A DNA stretch of 64,000 nucleotides. Source: Agelas oroides. Taxonomy: Eukaryota; Porifera; Demospongiae; Agelasida; Agelasidae. The stretch lies in contig OX422183.1 of assembly GCA_949130485.1 (NCBI GenBank), forward strand, positions 4,166,136 to 4,230,135, written 5' to 3'. The notes beneath the pieces are model-generated. The model made no database searches. It was not told the DNA's origin and saw only the letters and a program-made list of their open reading frames with translations. Positions 1-64,000 of the stretch are shown here, piece after piece. A program made the position numbers and the translations under genes. The number at the start of each line of letters is the position of its first letter. The stretch's first letter is position 1.

Positions 1-1
1 C

Positions 2-2695
2 ATAACAGAAAGAAACTGCAGTCCAGTATGTCCAGGCTCTCTCAGCTTAACACCCCTTCATTTAGCTAGTGGACAAGGTCATCTTGATATGGTCAAGTAT
101 TTGGTTATCGAACAGCAGATGGACCCACTTTGTGAAGATGTGTACAGAAACACCCCATTGCATAGAGCTTGTGCTGGTGGCTTTCAGGAAGTTGTTGAGG
201 TTCTTACTTCAGAACTTAAAAAGTACACCCCCATCACAGAAATTGTAAGTGACCTCAAGAATATATGGAACAGCACACCACTTCACAGTGCAGTAAGTAA
301 CGGACATTTGGGCATAGTCCAATTCTTCATCTCTGATCAGAATTGTGACCCAAATATTCCAGGTCAGTATGGTAGAACTCCTCTTCACTGTGCTGCTGAG
401 TTTGGTCACCTGGAATCTGTTAAGTATTTAGCTGATGAGCAAGGCTGCGATCTGTCATGTTTGGATGAACACAAATACACCCCACTTCACTGTGCTGCCA
501 TGAAAGGACACACTGACATTGCCAAGTTCCTCACCATTGAGATGCACTGTGACCCAACATGTAGAAGTACTGACAATGTCACTGCTCTACATCTAGCTGT
601 AGTACGTGGACATTTGGATATAGTCCGATTCTTCGTCTCTGATCAGGATTGTGACCCAAGTATTCCAGGTCAGTACGGTAGAACTCCTCTTCACTATGCT
701 GCTGAGTTTGGTCATCTACACATAGTAATGTATTTAACGGAGGAGCAAGGCTGCAATCCTTTATGTCTAGCTGAACACAATGAAACTCCACTTCACTATG
801 CTGCCTGGAAGGGACACATAGACATTGTGAAGTTCCTTACTGTAGAGAAAGACTGTGACCCAATGTGTAAAGATTTGAACTTGAACACTCCTCTACATGT
901 TGCAGCAGCCAATGGTCATAATGACACAGTAAGGTTTCTCACTATTGAAATGCGCTGTAATCCAACAAGTAGAAATACTGAAGATATCACTGCTGTACAT
1001 CTGGCAATAGTACATGGAAATTTTGATATAGCTCAATTTTTAATCTCTAGTCAAAACTGTGACCCAAGTATTCCAGGTCAGTATGATAAAATGTTTCTTC
1101 ACTATGCTGCTGAGTTTGGTCATCTACACATAGTCAAGTATTTAGCTGATGAGGAGGGCTGCAATCCATCATGTTTGGATGATAACAAGTATACTCCACT
1201 TCACTACGCTGCAATGAAGGGGCACATTGACATTGTGAAATTTCTTACTGTGGAGAAACACTGTGATCCAATGTGCAGAGATATAGATCTGAACACTCCT
1301 CTTCACATTGCAGCAGAAAACAATCATAAGGACATAGTAGAGTTCCTCACTGTTGAGATGAACTGCGACCTAACAAGTAGAAATGTTTTCAGTGACACTG
1401 CTATCCATCTAGCTGTAGTGAATGGACATTTGGACATAGTCCAATTCTTCATCTCTGATCAGCACTGTGGTCCAAACATTGCAGGTAAACATGGTAAAAC
1501 ACCTCTTCACTATGCTGCTACATTTGGTCATTTGCACATAGTCAAGTATTTGACTGATTGGCAATGCTGCAATCTATCATGTCTAGCTGAATACAATGAA
1601 ACTCCACTTCACTATGCTGCCTGGAAAGGACATATGGACATTGTAAAGTTCCTTACTGTAGAGAAACATTGTGACCCAATGTGTAACGATTTGAGTCTAA
1701 ATACTCCTCTTCATGTTGCAGCAGCAAACAATCATAGAGGCGTAGTAGAGTTCCTTGCTGTTGAAATGCACTGTGATCCAACAAGTAGAAACTCTGGTAA
1801 TAACACTGCTCTACATATAGTAATAGTACATGGACATTTGGATATAGTCCGGTTCTTCATCTCCGATCACTACTGTGACCCAAGCCTTCCAGGTCAGAAT
1901 GGTAGAACTCCTCTTCACTATGCTGCTGAGTTTGGTCATCTGCACATAGTCAAGTATTTGATTGATGAGCAAGGCTGTGACCCATCATGTTTGGCTGAAC
2001 GCAATTACACTCCACTTCACTGTGCTGCCAAGGAGGGGCACATGAACATTGTGAGATTTCTTACTGTGCAGAAACACTGTGATCCGATGTGTAGAAACTC
2101 TGATCATAACACTCCTCTTCACATGGCAGCACTGAATGGGTATATAGACATAGTTAAGTTCCTCACTCTTGAGCTGCATTGTGACCCAACAAGTGGAAAT
2201 GCTGACAGTAACACCACTCTACATCTAGCAGTAGAAGCTGGACATTTGAACATAGTCCAATTTTTGGTCTCTTATCATAATTGTAAACCAAACATTCCAG
2301 GTAAGTATGGGGGAACTCCTCTTCACTATGCTGCTGCATTCGGTCATCTGCACATAGTAAAGTACTTGATCAGTGAGCAAGGTTGTGATCCGTCATGCTT
2401 AAGTGACCAGCTGTACACTCCACTTCATTGTGCCGCTATGGTGGGCACCATAGACATTGTGCAGTTCCTCACTGTTGAGAAGAACTGTGACCCAGTGGTA
2501 CAAGACATTTATAGCAATACTGCTCTGCACTATGCGGTAATATATGGCCACTTGGAGATAGTTACGTTTCTGATTGAGGAGCTGAAGTGTCATCCAGACA
2601 TCACAGGACAGCACAACATGACCCCACTCCAAATGGCTAGATATATGAATCTCTCTGATATTGCTCAATATCTACAGAACAGTGTGAATTCTTAA
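2..2695 (+). CDS. Ankyrin-repeat protein, 5' end outside the window
   Basis: One open frame runs from the first bases of the window to the TAA at 2693-2695. The ATG at 89 is internal, because the frame is open upstream and already reads as ankyrin sequence (TPLHLASGQGHLDMVKYL). About 26 ankyrin repeats of 33-35 residues are visible, each with the TPLHxAAxxGHxxIVKFL core. They form a higher-order pattern of four repeats (about 137 residues, about 410 bp) copied roughly six times. Cysteines recur in a CDP motif near the end of each repeat. No signal peptide, membrane segment or other domain is visible in this part. Ankyrin arrays are protein-binding scaffolds; the partner cannot be told. The ORF could be an independent gene or the front of the GTPase gene that starts 440 bp downstream. 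I saw no convincing donor near its end, so I keep them separate. Confidence 0.85.
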   Translation: MTERNCSPVCPGSLSLTPLHLASGQGHLDMVKYLVIEQQMDPLCEDVYRNTPLHRACAGGFQEVVEVLTSELKKYTPITEIVSDLKNIWNSTPLHSAVSNGHLGIVQFFISDQNCDPNIPGQYGRTPLHCAAEFGHLESVKYLADEQGCDLSCLDEHKYTPLHCAAMKGHTDIAKFLTIEMHCDPTCRSTDNVTALHLAVVRGHLDIVRFFVSDQDCDPSIPGQYGRTPLHYAAEFGHLHIVMYLTEEQGCNPLCLAEHNETPLHYAAWKGHIDIVKFLTVEKDCDPMCKDLNLNTPLHVAAANGHNDTVRFLTIEMRCNPTSRNTEDITAVHLAIVHGNFDIAQFLISSQNCDPSIPGQYDKMFLHYAAEFGHLHIVKYLADEEGCNPSCLDDNKYTPLHYAAMKGHIDIVKFLTVEKHCDPMCRDIDLNTPLHIAAENNHKDIVEFLTVEMNCDLTSRNVFSDTAIHLAVVNGHLDIVQFFISDQHCGPNIAGKHGKTPLHYAATFGHLHIVKYLTDWQCCNLSCLAEYNETPLHYAAWKGHMDIVKFLTVEKHCDPMCNDLSLNTPLHVAAANNHRGVVEFLAVEMHCDPTSRNSGNNTALHIVIVHGHLDIVRFFISDHYCDPSLPGQNGRTPLHYAAEFGHLHIVKYLIDEQGCDPSCLAERNYTPLHCAAKEGHMNIVRFLTVQKHCDPMCRNSDHNTPLHMAALNGYIDIVKFLTLELHCDPTSGNADSNTTLHLAVEAGHLNIVQFLVSYHNCKPNIPGKYGGTPLHYAAAFGHLHIVKYLISEQGCDPSCLSDQLYTPLHCAAMVGTIDIVQFLTVEKNCDPVVQDIYSNTALHYAVIYGHLEIVTFLIEELKCHPDITGQHNMTPLQMARYMNLSDIAQYLQNSVNS

Positions 2696-3137
2696 TATAG
2701 AACTAGATTTGTCTATAGCTATAGCCACATGAAGCATCTCATCTGATGACAGTAGACTATAAACTAGAGTGTTCTAGACCATGCATGCCAAGCATTGCAC
2801 ATTGAGAACATTGTTTACTGGTACTGATAGTAGTGCACACCTCATGCACAAATGCCAAGTGTAAGATTCAAGTGCAAAGTTAATGTGAAATGATACTGAT
2901 GACTGATAAATACAATCTGAAACTGAAACTGATACACATACTGGTACACATCCAATTCATATTCCCAGGTCCTTTAATAACATGATAGCTAGCCACTGTT
3001 CAAGATGGTGTCATGCACACATTCACATAATGGACAAGCTGATTTATCAAGACTGCCCACTTAGCATGTATAGAAAATGTGGGAAGTAAAACCAGGCCTT
3101 TTTCTGAAATACCCAGGAATGAGGCCAGTATTTAGAC
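2696..3137. other. Spacer between ankyrin ORF and GTPase exon
   Basis: No coding segment is seen. The frame of the downstream GTPase exon is closed by TGA at 3120-3122. The stretch may be 3' UTR plus intergenic DNA, or an intron if the two ORFs belong to one gene. Confidence 0.5.
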
Positions 3138-5295
3138 ATGAGCTGCAAATCAGCCTATACTGCAGGATTAATAGTTACCCCAGTTTTTTATGCGGATGAT
3201 CATTACTTGTCTATATGCGAGAAAGTAATGCGTGAGTCTGGAAAAATGGATCAAACTATTATGCACTGCATATTTGTGGGACCGCCTGGAGTTGGAAAAA
3301 GTTCATTGCTAAAACGCCTACTTCATATGAAGTTGGATCCAATTCGCACTAGTACACAAGTAGTGGAGAAGTCAGTACGAGTTGAAATCATCAGGGATGT
3401 CTCAACAACTGTTGCTCAAGTGTCAGGTATAGACTGGCTGATAATGAAGGATCCAATTTCACAAGCTTCGGGACTAATTGGACCTGTGAAAATATCAAAA
3501 GTGGGGGATCAAGAAATAGAGGGTACAATTACTCAGGCTTCTGGAAAAATTGGGGAAGTATCTGCAAAACAAATAAAAGAAGAAAATCTTTCCACAGTTG
3601 GGAACTCAAATGAACAGGTTTCTGGGAAAATGGTGTAGGTACCCAAATCCAAAGTTCCCAAACACATTACATCAGAAAGCTCTGAACCCTCTCAACATTA
3701 CCAGTTTCATAAGACCATTGATTTCTTGCGACATGCCCAGTTTTGAAGAAAATGGGTGTCTCCGGATTGCCGCAGAACATTAATCCATGGACCCTGTACC
3801 TGACTGACTCAGGAGGCCAGCCTGAATTTCAAGAACTCTTACCAGCTTTAGTAGTAGGCCCTTGTGTTTTCTTTGTAGTCCTCCCTCTTAATAAAGAGCT
3901 CAATGAAAAATACAAAGTAGAGTACATGAGACCAGACAACCAGAAATACTACAGAAATATTTTTCCAGTCGCACTCTTCAAGAAGACCTTATGCGATCTC
4001 TTGCAAGCATTGCCTCTACCCAGTATACAGATAAAGATGGAAAAGAAGTGAAGCCAAGAGTGATGCTCATTGCCACTTTCAAAGACAAAGTCCCACTGGA
4101 GAAAGATCGTCAAAGAAAACTGAAGAAACTTGAAGCCCTGGTTAAAGAAACAGACGCTTTCCGTCAGGGTATGATAGTAGAGGCCTCTGAAACCCAGATG
4201 GTGTTTACCATAAACAATGTCTCTGATGAAGAATCTGCTAGGGATGCAAAAGAAATACGTGATGCTTTTCAGATAATCGCAGCTGGCTTTCTTGTCAATA
4301 TGCCCTCTCCATGGCTATTTTTTAGCATACTAGTTCAGCATGAGTATGCAAAAGAGAGTGTCATAACTAGACAAGAATGTTTTGAGGTTGCCAGGGAATG
4401 TGGAATCCACAATGAAACAGAGTTTGAAGCAGCTCTCCAGTTCCTTCACAGACAAACTGGTGTGCTTCATTATTACAAGGAACCACCTGAGCTCAGCCAG
4501 ATTGTGATCAAAGACCCACAGTCCCTTTTTAGCCGGGTGAATCAGTTGGTAGAGAAAACTTTCACCTTTGTTAAGACTCGTTGTAGCCAATGTACAGATG
4601 ATTTCAAAAAGGGAATATTTAAACTAACAGACTATGAGACACTGACTACTAAATCTAGCCAAAGTAAACTGAATCCCTCCATGCTACTAAAGCTCCTTGA
4701 ACATTTGAATGTTGTTGTACCACTAGGTGATGGTGAAAGATATTTCATGCCTTGTGCTATTGCTCACCTTGATGAAGACACCGGTGTTGGTCACACACAA
4801 TCAGCCACCATTCCTCCACTGCTGATAACTTTTAAGAGTGGGTACTGTCCTAAAGGGCTCTTTGGAGCACTTGTAGCTTGCACTGCAAACAAAAAAGTAG
4901 CAAACTGTACACTAAATTTGGATGAATCAAAAATCCATCGAGATCAGATATGTTTCACAATGGATCAACACAGTCTTCTCTTGAGAGTTAATCCCACTTA
5001 TATCTACATTGAAGTTATTCCTTACAGCCCCAATGTACCTCTCTCAACCCTTGGTACCATATGCAATGGTGTTCGCAAGCTCATCTTAGAAAATATCAAG
5101 ACTGCATGTAAGACATTACATTACTCCAACAATGCAAACCGCTGTTTATCATTTGAATGCCCATGTGATCAGTATGGTCAAGACAAGAAATTCCATCTAG
5201 CTATATTGCGATGTGATCTAAATAATTGCTTCTGGTGTATTCAGTCCAAAAAAGTGGTAGATGTCAGGAAAGAGTGTTACATCTGGCTTCCACAG
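3138..5295 (+). pseudogene. Roc-like GTPase plus COR-like region, first exon(s) of a death-domain gene; reading frame broken
   Basis: Encodes a P-loop GTPase with a COR-like C-terminal half, as in ROCO-type proteins. Walker A is GPPGVGKSS (about residue 48 from the ATG at 3138). Switch/Walker B is LYLTDSGGQPEFQ (about 3797-3835). A G4-like ATFKD motif lies near 4075. The region up to 5295 (RECFEVARECG, FSRVNQLVEKTF) looks COR-like. The exon ends at CAG|GTGAGT (5296). The frame is not continuous: there is a TAG at 3636-3638, a shift near 3740 (T run), and a shift near 3960 (T run), although translation on both sides of each break still reads like the same protein. A small intron from 3633 (GTGTAG) to 3775 (ending CCGCAG) could bypass the first two breaks. 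The shift near 3960 has no such escape. The locus may be a recent pseudogene, or the breaks may be assembly errors; the downstream exons have consistent phases. The start at 3138 is uncertain, because an exon could begin at the acceptor near 3166. Confidence 0.6.
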
Positions 5296-5475
5296 GTGAG
5301 TAGGAAACTACATAAGCGTTAAAACTAGTTCCGGTGTGAATACTGACATAAAATTATTATAGACAAATGTGTGCTGCCGAGAGTTATTGTTAGTAGATCA
5401 GCACACTGCATGCACAAAATATCAAACACTGTTTTGTTTTGTTGTCTACTGCCAATATAGCCAACCATATTACAG

Positions 5476-5722
5476 CATCCAGTCTCCCAGTCAGTATCTT
5501 CTGAAACAGAAGCAGTGTTCAGAGTGAAATCAACTGGAGAAAGTCTTCAGTTCCACTGGCAGAAGAATCGCATTGACCTGTGTGATGATGACAGATACTG
5601 TGACACTAACACTGACACTTTACGTATTGTAGAGGTGGAGAAAGGTGACAAAGGTCGCTACAGATGCCTTGTGAAGAATGATATAGGAAGGGAGCTTTCT
5701 GATGAAGCTCTCCTTACTGTCA
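5476..5722 (+). CDS. Exon: immunoglobulin-like domain of the GTPase/death-domain gene
   Basis: Acceptor TTACAG at 5470-5475 and donor A|GTAAGT at 5723. It joins in phase 0 to the COR exon ending at 5295 and leaves in phase 1. The product is an I-set-like Ig domain: FHWQKN carries the core Trp, TLRIVEVEKGDKGRYRCLV carries the DxGxYxC motif, and a G-strand follows. The usual first Cys of the disulphide is replaced: the B-strand reads AVFRVKSTG, without Cys. An Ig domain inside a protein with a cytosolic GTPase is unusual. The missing cysteine fits a domain that does not need a disulphide, as expected in cytosol. Confidence 0.75.
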
Positions 5723-5872
5723 GTAAGTTGGTGGTTATATGCACAGAGCTGACTACACTCATCATAGGAATTGCTTGATGTGCACACATAATATTTGATG
5801 TAGTGGATTTTAATAGATGATGTAGCTATATTAATGTAAATTTGCACTACCCAATTTGTGCTACTTCTGCAG

Positions 5873-5983
5873 AATTGCCCCCATTCCCTGACGCACCCCC
5901 TGTCTCACCCCCTGGCATATTGCAGCAAAGTGGTCAGTTGGCTTACCGCCAATACCTGTCTTCACAGCAGCTGTACAGTGGAG
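5873..5983 (+). CDS. Exon: Pro-rich linker (37 codons)
   Basis: Acceptor TTCTGCAG at 5865-5872 and donor G|GTATGT at 5984. It is 111 nt, entered and left in phase 1. It reads LPPFPDAPPVSPPG, then GQLAYRQYLSSQQLYS. It connects in frame to the Ig exon upstream (LTV) and to the death-domain exon at 7795 downstream. A decayed duplicate lies at 7411-7519. No fold is recognised; it is probably a flexible linker. Confidence 0.65.
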
Positions 5984-7410
5984 GTATGTAGGATGCCAGA
6001 ATTAATTTTGTCCCATCTCAACCTCCATGTCAATGTATTCTTGGTCATGATTGACAGTTCTGAGGATAGGACAAATTAGAGACAAAATTTGGTCGATCAG
6101 AAGGCTGCACCCAGAAAGACCGAAACCTTAGTGATTTTGTCTTAAGCAAGTATCTCTTTCATGATTGTGAATTCTAAGTGGGTGTGTATGGCAGTGAGGC
6201 ATTGGCCACATTTTTCAATGCGAATGCCACTGATGTAAGTGCTGTAGATCCATGCACATGTGAAGCACACCACAAGCCTTCATTGTCAGTATAGTGTATC
6301 CAAGACCATTTCTTAAACCTGAAAACTTCAGTTGATTGCCACTTTCTTGTAAGCATGCATGAACTTGTGGTAGTGTTGGTGCTGAAAAAGCTGGTGTCTA
6401 AGTAGAGTATGTGGCATCATCCCAAAGTGCTGGATCATCTGTGTAGAGTACCATACAATGTAGCAATAGTAAAGGTGTAGCTGAGCTAAGAGCAATGGTT
6501 AACAGCTTTGTTGTAGAAACTGGCAGGTGTTGGCTGGCTCTTTTAGACTGTTAATTGCAGCAAACATTTTCTTAAGTATGGACTTGATGCTCAGTCCCCA
6601 ACTTTGGGCAAGCTGCATTCTTGCTGGGGATAGTATACTGAAGAATAAATGGTGTGTAAAACTCAGCAGTGTTGAATTTGCTCACGGCACCAGTTTTAGG
6701 CTACAGGAAGAATGTACTCTATTGACATCATAAGTGAGAGAGCCTTAATACTGTATAGGCACTGGTTGTTAGTGTACCATACCCCTTATAGCATTCATAA
6801 GTACATGAATTTACAGAGGGTCTTGAGATAACGTGTTAACTTCCTGTTATGCACTTATTCCCTGCATATTTTTTACTGCCAACTTCTATAGTCATACGTG
6901 TGTAATAACTGTTAGTTAATAGTTGTAACTTTTCTTGTGTGCTGTCACCGACAGCCACTCTCACAGTTTTGAATGGCAGAGATATGGCCTCAAGCTGCAC
7001 ATTCTCGAAAGGGCAATGCCAGCACAACACACAGAATTCAGAGTTGCTATCAAAGCATGTCTCACTGGACAGTTCAATATCCCAGATGATTTACAGCTTG
7101 TTAGTTGTGTATACTAGTTATCCTCAAAAGTTCATGAAGCCTGTAACACTTGAAATTGAACACTGTGCATAATTTCAGGACTCTTCTAAGTTTTCAAACC
7201 TCCAGTTCATTGTTGCTAATAGTTTGCAGGCAAAATGTCTATACCAATTCAGAGTGCTAGAGCAAGGAACATTTGTGCCAAGATTTCATTTTCTAAAATG
7301 AGTTTGGTATATGCAAATAATGCTACATGGGTTTTGGTGGGTTTGCTTTGGATGTGCGCAGGTGTGCACTATTGTGGCGTTGGCTTCACCAGTCCATGGT
7401 ATTTCTGCAG
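5984..7410 (+). other. Intronic stretch with no firm exon
   Basis: This lies between the linker exon and its duplicate. A short open stretch at about 6953-7095 (TLTVLNGRDMAS) follows a possible acceptor but has no matching donor, so it is not called. The sequence after each linker copy is similar (about 5984-6075 and 7520-7600: both contain TTCTGGTCATGGTTAA- or TTCTTGGTCATGATTGA-type text), showing that the duplication includes intron DNA. Confidence 0.5.
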
Positions 7411-7519
7411 AATTTTCCCCACCCCCTGTCCCACCCCCCGGCAATGTTGCAGCCAACTGGCCAGTTGGCGTATCCCATCAGTTTCAAACATCCATCTTCG
7501 CAACAGCTGTACAGTGAAG
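7411..7519 (+). pseudogene. Duplicated linker exon with frame loss
   Basis: This is a diverged copy of the linker exon at 5873-5983, with the same acceptor (TTCTGCAG) and donor (G|GTATGT). It is 109 nt rather than 111, so it cannot be spliced phase 1 to phase 1. The first half matches in one frame (SPPPVPPPG), and the second half (GQLAY, SSQQLYS) in the next. A one-base difference sits at GGCAATGTTGCAG (about 7440-7452). Inclusion after the Ig exon would give a stop, so it is probably skipped or marks a poison exon. Confidence 0.6.
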
Positions 7520-7794
7520 GTATGTGTGATACCAGGGATTAACTTCCATATAGGCATTTCTGGTCATGGTTAATAGCTCTGAGGACAGGACCCATAACAG
7601 CTCAAAATTGACTGAAGCTGCACTTAGCACCTAAGAAAGAATTAAATGTGGAAACCTTTTTTTTAAGATCAATAACTGTCTTGCGTGCAAAGTAGGCCAA
7701 TATTTATCTTGCATGCGAATCCTAGTAAAGAATTTTTTAACTGTGTGATAACAATCCTCAAAGATCAGCTGTAATCTTTATCTTTGTGCATTAG

Positions 7795-8106
7795 GTGACG
7801 GTATAACCCTGTCTGAGCAAGATTTGCACATTCTTACTGAGATAATGAGACCAGCTATTCCACAGTGGAGAACAATTGGAGGCTCTCTTGGGTTTCTAGA
7901 TTCTGATCTGAACATAATACAACACAGCCCATTACTCATTCCTGAAGGTACCCCGGGGTACTTCAGGGAGATGCTGAGCCAGTGGTTAAAATGGGCCCCT
8001 CCCAGCCATCCTTGGCCAGCTCTTAAAACTCTGTCAGTTGCTCTTCAGAGCAGTAGCCATGAATGCCTTGCAGTCAACCTTCCATTGTTTTATTCACAGA
8101 GGAAAG
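7795..8106 (+). CDS. Exon: death domain
   Basis: Acceptor GCATTAG at 7788-7794 and donor G|GTACAT at 8107. It is 312 nt (104 codons), phase 1 to phase 1. It encodes LHILTEIMRPAIPQWRTIG, then LGFLDSDLNII, GYFREMLSQWLKW and LKTLSVALQSS. These have the helix spacing and the conserved Trp, LGF and QWL positions of the death-domain family. Death domains assemble with other death domains in apoptosis and innate-immune signalling. Together with the GTPase and COR parts it suggests a cytosolic signalling platform; the partner is unknown. Confidence 0.8.
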
Positions 8107-8182
8107 GTACATAAATTACAAGTGTTTGGGCAACTAGATGGGTTGCTGTCTGCTATTTTAGAATATTTAAAGCACTTTACAG

Positions 8183-8614
8183 GCCTGTAGCAAGCACCTG
8201 GGAGCTGGTCCGGCCATTGATGTGGTTAAGTGATACCCCTAATTAATTAAATGATGTCACATCCTTTAGTTCCGTGCTAGCGCGCACTTAGCCATGAAGT
8301 GAAGTCATTGCCACTGCCACTGGCTAAACCAAGCAGATTGGAAGGCATGGGACACTGCTTTCTTTTGCCTTAAATGTGCGCATGGGAAACTTATTGTTAG
8401 CTGGATGATGTGGCTTTTCGGGGGTATAATCTTGTGCGGTGGAATCGGTGATACTGCCAGTTGCTGTAGCCATGGCGTGGTACGAGCACGCGTTATTGCT
8501 CGGTGCAGCTGCACAAGTACGAAAATTTCATCATCTGCGCATGCACAGTTCCAAAAATGACCGTTAAAACTGGTCCGGCCAAAACCGGACCAGCCGGACC
8601 ACTTGCTACGGCCA
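8183..8614. repeat. Foldback element in intron, GGTCCGG-rich ends
   Basis: The left arm (8183-8215: GCCTGTAGCAAG, GAGCTGGTCCGGCC) and right arm (8572-8614: CCGGACCAGCCGGACC, CTTGCTACGGCC) are inverted copies with small gaps. No ORF is supported inside. This is a non-autonomous MITE-like element; its superfamily is not known. Confidence 0.55.
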
Positions 8615-8652
8615 TGCTTTACAATAATGCTATCTGATTTTCTTTCCCTCAG

Positions 8653-8691
8653 CTGATTGCCCTAAAAAGATAACTCATCAACATACTGCTT
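8653..8691 (+). CDS. Exon: 13-codon spacer before the membrane helix
   Basis: Acceptor TCCCTCAG at 8645-8652 and donor T|GTAAGT at 8692. It is 39 nt, phase 1 to phase 1. It reads ADCPKKITHQHTA. It joins the death-domain exon in frame and, across the intron that now holds the retrotransposon, the membrane-helix exon at 14945. Confidence 0.6.
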
Positions 8692-8746
8692 GTAAGTTAT
8701 ACTCTCTTATGTGTATGGACAATGATCTTATTCTGAAATTTATGTG

Positions 8747-8751
8747 CCATG
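8747..8751. repeat. BEL/Pao target-site duplication, left
   Basis: CCATG here matches CCATG at 14899-14903, directly outside the two LTRs. Confidence 0.85.
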
Positions 8752-8958
8752 TGTAAAATCTCACAAGTATCACTCCATCTATCTGTTGTAGCTTCCGCAC
8801 TATCCTTTTGCACTCGATTCGACCAGATTCAGTGAGACACATGCACACGCTTCTTTCATTGGAAAATTTTCAACATGAGTCTGATCACGTGATTACAATA
8901 ACCAATAATAAGAGAGTAATACTAGAATTCATGACAAGTACAAAGTTGCTTCAGCACA
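8752..8958 (-). repeat. 3' LTR of the BEL/Pao element
   Basis: 207 bp, TGTAAAATC to CAGCACA on the plus strand. It reads identically to 14692-14898. Confidence 0.93.
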
Positions 8959-8960
8959 CA

Positions 8961-8970
8961 CTCCCCCCCC
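8961..8970 (-). other. Polypurine tract
   Basis: On the minus strand this is GGGGGGGGAG, ending two bases before the 3' LTR, where plus-strand priming is expected. Confidence 0.7.
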
Positions 8971-9053
8971 GTTGACCAGACATGGTCAACAGATTTGGTA
9001 GCAGCACAAATGATTAATCAGTCAACTAGTACAGATATGGATACAGCCAGAGC

Positions 9054-12000
9054 TTAGTCATCATCTAGTTCAAACATACATGCCTTCCTCCGCTCATCTC
9101 CTCTTTGGGCTGCAGCACGTTTGGACCGTCTGAGCTTAGTGCCTGCTTGTTCAATACTGCTCTCAGTCCCAGCGGGAGGTTCTGCACCACTACTTCTCTT
9201 CTCAGTTGACGGTTCCGAGGAATCACTCAACTCCAATGGATACAGGAGTTGGATTGGTCGGCGTAGCAACACTGGTTGTCCATTACTTGCTGCCGTCTTC
9301 ACGATAGCAGCTCTGCAATGACCATCTCGACCCTTGAGGAGTTCTTGGATCCTCCCGAGTTTCCAAAGACCACGGGGTAGTCTCTCACTGTGTACAATCA
9401 CAACATCTCCAACAGATAGGTCAGCAGGCTTCTTGTACTGAGTTTTACTCATTGAGCGCTTGTGAGCTTCCCGCAATTCATTCAGATATTCCGTCCTCCA
9501 CCTATTCCAGAAATGATTTAGGGTGTTGTTTAGGTGCCTCACTCGTCTTGTGAGTTGGACGGAGTCGGTCGTGAACTCCTCGTCATCTAGGTCACATAAG
9601 TAACCAATGTGATCTGGCAGGCTTAGAATTCTACGTCCCACAAGCAAATGAGAGGGAGTGAGGAGTTCATCGATGTCTTCGCCAGAGACGTAGGACAAGG
9701 GTCTCGAGTTCAGCACTGCCTCAATCTCTGTGATCGTAGTCAGGAGCTCATCAAAGGAGAAGTGCGCTCTCGCAATCAGCTTGCGAAGACATCGTTTCGT
9801 TGATTGGATTAGCCTCTCGAAAGCACCTCCCCACCAAGGTGCACGCTCGACGTTGAACGTCCATTCACAGCGCATTCCAGCGAGATGCTCCTTGACTGTA
9901 TGGTCTTCAAACACGGCCTTGATATATTTGGATGCTGCTTTAAAGGTTTTCCCGTTGTCGGACACAAATTTACGAGGCAGGCCTCTTCGTGCGGCGAACC
10001 TCTTCAGACATCTCAGGAAGGAGTGGGTAGACATGTCAATTACTACATCTAAGTGTACTGCTCGTGTAACCAGGCATGTAAACAAACAGATCCACACCTT
10101 CTTTGAGTGGGTTGCCTTGTCTGCACGGATTGTCAATGGTCCGGCGAAGTCCACACCGGAGTAGGAAAAGGGTGGGTCTTCCTTCACTCGGAAGACAGGT
10201 AAGGGTGGTGGTGGTGGACCCTTAAAGGGTGCTCCCTCAAATCTTCTGCACAGGACACAGTGGTGGATCAAGTACCTGACCAGGCTTCTCCCCTTTGGTA
10301 TCCAAAACTTCCGTCTAGTTTCTGTCAGAGTTTCCTTGACTCCATTGTGGTGGACACGCTCATGAGCCTCTCTCACAACAAGGGTGGTCAGGGGGTGATT
10401 TCGGGGCAGGAGCACTGGGTACTTGACGGTGAATGGAGCTTCTACATTTGTGAGTCGTCCTCCGCAACGCCAAATTTTCTTGTCATCAACGAAGAGATTG
10501 AACTGCTTCTGTTGGACCTTGAAGTCAGGCTGACTCACCAAATGTTGTTGAGCACTCCTGATCCACAACATCTCAACATGGGCTAGCTCTTCGGATGTCA
10601 AGCCAGGCGAAACATCTTCCCTCTTGCCCTTGAAACCCTTGATTGCTCTCACTACGTAAGCAGTCACTCTCAGTAGCTTGGAAAGAGTACTGAACCTGTC
10701 ACAGCTCATTAGGTCGCTTATCGAACCTCGAGAGTCAGCTGTCACCAAGTTGAGTGATGGTAAGGGTGTAACCTTCAATTCAACAGCACACTCTCCAGGC
10801 ATACTAGTACAGGGCTCAGGTTCCACCCAAGGTACGTCTGCATACAGCCATTCTGGTCCTTGCCGCCAAAGTTGATTCACTGTGAGCTCCAAAGTGGTGA
10901 GACCTCGCGAAGGAAGGTCTGCAGGGTTTGAGATCCCTGGGCAATGGCTCCACAAGCTTGGATGGACGTTCCGACGGATTTCGTTTACCCTGTTTCGGAC
11001 AAAGGGTTTCCATTCTCTGTTTGTTCCACAAATCCAGTACAAAGCAATCTGAGAATCAGCATAGCACTGGACCTTCAACTGGGATAAGGTCGACTGTAAG
11101 CTGTTAGAGACAGAGACAACCAGCCTGGACAGCAGCAAGGCTGAGAGCAGCTCAAGACGGGGAATCGTCTGTGTCTGCAGGGGTGCAACTCGTGTCTTGG
11201 ACACCACAAACTGAACACTGGTGTTGACATCTGTTTTCGTCACCAGATACACCACTGCTGCATACGCATGTGTGGATGCATCACAGAATCCACAGAGTGT
11301 CACTGAAGTGGCTGGCGCACTGGTGAGGTGGAAGTAGCTTCTAGGTATCGAGATCGGACCTCCCTCACCGAGATCGCTCACTAGCCTGTTCCACTCCCCA
11401 ATCAACTCTTCTGGTAGGGATTCATCCCACTCCAGCTTGTCTCTGCACAGCTTCTGGAAGAGCACCTTGAACCTGATCGTCACTGGTGCGAGAAACCCAA
11501 GAGGGTCATAGAACCTCCCAATCAGCGAGACCACATTCCGTTTTGTTGGCTGTAGACTACTGGCGAGTCTTGCTAGCTCAGTAAGGTTGAAAATGAGATG
11601 ATCACTAGTGGGATTCCATGAAACTCCCAAGATCTTGTATTCTCCGATGCTCGTGTTCGGAGTCGTTCCAAGCGTGCCCTGTGCGAAGGACTCTTCCAAT
11701 TCATGGAAGGAATGTGTCACCCCTTCTGCACAGTCGATTCGCTGTTGTAGCTCTTGGGAGTTGGACACAAATTTCCGGAGATTGAATCCCCCACGACGGA
11801 ATATGTCCTTGGACTGAGTGTAGAGCTCAAATGCTGCTTCGTCAGTGTCAGCACCCGTGACGATATCATCGACGTAGGTAGAGTTGAATAGACATCTGAC
11901 CACTGCTTCATTTGTCCCCAGAAATCTCTCCAGATGGTACTTGATTGTTGCGTTCAGCAAAAATGGGCTCGAAGACACACCAAAAACAACTCTGGTAAAC

Positions 12001-14615
12001 CTGAATACTCGTATCTCAGGGTCTGCCTTGGATATGTCATCAACCCAGAGGAACCTGAGGACATCACGATCGTGGTCGTCAACGGAGATCATAAGGAATG
12101 CCTTTTCTATGTCAGCAGTCAACGCAATTCTGTATGACCGGAATCTCAGCAGCAGATCAAGAATCAGTTGATTGAACTTGGGCCCCTTGTGAAGGCAATC
12201 ATTCAGAGATGGACCAGTAGACCTCGCCGAGGCATCATATACCACGCGCAGCTTCGTGGTTGTCTTGTCTGTGCGCACCACGGCATGGTGGGGTAGGTAG
12301 TGTACCTTGCCGGCGGTTGGCTCAAGCGGATCCACGGTTTCTATGATGCCCTTCTCAAGCTGTTCTTTGATGGTGTGATCATACTGCTCTAAAAGAGTTG
12401 GTTCTTGCCTAAGTCTGCGCATCAGGCCGTGCAGTCGCTTGCGACTGAGCTGGTAATGATCTGGGAGTGCATCATGGAACTCCTTCCAAGGAAGGGTTAC
12501 TTGGTAGCGGCCTTGGTTAAAAGCAATGCCGCCAGCAAAGTCGTCGTAGAGTGTCTTCTCTACCTCTTGTATGCCAAGTGACTCTAATTCCCAGAAGGAT
12601 CTGAGCTGCTCCTCGAGACCTGCAGACTCTTGCTGCTGCGCATCGGCTCGGAGTACGTGTGTGGTCACTAGAGTTGCAGAACAACAAGAGCCACCTTCTG
12701 CCAGTGTGGGACCTGACAGCACCCAGCCCAACTTAGTGTGAATGGCTGAGGGCCCATGCTCACTTCTACACACATTCCCAGTGACAAGCTCCCAATAATA
12801 ATCACAGCCTATAAGCACATCCACCTGCAAGGTTGATTTCCCGTCTGAATAGTCTGCAAATTCTAAATCTATAAAGGAATCGGATCTCTCAATGCAAGTG
12901 GCAATAGGCTGGCTCACTAGAGGGTCACATATGGTGGGAACAACATACAGAGACAAGGACATTGGTGAATAGCCCCCCGAACACATTCCAACATTCACAA
13001 TCTCACATACCCTTCTCTGTCCCTCGCTCGATCCAAATGTGGCAATCACGAGTAGCTGTTCACCAGTCGGCTCCAACTGCAGCAGTTTCTTAGCTCGCTC
13101 CGTGATGTACGATCTCTGACTGCCACTGTCGAAGAGCAGTCGAACTTCGATCGAGATATGTGGCTCCGAGAGATTGTGTATGATTGTACAGGCTGTCTGT
13201 AGTAGCACAGCTTCCCTCTTGTCTGAACAGAGTGCGGTAGTATTCGTAGTCGGAACCTGCTGGTATGAGGGGGCAGCTGGATTCAGCCCTGGTTTTGGGT
13301 TGGCTGGCTCGGGTGGCCTTTGAGTCTGTTCAGCGGTTTTCTCACATATGGAGGTGTGATGACGTCCACTGCACTTTTGGCACCTGCTCGATGACCGACA
13401 AGTACGTCCAACGTGGCCCTTGCGCAGACAGTTGAAGCAGCGACCGCTCGATCTCAAGATCTGCTTACGGGCAGTGGCATTGCTCACAGTAATGCAGTCT
13501 GCTGAAGTGTGAGGTTGTTGGCAGTAACAGCAAATTGGGCCACTTCCTGCTTCCTGTGCTTTTGTCAACAGTGCTGAGGACTGTTGTCGGGCTTGGCTTC
13601 TGCGAGGTGGAGCGTGAGATGTTCTTGAACTGGAAGCCCTCTCCCTTGCTACTAGTTCTTCCTCAAACGTTTCCAATAGATTGTCCATGTTTAGGTCGGT
13701 GGATGAGATCCTTCTACTGACAATGAGGCGTAACTCCGGTGGTAGTTTCATCAGCAGCACTGGAGAGAGCATAGCTCCATATGATGTTGGTTCAACACCA
13801 AGGGACTTCAAGCTGCGGAGGTGTGACTCAGTTTTGTCATACAGGTGTCTCAGTTCCTTGAGACTCTGATCGGATGTCACAGGCTCGGCATTCAGTAAGG
13901 TCTCCATGTGCTTGGAGATGATGAGAGGCTTGTTGCCAAACCTCTTCTGTAGGATCTCGACTGCTTCCTGATAGTTAGCAGCAGATAAGGTGAGTCCAGC
14001 TACCGCGTCTAGGGCTGTGCGTTCTAGTAAGGACCTCAGATAGTTGAACTTGTCAACTTCTGTCAGTTCATCATTGTTGTGGATGGCCGACTCGTAGGAG
14101 TCCCAAAATGTTGGCCACTTCATCAGGTCACCATTGAAACGTGGCAGTGAGAGTTTGGGCAACCTAACCTTAGCTCCATGTGGACGCGGTTCAGCTCGAT
14201 CTCCAGGTGCATCTGCAGCTCGATCGACAACGGCAGGAGTGTCAGTGGGCGCAGTGGGTGATGTAACTGTTGGCCCAATAGTCGGAGCAGTAGTTACAGG
14301 AGCTTCAGGGGTGGTGACAGGAGTCAGTCTACGATTGATCAGTACAAGAGCTTCAAAGATATTCTCCTGGCACTCATCAGCTTGCTTGATCTCAGTATCC
14401 AGCTCTTCGTCGGGGACGAGTACTACAATCTCATCGTCAAGCTCCTTCAGTGTCTTCTGCTTCGCTTCGAGTGTCAGCTTCAGCATAGAGAGTCTTTCTA
14501 CGTTAGGCGGCGTAGCTCCCAAGGCAGTAGTGATCTGTCCTTGGATCCTCGTGGCTGATGCTCTATGACCAGCACGAACTCTCTTCTTACGTTGTAGTGC
14601 TTCGGCTTCGGCCAT
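9054..14615 (-). CDS. BEL/Pao Gag-Pol polyprotein
   Basis: One ORF, open from 14753, which is inside the LTR. The likely start is the ATG at 14615-14613 (MAEAEALQRKKRVRAG), 77 bp past the LTR, as usual for the family. Residue numbers here count from the codon at 14753. In order: a DUF1759-type Gag region (about 197-350, LPKLSLPRFNGD); CCHC knuckles (about 408-472, CFNCLRKGHVGRTC); an aspartic protease (LLFDSGSQ, about 539); reverse transcriptase with YVDD (about 957); RNase H (GFCDAST, about 1157); integrase with an HHCC region, the SDNG Asp (about 1600) and a WWGGAFERL Glu; and a DUF5641-type tail (SVGDVVIVHSE). No stop or frameshift is present, so the copy could be competent. Apparent ORFs on the opposite strand are shadows. 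Confidence 0.95.
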   Translation of the reverse strand: MAEAEALQRKKRVRAGHRASATRIQGQITTALGATPPNVERLSMLKLTLEAKQKTLKELDDEIVVLVPDEELDTEIKQADECQENIFEALVLINRRLTPVTTPEAPVTTAPTIGPTVTSPTAPTDTPAVVDRAADAPGDRAEPRPHGAKVRLPKLSLPRFNGDLMKWPTFWDSYESAIHNNDELTEVDKFNYLRSLLERTALDAVAGLTLSAANYQEAVEILQKRFGNKPLIISKHMETLLNAEPVTSDQSLKELRHLYDKTESHLRSLKSLGVEPTSYGAMLSPVLLMKLPPELRLIVSRRISSTDLNMDNLLETFEEELVARERASSSRTSHAPPRRSQARQQSSALLTKAQEAGSGPICCYCQQPHTSADCITVSNATARKQILRSSGRCFNCLRKGHVGRTCRSSSRCQKCSGRHHTSICEKTAEQTQRPPEPANPKPGLNPAAPSYQQVPTTNTTALCSDKREAVLLQTACTIIHNLSEPHISIEVRLLFDSGSQRSYITERAKKLLQLEPTGEQLLVIATFGSSEGQRRVCEIVNVGMCSGGYSPMSLSLYVVPTICDPLVSQPIATCIERSDSFIDLEFADYSDGKSTLQVDVLIGCDYYWELVTGNVCRSEHGPSAIHTKLGWVLSGPTLAEGGSCCSATLVTTHVLRADAQQQESAGLEEQLRSFWELESLGIQEVEKTLYDDFAGGIAFNQGRYQVTLPWKEFHDALPDHYQLSRKRLHGLMRRLRQEPTLLEQYDHTIKEQLEKGIIETVDPLEPTAGKVHYLPHHAVVRTDKTTTKLRVVYDASARSTGPSLNDCLHKGPKFNQLILDLLLRFRSYRIALTADIEKAFLMISVDDHDRDVLRFLWVDDISKADPEIRVFRFTRVVFGVSSSPFLLNATIKYHLERFLGTNEAVVRCLFNSTYVDDIVTGADTDEAAFELYTQSKDIFRRGGFNLRKFVSNSQELQQRIDCAEGVTHSFHELEESFAQGTLGTTPNTSIGEYKILGVSWNPTSDHLIFNLTELARLASSLQPTKRNVVSLIGRFYDPLGFLAPVTIRFKVLFQKLCRDKLEWDESLPEELIGEWNRLVSDLGEGGPISIPRSYFHLTSAPATSVTLCGFCDASTHAYAAVVYLVTKTDVNTSVQFVVSKTRVAPLQTQTIPRLELLSALLLSRLVVSVSNSLQSTLSQLKVQCYADSQIALYWICGTNREWKPFVRNRVNEIRRNVHPSLWSHCPGISNPADLPSRGLTTLELTVNQLWRQGPEWLYADVPWVEPEPCTSMPGECAVELKVTPLPSLNLVTADSRGSISDLMSCDRFSTLSKLLRVTAYVVRAIKGFKGKREDVSPGLTSEELAHVEMLWIRSAQQHLVSQPDFKVQQKQFNLFVDDKKIWRCGGRLTNVEAPFTVKYPVLLPRNHPLTTLVVREAHERVHHNGVKETLTETRRKFWIPKGRSLVRYLIHHCVLCRRFEGAPFKGPPPPPLPVFRVKEDPPFSYSGVDFAGPLTIRADKATHSKKVWICLFTCLVTRAVHLDVVIDMSTHSFLRCLKRFAARRGLPRKFVSDNGKTFKAASKYIKAVFEDHTVKEHLAGMRCEWTFNVERAPWWGGAFERLIQSTKRCLRKLIARAHFSFDELLTTITEIEAVLNSRPLSYVSGEDIDELLTPSHLLVGRRILSLPDHIGYLCDLDDEEFTTDSVQLTRRVRHLNNTLNHFWNRWRTEYLNELREAHKRSMSKTQYKKPADLSVGDVVIVHSERLPRGLWKLGRIQELLKGRDGHCRAAIVKTAASNGQPVLLRRPIQLLYPLELSDSSEPSTEKRSSGAEPPAGTESSIEQAGTKLRRSKRAAAQRGDERRKACMFELDDD

Positions 14616-14674
14616 GGTGGGCGTTAATAGGAGAGTGTATAGCTTATAGGCGATCAAAACTTCCGAATCAGCGA

Positions 14675-14691
14675 TCCGGCTCGAAGGACCA
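14675..14691 (-). other. Primer-binding site, tRNA-Tyr
   Basis: Directly next to the 5' LTR. The minus strand begins TGGTCCTTCGAGCCGGA. It is complementary over 17 bases to the 3' end of animal tRNA-Tyr (TCCGGCTCGAAGGA plus CCA, known tRNA sequence). Confidence 0.75.
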
Positions 14692-14898
14692 TGTAAAATC
14701 TCACAAGTATCACTCCATCTATCTGTTGTAGCTTCCGCACTATCCTTTTGCACTCGATTCGACCAGATTCAGTGAGACACATGCACACGCTTCTTTCATT
14801 GGAAAATTTTCAACATGAGTCTGATCACGTGATTACAATAACCAATAATAAGAGAGTAATACTAGAATTCATGACAAGTACAAAGTTGCTTCAGCACA
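14692..14898 (-). repeat. 5' LTR of the BEL/Pao element
   Basis: 207 bp, identical by eye to 8752-8958. On the minus strand it precedes the primer-binding site and gag. Confidence 0.93.
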
Positions 14899-14903
14899 CC
14901 ATG
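14899..14903. repeat. BEL/Pao target-site duplication, right
   Basis: CCATG, matching 8747-8751. Confidence 0.85.
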
Positions 14904-14944
14904 TCATGCAAAACACTGACATAATAGTTCTCTTATGACTGCAG

Positions 14945-15046
14945 ATTACAACTGGAAGACAGTTCTGAAGACAGGTGGCATCATCTGTGTACTTGTGCTG
15001 GTGTTGCTTGCTGGATTTGGAATGTGGTACTTACTAGTGAGAAAGA
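14945..15046 (+). CDS. Exon: C-terminal transmembrane helix of the death-domain gene
   Basis: Acceptor ACTGCAG at 14938-14944 and donor A|GTAAGT at 15047. It is 102 nt, phase 1 to phase 1, as are all exons from the linker on. It encodes YNWKTVLKTGG, a hydrophobic run of about 20 residues (IICVLVLVLLAGFGMWYLLV), then RK. No signal peptide is visible in the protein and the helix lies near the C-terminus. The protein therefore looks tail-anchored, with GTPase, Ig and death domains in the cytosol. Confidence 0.7.
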
Positions 15047-15170
15047 GTAAGTCAGTATGGCTTACCTCTAATAGTGTGTGCTGGAATTTGGTATGTTTGA
15101 AAAGGTGTGTTTATGTATGCTTGCTTCTAATTAGTTGCTGATAACATGAATTTCTGCTATTGAATTTCAG

Positions 15171-15205
15171 ATCATTTGGAACATCCTCATCCAGATGAAC
15201 TGTAG
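15171..15205 (+). CDS. Terminal exon: 11-residue tail after the membrane helix
   Basis: Acceptor ATTTCAG at 15164-15170. It continues phase 1 from the membrane exon and reads NHLEHPHPDEL then TAG (15203-15205). The C-terminal PDEL resembles KDEL-type ER retrieval signals but has Pro at the first position. If the protein is tail-anchored this end would face the ER lumen, so retrieval is possible but unproven. Confidence 0.6.
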
Positions 15206-16200
15206 GGACTGCAACAATTTCTACACTATTGCATATCTCATCAGTCAACTCAAATGTACATGTGTCCAGTACACCTGGTACATGAGAATTGTACAACCCA
15301 CTTCTGTTGGGGTTAATTTTGCTTCTACTTATAATATTGTCTTATTTAGTATACATTTATCTCCCAACCTCTGCTTTATGTCTCTCTCTCTCTCTAAGAG
15401 GCATCCTTGAAGTTACTCAGCTATACATATTTTCATAGCCAGTTCATGTGTACACATACCCACACTTCCTTTTTACCTTGATGTCATTGTACTCACTTAT
15501 ACTGTCACCCCCTTACACTTGTGGAATGTTTACTGTTGCTGCATTGATACAGCATCATAGCATTGAGCCCTCACAAAAATATATAACTATGCCGTTTTTG
15601 ATTGTAATTTGAACTGAAATTTTCCTGCTTGTAAATAGACCAATGAGAAGAAAAGTTATAGTGAATGACATGAGTTACCAAGAATTAGGTAATAGTTATA
15701 GCGAATGTCAGACCAGATCTACGTACCTCTTTTCAGGAGGGTGTAGGAACAAGACTAGAAAATAGGAGTAAATTATGCTGGGGGGTAGAGTTAAATTTTT
15801 AGCTCCGTGTTGAAGTGTTGAATTGCATGTAGAGTTGCCAAGCTCTCAGAAACTGAAGTACAGAAGCATCCCTATAGCTAGGGACCTCAGTGTCATGGTG
15901 CATGCTACCCTAAGAAAGGTTGGGATCCCTTCAGGTTTGATCTGAGGCCACTTGTAAGTTGTTTGAGTAAAATCAGTTTTATCACTGCAAATCCTGTGGT
16001 TTACATATTGCTTCCCAAATATAGGCCCCGGCCTGACACTGTTGAAGAGCGTGGGGAAAATGCTAGGCTCTGTAGATGAACTCTTGCTAAGATTAATGCA
16101 AACTTGATTTCATGGGAATAGCTAGCTAATGCAATATTGGTAAGGAATTCACCAACTGCACCCCTATATGTAACCAGGATCAAGTGGAGGCAAGTGGCAC
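15206..16200. other. Intergenic, nothing firm
   Basis: The 3' flank of the death-domain gene. A short CT microsatellite lies at about 15379-15396. No coding or structured element is supported. Confidence 0.5.
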
Positions 16201-16210
16201 AGTGTGGCAG

Positions 16211-16258
16211 TAGTCTCGTTCCCAGGCTCTGGTGCGTGGGCATCTGGGAATGAGGCTA
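16211..16258. mobile_element. 48-bp minimal foldback element with target duplication
   Basis: It starts TAGTCTCGTTCCCAG and ends CTGGGAATGAGGCTA, so it is little more than two inverted termini. It is flanked by AGTGTGGCAG on both sides (16201-16210 and 16259-16268). The termini match the ends of the elements at 21430-21741 and 29774-30556. Confidence 0.75.
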
Positions 16259-16687
16259 AGTGTGGCAGATGTGAGGGGTTTGCAGGTACATGTAATAGAA
16301 CCTCTGTTTGCTTCATCTTGGTGGCAATCATTAGATGAGAGTGGTGGGCGTTGACAACACCTTAATAAGGTGTCTTTACAGATGTGTCAGCACATTTGTT
16401 AGCATCAATTAAGGTTACGGGTACAAGTTCATGAATTAAATTAGTATGTCAAAAACTTGCCTGTATAAATTTTGCTGCAAAAAAGCTACTGGATATTTAC
16501 AACAACCAGTCACTACAGAGGGCATTTGGCTATAGTTTAGCATAACACTACCTTCGCTATAGTACACCGTCGAGTGACAGTAGGCGGGTGCTCGGTGGAA
16601 TACGAGTACAAAATTCTACGTCAGTTCGCTCGCGTTGTTGCACACAGAATGCCGTATACCAGCATTTTATCTATTTGTACGACATCG

Positions 16688-16853
16688 CTGCAGGGCCACA
16701 CGAAGCGTTTTTGAAAGAAAAATTTTCCAGTTCGCCGTGGTTTGTTTTCGAAGTTGCTGGTTACCTGTTTTTCGAGTATCCAGCAGCCTTTCAGCCACTG
16801 CCGCTCTGTTCTGTTCCGAGATATGGGGAAAAACGCTTCGTGTGGCCCTGCAG
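16688..16853. repeat. Foldback with perfect 25-bp inverted repeats
   Basis: CTGCAGGGCCACACGAAGCG plus five T at 16688-16712 is repeated exactly in inverse at 16829-16853, around a 116-bp centre. No supported ORF; probably a MITE or a hairpin. Confidence 0.75.
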
Positions 16854-19176
16854 TGAGTTGCTTTGGCTCTGTTGAAATGATGAAATGTACTTCTGCATGG
16901 TTATGTATGTCCTGTTTCACACCAGAAGAATGCAGTTTCAGCAGGGATCAAGGCACCGATTATGGGCTCTTTGCCATCATTGCCTTTGCGATCCAGTTTT
17001 GTTTTGGGAACAATCCGCAGTGTTACAGGTAAGCTACTGCAGTGTCACAGTCATACAAGTCTGATCAGTTAGCAGTATTGTTATTCCAGGTATGACCAGA
17101 AAAGATGAGAGCACTTCTACATGAAATGCTGTCATGGTGGAAATGTATATCTTATCCGGGAAAATAAAATTGGGTCACATAAGGTGCTGGGTGAAAGCCG
17201 CATGCGTCATCATTACATCATCATTAATCTTGTACTAAATAGGACGGAACATCCTCTGTCAACGTGCACGCGCCTCTGCATACTTAGACCTTTGTCAGTT
17301 GTGAGAGCCTGATAACGTCAACGAGGAAAAAGACGCCATCCCTCAGGTGATCTTTAACAACAAAGAATTCAACCAATATATAGCTGTGTGATTTCAGTGA
17401 ACTGTATCCAGGTGAGCAAGAATGGGAAGCATTTGCCACACTTCTGTTGTCTCCACTACACAATCTGCCAGGGACAAATTATGATGATGCAAATATAGAC
17501 TTTTCAAGCCAGCACGACGTTTCAGCAACCTGGAAACTCTCAGAGAAAATGGACCCAGAAGGAGTGAACTGAACCTACACAGCACGCTACCAAATGCAGC
17601 ACATTTGAGACCCAAGAGCTGTGTTTGGTAGCAGAAAATACGCAGATTTCTTAATGAAATGCCTTTTTTATTTGGTGGGGGGTTGAGGCAAGACATTGAG
17701 TGGTATGTGCAGTCAATGAGGGCACAAAGTTCTGGGCATTGGCTGTAAGTTTGAAGCAACTACAGAGCCTGGATGATACAATGATTCATGTGATCTTTGT
17801 TAGGCCTTCCAACTTCAACCCATGATGTCATAGAAAAAAGAGAAGATTTGTGGCTACCGACAATGGTGTTGAGATAGTAATAACACAGCCCTAATGAAAA
17901 AACTGGACCAACCAACATCCTCTAACTCACTGGCAATGTGTAAAAAACTACCAATCAAAGGGTTGTTCCACGCGGCGGCGCGCGCCTGCTTCTCGGTACG
18001 GTACGCGGTACTCAAAAAATTTGGGGGGACCCGTGACACCGGAAGTTCGAAGGAAGTTTTATTGTCTTGTTCCCAGGAGCCACTTTGGAACCGGAACAAG
18101 ACTAGTACTGCGTTCGCCACGTGGTGGAAGGTGAGAGAAGCAGAAAGGTCGAGAAGCAGAAAGGTCGAGCAGCAGAAGACAACGCGAGTGAGAATGCTGT
18201 GATTACTGGATATAAACACGCTCAGAAACTGGAGACGTGTGGAACGGAACTACAAAACAGCGCTGGATAAACAGAAGCGCGACTAGTGGAGACGCAGTAT
18301 AGACTTACGACCGGATCTTCTCAGCGTTGTCAGCAGCCGCGGCTTCCTTGGCAGTTGACAGCAAAGTAAGTACGTTCAGGCTCGAATGTGTATTATTTTT
18401 TGCCAGATTACTTTGCGTTTGCTTGTACAATCATATGGTGTAAGTTTAGAGTTGTGGCATTGCTCCCCCCAATTCAACTCGTACTCTGGAAGCTTTTTTC
18501 GTTTCGTTTGTTTTGTTTTGTGCTGAGATTGCTATACCGTTGTAGTCATAGATTACTTCCATCTACAGCTAACTAGAAAGATGCTGAGTGAGTAGTAAAT
18601 TGATTCAAATTGCCCACATGTAGGTGACGACACATACTGACATGCAGCTATGTTGTTCAGCTAGACTACTATGACTACATGCACATGAGCTAATCTTCAC
18701 ATGAGCTAGCAGGGGAATCCCTGCTATGTATGAGCGGTCTTGCCAGGTGCTGTACCTGAAGCAGACCTCACCACCATACATTCTGCTGTTTGTCACTCGC
18801 AGCCTGACGGTCATGCAATCCATGGTCACACTCATACGTACCATAGGCATAGTTTTATCAGAAAGCCGTGCTGCCAACGCATTCAACTTGAATCGTCTTC
18901 GCTCTCGCTCTCTTTCATGCTGACCCTGCAGTCTGACAGTAGCCTTTCACGCTCATTCTCATGGCTTAGCTGAAGTACACGTCGGCATAGATATTGATTA
19001 GTTGTGTCGCTTTTACACTGCCCTCTCCCTACCTCTTTTTTCCATGGCATGCCCTTTCCTGAATTCCTGATGAAGTGGTACTGCTATCAATGTCTGATCT
19101 AATTTCCTTTCATTCAAGCAAGAACCTCCTTATTCCACACATCTTCCCTCCTCTTTTCATGACCTGTTCTTTGCAG
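16854..19176. other. Intergenic, no supported gene
   Basis: Several short open frames exist in both directions, but none has family motifs or matching splice sites. A GC-rich patch at about 17970-18130, unlike its surroundings, may be a promoter. Its downstream sequence (to 18366, CAAAG|TAAGTACG) could be a first non-coding exon. Confidence 0.35.
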
Positions 19177-19310
19177 GGAGGGACAGCTGCTGTGTGAAAT
19201 CAGACTATTGTCAACCAGGGTTTATGAATGAGGCAGACTGTGAGCTTGTGTCCAACACTACCGTCAACTGGGGGTCATGGGATGAGGCTGACTGGGAGGA
19301 GTTCTACTAG
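19177..19310 (+). CDS. Candidate orphan terminal exon, Cys- and acid-rich tail
   Basis: Acceptor TTCTTTGCAG at 19167-19176. The frame entered in phase 1 reads RDSCCVKSDYCQPGFMNEAD, continues with CELVSN, TTVNWGSWDEADW and EEFY, and stops at TAG (19308-19310). Phase 1 matches the exons of the death-domain gene 4 kb upstream. It could be an alternative last exon following the membrane exon at 14945. No exon between is recognised. Confidence 0.35.
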
Positions 19311-20034
19311 AAGTGCAAGGTGAGTAGGGGGAGAGTGAAGCTATAAAAGAAGCTTGGGAGGAATACCATATGGTGAAAAGTTTTGAGGACCATATTTTTT
19401 ATGCAGATTGACTATGAGAATCCACAGTTTGATAATGATTAAGTCATGGCCATTCCCTGCTTTACGAATAAGTGTAAAATCATTACCTTGAGGTTTACGG
19501 GAGGCATACTGGATACCAGAAGAGTCCAAAAAGGCTGGAGCTTGAGACGGTGGATCTCAGGAGTACACTGGTTGGTCTATAAAACTGCAGGAGTACACTG
19601 GTTGGTCTATAAAACTGCTGGTACCGTAGGCAGGCCCTCTTGTTTGTTGGCAAGAGACTTTGGAAACTTACCTGAAGACTGTTAATTGCATATTGGAATG
19701 GGCCTTCGTTTTAACTTCCTGTTGTTTCAATAATTCCTGTATACTTTTCACTGGTGGAACAACTGTAACTTATTTGCTTGTGTGCTTGAACTGGAGTATG
19801 GGTCAGTGGTGTTCAATATTGCAAGGGCTCAAATTTTTGCCTTTCACATGCATTGTCAGCAGTAAATAGTAATAGCGTTATATGATGTCATGGTAATTGA
19901 AAGTAGTAATTTGTACTTCAATCATAAGAGATTTTATATCAGTACCCACGTGATAAATGCCTTCCCTCTCCTTCCCTCTCCGTTTTGTAACTGCAAGCTA
20001 TCAGAATTTATATCAGTACCAGTGACATCACCCA

Positions 20035-20750
20035 CGTGATAAAGGGTGTCTCTAATCGCTGGACTGGAATATGGAACGGAACGATGGAATGGAAAATGGA
20101 ATGGAACTGTGAACATACACAGTTATAGCTAACTCGTGTAACTGGCACTGCTCAGTCTAGGTTGAACTACATGGCTGTTATCTCACCGCAGAAGCTTTAT
20201 GAGCAAGTACGGCATTGCCCACCGTCATGCTTCTATATCCTAGCATGATACCGTTGCTGGCTAATCATCAGATGCTTTGTTATTGTAGTCTTGCACAGCC
20301 AGACTCTCGAACGAAAGACAAGGGTCTGGCTTTGGAAGACTATAGCAGTATAGTTATAGTCTTCGTGGACAAACTTGAATGTGATGAGCGCTCGATCCTC
20401 AGTCTCTTCGCTTCGGTCTTTGTCTGTGCAACTTGATCCTCGGTCGCTCCTAGGTCTCACAACCTTAGTAGCAGTATTCCTTGACAGTAGTAAGTGTGGC
20501 TCCTATGCATGGTACTGTAGCTAGTCTTCGGGGACCGAGTTCTGACCGTGACATCATGGTACCAGACAAGGAAGAATGCTGGCAACATGCACTGGACTTG
20601 CTCATACAGCCTCTGCGGTGAGATAAGAGCCCTAGACACATAGTAGCTAGCTCAACCTTGAAGAACAGTGCTAGTTACACGAGTTAGCTGTAACTACATA
20701 CATTCACCGTTCCATTCCATATTCCATTCCAGCGATTCGAGACACCCACG
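20035..20750. repeat. Large foldback element, CCACGTGATAAA ends
   Basis: The left arm (about 20035-20230) and right arm (about 20570-20750) are imperfect inverted copies. Matching blocks: CACGTGATAAA...GCTGGACTGGAATATGG against CCATATTCCATTCCAGCG; AACTCGTGTAACTGGCACTG against CAGTGCTAGTTACACGAGTT; and CTCACCGCAGAAGC against a copy ending GCGGTGAG. Half-copies of the outer flank (CCTTCCCTCTCCGTTTTG) also occur in direct orientation at 19963 and 20818. Non-coding. Confidence 0.6.
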
Positions 20751-20942
20751 TGATAAACCAGATCTATCCTAAGTCTGGTCCTATTAATTCTAGGACAGAA
20801 AGAAGAAGATAAATGTCTTCCCTCTCCGTTTTGCATATTGCAACCTATCAAAAGCTGGACAGTGCTGGAAGTGAAACTACTTCTGTTAGGGTGTGTGTTA
20901 GACACTTGGCAGCACCAATTGCACAGGTGGGAGTTTTATGGG

Positions 20943-21960
20943 GGCTTCCTAGTGTGTGAAAGCCCTCCTTCTGAACTGAGAACCCTCCCAAGCGTTTGAT
21001 GGCTTCCTATTTGTTCTAGTTTGTCTGAGCTGGTTCTCTTGCTGCTCTGTGTGATCTGGAACAAAATCTGTGAATCAAGTGTCCCTGTGAAAGATAGGCT
21101 AAATGTCACTTGGAAGACTCTGAGTTTGCCACTTCAGATCTTGTGCAATTACTCATAGTGTATGATCAGTACATGTATTCAAATTTTTGGTAGCAACATG
21201 GAGGAGTTGGACTAACCCAGAAGGTGGGACCACTGAAGCCAAACACTGCATTATTAGGCTTCCTAGTGTGTGAAAGCCCTCCCTCTATACTGAAAACCCT
21301 CCCAAGCAGTTAGATGGCTTCCTGTTCTTGCTTTGTGCACAAAATCTGATTATGTTCAGTCTACTGTCTGTGAACCCCTGGTCCTTGTGAAAGGGAAGGC
21401 TAAATGCTATTCAGATTCACTTGGAAGACTAGTCTCGTGCCCAGACCCCACCCTCTCACGAAGAAAAGGGTCTGGTGACCATTGAGTGATTTCTTGGTTG
21501 TGCCGAGTCAGCAGTCTTGATACTGAACAACCCAATGAAATAGCGCTACGTCATGCAACCATGTGCTCGATCGACCGACCGTCCTATTCGTAGTCTCGTG
21601 CCCAGACCCCACCCTCGCCGCTGTTGCGCTACTCAAGTCACATGACTAATGGCATTTTGCTGACTCGGCACAACCAAGAAATCGCTCAATGGTCACCAGA
21701 CCCTTTTCCTCGTGAGAGGGTGGGGTCTGGGCATAAGACTATTGGAAGACTGGGTGTCATTTCATTTCACATATCTTGTGCAATTACATGATTACTCAGC
21801 ATGTATGATAGTTTCAAGTGGGAATTTTTTAATCTTCAAGTTGATGCCATTAGAACATCTCGATTTCTTGTTGGTAACAGTAGTGACATGGAAGAGTCTG
21901 ACAAACCCCAGAAGGTCGACCACTACGTCAGAAGGAAGCCAAACACTGCATCATTAGGAT
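20943..21960. repeat. Tandem segmental duplication, second copy carrying a MITE
   Basis: Copy 1 (about 20943-21257) and copy 2 (about 21258-21960) share GGCTTCCTAGTGTGTGAAAG, the TTGGAAGAC site and a closing block CCAAACACTGCAT(T/C)ATTAGG. Copy 2 is longer mainly by the 312-bp element at 21430-21741. A further weak relative lies near 22670. No ORF is supported. Confidence 0.65.
21430..21741. mobile_element. 312-bp MITE, 9-bp target duplication
   Basis: It has inverted ends of about 80 bp (TAGTCTCGTGCCCAGACCCC... and ...GGGGTCTGGGCATAAGACTA). The flanking repeat TTGGAAGAC lies at 21421-21429 and 21742-21750. The paralogous segment near 21110-21120 has a single TTGGAAGAC, i.e. an empty site. 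A second partial left end sits inside at about 21594. No coding capacity. Confidence 0.85.
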
Positions 21961-22297
21961 AGGCTGTGTGCAGCAATTTGTGTTGCGGGATGGTTTACTA
22001 AAGTAGTACATTTAACCCGTGACAGCAATTTTACGTCACTGATATTAACGGCGACAGCTGTTTGGACAATCAACATTACCACTCGGAAGTCAAAGTGTCA
22101 AGCATTAGGATTTTACCCTTGATATTTTTGGACTCTTCTTTGTCCTCTTACTTCTTCGCGCGGTAGTGACCCGAATGTAACGTAGACGTATATATATGCC
22201 TATTGCGTTCAAAGAGCTAAGAAAGTGGAAGCTGTTGGCACACTGCTCAGTCCCTGAACTTTAGAGTAGTAGGTGTGCTTCATTCCTGGTGAAAACG

Positions 22298-22390
22298 GGA
22301 GGGAGATAGAGGCAGGAAGAGACAGGGAGAGATAGAGGCAGGAAGAGGCAGGGAGAGATAAAGGCAGGAAGAGACGGGGACAGGGTAGCT
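22298..22390 (+). repeat. Purine-rich minisatellite
   Basis: Repeats of GGAGAGATAGAGGCAGGAAG with spacers, about three copies. Confidence 0.7.
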
Positions 22391-22796
22391 AGATAGGTAA
22401 GTACATGTGGTGGTGGGAATAGTTTCTAATTACTTTACAATGTTGTTACACCCATACTGGGTCTAGTAAGATTGCCTAGTGAACGTACGGGTTGTACGGT
22501 CACCAGTCTAGTCATCAGACCACAGTAAAGAGGAATTGTAGGTTGTGTCACTGTTCACTGACCATGCCCCCCTTGACCAGTGGCCATCATTGCACCTCCC
22601 TCGTCACTATCGTCATCTGTGAAATGTTATGAGAAATGAACAGACACAGTTTTAGAGGAGCCGCTTAGATGCATGAAAGCTGTCCCATGCCTTTAATGGC
22701 TTCCCTTTTGTGTTTGGCTGGCTTGTTGTTGAATGTTGATAAACTGAGGCTACCTGATTATGTAGATGTCAGTTCTTATGTATGAGTGAATAATAA

Positions 22797-23600
22797 TGAA
22801 AGGCACTGAAGTGCCAAACCCTCGGCGCAGCAGTGCATGTGATTGTACTTGTGTGTTAACTAGAATCGATCACTGTCTCGTGAACAATAGAAGCTGTCAT
22901 GCTTGCCAGATGTGTTCGGTTCTGTTCTTACCTGTGCAAAGTCTGCTCACGTGTTTCAGAAACTCTTACTCGTTTTGCGGACTTTGTCTCTCTCTTTCCC
23001 CACTAATAACCCTTCCTCAGACAGTAAGGCGTTTCTACGTTTCATTGCGTTCTCAGGCTCCCCAACAGCAGTACACTGTGCTTTCCTTTCTTCGATGCGA
23101 AGGCATGGCAACAGTCACAAACTGGCCTCTTCATGTGCACCACGGTATTACACTGTGGGCATACCTTTCTCAGACGCATAGACCTATTGCACTCCATTGC
23201 ATGCACTACGGTATTACACTGTGGGCATACCTTTCTGAACCTCTCGTAAAAGACAGTCACAAACGTTCGACGGAAAACACTATACCGCGTGCTCCAAGTC
23301 ACGTGATCACACATTACCGCTACGTACGTGTTACGGAGAGGTATACGGAAACATTGCACGTGAAGAAAATGGCTGACTTAGTCGCCGTAAGTTTATAAGT
23401 TAACGCTTCTAACTTTTGAACCAGTTTTAGAGAAAACGGCTTTTTAATTTTACTGCATTTTCCGCGCTGTAGCCGCTGATACCTATCGTTGAACGCCTAA
23501 AAGCGCGAGAAGGCAGAATAGAGAAAACAGACACACACACACAGACACACAGGACAACTACTGTAACCCTCGAGCATGCGCGCTGAGGGTTAATTACCTG
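22797..23600 (-). repeat. Dispersed repeat with CPQC zinc-ribbon-like coding remnant
   Basis: It shares blocks with 55130-56275: the AAAGGCACTG...GTGCCAAACCCTCGGC segment, and a common end (ACAGACACACAGACACACAG, ACTGTAACCCTCG, AGGGTTAATTA). On the minus strand a short frame reads RKVCPQCNTVVH twice (a 68-bp tandem duplication, 23140-23243), then VCDCCHAFASKK, a Cys pattern like a zinc ribbon. The gene is decayed or only an exon; its function is not recognised. Confidence 0.5.
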
Positions 23601-23760
23601 TCCATGTTACAAGGCTGGCGTAGGTAATTCTACGGTAGTGAAAAGTTAACAGCAATGTAAACAGTAATTTAAGTCCAAAGGTAAGTACACAAGTCAGGGT
23701 TGTTTGGCTAATTCCTTTCAGCTAAAAGTTGTTGAGGTGTGCAGTGACCTTTTAACCGAT
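23590..23760. repeat. Dispersed repeat, second copy at 54408-54552
   Basis: ATTACCTGTCCATGTTACAA, GGCGTAGGTAATTCTAC and GTCAGGGTTGTTTGGCT occur in the same order at both places. A following block (ACACTAAGTTCATTGGAAT) is shared with about 52722-52742. Confidence 0.7.
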
Positions 23761-24039
23761 TATACACTAAGTTCATTGGAATGTAATTAACCTCATATGT
23801 GGAAAATTTTGGTGTCATGTGAGGTCAACATTATAAAAACTTCTATCTAAAATTTTAAGCATCTGAAATGTAAAACAAAACTCTACAGATGGAGGAATAC
23901 AGATGGAGAAAGGTTCTACATGGTTAATTTGTACATACCCATATAGAAAAAACTAGGTTGTAACAACCTTGTAACAACCTTGTAACAACCATGGCACAAC
24001 CTTACATGCATGTTACAACCTTGTTGTGAGATTGTGTAT

Positions 24040-24240
24040 AGGTTGTGAGCAGACTGTTGAATAATTACAAGTTAGACACAACCTTGTAGAGAGGTTGTGT
24101 ATAGGTTGTGAGCAGACTGTTGAATAATTACAAGTTAGACACAACCTTGTGGAGAGGTTGTTGGTAACTGTGTATAGGTTGTGAGCAGACTGTTGAATAA
24201 TTACAAGTTAGACACAACCTTGTGAAGAGATTGTAGTCTA
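24040..24240 (+). repeat. About 65-bp tandem repeat in the left end of the 5.3-kb element
   Basis: GTGTATAGGTTGTGAGCAGA, TGTTGAATAATTACAAGTTA and GACACAACCTTGT recur three times. Confidence 0.85.
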
Positions 24241-24649
24241 CACGCACAGGTTCATTACAAGGTTGTAAATGGATTGTGGTTATGTGCACAACTTTGTGAA
24301 TGGATTGTTATATAGTTTGAAATAATCACGACATTGTGTATCATCACAACATTGCAGCATACCATAAAATATCAATACAGGACAATATTGTTATAGTCAT
24401 TTGTAGGCAGACGCCAGTTGTTTCTTATGCTAGCAGCAGCACTACTTGTTTCCATTGCAGTCTTCACAATCTTGCCAGTTGTGGTTGCAAATGCAAGTTT
24501 GATAAAAGGACATGATATGATTAATCTGTTCTCGATGTTTAAAAGCTGTTAGCTTTTTCTAACAAGCTCACATCGATAAGCATCTAACATGAGCCTTTTC
24601 CTAAACTCAAGCAAAGAGTTAGCTATATGCACTGTCAGGATTGGCAAAA

Positions 24650-24856
24650 GTCATCTCAACAACATCCAAATCAACCTCAAGTTCTTCATCAGTGTTCTTT
24701 GCCATTTCATTTCTGCATCAGGTGATGATGGGACACTTCCTACATATGTGATTGCAGGTTTAGCATTTGGTGTAAATTTCAGCTTGTGTTTAGCTTTCTG
24801 ATGCTTCCTCTGTTCTATTTTCATCTGCTTTCCCATCTTGATGCAGACAACAGCTC
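24650..24856 (-). CDS. Candidate exon inside the 5.3-kb element
   Basis: On the minus strand, a possible acceptor CTATTACAG precedes GCTGTTGTCTGC. The frame gives KMGKQMKIEQRKHQKAKHKL, then FTPNAKPAITYVGSVPSSPD. The next frame gives TDEELEVDLDVVEMTFANPD and ends at a stop. It looks coding, with a shift or small intron near 24705. The family is not recognised. A Lys-rich N-terminal and acidic C-terminal character is all that can be said. Confidence 0.35.
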
Positions 24857-24999
24857 TGTAATAGGGGAATTTAGAGGAAATAATAATAACTACAGCAACA
24901 ACTATATTCTCTCCTCCCAATTTCAGGTGTACTTCATCTTAAGTTGCACCTTCTAAGCCACTTCAAGTACTGTAAGGTGAAGCACAAAGCATGAGTGCA

Positions 25000-25265
25000 A
25001 CGCATCAGACTGACAGTTGTACCACCACAAAGTCTAACACATCAGTCACAAGACCACAAAGTTCGACCCATCAGACTGACGGTCACATGACCACAAAGTC
25101 TGACACATCAGACGGACGGTCACATGACCACAAAGTCCAACACAGCAGATCGACTGACAGTCACATGACCACACAAAGTCCAACACATCAGACTGACAGT
25201 CACAAGACCAAGAAGTTCAACACATCGGACTGACAGTCACAAGACCAAAAAGTCCAATGCATCAG
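25000..25265 (+). repeat. Tandem repeat, about 37-40 bp units
   Basis: Units of the form CACATCAGACTGACAGTCAC plus ATGACCACAAAGTC, about seven diverged copies. The short ORF across it is a by-product. Confidence 0.8.
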
Positions 25266-25818
25266 GGGGACTGACCAAATTTTAATGCCACCCGAATGTA
25301 TGCTGAAACCCCACTAGCCAACCAACCTCAACATGGATGGCTTTTAGTATCAGAGACAGTATCACGAAGCATTTCCCGTATGTATTGAAGTTATCAAATG
25401 CAATCCCATACTACTGTTGGTTGCATCTGGCTTGTCACACAAGGTAGCTAGCTACATATACTAAACCCGTGTAAAGTTTATTAAACAAGAAGGTAACCTA
25501 CAGTGCACATTAATCCGCCTTACAACAAAATAGGTGGCAGATGATAACCCACTGGGATATGTTACTTTCAAGCTGGTTCCGTTCTTTCCAGAAAGTTGGA
25601 CTATGAGCATGACAGGCTAAGGCCGGCTGTAGCCAGCTGCGCGGCGCCGGTGCGCTTAGACCACACCCACTCCGGGCTGTTAAAGGCAGCACGCATGCGC
25701 AAATTTGGCAGCACGCGCTTGCGACAGCTGCTTGCAGTGAAGCTGACAGCTGCGGCTGCCTTCAGTAAGAGCCACACGTCGGACACGATCGACGTGCTGC
25801 CATATCATCGAAGGCTAA

Positions 25819-25992
25819 GCGATCGTGAATACAGCGCAGAAGACGCCTACGAAGTTTGTTCTTGTCCGTTGGTTGTCCGACGAAACTGAAGGTGTGATTC
25901 CCCTCTCCGCCACAAAAGGCGCTGCGCATATTGATGATGAAGAGGAACAGGACGTTGTACAAGGCTGTACTCCGAAGGATCCAGGAGTAAAG
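25819..25992 (+). CDS. Candidate first coding exon, KFVLVRWLSDETEGVIPLS
   Basis: The frame opens after TAA at 25816-25818 and ends at AAG|GTAATA (25993). It reads TPTKFVLVRWLSDETEGVIP, LSATKGAAHIDDEEEQDVVQ and PKDPGVK. The pattern V-x-W plus acidic turn plus IPLS resembles the N-terminal exon of the BEN gene at 39443 (VVHFDEDDCIARIP). That suggests a similar accessory gene in this element. There is no ATG in frame, so the start is unresolved. Confidence 0.35.
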
Positions 25993-26070
25993 GTAATAGT
26001 ATAATTACATAAGGGGAAGATAAAATTTGCTTCTCCATGGCCGACTTGCACGATAGATTTCCATTAATAG

Positions 26071-26180
26071 CAGAACGTTAGCATCCGTAAGCTATACAGT
26101 GATTTATATGGTTAGGGTGGGGGTAGGGTTGGGTTAGGGCTGGTATAAATACCGTATAGCATACGGATGCTAATGTTCTG
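26071..26180. repeat. 110-bp MITE with TTAGGG-like centre
   Basis: CAGAACGTTAGCATCCGTA at 26071 is inverted at 26162-26180 (TACGGATGCTAATGTTCTG). The centre holds GGTTAGGGTGGGGGTAGGG, then TTGGGTTAGGG. Confidence 0.75.
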
Positions 26181-27265
26181 TCGTTAACGGCTTGTGCACG
26201 ATAGGATCACGTTGGCACGCCCCTAGCCCTCTGGGGGTCAGGTTCTTCTCGTTCTCCATACAAAATGTATGGAAAATGACCGCCGTGGTTGATAAAATAG
26301 CTTGCTGCTCATGCACAGCGTGTCCTTCAGCCATCATTTTGAGATTATCGTGGAGACTAAAAGCTTTGCCACAGTATATAGCTAATGTGTTAAAGTGCTT
26401 CGTACGCGGCACAAATATGGCAAATTCTGTTGACAGGATGCTGGAACATCAGCTAAATCGGCTAAAAACTGACTTAAACAGCTTCTGCTTTGACAGCTAG
26501 AGAAAATGTTCCCTTTATTGCATAGCAGAACACTCAAGTTCCTGAGGTGAAAATACTGTCACGGAGCCATGGCCACCATAGACCTACCCTCAAATTTTAA
26601 TGACTCACACATATGAAATACACATGCCCACACAACTATAAGTACTGTGCCTACAAGTACTTTTTCTTGCAGTGGTCCACAGAAGCTAGAACGTTCAATC
26701 ATAACTCAGGTCTGTGATCTTTGTCAACCTGCTCATGGATGGTCAGTTGCTGCACTCTGTCCACTGTGATGATAACTCTGTTTCATCAGGAAATGAGAAT
26801 ACCTACATAGACACAATGACATCTTTAAAGTAGCATGCATGCAGTGGGTATTATCATTTTTATTGCGGATGACTCCACACAGAAACTTTAATGCCAGCAG
26901 TAACTAGCTAGATTTAAGTGCTGTTTGTACAGCAGCTGGAACTAGCTTTATCCCCCTACGCCCGCCCATTAATAATGTGCACACAAAGCTAGTAGCCAAG
27001 TTTTTCATGGCTTTTGGCTCACCTGAGTTGGCTGGCATTCCATGATTGGCTCAAATAGTGTTCATGGTCACAGACAATCCCCAACAGAACAGCCACAAAT
27101 AGTCTATAGGTTCCATCCATCGTCTTTGTACCGTGCTGTTCGCACTCTCCATTCATTTTCTATGGCAATTTCACAGACCCTGATCCCCAGCTGTATCACG
27201 TGATTTTCTATCATGCAAGTCGGCCATTCCTCTATATGTTTGGTTGTATACTTTACTTAATTAAC

Positions 27266-27651
27266 TACCTTATTTCCTTGATTACTTCCCGTGGGTACTA
27301 GACCGTACTTACCCACGGGTACAATACCAGGGCGGGAACAAAACGAGGGCGGGTTCAATTAATTTCAGCCAAGTCCGGCGTGCACTCCAGTCGCGCATGT
27401 GCGCCATCGAAATGCACACGACTTGACATCTTTGTACAGCACAAATACTAGGTACATACAGTGCAGTAAAGTACGTGAGTACAGACCGGCTAGACAAGTG
27501 ATCTGAGTCATCCAAGTTGTCCTCGTTGCCAGCAATGAGTGTGGCTGTGTAACCGTGTGGGAACTAATCAAGGGCTTTCTTCAGCTCAAGCGTGCTCTCG
27601 GGTGTGCGGGGTTAATTCAAGGGCGGGAAAAAAATCAAGGAAATACGGTAA
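27266..27651. repeat. Foldback element with ATTTCCTTGAT ends
   Basis: The left end CTTATTTCCTTGATTACTTC and right end GGGAAAAAAATCAAGGAAAT plus ACGG are inverse. The interior also has GGGCGGGAACAAAA and GGGCGGGAAAAAA copies. Short minus-strand ORFs inside have no support. Confidence 0.6.
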
Positions 27652-27699
27652 CTCGGATCTGTTTACAGCTTCATCAAAATCAGCCAATTTACAATCTAT

Positions 27700-28221
27700 T
27701 ACCGTAGTTTCGTGAAAGAGCGTCCACCCCCTACTTTTGGCCCAATTTCCTGTATAGGGTCAAAGTTTGTTCGAATGATCGCCCACCCTGGAGCGAGTAT
27801 CGCGTGGCTAATGAGTGCACATGTGGAGTTTGAGAAGCACATCCCCAAGCACTATGCATATCTGAGGTAAGAAACTTCGTGTGTTATACTTCACTGAAGG
27901 TTACTACAAAGCAGCTTTGCGTAGACAAACATAGCTAACGCGGTGCGCACCGCGAGGTAAACTATGCTTACATCAGTGGTGCCGTTCAGAGTGTTATGTG
28001 CCGTCAGGACGTAACTTCAAAGCTGCTGGTGGTTCCGATGTATGTTATTGCTTGTCCAATTATTTGCTTCAAGCCGAATTCAAGGGCATCGAGTCACTGT
28101 AAACACGAAAGGGCGCTCCTTTGTGATTAAATCCGAAAGCATTCGAAAGAGCACACACCCCCCTCTCTGGCGGACTTGTAAGGTGCTTCACCCATGGGTG
28201 CTCTTTCATGAGACTACGGTA
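27700..28221. repeat. Foldback element with TACCGTAG ends
   Basis: TACCGTAGTTTCGTGAAAGA plus GCG at 27700 is inverted at 28199-28221 (CTCTTTCATGAGACTACGGT plus A). Confidence 0.65.
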
Positions 28222-29773
28222 CTTTTAGCTACCTGAAATGCTGTTTACTCCCTGCATGCGTTTAAGGAAAAGCTTCATGTTTGGCAAGCTACCTCTTAAT
28301 TGGCCCATTGACAATGCATGCAGGGAGGATTTAAGTAGGAATTTTACACTGCATGGCAGCATTTTAAAATTCTAATTTTGCTTGTTCTAAACAGGGCATG
28401 TGTGCAGTCATCCCACCCTGTTGCCAAGAGCTTCCTTGTCAACACTATCAATGACAAGTGTGCCAACTGTTGCAGAAAGTAGCTTTAAGCTATAATTAGA
28501 CATTACATGTGTATAAGTACAGACAGTGATGCTTTTAAATAATGTCCCTTTACCCTTTGTTGTGCCCACATGCGCCCAAAGTTTTAAAGTATACATGTAC
28601 AGCTACAGTGGTAGTAAAGAGCCAGAAGCTAATTAACTTGGAAGTGCATACAGGCACTCTCTTTAAACGTTTGTGATAGATACACTTAAGCAGGTTTGTT
28701 TTCAACCAAGTTAATACGAATGTCTGAACTCAGCTAGTTTATAAGTTTCTCTCGTGAGCATGTGATTGATTTCTGATCATGCATGCGCATAAGAGGTAAA
28801 GGGTAAAGGGTATGTCATGTGCTGTATCCATACATCGTAGATAATTTATGTACATACTATGTGATTATTTTACCATCTGGTTGTTTTGCATGTGAAGTAT
28901 ACTGATCGATACACCTATGTTTACAAGCATGTAGCAAGGTTGTACCAACCCTGCAGGAATCACCTGCTTATTTACAACCTTGTGACTACCTTGTTACAAC
29001 CTTGTTACAACCTTGTTACAACCTTGAAACCAGCTAGCGGGCGTGACAAATCCAGGGTTTGGACAACCTTCTGGCAAGGTTGTCACAACCTTGTCACAAC
29101 CTTGTACCAACCATGCGACAACCTTGTTCCAACCTTGCCACTACCTTGTAGCCAGGTTGTTACAAGGTTGGTACAAGCTGGCTGTACTACCTTGTGACAA
29201 GGTTGTCACAACCTAGTTTTTTCTATATGGGTAGGTAAGTTGTTACGAAGCATACAGTACCGCTTTGCGGGGAACGCTTACTTGTTGATAGTTGCGTGTA
29301 GCGTCTTTGGCTTTTCTCATTGACAGCAAGGCGCAATACCAGAGCTGCTTTGATATGTATAAAGCCTAAGGTCCACTGCACCTTCGTAGGTAGCGTTGTG
29401 TCTCTGCTTACAGGCGTTGAGAAGAAAACGTGGCTAATAAGTGACTTTTGCGATCGCCAACCATCATGGCTTCTGGCATTCTGATTCAGAATCACTACGC
29501 TCTGCCCCTTGAGGGCTTCTAGACCAATCCGCACATATTACTAGGGGAGGACCAGATATCAAAGCTGTTGCTAATAGCCTACGGCTGTGATAACACTCAA
29601 CTGCAGCTGTGACACGTATACGCGTTACCGCATGTAGTGCATTGTTCCTTGGTGACGCGTATACGCGTCTATTGCGTATAATCGGTTAAAGTGTAGGTGG
29701 ATCGCTTGTACAGGATATGGTAGTGCACTAATGTGCAGTGGATTCAAGAACACCATGAAATCAAGAGAGTTAC

Positions 29774-30556
29774 TAGCCTCGTACCCAGGCTCTTTGTAGG
29801 CGGGGAGGGAAAGAGCCTGGTATCTACTGTTCGCGCATGCGTGTAATTATCCCCTGCTGAACACATGTTCAGGCAATAGTGGGAGGGGAACGCGTAATAC
29901 TTATCCATGTGATTTATAGTGTGACGTACAATCATAATTTAGCAAGTACTAGTATAGTAACGTGTTGCGAAGAGCAAAACAACTACACTACAACGAATAG
30001 CGATTTTTGAAAATTTCGTTGAAATAGTTTTGTGAATTTGCTGCACGCGCACACTGCACGCCACGTGTCAAAAATGTTCGTTGAAATATTTTCGCATACG
30101 GTTGAAAATTCGCGAAATTCACGAAATTAAAGACCCACGAAAATTTAGTGCTATATGGTACACTACAACCAGCGTTACACCGCCCTGAAATTCTTGCTAA
30201 CAGTCTATAACACTTCGTATCACACAGACTTACCAGGCAGTGAGCCGTTAGTCGCGTATTTCCCCAAGCAAATGTCCAAACTGGAAGCTACCTGTACTTT
30301 CATATCAGAAGTACCTAGCTGTTGGAGGTAGCTGGAGGCCGCAGGAGTACGAACGATTGAAAGACTTTCATTGTTGGTCAGAAAATGTGCGGATGATGTA
30401 GCGGTAAGTATACGTTCTGACGTCACGGTTGTACGGATATAACACGATAGTTTCCGATTTCCCAAGATTTCTGGGAAATTAAGCGCATGCGCAAACAGTG
30501 GAGTGGATACCAGGCTCTCTTTCTCCCCGCCCACCGAGAGCCTGGATATGAGGCTA
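29774..30556. mobile_element. 783-bp MITE, 9-bp target duplication
   Basis: The ends TAGCCTCGTACCCAGGCTCT and AGAGCCTGGATATGAGGCTA are inverse; about 70 bp of termini match. GAGAGTTAC is duplicated at 29765-29773 and 30557-30565. The paralogous repeat at 54830-54850 has one related site (GGGAGCTGC) and no insertion. No transposase inside. Confidence 0.9.
29995..30160. repeat. Nested GAAAATTTCG-type MITE
   Basis: TTTTGAAAATTTCGTTGAAA on the left and CCCACGAAAATTTAGTGCTA plus TATGGTA on the right resemble the ends of the element at 58433-58830. Confidence 0.45.
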
Positions 30557-30714
30557 GAGAGTTACCTCATCTGCATCTCAGGGTGAGTGTAATTGAGTCT
30601 TACTCCTGGAGGATGAAATGGTTCTAGTCCTAAAACTGTTCAATTTCAACCAGTGCAACACTTGTGCAGTAAATTGGTTGTACTTAGACCCGTTTCAGCA
30701 TCAGTGCGCTTGTG

Positions 30715-31510
30715 TTCTAAAACCCCGCCCAAAGCACCCAACGAAGCTGCATGTTTGGGCAGGCATCAGTAAGAAGGGAAGAATCTCAATTGCCATATTT
30801 GACGCTATCATACCGTACATTAAAATACTGGAACACAGCTTGATACCATTCATCCACAGTACCTACCCAGACTCACACAGACTGATACCATTCATCCACA
30901 ATACCTACCCAGACTCACACAGACTGATATCATTCGTCCACAGTACCTACCCAGACTCACACAGACTGATACCATTCATCCACAATACCTACCCAGACTC
31001 ACACAGACTGATACCATTCATCCACAATACCTACCCAGACTCACACAGCTTGATACCATTCATCCACAATACCTACCCAGACTCACACAGACTGATACCA
31101 TTCATCCACAATACCTACCCAGACTCACACAGACTGATACCATTCATCCACAATACCTACCCAGACTAACACAGACTGATACCATTCATCCACAATACCT
31201 ACCCGGACTCACACAGACTGATGCAAGATAATGACCCCAAGCACACCTCTAAGAAAGTAGCTGAGTTTTTCACACAGTCAGGAATCAACTGGTGGAAAAC
31301 ACCACCTGAATCCCCAGACCTAAACCCTATTGAGAATTTTATGGCATGAACTGAAGGAGTACATTAGGCGTGAGGTCAAACCAAGCAACGAATCTGAGCT
31401 GGAATCTGGGATCATAAGGTTCTGGAGAACTGTACATGTCCACAAATGTTGCAAATACATTAATCATCTTTGAAAGGTAATTCCTCGTGTAATTGACCTT
31501 AAGAGAAGCA
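30715..31510 (+). pseudogene. Tc1-type transposase remnant with internal amplification
   Basis: It aligns by eye with the C-terminal half of the intact transposase at 38150: RPKHPTKLHVWAGIS, then QDNDPKHTS, GINWWKTPPESPDLNPIE, and a tail near 31450-31500. The first catalytic Asp region and N-terminal helix-turn-helix are missing. A stop lies at 31167-31169 and a frame break near 31338. Between VW and the second catalytic Asp, one 14-residue segment (LIPFIHNTYPDSHR) is repeated nine times. Confidence 0.85.
30837..31214 (+). repeat. 42-bp tandem repeat, nine copies, inside the transposase remnant
   Basis: Nine units of exactly 42 bp (AGACTGATACCATTCATCCA plus 22 bp), with few differences. 42 is a multiple of three, so the frame was kept. 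Confidence 0.95.
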
Positions 31511-31654
31511 GCAACTGGTTACTAACACTGTTTTACTGTGTACATTTCTGTTGTTGCAATAAACATGTTTTGCAGCGTTCATCAAAATGCACATGAAACT
31601 TCATACAGTAAAAGACAGTTACAGTAATGTATAATTAAGTTATAGTAATCAGCA

Positions 31655-31975
31655 AAGAGAATCAGTTAGAATCAGTTCATGGCAGAGAATCAGTTCCAGG
31701 CAGAGAATCAGTTCATGGCAGAGAATCAGTTCATGGCAGAGAATCAGTTCCAGGCAGAGAATCAGTTCATGGCAGAGAATCAGTTCATGGCAGAGAATCA
31801 GTTCATGGCAGAGAATTAGTTCATGGCAGAGAATCAGTTCATGGCAGAGAATCAGTTCATGGCAGAGAATCAGTTCATGGCAGAGAATTAGTTCATGGCA
31901 GAGAATTAGTTCATGGCAGAGAATTAGTTCATGGCAGAGAATTAGTTCATGGCGGAGAATCAGTTCATGGCAAAG
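31655..31975 (+). repeat. 18-bp minisatellite
   Basis: GAGAATCAGTTCATGGCA, about 17 copies, with C/A and C/T variants. Confidence 0.95.
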
Positions 31976-32215
31976 TCAAAAACTTCAAACGACGAGCAGC
32001 TCTTAGTTGTTTGCACTTCTGCCCAATGGCTATTTTGCAGCATGCCCAGAGTTCCTCACTGTCCGCCTCTGATTTTTCACCCCAAACTTGGACAAGATCA
32101 ACTTCATCTTGAGGGGGGGGTCTAGGGTGCCGGCTGTGCTGGAGGCCATCACATCCTCGCCAAAATAATGTTCTACTGCCAGCTGGACTGCCATGCGACC
32201 AGCATCAGAATCCGA

Positions 32216-32843
32216 TGGAAACGTGTGGTGATTTGCTCAACTGACTGTTTAGGGCTGAACCCTGCATGTGGCTGCACGTAGGGTGGAAATGTGCGGTGAT
32301 TTGCTCAACTGACTGTTTAGGGCTGAACACTGCATGTGGCTGCACGTTGGGTGGAAACGTGCGGTGATTTGCTCAACTGACTGTTTAGGGCTGAACACTG
32401 CATGTGGCTGCACGTAGGGTGGAAACATGTGGTGATTTGCTCAACTGACTGTTTAGGGCTGAACACTGCATGTGGCTGCACGTAGGGTGGAAATGTGCGG
32501 TGATTTGCTCAACTGACTGTTTAGGGCTGAACACTGCATGTGGCTGCACATATTTGCTCAACTGACTGTTTAGGGCTGAACCCTGCATGTGGCTGCACAT
32601 AGGGTGGAAATGTGCGGTGATTTGCTCAACTGACTGTTTAGGGCTGAACCCTGCATGTGGCTGCACATATTTGCTCAACTGACTGTTTAGGGCTGAACCC
32701 TGCATGTGGCTGCACATAGGGTGGAAATGTGCGGTGATTTGCTCAACTGACTGTTTAGGGCTGAACCCTGCATGTGGCTGCACATATTTGCTCAACTGAC
32801 TGTTTAGGGCTGAACCCTGCATGTAGCTGCACATAGGGTTGGT
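32216..32843 (+). repeat. 67/47-bp mixed minisatellite
   Basis: Long units (GGTGGAAATGTGCGGTGATT, then TGCTCAACTGACTGTTTAGG, then GCTGAACCCTGCATGTGGCT) alternate with short units lacking the first block. About eleven units. The 221-residue minus-strand frame across it is a by-product. Confidence 0.93.
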
Positions 32844-32947
32844 GGTGGCTGGATCTGAGTGTGGGGAGCTGATAATGGCCAGGTGCGGTGGGCTGATGGT
32901 AGCTGAGCTGGTAGCCTGGTGTGGAAGGGTGGTGTTGAAGACGCTGA

Positions 32948-33236
32948 GAAAGAGTACTATGATGATCTTGCTCAAAATCAGGGCAACCCGCAGGCAGTTT
33001 GGAAGGATCTCAACAAAATCATTGGGAAAGGAGGAACGTATTGGAACCATCCAAGTAAATGGTCATGATATAACATGAAATCAGGATAAGGCTGAGAAAT
33101 TCAACGAGTACTTTGTGAACTGCATCCCTCCACCTACCATCTACTGATACTAGTCCAGTTGGCCTTGAAGCATTGGAACAGTCCTTCTCTTTTCATAGAG
33201 TGGAACCTGAAGGAGTAGAGAGGATTCTCAGAAGCC
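32948..33236 (+). pseudogene. LINE (non-LTR) ORF2 fragment, part 1
   Basis: Reads EYYDDLAQNQGNPQAVWKDL, then NKIIG and GTYWN, and after stops EKFNEYFVNC and VERILRSL. This spacing and wording is typical of the region just before the reverse transcriptase of non-LTR elements. Several stops and shifts show decay. It continues at 33879 after a TTAA-flanked insertion. Confidence 0.6.
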
Positions 33237-33240
33237 TTAA

Positions 33241-33874
33241 CACTTTGCACGCGGAAATTATATACACGTCACCGTTTATTAACGCGGAAATTAAAATTAT
33301 CTGTCTGAGGTCAAAGTGACAAGCGTTGCTTAGCAAGCCCTGGGCCTTGCCAGCGGCCTGATTTGCATAGGTGGCATGTAACAAGGCTGGACTAGTTCAT
33401 CTAAATTGCTGATCACCGCTAGGTAAGCGATTTGTACCTGTTTGAAGCCATTATCTGTAGGTGTATATCGTAGCTTACCAGCAATTTGAAACGGTGCCGA
33501 TGTTCTCATTTGTTACGTACAGCTCCGACGGACTAAGCCCTTTTCCAAGTTATTTGAAGCTATTACTGCAGCCTTATGTGAAATCTGGAAGCCGCTTGCT
33601 CCATATGTTGAAGAAAAAGCTTCGCTTTGACGGCCCTTCTTAAAATTCACGAACGATCACGAACTAGCACCGCCCCTTCCGCCTTTCCTGCGAGGTGATC
33701 TAAGTGGAAAGGTGTGGTCTACACTTATTACTACTCAACAGGAAGGGATTTACCCCAAAAGCTCGCTTGGCTTCGCTACTTACCGCGTAAACTCTCCCGC
33801 GCCAATATATTGGCGCATCGCGCTACGCGTGTACAGCCCGTGCGCCAATATATTGGCGCTTCGCGTTCTAAGTG
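33241..33874. mobile_element. 634-bp piggyBac-like non-autonomous element (TTAA)
   Basis: It is bounded by TTAA at 33237-33240 and 33875-33878. The termini CACTTTGCACGCG and CGCGTTCTAAGTG are inverted. The right end carries two copies of the palindrome GCGCCAATATATTGGCGC. Removing the element plus one TTAA rejoins the LINE frame. Confidence 0.75.
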
Positions 33875-33945
33875 TTAAGGTCAATAAGGCAACAGGTCCT
33901 GATGGGTTGAGCAATGAATTACTAAAGCTGGCAGCACCGGCAATG
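33875..33945 (+). pseudogene. LINE reverse-transcriptase fragment, part 2
   Basis: KVNKATGPDGLSNELLKLA is the conserved start of non-LTR reverse transcriptase (K-x-x-GPDG). It is cut again by the foldback at 33941. Confidence 0.75.
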
Positions 33946-34074
33946 ACCCCTTTTACCATAAGATCGAATTTTCGCATGATATTCGCTGTATTGCGATATT
34001 CGGCACGACAGCGCGCTGTGCGATGGTTAAAATCTAGCGAAATTTACATTGAAACCTATGTAAAAGGGGCATTG
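33941..34074. repeat. 134-bp foldback with CCCCTTTTAC ends
   Basis: CAATGACCCCTTTTACCATA on the left and TATGTAAAAGGGGCATTG on the right are inverse with one extra base. The LINE frame does not visibly resume afterwards. Confidence 0.65.
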
Positions 34075-34264
34075 GGCGCGGCCTAAATGTACTCCGGATG
34101 CAGCGTGCAGGCAATTGCATTCCACAGCACGTAAAACGAAAAGGTCTATTGCCACTATCTATAATTATAACTCGATTATGTGTTTAGTACTGTTTACGTG
34201 CAACATTTGTGTCTTGTGTAACTCTTCTTTGTTAAGTTTTTCTGTTTGCTTGTAGCTATGGTTT

Positions 34265-34330
34265 TTATCTTCTGCTTGTATCTGGAGATCTGTCAGCCCT
34301 GCTTTTGTGTGAAGGATGTATGTTAAGAAG
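34265..34330 (-). pseudogene. Partial duplicate of the exon at about 34905-35072
   Basis: CTTCTGCTTGTATCTGGAGA, then TCTGTCAGCCCTGCTTTTGT and GTGAAGGATGTATGTTA, occur both here and at 34958-35016. Confidence 0.7.
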
Positions 34331-34508
34331 TGTGAACCACCCCAAATTTATGTGAAAGTACCCGACAGAACAGAGGGCCATACTTCCGTTAGTGCAATAT
34401 TGGCACCAGCTGTAGTCAGAGGATCCAAAATCAATTGACAGCATTTAACTGGCAAAGAACTCAAAGTTTGCAGGTCATGATTCTTCATTACCTCCCATCT
34501 TTAAATTT

Positions 34509-35291
34509 TCAAGCTGGTGAGAAAAGTCTGCTGTCTGGAATCAATTTCGCAACAGCAACAATCGTTCTGCTGAAGAGTTCGAGTTGTTCTGGGTCCTCTA
34601 ATCGGTAGCCACTTGTCCTGTTGACCCTCTTAAAGGTTACGCTCCCATACCCATGTTCTCCCCAGGAGCACGTTCCCAGAAATACCCAACAATCGAAGTT
34701 GCGTCTCATAAGCACTGCACCGATTTTGGTCGTTTTTCTCTTTGCCAGCATTCTCTTTGCCAGCATTCCCAGGGCACCAATGGCAAGCTGCATTTCAGGA
34801 TCTCTTGAACCTATGCTTTCCACTTTACCAATTGCTAAGTACACAACTGGTACATGTTTTCTGATGTAAAAATCAGGAGTAGCCTCTACTGGTGTTCACC
34901 ACATCCGAAGTTTACGACCACCTTGCTACCTGCAACCTCCACTGAGGCATCGCTTTTAACTTCTGCTTGTATCTGGAGATCTGTCAGCCCTGCTTTTGTG
35001 TGAAGGATGTATGTTATGAGGTGGATGGTAATATTTGTCAGATTGCCTGAGAGAAGACGACCTCCAAGTTCACTGCAACATGTCATGATGTTTTATAACA
35101 TCGTCAGCAAGGTTGGTTCGATGTTCCTACCTGTGTGCACTACACACTTACACACTCTCTCGGCTTCGTCATCTGTGGAAATGTAGGCAATCCGTAACAG
35201 TTCCGATGATGTGATGGGATGGTCTTTGTAAAGTTGCCTGCATTCCAGTGCTACTGTAATCAGAGAACACTCCTCTTGGCCCGGTGTGTAC
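34509..35291 (-). CDS. Unknown minus-strand gene fragment, about three exons
   Basis: Three coding-like blocks read in order on the minus strand. The first (35291-35131) gives EECSLITVALECRQLYKDHP, ITSSELLRIAYISTDDEAER. The second (about 35072-34905) gives ELGGRLLSGNLTNITIHLIT, YILHTKAGLTDLQIQAEVKS. The third (about 34868-34509) gives VVYLAIGKVESIGSRDPEMQ, LAIGALGMLA and further sequence to 34509. Plausible GT-AG signals exist but the phases do not agree everywhere, so it may be decaying. The upstream end runs into the 16-bp minisatellite at 35300. The family is not recognised. Confidence 0.45.
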
Positions 35292-35299
35292 CTGGTTCG

Positions 35300-36208
35300 T
35301 CTACTCTTTTTGCATCTACTACTAGTTTCGTCTGCTACTAGTTTCGTCTGCTACTAGTTTCGTCTGCTACTAGTTTCGTCTGCTACTAGTTTCGTCTACT
35401 ACTAGTTTCGTCTACTCCTTTTTCGTCTACTACTAGTTTCGTCTACTCCTTTTTCGTCTACTACTAGTTTCGTCTACTACTAGTTTCGTCTACTACTAGT
35501 TTCGTCTACTCCTTTTTCGTCTACTACTAGTTTCGTCTACTACTAGTTTCGTCTACTACTAGTTTCGTCTACTCCTTTTTCGTCTACTACTAGTTTCGTC
35601 TACTCCTTTTTCGTCTACTACTAGAACGTTTTCGTCTACTACTAGTTTTGTCTACTACTAGTTTCGTCCACTCCTTTTTCGTCTACTACTAGAACATTTT
35701 CGTCTACTACTAGTTTCGTCTACTACTAGTTTCGTCTACTCCTTTTTCGTCTACTACTAGAACGTTTTCGTCTACTGCTAGAACGTTTTCGTCTACTGCT
35801 AGTTTCGTCTACTACTAGTTTTGTCTACTAGTTTCGTCTACTACTAGTTTCGTCTACTGCTAGTTTCGTCTACTACTAGTTTCGTCTACTCCTTTTTCAT
35901 CTACTACTAGAACGTTTTCGTCTACTACTAGTTTCGTCTACTACTAGTTTCGTCTACTCCTTTTTCGTCTACTACTAGAACATTTTCGTCTACTACTAGT
36001 TTCGTCTACTACTAGTTTCGTCTACTCCTTTTTCGTCTACTACTAGAACATTTTCGTCTACTACTAGTTTCGTCTACTAGTTTCGTCTACTGCTAGTTTC
36101 GTCTACTACTAGTTTCGTCTACTCCTTTTTCGTCTACTACTAGAACGTTTTCGTCTACTACTAGTTTCGTCTACTACTAGTTTCGTCTACTCCTTTTTCG
36201 TCTACTCC
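35300..36208 (+). repeat. 16-bp minisatellite array (TTTCGTCTACTACTAG), about 0.9 kb
   Basis: Tens of TTTCGTCTACTACTAG units, alternating with TTTTTCGTCTACTCC and ACTAGAACGTTTTCGTC variants. No stable ORF. Higher-order blocks recur, e.g. ACTCCTTTTTCGTCTACTAC then TAGAACGTTTTCG. Confidence 0.95.
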
Positions 36209-36218
36209 TGCTATTGTA

Positions 36219-36951
36219 CAGTACAGGTCACAGGTAAGGTAACAAATTCGCACGTGTAGTGAGGGATTTACCCGCGTGTGACGAGTAATCAACACGCGTG
36301 TGATGTGGCGGGTACTCGCAGTAGACTCGCGTGTGCAGCGACTCGCGGGTGTTGGTGCAACAGCCAAGTAATACACTGTACAAAGAAATACTGGGAGACA
36401 AACACTACTACGGGAAGGTATGAACATGCAAGACAGTTTTTCAGTGTTGCTATGCCGTTCTATCCGTCCTGTCTTGTTCCTCCTGCTGTTACTCTTCGTC
36501 TTCGCCCTTCGGTCTCGCCCTCCCCAGCTGTTTACCCTTCGCCTTCGCTGTTCGGTTCACTCCTCTCGTCGCTCACTCTACGTCTTCGCTCTCCTAACTC
36601 GCTGTTTCCGCTGTTAGTCTTCGTTTTCGCTACCCAGTCTCGCTCCTCCCGTCGTTTACTCTACGTCTTCGCTCTCCTGACTCGCTATTTCAGCTGCTAG
36701 CCTTCGTCTTCGCTAGCAAGTCTCGCGCCTCCCGCTCTTACTGTTCGTCGTGTTTTCTCCCTACTCTTTTCAACCGGCCTCTAGCTCTCCTTCGTCGTCG
36801 TTACTTGCTTTCCCAGTCCGCACACGTGCACTCGCGCGGGGCGAGTGCGAGGGCGGAGACTCGCGTGGGTGGAGCGAGTACTCGCATGTGCGCGCCTACG
36901 AACTCGCGAGTCACACGCTCGCGCGTGTTACCTTACCTGTGACCTGTACTG
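36219..36951. mobile_element. 733-bp non-autonomous relative of the BEN transposon
   Basis: It starts CAGTACAGGTCACAGGTAAG and ends in the inverse, next to TA on both sides (36217-36218, 36952-36953). The termini match those of 37705-41490 with one to three differences in about 26 bp. Inside the ends are many ACTCGCG/CGCGAGT words and one full CTCGCGAG (36903-36910). The core is a CTTCGTCTTCGC-rich degenerate repeat. No ORF of note. Confidence 0.85.
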
Positions 36952-37055
36952 TATGTCAGTATTTGTATGTTAGTAGGATCAGTTGTACAAAAAAAATTAA
37001 GTGAAACTAAAAACCAACCCACTTATAGCACTAAATATTCAACTAAGGTATAGTC

Positions 37056-37280
37056 TCATGCATCAAATTTGTCCTCTATCTTCTTTATTCTTCCTTTCTC
37101 TTCCTGCTTGGCCCTTCTCACTGTTCCTCCTGCAGCAAGCAGGAGAATGCTGGCTTCCATATGAGACTGTTCTGTCTTGAATAGTTCCACCATTTCAAAA
37201 ATGTTCAAGTGGGCCTTTCCTGCCAGGGTTTTAACTGCTGTGCCAGCCTTCAAGGTTGTTATTTGTGCGTGGACCGTCAA
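37056..37280 (-). pseudogene. C-terminal fragment of an unknown protein
   Basis: Reads VHAQITTLKAGTAVKTLAGK, AHLNIFEMVELFKTEQSHME, ASILLLAAGGTVRRAKQEEK, ending DKFDA. The amphipathic, well-formed composition suggests a true protein end. A stop lies just upstream and no acceptor was found, so it is a fragment. It sits between the two related transposons. Confidence 0.4.
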
Positions 37281-37702
37281 TCAAGTGGACATTCCACTGA
37301 CTGAGGCTAAAATGGTACCCGCGGTACTAGCATCTTGCATTGAGTGTGGCTACACTGTAGACCTCCACGTGGTCCGGTCCACTTCACGCACACATGTGTA
37401 ATATCCTCATTTACTGAAAATATATTCCACCCTGGTAAACAAGCACTCATGCCAACTATTCTTATCGATTTAAACCAATTTTGGGTGTGTCTCTACGATT
37501 GTAGACTCAATGTTTTACTATATCGACACCAAAACTGCTATCGACCGAAAACGGATTATCAATTGGAACCAAGCAAGAAAGCCAAAAAAGCACGTTCGGG
37601 CATGGTACACCTTGGTAAAAAAAGCCAAGAATCAAAAAAGAATAATTCCCTATAGTTCTTCAAATTGAATTTAACCCGAGACTTGCCTTGCTTTTGTATA
37701 AG

Positions 37703-37704
37703 TA
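37703..37704. repeat. TA target site, left end of BEN transposon
   Basis: TA directly outside the terminal CAGTACGG; the matching TA is at 41491-41492. Confidence 0.7.
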
Positions 37705-37739
37705 CAGTACGGATCACAGCTAAGGTAACACGCGCGAGC

Positions 37740-37945
37740 GTGTGACTCGCGAGTTAGTAGGCGTGTACACGCGAGTACTTACCGCGCCCTCGCGTCTTCA
37801 CTCGCGAGGGACTAACCCCGCACTCGCGAGTAACTCGCGAGTCCCCGCCCGAGTCCCCGCCTGTTTTAGTACACGCGAGTGCACGTGATAAAGCACGAGT
37901 TCTGACTTGGAGTGTGAGAGATATCATATTGTGTGACCTTCGCGA
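37740..37945. promoter_or_regulatory. Left subterminal CTCGCGAG cluster
   Basis: Full palindromes CTCGCGAG at 37746-37753, 37801-37808, 37823-37830 and 37834-37841, plus half or variant sites (ACGCGAGT near 37768 and 37871, TCGCGAGTG near 37938). The cluster lies between the inverted repeat and the transposase start, so it may be both transposon-end binding site and promoter. Confidence 0.6.
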
Positions 37946-38149
37946 GTGTGACGGTGGAAAAGAAGTCGGATACTGAACAACGAGAGAGAGCTAGAGGTAA
38001 CCGTGAGAGAGTGGAGAAGAAATTGAAAATTTGGAGTGGAAAAAGCAAGACGGAAGCGTTTAACAGCTGGAGGGTTGACGTACATGTACCGTGGAGACGA
38101 ACGAGTTTCAAGGCAAGCTAGCGAGCAACAGGACTATAAATAGGATAAC

Positions 38150-39166
38150 ATGGGACGCATGAGTGCAGATACTAGAGCGAGAGTAGTGTGTTTGTGCAGG
38201 GCTGGATTTTCTGTTGTGAAAATAAGAGAGAGACTGCTCGAAGAAGGGATCGTGGTTTCAAGAAAGTCGCTGTACTTGCTACTAAAAAAGTACAATGAGA
38301 CTAACTCCATAGCTGACCAAAAGAGAGCACCAAGAAGGAGGCAATTGAGCAATGAGCACTTCCAGTTCATTGATGAAGCTATGGAAGCAGACCGTGAGCG
38401 AACATCTCGACAGCTCCATGGCCTGGTAGTTGAGAAATATCCTGACCTAACTGTCTCGATTAGTACTATAAAAAGAGCACGTCGGGCACTTGGCTGGAAT
38501 TCGAAAAAGACAAGATACTGTGCACTTATCAGTGAGATAAACAAAGAAAAAAGGATGACGTGGTGCTTAGATCGTATTGCCGAAGGTGATCTAGAACTAT
38601 CTGATGTTATTTGGACGGATGAATGTTCTATTCAACTTGAATCTCACCGCAAGATCATTTATCAGAAACAAGGTCAACCAATCCGGCTAGCTGGAAGACC
38701 TAAACACCCCCCGAAGATTCATGTTTGGGGGGGAATATCCGCAAGGGGTGCTACTCCAATTGTCATATTTACTGGAATACTGATAGCAACTAGGTATACT
38801 AGAATACTTGATGCTGCTCTATTGCCATTCATCCAACAGCACTATCCAGATAAACACCGATTCCAACAGGACAATGACCCCAAGCATACAAGTCGGTGGG
38901 CACAGACATATTTCGAACAACAAGGGATTAACTGGTGGCACACTCCTGCCTCCAGTCCAGATCTCAACCCCATTGAACTCATTTGGGGATCCCTGAAACA
39001 GTATTTGCGTACTCATGTCAAGCCAAAGAACATCGAACAATTAAAAGTAGGAGTTCAAGAATTTTGGCTAACTCTTACCCCAGCTGTTTGCCAAAAGTAC
39101 ATCAGTCATCTGAAGAAAGTTATTCCCAAAGTAATTGAAGAAGATGGTGGGCCATCTGGCTACTAG
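38150..39166 (+). CDS. Tc1/mariner transposase, intact
   Basis: 338 residues, typical for Tc1 transposases. N-terminal paired-like helix-turn-helix motifs (about residues 5-50 and 60-118) bind the inverted repeats, with a basic stretch (RAPRRRQ) between them. The catalytic triad is visible: IWTDECS (first Asp, about 162), QQDNDPKHTS (second Asp, about 242) and SPDLNPIELIW (Glu). The spacing from the first Asp of DND to Glu is 34 residues, so DD34E. VWGGIS and WWHTP are further family marks. There is no stop or shift. The start ATG at 38150 is chosen because it precedes the first helix. The product cuts and pastes the element at TA. Confidence 0.95.
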   Translation: MGRMSADTRARVVCLCRAGFSVVKIRERLLEEGIVVSRKSLYLLLKKYNETNSIADQKRAPRRRQLSNEHFQFIDEAMEADRERTSRQLHGLVVEKYPDLTVSISTIKRARRALGWNSKKTRYCALISEINKEKRMTWCLDRIAEGDLELSDVIWTDECSIQLESHRKIIYQKQGQPIRLAGRPKHPPKIHVWGGISARGATPIVIFTGILIATRYTRILDAALLPFIQQHYPDKHRFQQDNDPKHTSRWAQTYFEQQGINWWHTPASSPDLNPIELIWGSLKQYLRTHVKPKNIEQLKVGVQEFWLTLTPAVCQKYISHLKKVIPKVIEEDGGPSGY

Positions 39167-39329
39167 GAAAGTACTGTAATTGTATAATGCATTGTTTTGT
39201 GAGTCATTTTGCATGTGAAATCATTAGTTGTCAGCAGGATATTTTATTCGAGGGGTGGGGCCATGCAGGACGTTTGCACGTGCATTGCTTGCACGTGCTC
39301 TTTACTGACCTATGAACCCTCCGCGTGGG

Positions 39330-39336
39330 TATAAAA
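39330..39336 (+). promoter_or_regulatory. TATA box of the BEN gene
   Basis: TATAAAA, 107 bp upstream of the ATG at 39443. It is preceded by CACGTG E-boxes (about 39278-39298). Confidence 0.6.
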
Positions 39337-39442
39337 TCAAGTTACTGCTGCTATGTTTCTACACAAGCTCGCATTCGAACTACGAACTAGAGACTCCGCA
39401 GCTCTCCGAATCCGAAACTCCGAACAGTCGACCCACCGCACA

Positions 39443-41152
39443 ATGGCAACTGAAAGGCGGGCTATCCTTGAGACCGTAGGTCCGAGTCATTATGTTGTCC
39501 ATTTCGATGAAGACGATTGCATAGCCCGAATACCCAGGAAGTCAATGGTGAGGCCCTCCATGCCCAGTGTTGGTGACACGTGCAGTGTTGAGTGGAGTGA
39601 TGGTGTGGAGTATACTGCTACAGTTTTAGCCATGGGTAAGAGCTTGTTTTGTCGCTAAATAAGCTACTTCAGTGTGTTCATATTTTTGTCAGCATTTGAA
39701 AGATGCGAGAGTCTGTTTTTGCACCAATTCACCATTATTTTTTTTACACATGTATATGTCAACAAACAGGTGATGCAGTGGCGGCAAAGAAGGCAGAGCA
39801 AGAGCTTTTTCGAAAACAAGTAAAAGAAAATCAGGAACCAACACCAAAAAGGAGAAAGGAAAACCTGGCTACCAAAACTCCATGCCGCAAATCTAATGCT
39901 ACTAAGAAGCGGAAAGCACTGCGAACCATCCAAACATCAAAACAGGCGTCTAGCACACCCGACTTTGAGCTGGGGCCTCCAGCCCCTGGCTTATCACCAT
40001 CTTCGTGCACAAAAGCTGTCTCTTCGCCAATACAAAAGAAGCAACCAGATTTAGAGATCTCCTTATCTGGGTTCTCGACCGATGACTCCACACAAAGTGA
40101 GACTATTCTGTCTCACAAAACACCTGAGAAGGTTAGTTACTTATTATGTACAGTATGCATTTTATTGAGATACGAAGATACATGCAACTTATGATTCCTA
40201 CTGTTACTACTAATAGCATACACTTTCTTCCATTTTATTTCTTAGATGATGACTATCTGTATAGATGATTACAGTGCTGGTGTTAGCCTTCCATCACCAA
40301 ATTCCTTTGGCTTGCATACAGATCAGGTACATGTACGTACATACATGTATGTGTATACAGCAAATACAATATTATTAATGTGCAAGATTTTCTAATACAA
40401 ACATGTAATTATTTCTATTGCTTCATTTTCCACACTTCTTCTCATAGTGCATTCATCACCAGGAGATCCTTCACAAGCTGGATGCCTTGACGTCTGCTGT
40501 GAAAGCAATTGATGGGCGACTACTATCTGTACTGTCAAGGATTGCCGAGTTTGGACACTCCCAGATTCCAACACCTGCTCTCACCGCCCCAGCTCAATCC
40601 CAGGCCACAACACTTGACCCCATCATCTCAGCCCAACCCAAGACCCCAACACCTGCCCCCATCCCCTCACCTCAGCCCCAGACCCCCACACCTGCCCCCA
40701 TCCCCCCAGCTCAATTCCAGACCCCAACACCTGCCCCCATTCCCCCAGCTCAATTCCAGACCCCAACACCTGCCCCCATTCCCCCAGCACAATCCCAGAC
40801 CCCAACACCTGCCCCCATTGCTCAGCAAACATCATCAGCACCAGTAGCTGTTGCTTCCCAGGAATATCTAAGTGTCGACGAGATCCTGAGAATGAAACAT
40901 GGCAGCTCTTCTCGGATGAACTTTGCAGCGAATATCAACCGTAGGATATTTTCATTCACAGAGAGGTCAATGTGCAACGTCAGGGGGAAACTTGGCAAAG
41001 GAATGTTAGATGCAGAGAAGATGGAGTATATCAAACTCGTTGCCTTCAGGATGTTCCCGTTAGAGAGCAAAGAAACTGTCAAGACTGCATGGAATGCATG
41101 TATAACTGCCATCGATGAAGTGAACAGGAGATTGAATAAGAATAAGAAGTAA
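39443..41152 (+). CDS. BEN-domain DNA-binding protein encoded by the transposon (4 exons)
   Basis: Exons 39443-39635, 39770-40131, 40246-40326 and 40448-41152 give 1341 nt, i.e. 446 residues and TAA. All introns are GT-AG (GTAAGA, GTTAGT, GTACAT donors) and the phases agree. Residues 1-65 have a Tudor/SH3-like pattern (GDTCSVEWSDGVEYTATVL). Exon 2 is basic and Ser/Pro-rich (PKRRKEN), likely nuclear. Residues about 217-247 form a heptad-like helix (QEILHKLDALTSAVKAIDGR). About 250-345 is a Pro-rich repeat (TPTPAPIPPAQFQ). About 358-440 is a BEN domain (NFAANINRRIFSF, GKGMLDAEKM, TAWNACITAIDEVNRRL). BEN domains bind DNA. Coiled coil plus BEN is also the layout of BANP. The role in the element is inferred. 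The ORF is also open upstream of 39443 to 39353. Confidence 0.8.
40620..40815 (+). repeat. 39-bp coding repeat in the BEN gene
   Basis: ACCCCAACACCTGCCCCCAT plus CCCCCAGCTCAATTCCAG, about five copies, giving the Pro-rich PTPAPIPPAQFQT units. Confidence 0.9.
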
Positions 41153-41279
41153 ACTTGTATGTAGCTCAGCCTTTAGTACTCATTGTTTATAATATCTACT
41201 TTACCGCTGCTACACTGCTCTTGTTCATTATGTTTTTGCTTACTTTACACATTGGCTACGCCTACTTTTCCACTACACG

Positions 41280-41465
41280 TACACTTAGCACTCGCGCGCG
41301 CCCTAGGGCCCAGCCACCGCGCGCGCGACTAGACTCGCGCGCTGTAAATACTCGCGTGTACCTGCACTCGCGGGTCCTCGCACCTTGCGAGCGAGTTTTT
41401 TTCGCCAACTCGCGTGTTAACTACCCGCCACACGCGAGTAAACTCCGCGCAACACGCGAGTATTT
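41280..41465. promoter_or_regulatory. Right subterminal ACTCGCG/CGCGAGT cluster
   Basis: At least seven ACTCGCG, CACGCGAGT or GACTCGCGCG words within 190 bp, next to the right inverted repeat. No full CTCGCGAG palindrome is seen on this side. Confidence 0.55.
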
Positions 41466-41490
41466 GTTACCTTACCTGTGATCTGTACTG

Positions 41491-41940
41491 TAGTCCTGTA
41501 AGTTTCTGTTGATAAGTTTCAATTATTCAATTCAACCAACAACATTACACATTAACATGTCTGTCTCAACAATATGACACTTAAAAAGCTTGAGATGAAA
41601 TACAGCATCTTCTCCGTCAATAACTCAACAATATATGGCAACTCGACCTAAAAATTCTTATTAGTCGAGGATGCATTGTCCATGTAAATATGCAACTTTC
41701 TTATCCATGGTGGTACTTTTCCACTCTTGCAAAAGTAGTCGGTGATTAGGGCCTATACGTTCATCAAATATGTAGATGGCAGCTTGATCATCAGAATGAT
41801 TGTGTATCCCAAAATGTCATGAAAAGAGAGAACTAGTGCCATGAATGTGAGTAAACTGGTAAAATAGAGACATTTAACACCATAGGTGCATGGGTGCACC
41901 TCAGACAGAGCTACTTAGATATTGAGACAAAGGAATCTAC
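41491..41940. other. Intergenic, nothing firm
   Basis: AT-rich sequence to the right of the BEN transposon. No gene or repeat is recognised. Confidence 0.5.
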
Positions 41941-41949
41941 ACTATTCAG

Positions 41950-42070
41950 AAACCAGGGGCCTGAGTGCAGCAATGGCAGAAACCAGGGGCCTGAGTGCAG
42001 CAATGGCAGAAACCAGGGGACCCGAGTGCAGCAATGGCAGAAACCAGGGGACCCGAGTGCAGCAATGGCA
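41950..42070 (+). repeat. 30-bp tandem repeat, four copies
   Basis: AAACCAGGGGCCTGAGTGCA plus GCAATGGCAG. Confidence 0.93.
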
Positions 42071-42165
42071 CTACTAAAGGCCCATGTAAAAGGGAAAAAC
42101 GGGAAGGCCTGGTCTTATTCATCACACAAGTAACACTAGGTGGACGTGTGGGGGGGAGGGGGGCA

Positions 42166-42820
42166 CATATGTGACCCACTGAGCGAAAACCCGGCACATC
42201 GCGCATTTTATGAAAATCGAGATGAGACCGGAAATCGGTATACCAATGTGTAATTGTGTGGCAGAAAAAAAATGGAAGCGATCGGTTGCTTGGTTCCCGA
42301 GCTACAGAGCGAAATGCGTAGCGGATGCGGAACGCAACTTTTCGAGAAAACGCAATGTTTTTATGTTGCTACGGTAAATTTCAATATCTCCGTATACTAT
42401 CGTGTCACGTAAATTTACACGTGTTCTTGTTAAAAAGCAGCTTGAAAGTCGGCAAAGACAGTTGGGAAAGACAGCGGTTGTGAAAGCGGGGGCTTACATT
42501 GTGTCTATGGACAGAAAGACAACCGTATACGGACTGGAAGCTGGTAAAATCGCGTTTTTTGAAAAACGCGTACAAGCTGTCCATAGCAACGCGTTCCCGT
42601 ATTTCACGGGCCTGCCTGTGAGTTCGAGCTTATATCGTCGATGTAGTAGCAGAGCCGGCCTTCATAATTCAGCATCATACAGTGCAAGCCCCCTGTGACA
42701 CGTTGGTGCAATAATCTGAGTTTAGCTGGGAAACGAGCTGCATGTACGGATAAAATTGCCTCTAACTCAAATTCAATATTTGCGCGAAGTGCCGGGTTTT
42801 CCCTCAGCGGGTCACATATT
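42166..42820. repeat. Foldback element, about 40-bp inverted ends
   Basis: ATATGTGACCCACTGAGCGA plus AAACCCGGCACATCGCGC on the left is inverted at 42782-42818 (GCGCGAAGTGCCGGGTTTTC plus CCTCAGCGGGTCACATAT). A 98-residue frame at 42402-42698 (VLVKKQLESRQRQLGKTAVV) has no recognised family. Confidence 0.75.
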
Positions 42821-43827
42821 CAAATTGCATACACTTGAAAGTGAGTTGTTTTTTTTATCACTCAAGAAGAGCAGTTTTGGTCCCTCCCACTGTACATCCA
42901 CTTCACATCCACCTGTAAATCTACAAAGCTTAGCCTGTGAGTGATGAAGACAATTTGACAAGCTATAGAGCCACTCTTGTAGCTTATTCCATAAACCATG
43001 CCCACGGAACGTCATCAGAGAACATCTGTATATTCCACTAACTAGTTCCCAAGCCTTCCTTATCTTTCACTGCTCTTCTGCTCCCGCTTATTATTATTGT
43101 GGGGGAAAAAGTGAGGAGGCCTGGGAACTAGGCTACTACTACTACTACCTAGTTGTTTTGTTCTTACCTGTGGTGGAAGACTGCCCAGAGTAACATCAGA
43201 CCTGATTGTTTGATTGTGTCTTGGGTCCTCCAGGTAGCTTCTTCCAATATCAGCTGAATATCATTCTGTGCATCAAACAATGAGATGACAAAACGGAAGG
43301 AATTAGTTGAGGATGTAGGTTGTATTCAGTGAACGAACTGACGACAGCTTCAGCAGAAAATTGCATCCCGGAAATAATAACCCCGCTTCAAGCCTTTTGC
43401 TCTTGAGAATAAATGAATCCCCTGGGCTTTCAGCACCGGTATCATCGACTTTCGTATTTAGCACATGTGTAAATGACTCTCTCTCTGCCCGCCACCGAAC
43501 ATCAGGGGTACCATGCTACGTATTATACGAGTCCCCAATTCCCAAATGGTTCACAGATACTTGGGGCAGCTGCTCATTCTCTACATACGCTTTGTAAGTG
43601 TATGCATCTAAACGATTTCTTTGCACAACGCCTCAAGTAGACTTGTGGCAATCTTGAAGAACTCCTCTGCTTCTGATTGCTTTGGTTGGTAAGGATCTGG
43701 AAGCAGTGGTGTGGTGTCTTTGAGAGTTGTTACATAGCTGCTTTATAGCTATTTCTTCTTCGGATAGTGGTTGGGAAGGGATGTTATTAAAATCTGTAAC
43801 CTTCAAAGTAAACAAACTTCAAATGAA

Positions 43828-44272
43828 AGTCTGCTCAGTTTCCCCTTCCACCACCTTTTCTATTGGAAGATAGACTTTTGAAAACGGTCCAGCAGGGCCA
43901 AAAGGCTTTCAAATGGAAGTCTGCTCAGCTTCCCCTTCCACCACCTTTTCTATTGGAAGATAGACTTTTGAAAACGGTCCAGCAGGGCCAAAAGGCTTTC
44001 AAATGGAAGTCTGCTCAGTTTCCCCTTCCACTACCTTTTCTATTGGAAGATAGACTTTTGAAAACGGTCCAGCAGGGCCAAAAGGCTTTCAAATGGAAGT
44101 CTGCTCAGTTTCCCCTTCCACTACCTTTTCTATTGGAAGATAGACTTTTGAAAACGGTCCAGCAGGGCCAAAAGGCTTTCAAATGGAAGTCTGCTCAGTT
44201 TCCCCTTCCACTACCTTTTCTATTGGAAGATAGACTTTTGAAAACGGTCCAGCAGGGCCAAAAGGCTTTTTC
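43828..44272 (+). repeat. 90-bp tandem repeat, five copies
   Basis: AGTCTGCTCAGTTTCCCCTT, CCACTACCTTTTCTATTGGA, AGATAGACTTTTGAAAACGG and so on, nearly identical copies. The open 141-residue frame is a result of the 90-bp period. Confidence 0.95.
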
Positions 44273-44422
44273 ACATGGTAAAAGTTGAATGTTGTTTGTT
44301 GGACTTCATTAAGAGTCTGAACAAATGGTATGTCTGCAAAAAATATATATTTCTACATAGTACAAAAGCTTGGTCCAGGCACTATACAGACAGGGTGAGA
44401 TCCCACATCTCATCACCAAAAG

Positions 44423-45278
44423 TAGTTTGGTTCCCAGACCCTTCCTGTATGGGCTGGGCGAGAAAGGGGAGGGGAAGGAAGGGTCGGGTGAATAACTCAA
44501 CCCAATGCAGATCCACAGCTGCATTCCTGCTGTCAGTGTTGATGAGGGGAAAACGCGAATGTCGGGTAAGTGTGAGCCATGAATGAACACAGGTGAGTCG
44601 TCAGTCAGCGGTTGCGAAGCTAGAGATCCAGCAGTTTAAAGATGGGCTTGGGTGCTGTGTCCGGCAGAGTCTACAATCCGTACAACTACCAGGGGAAGGG
44701 AAAGTACCTCCCAGGCAAGCCTAGCTATCACTTACTTTCATGTTGTTTTCTGCTCTAGTGACAGGGTAGTAAACGTGTAGTCCTAGGAGTTTCGTTTTTG
44801 TAACGTAAGCTGGTCATGTCGCTTCCAACAACAGCTTCCAGGGAAGTTAGTAGAAAGCTCCCATCTTCTTCGCATTCAAATTCAGCAGGTTCTTCACCAG
44901 GAAGTTTATACTAAAATGTTCAAACAAGAGTGAACTCTTAATGTGGAGGTTTATATACGTATGCCATTCAGCCTAGTTTTGTTTTAGGTATAACTAGTTA
45001 TTAGTTACTAAAACTAGCCGTACGCATCTTAGAATTGTTACTAAGACTAGTAGGATTGGAGGTTAACTAAGTCTTTAAGTCTCCATGCCAGTAGGTGTGA
45101 GCTATGAATAAAGTTCTGTGAATGTGTAGTGGCTGCACATTATAGATTGGGAATCCTTGGATTCACAACTGTCAATTATTAAACAGAAATTCCGTGGAAT
45201 CACGTTAGGGTAGAGTTATTCACCAGACCCCTCCCCTTTGTCGCTCTGCCCATACAGAAGGGTCTGGGAACCAAACTA
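44423..45278. mobile_element. 856-bp MITE, ends related to the TAGTCTCG family
   Basis: TAGTTTGGTTCCCAGACCCT at 44423 is inverted at 45259-45278. About 75 bp of termini match, including TCGGGTGAATAACTC / GAGTTATTCACCAGA. I do not see a target duplication. Confidence 0.75.
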
Positions 45279-45929
45279 GTACAAGGACTATAATAGTGTA
45301 TGGGTTGCTCACAGAAATTGGCAACAAGCATGGTTTGTATGCTGTGGTCTAGTAATGCGCTTGTGAAGCCTTTAGTTAGCTATCCAAACGATGCTGCTCT
45401 GGATTGCTCACTCAGGCTTGCCCCACGATGTTCTACATTTCCCACTAGTTAATTGATTACAAAAACATACTTCTCAGAGGAGAGTTGCCTTGGTTGGCCA
45501 TGGATGGTTGTCCACAGATGGCTGCATGTCCACAGATGGCTGGTGGAAACACTAGCATTTTGTACAACAATATCCTCTGTGGCATAGAAGGACAGAAGAA
45601 CCGCCACAAAGGTGGAAACGAATAACAACTAAAACACGAGCTGATTATACAAAGATTACGAGAGAATTAACAGAAGAACCATGAAAGTGGAAACGTGTAA
45701 CAAGTGCCATTCTTGCCCACAGGCTGTCCTTGGGAAACTACATGTATACAGCTCAAGGCCGTCAGGTTTCCAAATAATGCACACTTGGAGTCAGTAATGC
45801 ACCTGGGGTAGGTCTAGGTGCCAGTAGTGATAGTATGTAGACCTTTGCTTTCGTGCTATCATCCCTACCTTGTTCGCTTGTCATGCCATCCCTACTTCTT
45901 TTTACCTTTTTAATGTTTTTAAGTCTTGT

Positions 45930-46498
45930 TAGAGGGATATTTTGGGAGGTGCAAATTTTCGTATACACCACATGTAAATGGCTGTAAGGCCTTCATAAGA
46001 AATTTTCTTGTTTTTATTTTCGTATGCGCCTGTGCATTGCCATGCCCTCTAATGCCCCCTAGCTGGCTAATTTCAGCCAGGGTACTTTCCAAGTCTGAAC
46101 CAAAGTAACCTTCATCCCGACTCCCAAGTTCTTTGAAAAACAATGAATAGCCCAGCTGCCTGGTTGCCGTACAGTGAGGTTTGCTGCCTGCTGCTCGCGT
46201 GCGAACTTGGCATATTTCCCTCTTTGTGTCGCACTTCTCACAGCCTCATTGGCATCTTTTATCGCCGCAGGGCTAACGGATGCAGACAGCGGTCCACTGA
46301 TCTGGAAAGCTGTTCAAAGGCTGGAAATACCGGTACAACGCCATTACCATTTCTGCGTTTTAGAATCACCCATGCAAAAATTTAACATTTCTAACATTTG
46401 CACGTTAAAATTTTTGTGGTTTTAATTTTCGTATTTCCAGGCTTCATGCGAAATATACGAAAATTTGCACCCCTTCGAAAATTTCGTGCTGTATGGTA
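45930..46498. repeat. GCAAATTTTCGTA-type MITE
   Basis: The left end GAGGTGCAAATTTTCGTATA and right end TATACGAAAATTTGCACCCC, then TTCGTGCTGTATGGTA, are inverse. Same family as 58433-58830. Confidence 0.55.
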
Positions 46499-46746
46499 TC
46501 AAGGCTAGCAGTTGGGGATTTGGCGATGTAATTACTGAAATAGTTCTGTACCTCATTCTGGTTTCAACGTGTGGACATTAGAGCCAGTGTGCATTGCTAC
46601 TAATCCACTAGCTGTTACAGAGTACTCCAGCACAGTGGCAAGTTTGTATGCTAAATCAATGACTGTCGCAGCATCAAATCTCAATTAAATACTAGCATCT
46701 AGCGACTCACCAACAGCAAATCTGGAGGAGTAATCCAAAGCGAGAC

Positions 46747-47726
46747 GGCAGTCGCAGGAGAACCCCAACGGGAGGCGGCAGTGGCAGGAGAACCCCAATG
46801 GGGGGTGGCAGTGTCAGGAGAACCCCAATGGGGGGTGGCAGTGTCAGGAGAACCCCAACGGGGGGTGGCAGTGTCAGGAGAACCCCAACGGGGGGTGGCA
46901 GTGTCAGGAGAACCCCAACGGGGGGTGGCAGTGGCAGGAGAACCCCAATGGGAGGTGGCAGTGGCAAGAGAACCCCAGTGGGGGGTGGCAGTGGCAGGAG
47001 AACCCCAATGGGGGGTGGCAGTGTCAGGAGAACCCCAACGGGGGGTGGCAGTGTCAGGAGAACCCCAACGGGGGGTGGCAGTGTCAGGAGAACCCCAACG
47101 GGGGGTGGCAGTGGCAGGAGAACCCCAACGGGGGGTGGCAGTGGCAGGAGAACCCCAACGGGGGGTGGCAGTGGCAGGAGAACCCCAATGGGAGGTGGCA
47201 GTGGCAAGAGAACCCCAATGGGGGGTGGCAGTGGCAGGAGAACCCCAATGGGGGGTGGCAGTGTCAGGAGAACCCCAACGGGAGGCGGCAGTGGCAGGAG
47301 AACCCCAATGGGGGGTGTCAGTGGCAGGAGAACCCCAATGGGGGGTGGCAAGTGGCAGGAGAACCCTAATGGGGGGTGGCAGTGGCAGGAGAACCCCAAT
47401 GGGGGGTGGCAGTGGCAGGAGAACCCCAATGGGGGGTGGCAGTGGCAGGAGAACCCCAATGGGGGGTGGCAGTGGCAGGAGAACCCTAATGGGGGTGGCA
47501 GTGGCAGGAGAACCCCAATGGGGGGTGGCAGTGTCAGGAGAACCCCAATGGGGGGTGGCAGTGGCTGGAGAACCCCAACGGGGGGTGGCAGTGTCAGGAG
47601 AACCCCAACGGGGGGTGGCAGTGGCAGGAGAACCCCAATGGGAGGCGGCAGTGGCAGGAGAACCCCAATGGGGGGCGGCAGTGGCAGGAGAACCCCAATG
47701 GGGGGTGGCAGTGTCAGGAGAACTTC
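46747..47726 (+). repeat. 30-bp minisatellite A, about 32 copies
   Basis: GGCAGTGGCAGGAGAACCCC plus AATGGGGGGT with G/T and C/T variants. A 1-bp insertion near 47350 and a deletion near 47493 shift the register. Long open frames on both strands (up to 345 codons) arise from the stop-free 30-bp unit. The left flank (ACTAGCATCTAGCGACTCAC, CAACAGCAAATCTG) is shared with 50010-50050. Confidence 0.97.
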
Positions 47727-48006
47727 TGCTGTTCAAAGAGTTAACATACAGCAGTCAGTAATTGGTGTTACAACACAAATCCATAAATTTTGCAACCTGG
47801 CTATTTGCATGCAATGACACATAAGCATAATTTACTTCCCTGAGCAATCTGATTGGTGCAACAACATGCTGATATGCTTTATAATTAGGCCCCAGTTTTC
47901 CCAGTGAGGGTGTGTTTTTTGATCAGGCCACAGGACGTGTGAAAAAATTGGTCTGGGGTCGAGATTATATAGCACTACTAAAACATACCAAACCTTTCCT
48001 TACTTA

Positions 48007-48166
48007 CACACCCTGCCCAATACTCCTGACAAACAGCGAAATCTTTCGTCCTTTCAAAGAACATAGAAACTCCCGTCCGGGATGCCACTACTTTACGAGG
48101 GGCTGCTGCCGACAGCACAAAGACTTTTAATGCTTCCAGTGACTTGATGTCACTGAATTCACCTGT
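48007..48166 (-). CDS. Candidate minus-strand exon GEFSDIKSLEALKVF
   Basis: Acceptor TTCACAG precedes GTGAATTCAGTGAC. The frame reads EFSDIKSLEALKVFVLSAAA, PRKVVASRTGVSMFFERTKD, FAVCQEYWAGC and ends at a GTAAGT donor. Partial copy at 48780-48860 after a local duplication. The family is not recognised. Confidence 0.4.
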
Positions 48167-49220
48167 GAAGTACATGCAAACATTTATTAAAAACACAAAT
48201 AGATGTGTAGATGTGAGGAAAAGGACCACTTCACGCAAATACCGATTTTTTTGTCTGTTAAAAAAACTGCTGTGACTGAAATATTGGAACCATGTACAGC
48301 AGCTAACCAAGTTCTGCTCTAAGTCTGTGCACACGGTTAGTCTTGCACGCCAGACCCAGCCAACCACAGTGTGACTGTTTTCAGTAGTTTTCTGTGGTCT
48401 ACATTGCGGTTGCCATGTAGCCAGTCAAATTGCAGATCTAATATAAATTCAGATAAATACTGCTACCTCAAGTTAACTCATTGCACGTGGGAGGCCACTT
48501 AGTTGCCTAATAATTGCCGGTTAGCCTTACCTACACAACATGCCCAATACTGTTGGCACAGTATTAAAATTTTGGATTTTGTCAAAACATCTTGAATTTG
48601 CTGTCATCTGGGTTGCAACCACAGTCCTCTCGGCTCACTTCGATCCCACCATAACTGGGAAAAGTGATGGCTTCCAATGCAGCTCCCGCTGGATTGGTAA
48701 ATAGCAATAGGAATGCCAGCAGGCTTAAGCTCATTCTGTTTCTTCCATGAGTGGAACATGACTGAATTCAACGGAATTTGTGGGCATAGATGCTGACGGC
48801 ACAAAAATTTCTTAAAGTTGCCAGTGATTTTATGTCACTGAATTCACCTGTGAAGTTCATGGAAACACATAATAAAACATAAATAGACGTGTAGATGTGA
48901 GGAAAAAGATCACTTCACGCAAATACCAATTTTTTTGTCTGTTGTATGATGTTAAAAAAAACTGCTGTGACTGAAATATTGTACAGCACCTAGCCAAGTT
49001 CTGCTCTAAGTCTGTGCACACGGTTAGTCTTGCACGCCAAACCCATCCAACCACAGTGTGACTGTTTTCAGTAGATTTCTGTGGTCTACATTGCAGTTGC
49101 CATGTAGCCAGTCAAATTGCAAATACACTCTGCTACCTCAAGTTAACTCATTGCATGTGGGAGGCCACTTTAGTTGCCTAATAGTTGCCAGTTAGCCCAC
49201 GCAGAAGGCCACAAGTAGAG
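48100..49220. repeat. Local duplication, about 680 bp spacing
   Basis: Blocks at 48130-48520 recur at 48815-49195: TATGTCACTGAATTCACCTG, CTAAGTCTGTGCACACGGTT, ACAGTGTGACTGTTTTCAGT. The interval 48604-48804 between them reads on the minus strand NSVMFHSWKKQNELKPAGIP then IAIYQSSGSCIGSHHF, a possible exon remnant. Confidence 0.75.
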
Positions 49221-50009
49221 CTCATCGTTTACCACGAAGCTAAGAAGCTTAGCTAAACTCAGGGTAGGCCCCTTTATATTTGCTACTAATGAGCCTAGAG
49301 CAGACCTTTTGGCTGACATCATCACTCTTGAAAGGCAGGAAGAGGTGGTGCTAGTTCGGAGTGGTTGCATGTCAGACACGAAGTTAAATACAGTGAGCAA
49401 ACAGCTTCCAGTTTTCACTTGAGGTAGGACTTGTACCTTCAAATAACTTAGAAACCGGCTTATAAGTCAGAGCTGTAAGTGTCTAGGGATAGAATTACAA
49501 TGGCCTATATTTGTATTTACGGATTGAACATTATAACAATGACACTAGAAATATGTTGGGACCACGAGTGACTCAGATGGTAGTGGTTTTGTGTCATCTT
49601 TTATCTTTCATTCAAAATTCAGCTAAAGGGTTGCGTTCAGTGGCCATGCAGCCCTTTTACCTGTTTGTTGAAAAATGTCTAGTATATACGTTTTTTTAAG
49701 TACTGATTTGAATAAACAACATATTAATTTGCTAAGTACATTGCTTCACAGGGCTGCAGTTACTAGGTTGCCAGGGGCCCTTAAGTTGGTTGGTAGTTGG
49801 CCAACCACGTAAACTTCATCCAGGTTGTAAGAGACCCCTGCTACTGTGGATTGTAAAAGAGCCACAATGTGGTGATTTCTTACCTAATTTTGGATAAAAG
49901 AGTTCAAATCCACTTAAGTTGGTTGGTAGTTGGCCAACCACGTACACGACTCCTGCTACTATATATTGTGGATGCTAAATCAGTGACTGTCACAGCATCA
50001 AATCTCAAT
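49221..50009. other. Intergenic; copies of local repeats
   Basis: AAGTTGGTTGGTAGTTGGCC occurs twice (49794, 49916). ATGTGGTGATTTCTTACCTA is shared with 50943 and 57977. A 90-residue minus-strand frame (49442-49170) has no family match. Confidence 0.5.
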
Positions 50010-50050
50010 TAAATACTAGCATCTAGCGACTCACCAACAGCAAATCTGCA

Positions 50051-50740
50051 GTGAGTAATCCAAAGGGAGGCGGCAGTGGCCGAAGTACTCCAAAGGGAGG
50101 CGGCAGTGACAGGAGAACCCCAATGGGATGCGACAGTGGCATGAGAACCCCGACAGGAAGCGGCATTGGCCGGCGAACCCCAGCGGGAGGTGGCAGTGGG
50201 AGGAGAACCCCAATGGGAGGTGGCAGTGGCATGAGAACGGGAGGCGGCATTGGCCGGCGAACCCCGACGGGAGGCGGCATTGGCCGGCGAACCCCAACGG
50301 GAGGTGGCAGTGGGAGGAGAACCCCAATGGGAGGTGGCAGTGGCATGAGAACGGGAGGCGGCATTGGCTGGCGAACCCCGACGGGAGGCGGCATTGGCCG
50401 GCGAACCCCGACGGGAGGCGGCATTGGCCGGCGAACCCCAACAGGAGGTGGCGGTGGGAGGAGAACCCCAATGGGAGGTGGCAGTGGCATGAGAACGGGA
50501 GGCGGCATTGGCCGGCGAACCCCGACGGGAGGCGGCATTGGCCGGCGAACCCCAATGGGAAGGTGGCAGTGGGAGGAGAACCCCAATGGGAGGTGGCAGT
50601 GGCATGAGAATGGGAGGCGGCATTGGCCGGCGAACCCCGACGGGAGGCGGCATTGGCCGGCGAACCCCAACGGGAGGTGGCAGTGGGAGGAGAACCCCAA
50701 TGGGAGGTGGCAGTGGCCGAAGTACTCCAAAGGGAGGGCT
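50051..50740 (+). repeat. 30-bp minisatellite B, related to A
   Basis: GGAGGCGGCATTGGCCGGCG plus AACCCCGACG, mixed with GGAGGTGGCAGTGGGAGGAG plus AACCCCAATG and a 20-bp short form. Flanks and wording are shared with the array at 46747. Open frames on both strands are by-products. Confidence 0.97.
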
Positions 50741-50934
50741 GCCACTTTCCACGCAGTGACAGGAGAAACTTCATCCAGGTTGTAAGAGACTCATATATTG
50801 TGGATTGTAACAGAACGGGCATACTTATTGTAAACAGCAAACATAGACTCACAATTCAGTCCTCTACTTACCGTGGTTGCACTTTACTCTCTCCATATTC
50901 AGACCATATTTTTCGAGTCCTTCCGCAGCAGAGA

Positions 50935-51150
50935 GCACCCACAATGTGGTGATTTCTTATCTAATTTTGGATAAAAGAGTTTAAATCCAATTTGAGCTTG
51001 AATATCCGTTACTTCACTTATTTATTATCTGCAGTATGCAAATAAGTAGTTTTGCAAGTTGATTTTCAAATGTTAGCAAACTTTCTTGTGACAGCAATAT
51101 ACCCATTAATTTTCGCTATCAACTCCCTAATAAAAAGTGAGACTACACAA
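50935..51150. repeat. Dispersed repeat, second copy at 57965-58150
   Basis: AATGTGGTGATTTCTTA, ATTTTGGATAAAA, AGTTTTGCAAGTTGATTTTC-type and GTTAGCAAACTTTCT blocks occur in the same order at both sites. Confidence 0.75.
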
Positions 51151-51194
51151 GATTTCCAAGAGTAGACTGAAAATTTCATTAGCCACAGCGGTTA

Positions 51195-51650
51195 GATCAA
51201 TCTTGTCTGTCTCATTATTGTGAACATGCAAGATCATACACCAGTTCAGTCTTGTCTGTCTCATTATTGTGAACATGTAAGATCATGCACCAGTTCAGTC
51301 TTTTTTGTCTCATTATTGTGAACATGCAAGATCATGCACCAGTTCAGTCTTGTCTGTCTCATTATTGTGAACATGCAAGATCATACACCAGTTCAGTCTT
51401 GTCTGTCTCATTATTGTGAACAAGCAAGATCACACACCAGTTCAGTCTTGTCTGTCTCGTCATTGTGAACATGCAAGATCATACACCAGTTCAGTCTTGC
51501 CTGTCTCGTCATTGTGAACAAGCAAGATCATACGCCAGTTCAGTCTTGTCTGTCTCATTATTGTGAACTAGCAAGATCATACGCCAGTTCAGTCTTGTCT
51601 GTCTCATTATTGTGAACATGCAAGATCATACACCAGTTCAGTCTTGTCTG
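51195..51650. repeat. 48-bp tandem repeat derived from the recombinase exon
   Basis: AGTTCAGTCTTGTCTGTCTC, ATTATTGTGAACATGCAAGA, TCATACACC, about nine copies. The last one merges into the coding end of the exon at 51640-51820, whose minus strand reads PDKTELVYDLAC from the same bases. Confidence 0.9.
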
Positions 51651-52740
51651 GTTGTGGCTCCTGCTGTTGTATTGGCTGTGTGATGAGCTTTGCTCTACCA
51701 AAGAGGCCAGTTTTGTGCTCAGCAACCCCAATGATTGTCACTGTCTCTCCCTCCTGCTCAATCTTGGTTCGCCTTTGGTACTTCAGCAATGTGGCATTGG
51801 TCACAGCACCGGGTCTCTGTCAGCTCCGAAACGTCAGCAAAGCAGCAACCATTATGGTGCACATGTCTGTAGTAATTGTGCAGCTTGTTACTCGTGTCAT
51901 CTTTTTAGTTGAGGTTAAGGTGTCTGTTTGTGTATGCTTATGTTGTGGTTACCTTATTGTATTTACACCTCCCTTGCTGCATTTGTGCATGAATGTTCCT
52001 TTTGTGTCATGTTAGGCTTTTGTTCTTTGTGCTCAGGGACCTGCTCTCCGTAAGGTCTCTTTTACTCTTTGTTCTAGCTGCGTATATATTTGGCTGTTCA
52101 GTTGTAACTAGGAGTTGAGTTGAATTCCAGATAAGAATAAGAAGTTACAAGAACGAAGTTAAGGGGATTCGTATCCCCAGCCACCTCAAGATATTACAAT
52201 GTCCACCTCACGTTTTGACACTGGCAAATCCTTTCCGCATTTGTCTAACTTTGGTGAAGTCCTTCCACATTGCCTCACTCTGGATGACATCATCGACCTC
52301 AGTGATGTGGGAAGAACTCAACTCCTCCATTCGCTTCATCCTTTTTTGGTCTTTTTCTTTCTTAGGGTAGCCTTCCACCCTTTTATGGTGTCAGCCATCC
52401 TCATGGCACGCTGAAATGTGGTGTTGCGTGGATCATGAAACCTCTAGCGCATCTAATTTATAGATTCTGCCATTCGCTGCTACATTAAACACTTACAGTT
52501 ATCCTTATATGCTGTGAGCATATCTCTATCAAGCAGATGCTCCCAGTCTGGCAAAGCAGGCTTCCCGCATGCAAATTTCAAGTACTTGGACACATCTGTT
52601 GCTATTTCTGTGGCAACTTTTGTACTCTGGTTTCCGTCCATGTTTGTCAGAAAACTTCGAAGGACATTGGAGTGCTTTCTGAGGGGGAAGCACTGTACTG
52701 CTGAACTTCTTTGACCAATTGTACACTAAGTTTATTGGAA
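51630..52740 (-). pseudogene. Crypton-like tyrosine recombinase remnant
   Basis: Minus-strand blocks in order: 52720-52500 reads VQCFPLRKHSNVLRSFLTNM, DGNQSTKVATEIATDVSKYL, LPDWEHLLDRDMLTAYKDN (a core-binding-like domain). 52415-52200 reads RAMRMADTIKGWKATLRKKK, then shifted MKRMEELSSSHITEVDDVIQ and WKDFTKVRQM. 51825-51630 reads QRPGAVTNATLLKYQRRTKI, VTIIGVAEHKTG. RPGAVTN resembles the Arg box, and HKTG the following Lys strand, of tyrosine recombinase-type genes derived from Cryptons. The C-terminal catalytic HxxR and Tyr are not seen. The frame shift near 52345 and the missing end show decay. Confidence 0.5.
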
Positions 52741-53005
52741 TCTAATAATCCCAAGCGCAGAAGCTTCTAATATCACGTGAAGTTAACCACGATAGAGTGA
52801 TGAAACAAAATACCTGCCTGAACTAAAGTTTATATGAGCAACTAAAAGTAAACACTGTTGACTAAGTTTCATTGATCAGGTTCTACTATATAAGAATCAT
52901 TAACAACCACAGTGGGAAACATAACAATACTTTCAAAAGTTATATATACTTGTAGATACTGAGTTTGGATGATTTTCATAAAGTTACTTGCCCTTGTTCG
53001 CTTTA

Positions 53006-53308
53006 TTAACAGTTTTCACTCTGTCCTGTATTTGTCTTGGTGTTCTTGCTAAGGTCGTGGTTTTCTAGGCTTGGTGTGGTGCCTTCCCGTATGTATTGGT
53101 CAAAGTATAAGTTGATCACCTCCCTCTCATGAGGTGTGAACGGGCGGTGTTTTTTCCGGCTAGGGTTAGGATCACCATTGTCACTGTCTGAGTTGTTCGC
53201 ATGAGGTGTGATGCCTATAAAACAAGGCAAACTCGAGAATTGCTGTTGCGTAACACTTGATCCTGTCGTTGTGGAAGCCCTCCTTGGATAACGCATGGCT
53301 GTGTGCAA
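53006..53308 (-). pseudogene. Myb/SANT-like C-terminal fragment
   Basis: Reads GDPNPSRKKHRPFTPHEREV, INLYFDQYIREGTTPSLE. A basic stretch followed by FTPxERE and a YFxxYI helix resembles the small DNA-binding tail that follows recombinase domains in Crypton-derived genes. It is upstream of 51630-52740 on the minus strand, so it would belong to a different copy. A 40-bp piece (GGGCGGTGTTTTTTCCGGCT, AGGGTTAGGATCACCAT) is duplicated at 53342-53381. Confidence 0.35.
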
Positions 53309-53859
53309 GTTTTGCTAGTAGACAGCCCAATTCCACGCAGAATGGGCGGTGTTTTTTCCGGCTAGGGTTAGGATCACCATAGGAGAGTCACATCAGGAAT
53401 TAAGGGTACTTAAAAACACCAGTGGTCATTTTTTCCACTTATGCATGGGCTCCTTAATAGAAGTTCTTGACAAGCTCTTGGCAAGAATCCATCCAAAATT
53501 TTTGCAAGATCCTGGTCATGAAACTTATAAGATTCTTGCACTTGAGCCTACTTGAGCTTGTACACAGCATTAACCACGGCATATTTGGCTAAGACGTTGC
53601 AAAGATTTGGTTCTCCTTGCAATAGATCTGGTCAGTGCTACTTTCATAGAGCAAGGCATTTGACATGACAGTACATGTGCACATTCAGTTAGCTTATATT
53701 ACAGTACGTGACTTACCCAACACGCAACAGCAACTTGTAGTACCGGCACTATGAACAGCAACATGTGGACCTGACATTTGTGGGTGGAGCCTAGAAAGTG
53801 GTCATGTGACATCCCCGGAATCACGTGTCATTATGAGCCAGCAAGACATCTTAATGCTG

Positions 53860-54270
53860 CAAATCTTGCCAGAATCACTTGCATGAACTTGGCATGAACC
53901 AGCAAGAATCTTTTCAAGGATCTTGCATTGTCTTGTCAGATGAATTCCACAAATCTTGCCAGAATCACTTGCAAGAACTTGGCATGATCCAGCAAGAGTC
54001 GTTTCAAGGATCTTGTCAGATGAATTCTGCAAATCTTGCCAGAATCACTTGCAAGAACTTGGCATGATCCGGCAAGAGTATTTTCAAGGATCTTGTCAGG
54101 TTAATCCTGCCAAACCTTGCCAGAATCACTTGCAAGAACTTAGCATGCATGATAATCTTTTCAAGGATCTTGTCAGATGAATCCTGCCAGAATCACTTTC
54201 AAGAACTTGGCATGATCTTGCACGAATCTTTTCAAGGATCATGCAAGATGGATTCTTGCCAAGAGACCTT
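53860..54270 (+). repeat. About 79-bp tandem repeat, five copies
   Basis: AATCTTGCCAGAATCACTTG, CAAGAACTTGGCATGATCCA, TTTTCAAGGATCTTGTCAGA. The motif TTGCAAGA and its inverse recur, so single strands can fold. Confidence 0.9.
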
Positions 54271-54407
54271 GTCAGTATCATGTAACATCATGTAAGATCT
54301 CTCAAGATCATTCAAGGCATTTGTAGTAGGGTATATACATACATACATACAAACGTGAACTGACTATATTGCACGATTAGTAGTCTTGCGCCAAGGCGCT
54401 CGACAAT

Positions 54408-54552
54408 TACCTGTCCATGTTACAATGCTGGCGTAGGTAATTCTACTGTAATGAAAAGTTAACAGCAACGTAAACAGTCCAACGGTGAGTACACAGGTCA
54501 GGGTTGTTTGGCTCTCCTTTCAGCTAAAACTTGTTGAGGTGTGCAGCAGCTA
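54408..54552. repeat. Dispersed repeat, partner of 23590-23760
   Basis: Same blocks in the same order (see the partner entry). Confidence 0.7.
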
Positions 54553-54784
54553 GCTCGTCACTAACATGCTGCCAGTTATATTTCTTGTAAATTTGCGAAC
54601 TCACGGCTTTGTTCAAGTACCTCAAGTGAGAGGACGGCAATGCTCCCTGATAAACGCGCTCGCAATGTTTAGTAATACGCTGCGAGATGCCACCGCCAAA
54701 TTTAAAGTCCGCCAATATTTTTTAAGCTCGGTTTGTGGCCAAACCGCCAAGGTTAAAGACTGCTAATATTTCCGGCTATATGGT

Positions 54785-55050
54785 AGGTTGCTTGTACAGG
54801 ATATGGTGGTGCACTATAGTATGGAACGCCAAGAAATCAAGGGAGCTGCCTCATCTGCAGCAGACAGGGTGAGTGTGATTGAGTCTTACTCCTGCAGGAT
54901 AAAATGGTTTCTAGTCCTAAAGCTGTTAAATTTCTCACATTGGACCATCATGGAGTCATACTCGGCTGGCAATGAGCAGACACAATAAAGAGTTATTACG
55001 ATATATTTTCAACCAGTACAACACTTGTGCAGTAAACTAGTTGTACATTT
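54785..55050. repeat. Dispersed repeat, uninterrupted partner of 29696-30690
   Basis: Contains the empty counterpart of the MITE insertion point at about 54838-54846. Confidence 0.8.
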
Positions 55051-55129
55051 GATTGGTCACATTGTCCAACCACGTGCTAGTTTGAGCGGTTGTTCTAATA
55101 AAATGCACGGAAATTGACCGGTGTCTGCC

Positions 55130-56275
55130 AGTTATTTTGCACACTGGTGGATGGTTATGTAGCTCGATGTCGTGGGCACATACCCCTTTCGGTACCCGCA
55201 CCAATCTGTACGTGGATCTCGTGTTGTAGAAATCTTTGTAGCCCCTATGCCTGTCAAGCAGAGTAACTGGTACACAAGGAGTTTCCCGGACCAATCACAT
55301 GCACTGCTATGCCGAGGGTTTGGCACTGCAGTGCCTTTCATTCTTTCTGTACTCAAAACTAGTCTCACAAAGTTGGACTCTCACACGACATGTTCAACCA
55401 TGCTACAATGTGTTGTGCTTGATTCTGGGTACCCGCACCAATCTGTATGTGGATCTCGTGTTGTAGAAATCTTTGTAGCCCCTATGCCTGTCAAGCAGAG
55501 TAACTGGTACACAAGGAGTTTCCCGGACCAATCACATGCACTGCTATGCCGAGGGTTTGGCACTGCAGTGCCTTTCATTCTTTCTGTACTCAAAACTAGT
55601 CTCACAAAGTTGGACTCTCACACGACATGTTCAACCATGCTACAATGTGTTGTGCTTGATTCTGGGTATCCGCACCAATCTGTACGTGGATCTCGTGTTG
55701 TAGAAATCTTTGTAGCTCCTATGCCTGTCAAGCAGAGTAACTGGTACACAAGGAGTTTCCCGGACCCATTCCTCATAAAGCAGCTGTGGTATACTGCCCT
55801 CCATAAAATCGAACAGAGGCTGAAATTTAGGGAGCAGGTGGGTGGGCAGTGATCTCTTCCGTCTTGCAGGTACAGCAGCTTTACACTGCGGGCATAGCTT
55901 TGTTGGAGGCATACTTACTGCCAATGGCCAATAATCAGCCAACTCGCAAAGAACGTCTCTCCCAAGAACGAACTGGCCGCTAGCCACGTGGTCCAGATTC
56001 ATACGCACACTCGTTTTCCACGGAGTAAAAAATGGCCGACTTATCATGTAGGCCTAGCCGTACCAACAGGAAACCTCTAGCTTCGCAACGAAGCATTTTC
56101 AGAGGAAATAACTTAAAATTTTCAACCTTCATCCACTGCTGAGAAGGTTAGTATCGTTTGTGGCTTGAATAATCACGTGAAAAGTGAGATGTTGAGTAAC
56201 AGACACACAGACACACAGACACACAGACCAAGTACTGTAACCCTCGCTGCGCATGCGCACCAAAGGTTAATTAAA
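55130..56275 (-). repeat. Dispersed repeat with CPQC coding remnant, partner of 22797-23600
   Basis: The minus strand from 56047 reads PPTKLCPQCKAAVPARRKRS, LPTHLLPKFQPLFDFMEG, EEWVRETPCVPVTLLDRHRS, YKDFYNTRSTYRLV. The CPQC start and the shared right end (ACAGACACACAGACACACAG, TGTAACCCTCG) match the copy at 23 kb. The function is not recognised; it may be a mobile-element gene. Confidence 0.5.
55194..55790. repeat. 237-bp tandem repeat, about 2.5 copies
   Basis: ACCCGCACCAATCTGTACGT recurs at 55194, 55431 and 55668 (one base different), an exact 237-bp period (79 codons). Frames on both strands therefore stay open across copies. Confidence 0.95.
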
Positions 56276-56279
56276 TGTA

Positions 56280-57130
56280 AACAAAGTGTTGATTCATTGA
56301 AGTGGCAGTTTATTGAAGTGGAAACACAATGAAGGTATTAGACGGTTGACAAAATGTTGTTGATTTATTACCAAATTCGAAGGTGGGACTAGGTAGAGGC
56401 CCTATTATACGTAGCTATCATTGCTTGGTTCCCCTACTCTCTTTTATCACTTGTAATGCAGAAAGGCAATTTACTGCAGCAATCAAAAGCTGGAAGTGGT
56501 CTGGGAACAAGGCAAAGGAAAACTTGTCTTTGTTTTAAAACTTGGTACTTTTTTTAGTAAATGTATCAAAGTTATTTACTTCAAGCATCAAAATCTGGAA
56601 GTTGCCTGGGAACGAGACAAAGTAAAACGTACTCCTCTTGGTTTTAAAACTTGGAGAGTACTTTCAGTAAATGCATCAGTATCTCCATACTACAAAAATG
56701 AGTTGAAATCTATCGAAAGGTTTCGTGTATCACAGGTTGATAAGTATGGCTGTAACAGTAACCGAACACAACCTTTAATGGAATATGAGCAGAACCCCCC
56801 AAGTTCCACGAAAGCACAAAATTTACTAAAAGACAAAGAGACTTGAACACGTAAATACACAAAGCATAATGGGACCTGCGCTGGGACAATTCCACTGTAT
56901 AGTCTAACCACAACTACATATTAAGTTAAAACAGCATCCTTCTGCAGGTTATATTAACTCAAACGAGTTAAAATAATCCAGTGTTAACCAGTCTTTTACA
57001 ATGGTTTATAGTTTAACACGTTTCTTGATTCTTTTCACTGCTAGAACGGAGAAGAAAAAAGATGATGCAAGAATAATGAAAGCACCTTTTACCAGTCACT
57101 CTTTGCGCACTACAAAATGATCATATTTCA
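56280..57130. other. No supported gene
   Basis: A direct repeat with AAGCTGGAAGTGGTCTGGGA, ACAAGGCAAAGGAAAA at 56489 and a diverged copy at 56570. A second duplicated block (AACGGAGAAGAAAAAAGATG... against AACAGAAGAGGAGAAAGAAA...) surrounds the membrane exon below. Confidence 0.45.
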
Positions 57131-57135
57131 CCTAC

Positions 57136-57213
57136 CTTCACACACACGAAGATGATACATGTCAGTATAGCAAGTACTATAGATACCACGACAAGTGTCA
57201 GTACAATTGCCAG
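57136..57213 (-). CDS. Candidate transmembrane exon, 26 codons
   Basis: Minus strand: acceptor TTTCTTTCAG, exon LAIVLTLVVVSIVLAILTCI, IFVCVK, donor AAG|GTAGGT. It is 78 nt, phase 0 both sides. A single strong hydrophobic helix with Cys and a basic end fits a membrane receptor. Neighbouring exons were not identified. Confidence 0.4.
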
Positions 57214-58432
57214 CTGAAAGAAAACAGATTTCTCAACTCTTTCACTGGTAGAACAGAAGAGGAGAAAGAAAAGATGACAAAAATGACATGTATTAGTGGT
57301 GAAAGCACCTTCACCTGTCACTCTTCTCTGTATCTTTCTCCTCGTTCACTTCTTCATTCCTTTGTAAAACATGGCAGTTACTAAACTTTTCACCCGGATA
57401 CATTGGTTGAAATGTTTCACTTCAACAGTACCTCTGGTTCACGTCAGTTTATTTTCCTTCAAACCGACCCGAGTTGTTCAGTGCTGTGATGCAAACATCG
57501 CTTTACAAAATAGCTAGTGTACTTGTGCTACAACCGTGCAAACATCCCGTCTACGCTTTCCAGATGCCACCTTGTCCAGCCATCATTGTTGTTGTGTTTC
57601 CACTTGACCTCCACAGGAATGAGCATCAGTACTACAGGTCATGTGGGAATGACTTGCATGTACTACAAGTTCCTTCTTCGTTAGGACTCTCCTCAAGCTG
57701 TTTTGGCTTCTAAATGGTTGGGCTAAGGGTGGAACCATTTCTCTATTAGTCCTCAAGGGTGAGGACTAATGGTGGAGCTATTCTTCTGATCCTCAAAGGG
57801 GAGCAGTTCGCCAACGTTCTGTGACAGCAATATTCACTATCAACTACACAAAGAGTAGACCGACAATTTCTAAAAACAAATTCAATTCTATCTTCTTCTT
57901 GTGAACTTGCAAGATCATACACCAGTTCACTCTTGTCTGGTTGTGGCTCCTGCTACTGTATTGTGGATTGGCATAATGTGGTGATTTCTTACCTAATTTT
58001 GGATAAAACTGTGAGCTTAAATGTCAGTTACTTCACTTATATATTATCTTCAGTATGCAGATGAGTAGTTCTGCAGGTTGATTTTTAAACGTTAGCAAAC
58101 TTTCTGTGACAGCGATGTCCATTAATTTCACACTGAATTCCCTAATAGGTGAGGGTCACCTCTTGCAATGTTTTAAGAGCGTTGCATTGGCATGTTCTGA
58201 GTGCAACTGGTTATTGAGCATCATGTAAAGTACCCACTTGTTCTCATAGAGCAGCTCTGTGGTGGAACTTCAGTTTGTAGTTCCTCTTCTGCTGCAACTG
58301 GCTTGTCACTGCAAGATTTTGCCAATGCTAATCGACATGCTGGAGAAAAACATGAAGAATTGGTCATCCTCTTTGAGGCAGTCCTTCATTAGCTTGTGTA
58401 CTGAAGGCTCGTCATGAAACAGGATAAACACA

Positions 58433-58830
58433 TACCGTATAGCGGGAAATTTTCGTTGGTGCAAATTTTCTTAGAATTGACCAAAATACCTTGAGAATAA
58501 ATTTCGTAGTTTTAAATTTCGCATGATCTACTGGACGCACGCGCGTACGTTCAATGGCCAGCCGATTAGGACACGCCCATTTGCTAATATTCCACGTGCA
58601 TGCAGACAAAAAGATCACACCCAGGTTCAATCGAAGATGGCATCTTTCTCAGTGGAAGCGATGGTGAGAGGTTACCACATCTACAAAGACATTTGGACTG
58701 CTGTTGTTAGCACCTCACACTGCAGCTGCCCGTGCCGTTCAAATTTTCGCAGTTTTTATTTTCGAATGCGGAGCGAGCATTCGAAATATACGCAAATTTG
58801 CACCATTCGAAAATTTCCCGCTATACGGTA
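58433..58830. mobile_element. 398-bp MITE, TACCGTATAGCGGGAAATTT ends
   Basis: TACCGTATAGCGGGAAATTT at 58433 is repeated in inverse at 58811-58830, followed inwards by TGGTGCAAATTT on both sides. Related ends at 45930-46498 and 29995-30160. Confidence 0.8.
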
Positions 58831-59529
58831 CTCATTTGAAGGGCGAGTTAGCTGTTCAATTCAAACTTGTCTTGGCTAGGTGGCAACTTCCTTGTACTCA
58901 CCGCCTTGTCAGTGAGTACGAAACTTGTATAAAGAAAGAAAAAAACCTTACTCGTGTTTTACTCTCGCCCCCTCCCCCCCAAATGAACCTGGGATGGGGG
59001 AGGAAGTGGGAGTCCAAGTTTGTCGGGGTTCGATGGGGATCGATGCTTGGAACATTTTCGTTCTGAAGGTAGAACATCCCTACATTGTCTGAAAGTCAGA
59101 AAACTGCATGTTTTAATTGTAGCAGCAAACCAAAGTGCATGTTTTAGTGTTAGCGCGACAAACTACTCTCGAAAGTGCACAAAACGCACTCAATAAGGGC
59201 TGCAGTGTACAAAATCCTGATTTCACTGAGCATTAGATGTGTGCACGACCGCTCCTTATGAGATCTCTCATTGCTTCTCGCTGTGCAAGTTTCTGTCGTG
59301 CCTCTCGACTCATCCTCCGTGTTTTGCAGCTGTACCCTAACACATGCAGCCGCCGCGAGTTGGTCTATCTGGACTGCTGGCCACACCCATTTCCGTATCC
59401 CGTAACCTTAAGTGTCACATTATTGCACAACACTGATTTGCACAAATAGCACCCTGTAGGTAGCCTGTGAACAATCTTTGTTATTGAGTAGTCCATAAAT
59501 CAAGTGTACGATTCAAGGTGAGTGGCCAC

Positions 59530-59539
59530 AGGCAAAAAA

Positions 59540-59572
<33 letters not shown>
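59530..59572. repeat. CA microsatellite
   Basis: An A-run followed by about 18 CA units. Confidence 0.97.
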
Positions 59573-59573
<1 letters not shown>

Positions 59574-59969
59574 CGATTCAGCCCCTGTACTGCACAATTA
59601 GTTAGAAATTGCATGGTGTAATGTAGCAACACCTCATACCGTAAATTCAGCTGCTCTAATCCGGATCCTGGAAACCCTTCAAATGCTCCTTTGATTACTG
59701 TTCTGTCATTGAAATGAGCATCCTTTCCACCTTGAATCCCTCGAACAACCCCTTCATGAGTGTTCCATCTGTGTGGTGGGTATCTCTCCCACCACACCTC
59801 AACATGACCCCCCGCAACCACATGTGAAAGTTTTGTACTATTTCAGCGTCGGTGAGGCGGTCTGTGCAAGAGAAGGAGGTCATGAGTAGAGTAGGAGGTC
59901 ACTTAGAAGTCAAGTTATCTAAACATGTCAGTGAACCCTTGATGTGCAGAAACAGTTATTAGTTAATGG

Positions 59970-60240
59970 TTTATTGATCTTTTAGGACCCAGATTTATTG
60001 ATCTTTTAGGACCCAGATTTATTGATCTTTTAGGACCCAGATTTATTGATCTTTTAGGACCCAGATTTATTGATCTTTTAGGACCCAGATTTATTGATCT
60101 TTTAGGACCCAGATTTACTGATCTTTTAGGACCCAGATTTACTGATCTTTTAGGACCCAGATTTACTGATCTTTTAGTACCCAGATTTACTGATCTTTTA
60201 GGACCCAGATTTATTGATCTTTTAGGACCCAGATTTATCT
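59970..60240 (+). repeat. 24-bp minisatellite, about 11 copies
   Basis: TTATTGATCTTTTAGGACCC plus AGAT, with TTATTG/TTACTG variants. Confidence 0.97.
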
Positions 60241-60329
60241 GTAACTTTACTTCACACGGTATGGCTGCTGACTGTGTGTAGCAATCCCCAATGTCCCCTA
60301 TAGCAATGATTACAGCTTCTCTACACTAA

Positions 60330-61340
60330 CAAACTTCCTGCACTCAGATATTTTCAAGTTTTGGTTTCAGCCGATGCACATTGTATACATCAACACTTAC
60401 TTCCTCCTCTATCCGCGGTGGCAAATTGGGGAACCTTCAAGTTCACAAATTATAGTAGCATCATCAGAAAACTTGATGACTGTACATGGATCTGCATCAT
60501 CATGATAAGGTGGTTCAGGTGACTCAACTGTAATAAACCAGAAGAGAATTTTGGTTACAGCGGAAGTGAATGAAGAACACAGAACTAGTGAGGTGATTTA
60601 CAAACCTTTATTAGCTACATGCCATGCATGCATGGCCTGTGTGCAGTGACCTGTTACTTCACTGGTAAACTACATAACAGTTTAATGCATTGCTTGCTCA
60701 CACCCGCCCCATCTTGTTCTGCATTACCCTAGTTAGCTATCCTAAGCAGGAAGGGGTGGGATGGAAGGGGTGGGGCCACACCAAGATGGCAACACGGTAA
60801 GAGTGCCAGTCGCAGGCTTGTAAAGCTGTCTGTTCTTAGGTTGTATGCTATCACTTGCTTCGCTGCTGGAGAGGAGTCTATAGTAGCTTACAACAGGAGC
60901 TGTACTCCAGGTAAACATAAAACAAAGGCAAATAAGCCTGCCTATTATCGCTAGCTGGCAGTCTCTGTCTGAACAGCTGCTCGCTGCGATGTTCAGAGCT
61001 GTTGCCTGCCCTTATTACTTTGTAATAAGGGCAGGCGAGTCGTAGAGAATAGAAACACTAACAAACTTTCTGCACTCAGATATTTTCAAAGTTTTGGTTT
61101 CAACCAATGTACATTGTGTACATCAACAACTTACTTCCTCCGCGGTCCATTGTTGTGATTGGGGATCCTGGTAAATCACAGCAACGAACGATCTCAGCGT
61201 CATCTGTGAACTTAATGATTATGCAAGGATCCGCATCCAAAAGTTCAGACGACGATGATTTTTACTGTAATAAACCAGAAGAGAATTTTGGTTACAGTGG
61301 AAGTGAATGACGAACACAGAACTAGTAAGATGATTTACCA
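60330..61340 (-). repeat. Tandem duplication with an exon-like block
   Basis: 60340-60610 and 61055-61340 share CTGCACTCAGATATTTTCAA, AGAAGAGAATTTTGGTTACA and TGAACACAGAACTAGT-type text. In each copy the minus strand carries a GT-AG bounded exon: DADPCTVIKFSDDATIICEL (60520-60430) and DADPCIIIKFTDDAEIVRCC, then DLPGSPITTMDRGG (61264-61135). Copy 1 has a TAG before its donor and copy 2 has a different entry phase, so at least one copy is dead. Family unknown. Confidence 0.45.
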
Positions 61341-61812
61341 TCATGGGGCAAGCCTGAACAAGCAGCACACTGCTGATTCAGTACTAATTTGTCATGGCAC
61401 ACAACAGGATTTGTCACTACTGTAAGCGCTGATTAATAACGTGGGGCGTTATCATTTTTTGCAGCACTAATAGGTCGTTACTTTCGTGTGGGGCATTATA
61501 TCTATATGGGTTGTTATAGTTAAGAGCGCAATGTTGTATCAGTATTTACCGCATAAAACTACAAAATCTATAATAATAGAATTAATGTTCTAGTCGTAAG
61601 CGTTTTCCCTGCTTCGTCCCAGTCCCATACTCAGTACTTGTACTGTTTGACCGATATTATCGCTAGCTGGCAGTCTCTGTCTGAACAGCTGCTCGCTGCG
61701 ACTGAGCTTCATAGTCTTGCAATTAGATCCTTCCCACACTGCGCGCGCTCGGGATCTAAATATGCGTAGACCACTCAAGCTCGGTTAATAACTATGATAT
61801 AATTGGTACAAA

Positions 61813-62150
61813 AATAAACAATTTCACTGCTATAAGACTCTGATGAGTTTTCACTTTGTTTTCAATTGCACCACAACGGAGTTCTCTTTTTTGAGGAGGG
61901 GGGACGGGAGTGTTTTCTTTCTCCTCCTGCCAAGCTTGAGGGGAGGGGTTGTCATCCTCACAGTCATCGTCCTCCTCCTCCTCGTCTTCTTCCACTGTCA
62001 GCAAGACAACAAGAAGATCTTTAGCGAACATGTACACATCGCCTCCCCCAGAGAATGGACAGAACTTTTCGACATTATGTCCTGATGCTGGTGTGATGCT
62101 AACACTTTGTAGTGCTGGGAGCTGCTTTACAATGCAAGTTTTGGACACTA
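61813..62150 (-). CDS. Candidate exon with acidic stretch
   Basis: Acceptor CTTCCTTAG on the minus strand, then SKTCIVKQLPALQSVSITPA, SGHNVEKFCPFSGGGDVYMF, AKDLLVVLLTVEEDEEEEDD and a Pro/Glu-rich tail. It lies upstream, on the same strand, of the duplicated exon at 61135-61264 and may belong to the same gene. Family unknown; the 3' boundary is uncertain. Confidence 0.35.
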
Positions 62151-62159
62151 AGGAAGCCT

Positions 62160-62703
62160 ATCAGCAGGTACTTTTCTAACTTTGGTTAGCTGCCATCATG
62201 TATAACAACTAGTAACAAGTAACCTTGGCTTCGATCTATGACTACGTGCATACATATATATGTGCCTATGCTGGGTGAGTAAGTTTACAAGGCTCCACAA
62301 CTTACACTTTACATAAAGATGTCAGTTGCACGAAAACCTCTTAACCAACATCGAAGAATGAACTTACAGCATGCTGTACAGTATTCGCTGAATGTTAGTC
62401 TTGCGAGGCTTCACAAGAATATACCTGCAGAAACACGCAGACTGACCCCCACCTAGCTTATTTCGACATCATCCTTGCCTGTACGATCAGAAACAAGAGC
62501 CAAAATAATGTGTTTATTCACACTTGTGGACGTTAGAAACGCTCTCATCATATCTGCGTCAACTCAGAGTGCTTGTGCTCAAACGCGCTTCCGCTATACA
62601 AACAATAGAATAATAATTTCATTTTTACGTGTACAAATAAATTAGAGTACGTAAATTACCATTTTTATCCCGGAAAAGGGGGGTGTACGAATTATTAGAA
62701 ATT
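62160..62703. other. No supported gene
   Basis: AT-rich DNA between the exon-like block and the Ty3/Gypsy remnant; no structure recognised. Confidence 0.5.
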
Positions 62704-64000
62704 CTACGGTAGTTCTCGGAGGGGCTGAGTCAGGTCAGCAAGGGTGGGGGAAAATTTACTCAGCTGGTTTGCCATCCCCAGAAAGCAGCGTACATCACCA
62801 GTTGGAGCTGGTACCGTCTGTATGGCCATGACCTTGTTTTGGTCAGGTCGGATTCCCTCACTGTCAATGACTTGTTCCAGAAACGTGACCTGCTTCTGTG
62901 AGAACTGACATTTCTCGATGTTCAAAGTCACTCCTGCATCTTGGAGCTAGTGGAGAACCTTGTTAAGGCATTTGTCATGTTCCTCCTGGGTTTTACTGTG
63001 GACCAAGAAGTCATCAATCATGCAGACCACTCCACTTAGGCCACTCAGGGTCTTGGACATTCGCCACTGAAAGTGCTCTGGAGCACTAGTGATCCCAAAT
63101 GGTAGTTGGTAGAAGCAAAATCGCTCAAATGGGGTTATGAAGGTGGTAAGCAATGCAGATTCGGGAGAGAGGGGTTTTTGCCAAAATCCAGAGTTGGCAT
63201 CTAACTTAGTAAACACCTGGGCTCCTGCATGCTGGGCCATTGTCGATTCGACTGCGGGTAGTGGATGTTTTTCCCTACGCACACACTGGACTGGTTCAGT
63301 GGGGTCAAGTCCACACAGATTTTCACTTTTCCATTCGCCTTGGGAGCAACAACCATGCCTGCACACCACGTAGTTGGCTCATTCACTTTGGCAATGACTC
63401 TGCTCCGATGTTCCCTAGCATGGGTTGGCAACTTTCCACACCTGGAAAACACTGGGCTACTGACAGGTTACCTCTGAGGGGTTGCTCTATTCACATGCAG
63501 GCTTTGAGGGATCGCTTGGCTTTGTCTGCCATTTGTCCTCTGGCCAGGCCCTTGTTTCCGTTGGATGGCTCCAATAGGGGTATTAGGTTTCCCCGCACTT
63601 ATGCCCAGCAGTAAGGGCTGCTGTTGTTTTGATAGCTTCTGATTGGCGCACCTGCATTACGGCTTTCTCAAGTGTGAGGTCCGGATCAAGCTGCAATTTT
63701 TAGTGTTCTGCAAATCCATAGAGTGCTGTAATGAAGGCGTCGACGGGCTCTCCTTCTTCTTTGCGCATGTTGAACTTAGCCCACTCAGAAATGACGTTCC
63801 TTCGTTTGTTGAAATGCAATTCGAATTGGCTATCACCACATCGTACTTTTTGGAGTCACGTTCCTAAACTCCGAACGACCGCAGGATGTCGTCTGCGTCA
63901 TCTCCCATGGAGTAGATCAAAGTGTTAACCTGTGCCTCGTTGTCTTTTTCTTTGAGGCCATACACTTGGTCGGAAATGCTCGAAGCGACGACTCCATCTC
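62704..64000 (-). pseudogene. Ty3/Gypsy retrotransposon remnant, gag to reverse transcriptase
   Basis: Minus strand, entering from the right edge. 63870-63600 has a Gag-like block (EWAKFNMRKEEGEPVDAFIT, LTLEKAVMQVRQSE). 63452-63200 has the RT start (KVKICVDLTPLNQ). 63200-62947 has TKLDANSGFWQ, LPFGITSAPEHFQ and the active-site MIDDFLVH (usual Y/F-V/L-DD, here I before DD). 62931-62704 has CQFSQKQVTFLEQVIDSEGI. Frame changes, a stop at 62946 and a missing protease region between gag and RT show it is dead. LTRs are not in view. Confidence 0.85.

Follow-up and report, generated by a model that had tools for sequence, protein, structure and literature searches.

We find that the window (the whole 64-kb stretch of DNA analysed here) contains one full copy of a two-gene Tc1-like transposon that is apparently intact, as judged from its sequence. 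Besides a DD34E transposase, the element encodes a BEN-domain protein, and a CGCG-centred palindrome is densely repeated at either end (Table 1). We tentatively propose, as a reading that is quite possible but falls a little short of probable, that the BEN protein binds the ends of its own element, holding them in an unmethylated, active state that allows expression of the transposase.

Table 1. Coordinates in the window of the two-gene element, its parts and the neighbouring relative.
Feature	Position	Strand	Remarks
Whole two-gene Tc1-like element	37705..41490	+	3.8 kb, TA duplication on either side (37703-37704, 41491-41492)
Left terminal inverted repeat (TIR), 28 bp incl. TA	37703..37730	+	26/28 identical to right arm
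Right terminal inverted repeat, 28 bp incl. TA	41465..41492	-	26/28 identical to left arm
Left array, ACWCGCGWGT	37745..37880	.	5 exact: 37745, 37767, 37822, 37833, 37871
DD34E Tc1-like transposase ORF, intact, intronless	38150..39166	+	338 aa
Hairpin, 9-bp stem with two CACGTG palindromes	39276-39298		upstream of TATAAAA box
TATAAAA box, predicted	39330..39336	+	about 107 bp 5' of BEN gene start codon; sequence only
BEN gene exon 1	39443..39635	+	possible Tudor/SH3-like domain
BEN gene exon 2	39770..40131	+	basic NLS-like stretches, judged by eye
BEN gene exon 3	40246..40326	+	gene model
BEN gene exon 4	40448..41152	+	heptad helix, proline-rich repeat, BEN domain, stop
BEN domain, divergent, nearest BEND3 BEN4	40865..41146	+	phmmer and shuffles; Pfam silent
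Right array, ACWCGCGWGT	41350..41461	.	4 exact: 41350, 41408, 41430, 41452
Non-autonomous MITE-like relative, 737 bp	36217..36953	-	TA-flanked, arms 28/28 identical

The element shares with Sleeping Beauty and other Tc1/mariner transposons a DD34E transposase, an HTH domain, a TA duplication and inverted repeats. An earlier reading of this DNA from its sequence alone had described TA-flanked inverted repeats enclosing an intact DD34E transposase, and both observations were borne out: the ends are marked by the terminal sequence TACAGTACRGRTCACAGSTAAGGTAACA, and the transposase has the catalytic triad D157, D241 and E276, matches the Pfam models DDE_3 (E = 6.6e-19) and HTH_32 (E = 3.4e-9), and aligns with Sleeping Beauty SB100X (E = 5.4e-23). 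Tc1/mariner elements are usually about 1.3-2 kb long, and a lone transposase gene is typical of them, though not defining. This element, in contrast, is longer and carries a second, spliced gene model between the same ends, with palindrome arrays just inside them. The sequence-only reading had singled out the two-gene layout as noteworthy. The second gene is present, but the ciliate Tec and TBE elements are Tc1/mariner relatives that likewise join a DD34E transposase to further ORFs (excerpts of PMC7325037), and the presence of a second gene is therefore not unique in itself. The extra ORFs of Tec include a site-specific recombinase, and the same excerpts name no BEN domain for Tec/TBE (PMC7325037).

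As a sequence model, the second gene has the four exons previously described, with 1341 nt in one frame encoding 446 residues and GT-AG boundaries at all three introns. Exon 4 opens with the heptad run ILHKLDALTSAVKAIDGRLLSVLSRI, in which, read directly, hydrophobic residues are spaced 4-3-4-3-4-3-4. The heptad helix reported to precede the BEN domain is a clean 4-3 run, and a proline-rich repeat with a 39-bp unit (13 aa) stands between the two. For the N-terminal part, the Pfam model SMN_Tudor matched the exon 1 product at E 0.056, below its cut-off, and the best phmmer match in the PDB had an E of 1.4. A single-sequence AlphaFold model of this part was beta at low confidence (mean pLDDT 54), and Foldseek searches with it returned nothing significant, with PH and Tudor folds heading the list at E of at least 0.28, which we took as no evidence for either fold.

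The C-terminal BEN domain proposed earlier stands by direct comparison with BEND3 and fails by the Pfam model. The suggested HMMER check against Pfam BEN (PF10523, cut-off 23.2 bits) scored under threshold, since at E 10 neither the whole protein nor any of three separate pieces was matched, so that by model score the protein is no member of this family; human BEND3 BEN4, used as a control, was detected at 74.6 bits. A phmmer search of the PDB (177,635 sequences), on the other hand, ranked human BEND3 BEN4 first (E = 4e-4), in an alignment spanning residues 12-105 of the 106-residue query. In the reverse direction, BEND3 BEN4 searched against the 1264 six-frame ORFs of the window reported exon 4 alone (E = 4.6e-5), and its score against the BEN region was 22.8 bits, against 12.0 bits for the best of 20,000 shuffles. 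The similarity to a solved BEN domain is thus end-to-end and beyond chance, indicating BEN homology in the wider sense. Since the matches hold in both directions and against shuffles, the BEN domain is supported, though not by the Pfam HMM, and in our view the direct BEND3 match outweighs the Pfam failure. A single-sequence AlphaFold model of the BEN region was poor (mean pLDDT 47) and gave no significant Foldseek match, the BEN domain of NACC1 coming sixth (E = 5.8) and sixteenth (E = 8.5) among 31 entries. Divergent BEN-type domains in lineage-specific genes are also described on zebrafish chromosome 4, where they form the BEN subtype DUF4806, and the available part of that report draws no link from them to transposons (PMC11075544). 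The window's BEN protein gave no match in Pfam at E 10, DUF4806 included.

The fuller unit of the repeated motif is the 10-bp palindrome ACWCGCGWGT, which occurs exactly 12 times in the 64 kb: nine times in the element, three times in the neighbouring relative and nowhere else. CGCG as such is found 102 times, with 63 occurrences off the two elements, and these have mixed flanks. Each array also holds a one-mismatch copy, at 37800 on the left and 41366 on the right. Local dinucleotide shuffles reached the five copies of the left array in 0/2000 cases and matched the observed count of the right array in 0/2000; three stretches were shuffled in all, each with 0/2000, so local composition does not explain the density of the motif. 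The four exact CTCGCGAG palindromes noted earlier at the left end lie at 37746, 37801, 37823 and 37834, and a fifth lies at 36903 in the relative; the mean of 100 shuffles is 0.23, and none reaches five. The many ACTCGCG variants also described are likewise in excess, with 29 occurrences of RCTCGCG against a shuffle mean of 3.54. Within this one 64-kb window, the motif is dense in the non-coding parts of its own family and rare elsewhere. Several site spacings equal 11, 22 or 33 bp; cooperative binding on one helix face, which such spacing might indicate, was dropped after a permutation test (P = 0.74).

BEND3 and BANP, vertebrate CpG-island binders, bind CGCG motifs (CCCACGCG, TCTCGCGAGA), and BEND3 also binds TCTCGCGAGA (excerpts of PMC11472053, PMC10206803, PMC10407929, PMC10602864); the protein and the motif of the element thus independently point to each other. 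Both proteins share with the element's product a BEN domain (nearest to BEND3 BEN4) and CGCG-centred targets, putative in our case, and BANP shares its coiled coil as well. The element's protein differs from them in being transposon-encoded, in escaping the Pfam BEN model, in having a single C-terminal BEN domain and in being a putative binder. The sequence-only reading had credited the element with a sequence-specific factor of its own that recognises its termini. Circumstantially this is upheld by the BEND3-like domain and by a CGCG palindrome that is confined, in the window, to the ends of the element and of its relative, while the binding itself is something we infer. The arrays could instead be a promoter signal that resembles a CpG island and activates by attracting a BANP/BEND3-like factor of the host, with the BEN gene serving some different role. 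The transposase does have the left array upstream of it, and TCTCGCGAGA, which BANP binds, is portrayed as a strongly activating motif (excerpt of PMC10407929). We regard this as quite unlikely: the flanks are A..T in the element and T..A in the BANP motif, the right end has nearly as many sites as the left although it lies downstream of both genes, and a BEN gene within an element bearing BEN-type sites would be a coincidence.

Tc1 elements such as Sleeping Beauty carry inner transposase sites, and the arrays might be sites of this kind, with the BEN gene a captured host gene and chance passenger. The three introns of the BEN gene, against none in the transposase, fit host-gene capture, and a single full copy was seen. 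This explanation is nevertheless distinctly improbable. The BEN gene model is intact, has its own TATA box and is packed tightly between the transposase and the right end, and no inverted-repeat pair framing the BEN gene alone was found within the element. Moreover, the TIR sequence has no further repeat inside the element ends, and the palindrome of the arrays is unlike it.

The non-autonomous relative neighbours the element in inverted orientation. The two share their ends (77 bp at 91% and 85 bp at 82%), while the interior of the relative has no significant match to that of the element, and Pfam recognised nothing at E 1 in four of its open frames (81-145 aa). Besides its exact copies of ACWCGCGWGT, the relative has three with one mismatch, and one exact site (36325) and two one-mismatch sites (36341 and 36859) fall beyond the well-aligned ends. 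Comparison of the shared ends shows 14 CpGs kept and CG to TG/CA changes at 5 of 22 mismatches, which leaves room for methylation of the ends. At 30.7-31.5 kb the window holds another Tc1 relative, now decayed, with 66% identity over 53 aa. It has no BEN-like frame and, with up to one mismatch allowed, no ACWCGCGWGT nearby; it is so heavily damaged that it is unfit as a real control.

We computed CpG observed/expected ratios with the ACWCGCGWGT motifs masked, which rules out high CpG at the ends as a mere effect of the motif. The ratio was 0.97 at the left end, 1.21 at the right end, 1.21 before the transposase, 1.03 in the inter-gene spacer and 1.25 in the interior of the relative. CpG is depleted in the coding parts and in both flanks, with ratios of 0.52 in the transposase, 0.59, 0.57, 0 and 0.30 in BEN exons 1-4 (0.62 in exon 4 past its repeat), 0.53 in the left flank and 0.45 in the right flank. 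The idea that CpG is kept in all non-coding parts is contradicted by the three introns, which together give 0.48 (4 CpG in 369 bp); the 127 bp 3' of the BEN gene give 0.74. Of 1276 intervals of 250 bp, the 12 with the highest CpG content all fall on these two elements. Retention of CpG is not unique to them in the window: 50 of the 79 intervals with observed/expected of at least 1 and GC of at least 0.45 lie off both, where the ratio rises to 1.51 near 33.8 kb. Among the roles suggested earlier for the BEN protein, namely transposition cofactor, regulator of the transposase or a means of keeping CpG-rich ends open, the CpG kept at the ends and before the genes tips slightly towards the last, but promoter function by itself would suffice to account for it.

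TnpA of the maize element En/Spm provides a model for an accessory protein that bridges ends or represses a promoter. The BEN protein might similarly bind the arrays but act chiefly in transposition itself, either as a structural cofactor that joins the ends or as a repressor of the transposase promoter, which we consider unlikely. The arrays do lie at both ends, the coiled coil would give an oligomer able to bridge sites, and BEND3 and BEND2 act in repression (excerpts of PMC11472053 and PMC10206803). A pure repressor, however, does not predict high CpG at the ends and gene starts. As for a cofactor, Tc1 elements typically manage without a second protein. An excerpt of PMC5704228 describes the Tc1/mariner superfamily as able to transpose autonomously.

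In the anti-silencing mechanism that we favour, the second gene would yield a nuclear BEN-domain protein that oligomerises through its coiled coil and binds the clustered ACWCGCGWGT sites that the element and its non-autonomous relatives have at either end. Once bound, the protein would keep the ends and the transposase promoter CpG-unmethylated and accessible, and the transposase could then be expressed and use the ends. The BEN protein would thus be a self-encoded, sequence-specific anti-silencing factor. Sites occur at both ends and not at the promoter only, and the relative has them too although no gene is recognised in it. In cells, methylation repels BEND3 and BANP (excerpts of PMC11472053, PMC10206803, PMC10407929, PMC10602864), and rejection of methylated DNA by BANP requires oligomerisation, for instance via a coiled coil (excerpt of PMC11472053); the element's protein has a clean heptad run of its own. 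On other excerpts of PMC11472053 and PMC10206803, methylation sensing by the BEN protein is not a given.

Plant elements are documented to encode sequence-specific anti-silencing factors of their own, and we know of no animal DNA transposon in which this has been demonstrated. The VANDAL elements of Arabidopsis are plant Mutator-like elements, and their VANC proteins are unrelated to the window's BEN protein. VANC21 is encoded by its transposable element, binds a short motif dense in the non-coding parts of its own family and removes methylation (excerpts of PMC5735166 and PMC10398659). By analogy it offers a precedent for the anti-silencing reading: both systems comprise an accessory protein encoded by the element and a short motif in the family's non-coding parts, with anti-silencing shown for VANC and inferred for the BEN protein. 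A fuller claim, that the BEN factor of an animal cut-and-paste transposon reads unmethylated CGCG palindromes and protects its own ends and those of gene-less relatives as an independently evolved counterpart of VANC, strikes us as somewhat unlikely. If true, it would provide a compact, testable system, in which a single protein and a single 10-bp motif are combined with a transposase as read-out. It would also be relevant to the escape of animal transposons from CpG methylation and to the origin of CpG-island-binding BEN factors, in that proteins of the BANP/BEND3 kind may have common roots with transposon factors. In the open-licence literature, no BEN-encoding transposon appeared among the papers listed (20 of 3,725 in one search), and an earlier report may exist.

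For other copies, we searched with the transposase, the BEN domain, two transposase alignments, an alignment of BEND3 with the window's domain and three TIR patterns. Viral contigs (IMG/VR) and GTDB genomes gave no convincing relative and no second full copy. The sole protein match (L001) was rejected; it covers 22 residues, and its long frames resemble phage tail genes by eye. The TIR patterns matched 29, 31 and 1 stretches in the scanned contigs, with no second TIR or element end among the best 40, the best 12 and all BLAST rows, respectively, and neither the transposase nor the BEN protein had a match at E 1e-3 among the 61 loci from the scans. Among the rows listed, the longest TIR-pattern match comes from a Moorena contig and spans 27 columns at 89%. 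Eight plasmid records carry distant IS630-like matches, at identities of up to 29%.

The two-gene element is bounded by TA on either side and by 28-bp inverted repeats whose arms are identical at 26 of 28 positions. The open frame of its first gene, the DDE_3 match and the catalytic residues D157, D241 and E276 (DD34E) bear out the intact Tc1 transposase claimed in the sequence-only reading. Both the transposase and the ends are those of an ordinary Tc1. The window's content is eukaryotic in look (a spliced gene, a BEL/Pao retrotransposon, a Roc/COR-type protein); the last of these, with the overall character, would suggest a sponge. Scans of prokaryotic and viral sequence collections gave no convincing match for element relatives.

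Features in and around the two elements (window positions)
Feature	Position	Strand	Details
Two-gene element	37705-41490
Transposase (gene 1)			338 aa, open, intronless; DDE_3 6.6e-19, HTH_32 3.4e-9, SB100X 5.4e-23
Hairpin	39276-39298		two CACGTG palindromes, shortly before BEN gene TATA box
Second element	36217-36953	-	737 bp, TA-flanked, perfect 28-bp arms; orientation opposite to two-gene element
16-bp minisatellite	36000-36206 (in stretch scanned)		stops 10 bp ahead of second element
Decayed Tc1 transposase	30717-31497		different family, 66% identical over 53 aa; 42-bp unit expanded to ~9 copies within coding frame
Inverted repeat pair	29773-30557		56 bp, 84% complementary, 673 bp between; may be one more element lacking genes, from a separate family
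BEL/Pao retrotransposon	9054-14768	-	single open frame, 1904 codons; Peptidase_A17, RVT_1, Integrase_H2C2; rve below cut-off
ROCO-type protein gene pieces	3123-5322		COR-A, Roc (below cut-off)
Long minisatellites	46696-47817; 50009-50855		alike by eye; several frames open on both strands
CpG-rich patches off both elements	33451-34150; 42101-42800		CpG observed/expected up to 1.51 and up to 1.46, respectively

Between the transposase and the second gene lie 276 bp that hold a TATAAAA box. The model of this gene has four exons, as previously claimed; splicing at GT-AG introns keeps them in one frame, for a product of 446 aa. The predicted protein has basic stretches, a proline-rich repeat of 13 aa (39-bp unit), a helix with a 4-3-4-3-4-3-4 hydrophobic spacing read off the sequence, and, at the N-terminus, a possible resemblance to Tudor domains (SMN_Tudor 0.056, short of significance). 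The BEN domain, whose assignment calls for caution, is C-terminal. The Pfam BEN model, proposed earlier as a check, was silent on this protein, although it scores BEND3 BEN4 at 74.6 bits. Among 177,635 PDB sequences, the best match of the region is BEND3 BEN4, end to end (E 4e-4), and the reverse search picked exon 4 alone among 1264 window ORFs. This pair scores 22.8 bits, and none of 20,000 shuffles exceeded 12.0 bits. When the BEND3 query was supplemented with the window sequence, BANP improved slightly, as expected, from E 0.12 to 0.042. From these similarities, we take the C-terminus to be a BEN domain, as the sequence-only reading had it, and a divergent one. Predicted structure models of the protein were poor. 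Besides the hairpin before the BEN gene's TATA box, TGCACGTG or its complement lies at 37880 (left end), 36823 (second element) and 39577 (BEN exon 1), with three further sites off both elements.

The claimed enrichment of CTCGCGAG is real (5 in the window; shuffle mean 0.23), but what is repeated is a longer palindrome, ACWCGCGWGT. It occurs exactly nine times in the two-gene element, three times in the second and nowhere else in the 64 kb; allowing one mismatch gives counts of 11, 6 and 0, and allowing two gives 17, 9 and 8. Of the 2000 dinucleotide shuffles made for each of the two ends and for the second element, none reached the observed count, whether exact copies alone or also those with one mismatch were scored. 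Site spacing was not significant (P 0.74). The second element matches the ends of the first (77 bp at 91%, 85 bp at 82%), its interior shows no significant match to the other interior, and four of its open frames have no Pfam match. Its motif copies lie both within and beyond the well-aligned parts, a pattern to be expected if the motif itself, besides descent, was kept. The end arrays could alternatively recruit a host factor.

Motifs centred on CGCG are recognised by both BEND3 and BANP, which methylation repels in cells; for this, BANP at full length must oligomerise, and the BEN domains of BANP and BEND6, when isolated, are almost methylation-insensitive (PMC11472053, PMC10206803, PMC10602864, PMC10407929). 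Since a coiled-coil BEN protein is encoded between CGCG-palindrome ends, it is most simply read as a putative factor for those ends, as proposed earlier; its role is less certain. We favour a role, by analogy with VANC (PMC5735166, PMC10398659), in which it would shield the ends from methylation and silencing. As rival readings, it could be a cofactor or repressor, or, with one full copy in the 64-kb window, the gene could be a passenger.

CpG observed/expected over large window stretches is 0.52-0.66, suggesting a methylated genome. Values are also low elsewhere: 0.53 and 0.45 in the direct flanks, 0.52 in the transposase exon, 0.59, 0.57, 0 and 0.30 in the BEN exons (exon 4 after the repeat, 0.62), 0.48 in the BEN introns and 0.74 in the 127 bp downstream of the BEN gene. 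Once motif copies with two or fewer mismatches are masked, the ends reach 0.97 and 1.21, the pre-transposase region 1.21 and the spacer 1.03; the second element's interior reaches 1.25. The retained CpG is thus found at places where regulatory sequence would be expected and does not extend to every non-coding part. This pattern fits methylation-protected ends and equally ordinary promoter-like, factor-bound DNA. High CpG is not exclusive to the two elements: although the 12 CpG-richest 250-bp windows by count all lie on them, 50 of 79 CpG-rich ones (observed/expected at least 1, GC at least 0.45) lie off both. The CpG-rich windows off the elements and the low introns slightly lowered our confidence in VANC-like protection of the ends, which as a whole we hold to be plausible, a little short of probable.

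Searches of a collection of open-licence papers turned up no BEN gene combined with BEN-type sites in transposon ends, though an earlier description may exist outside that collection. DUF4806 is a BEN subtype, and the available portion of PMC11075544 names no transposon-encoded BEN protein; in that of PMC5704228, the lone "BEN domain" mention is a reference list entry. A second gene is already known in the superfamily from ciliate Tec/TBE elements, which share the multi-gene trait, so a second gene alone is not unheard of (PMC7325037, in part).
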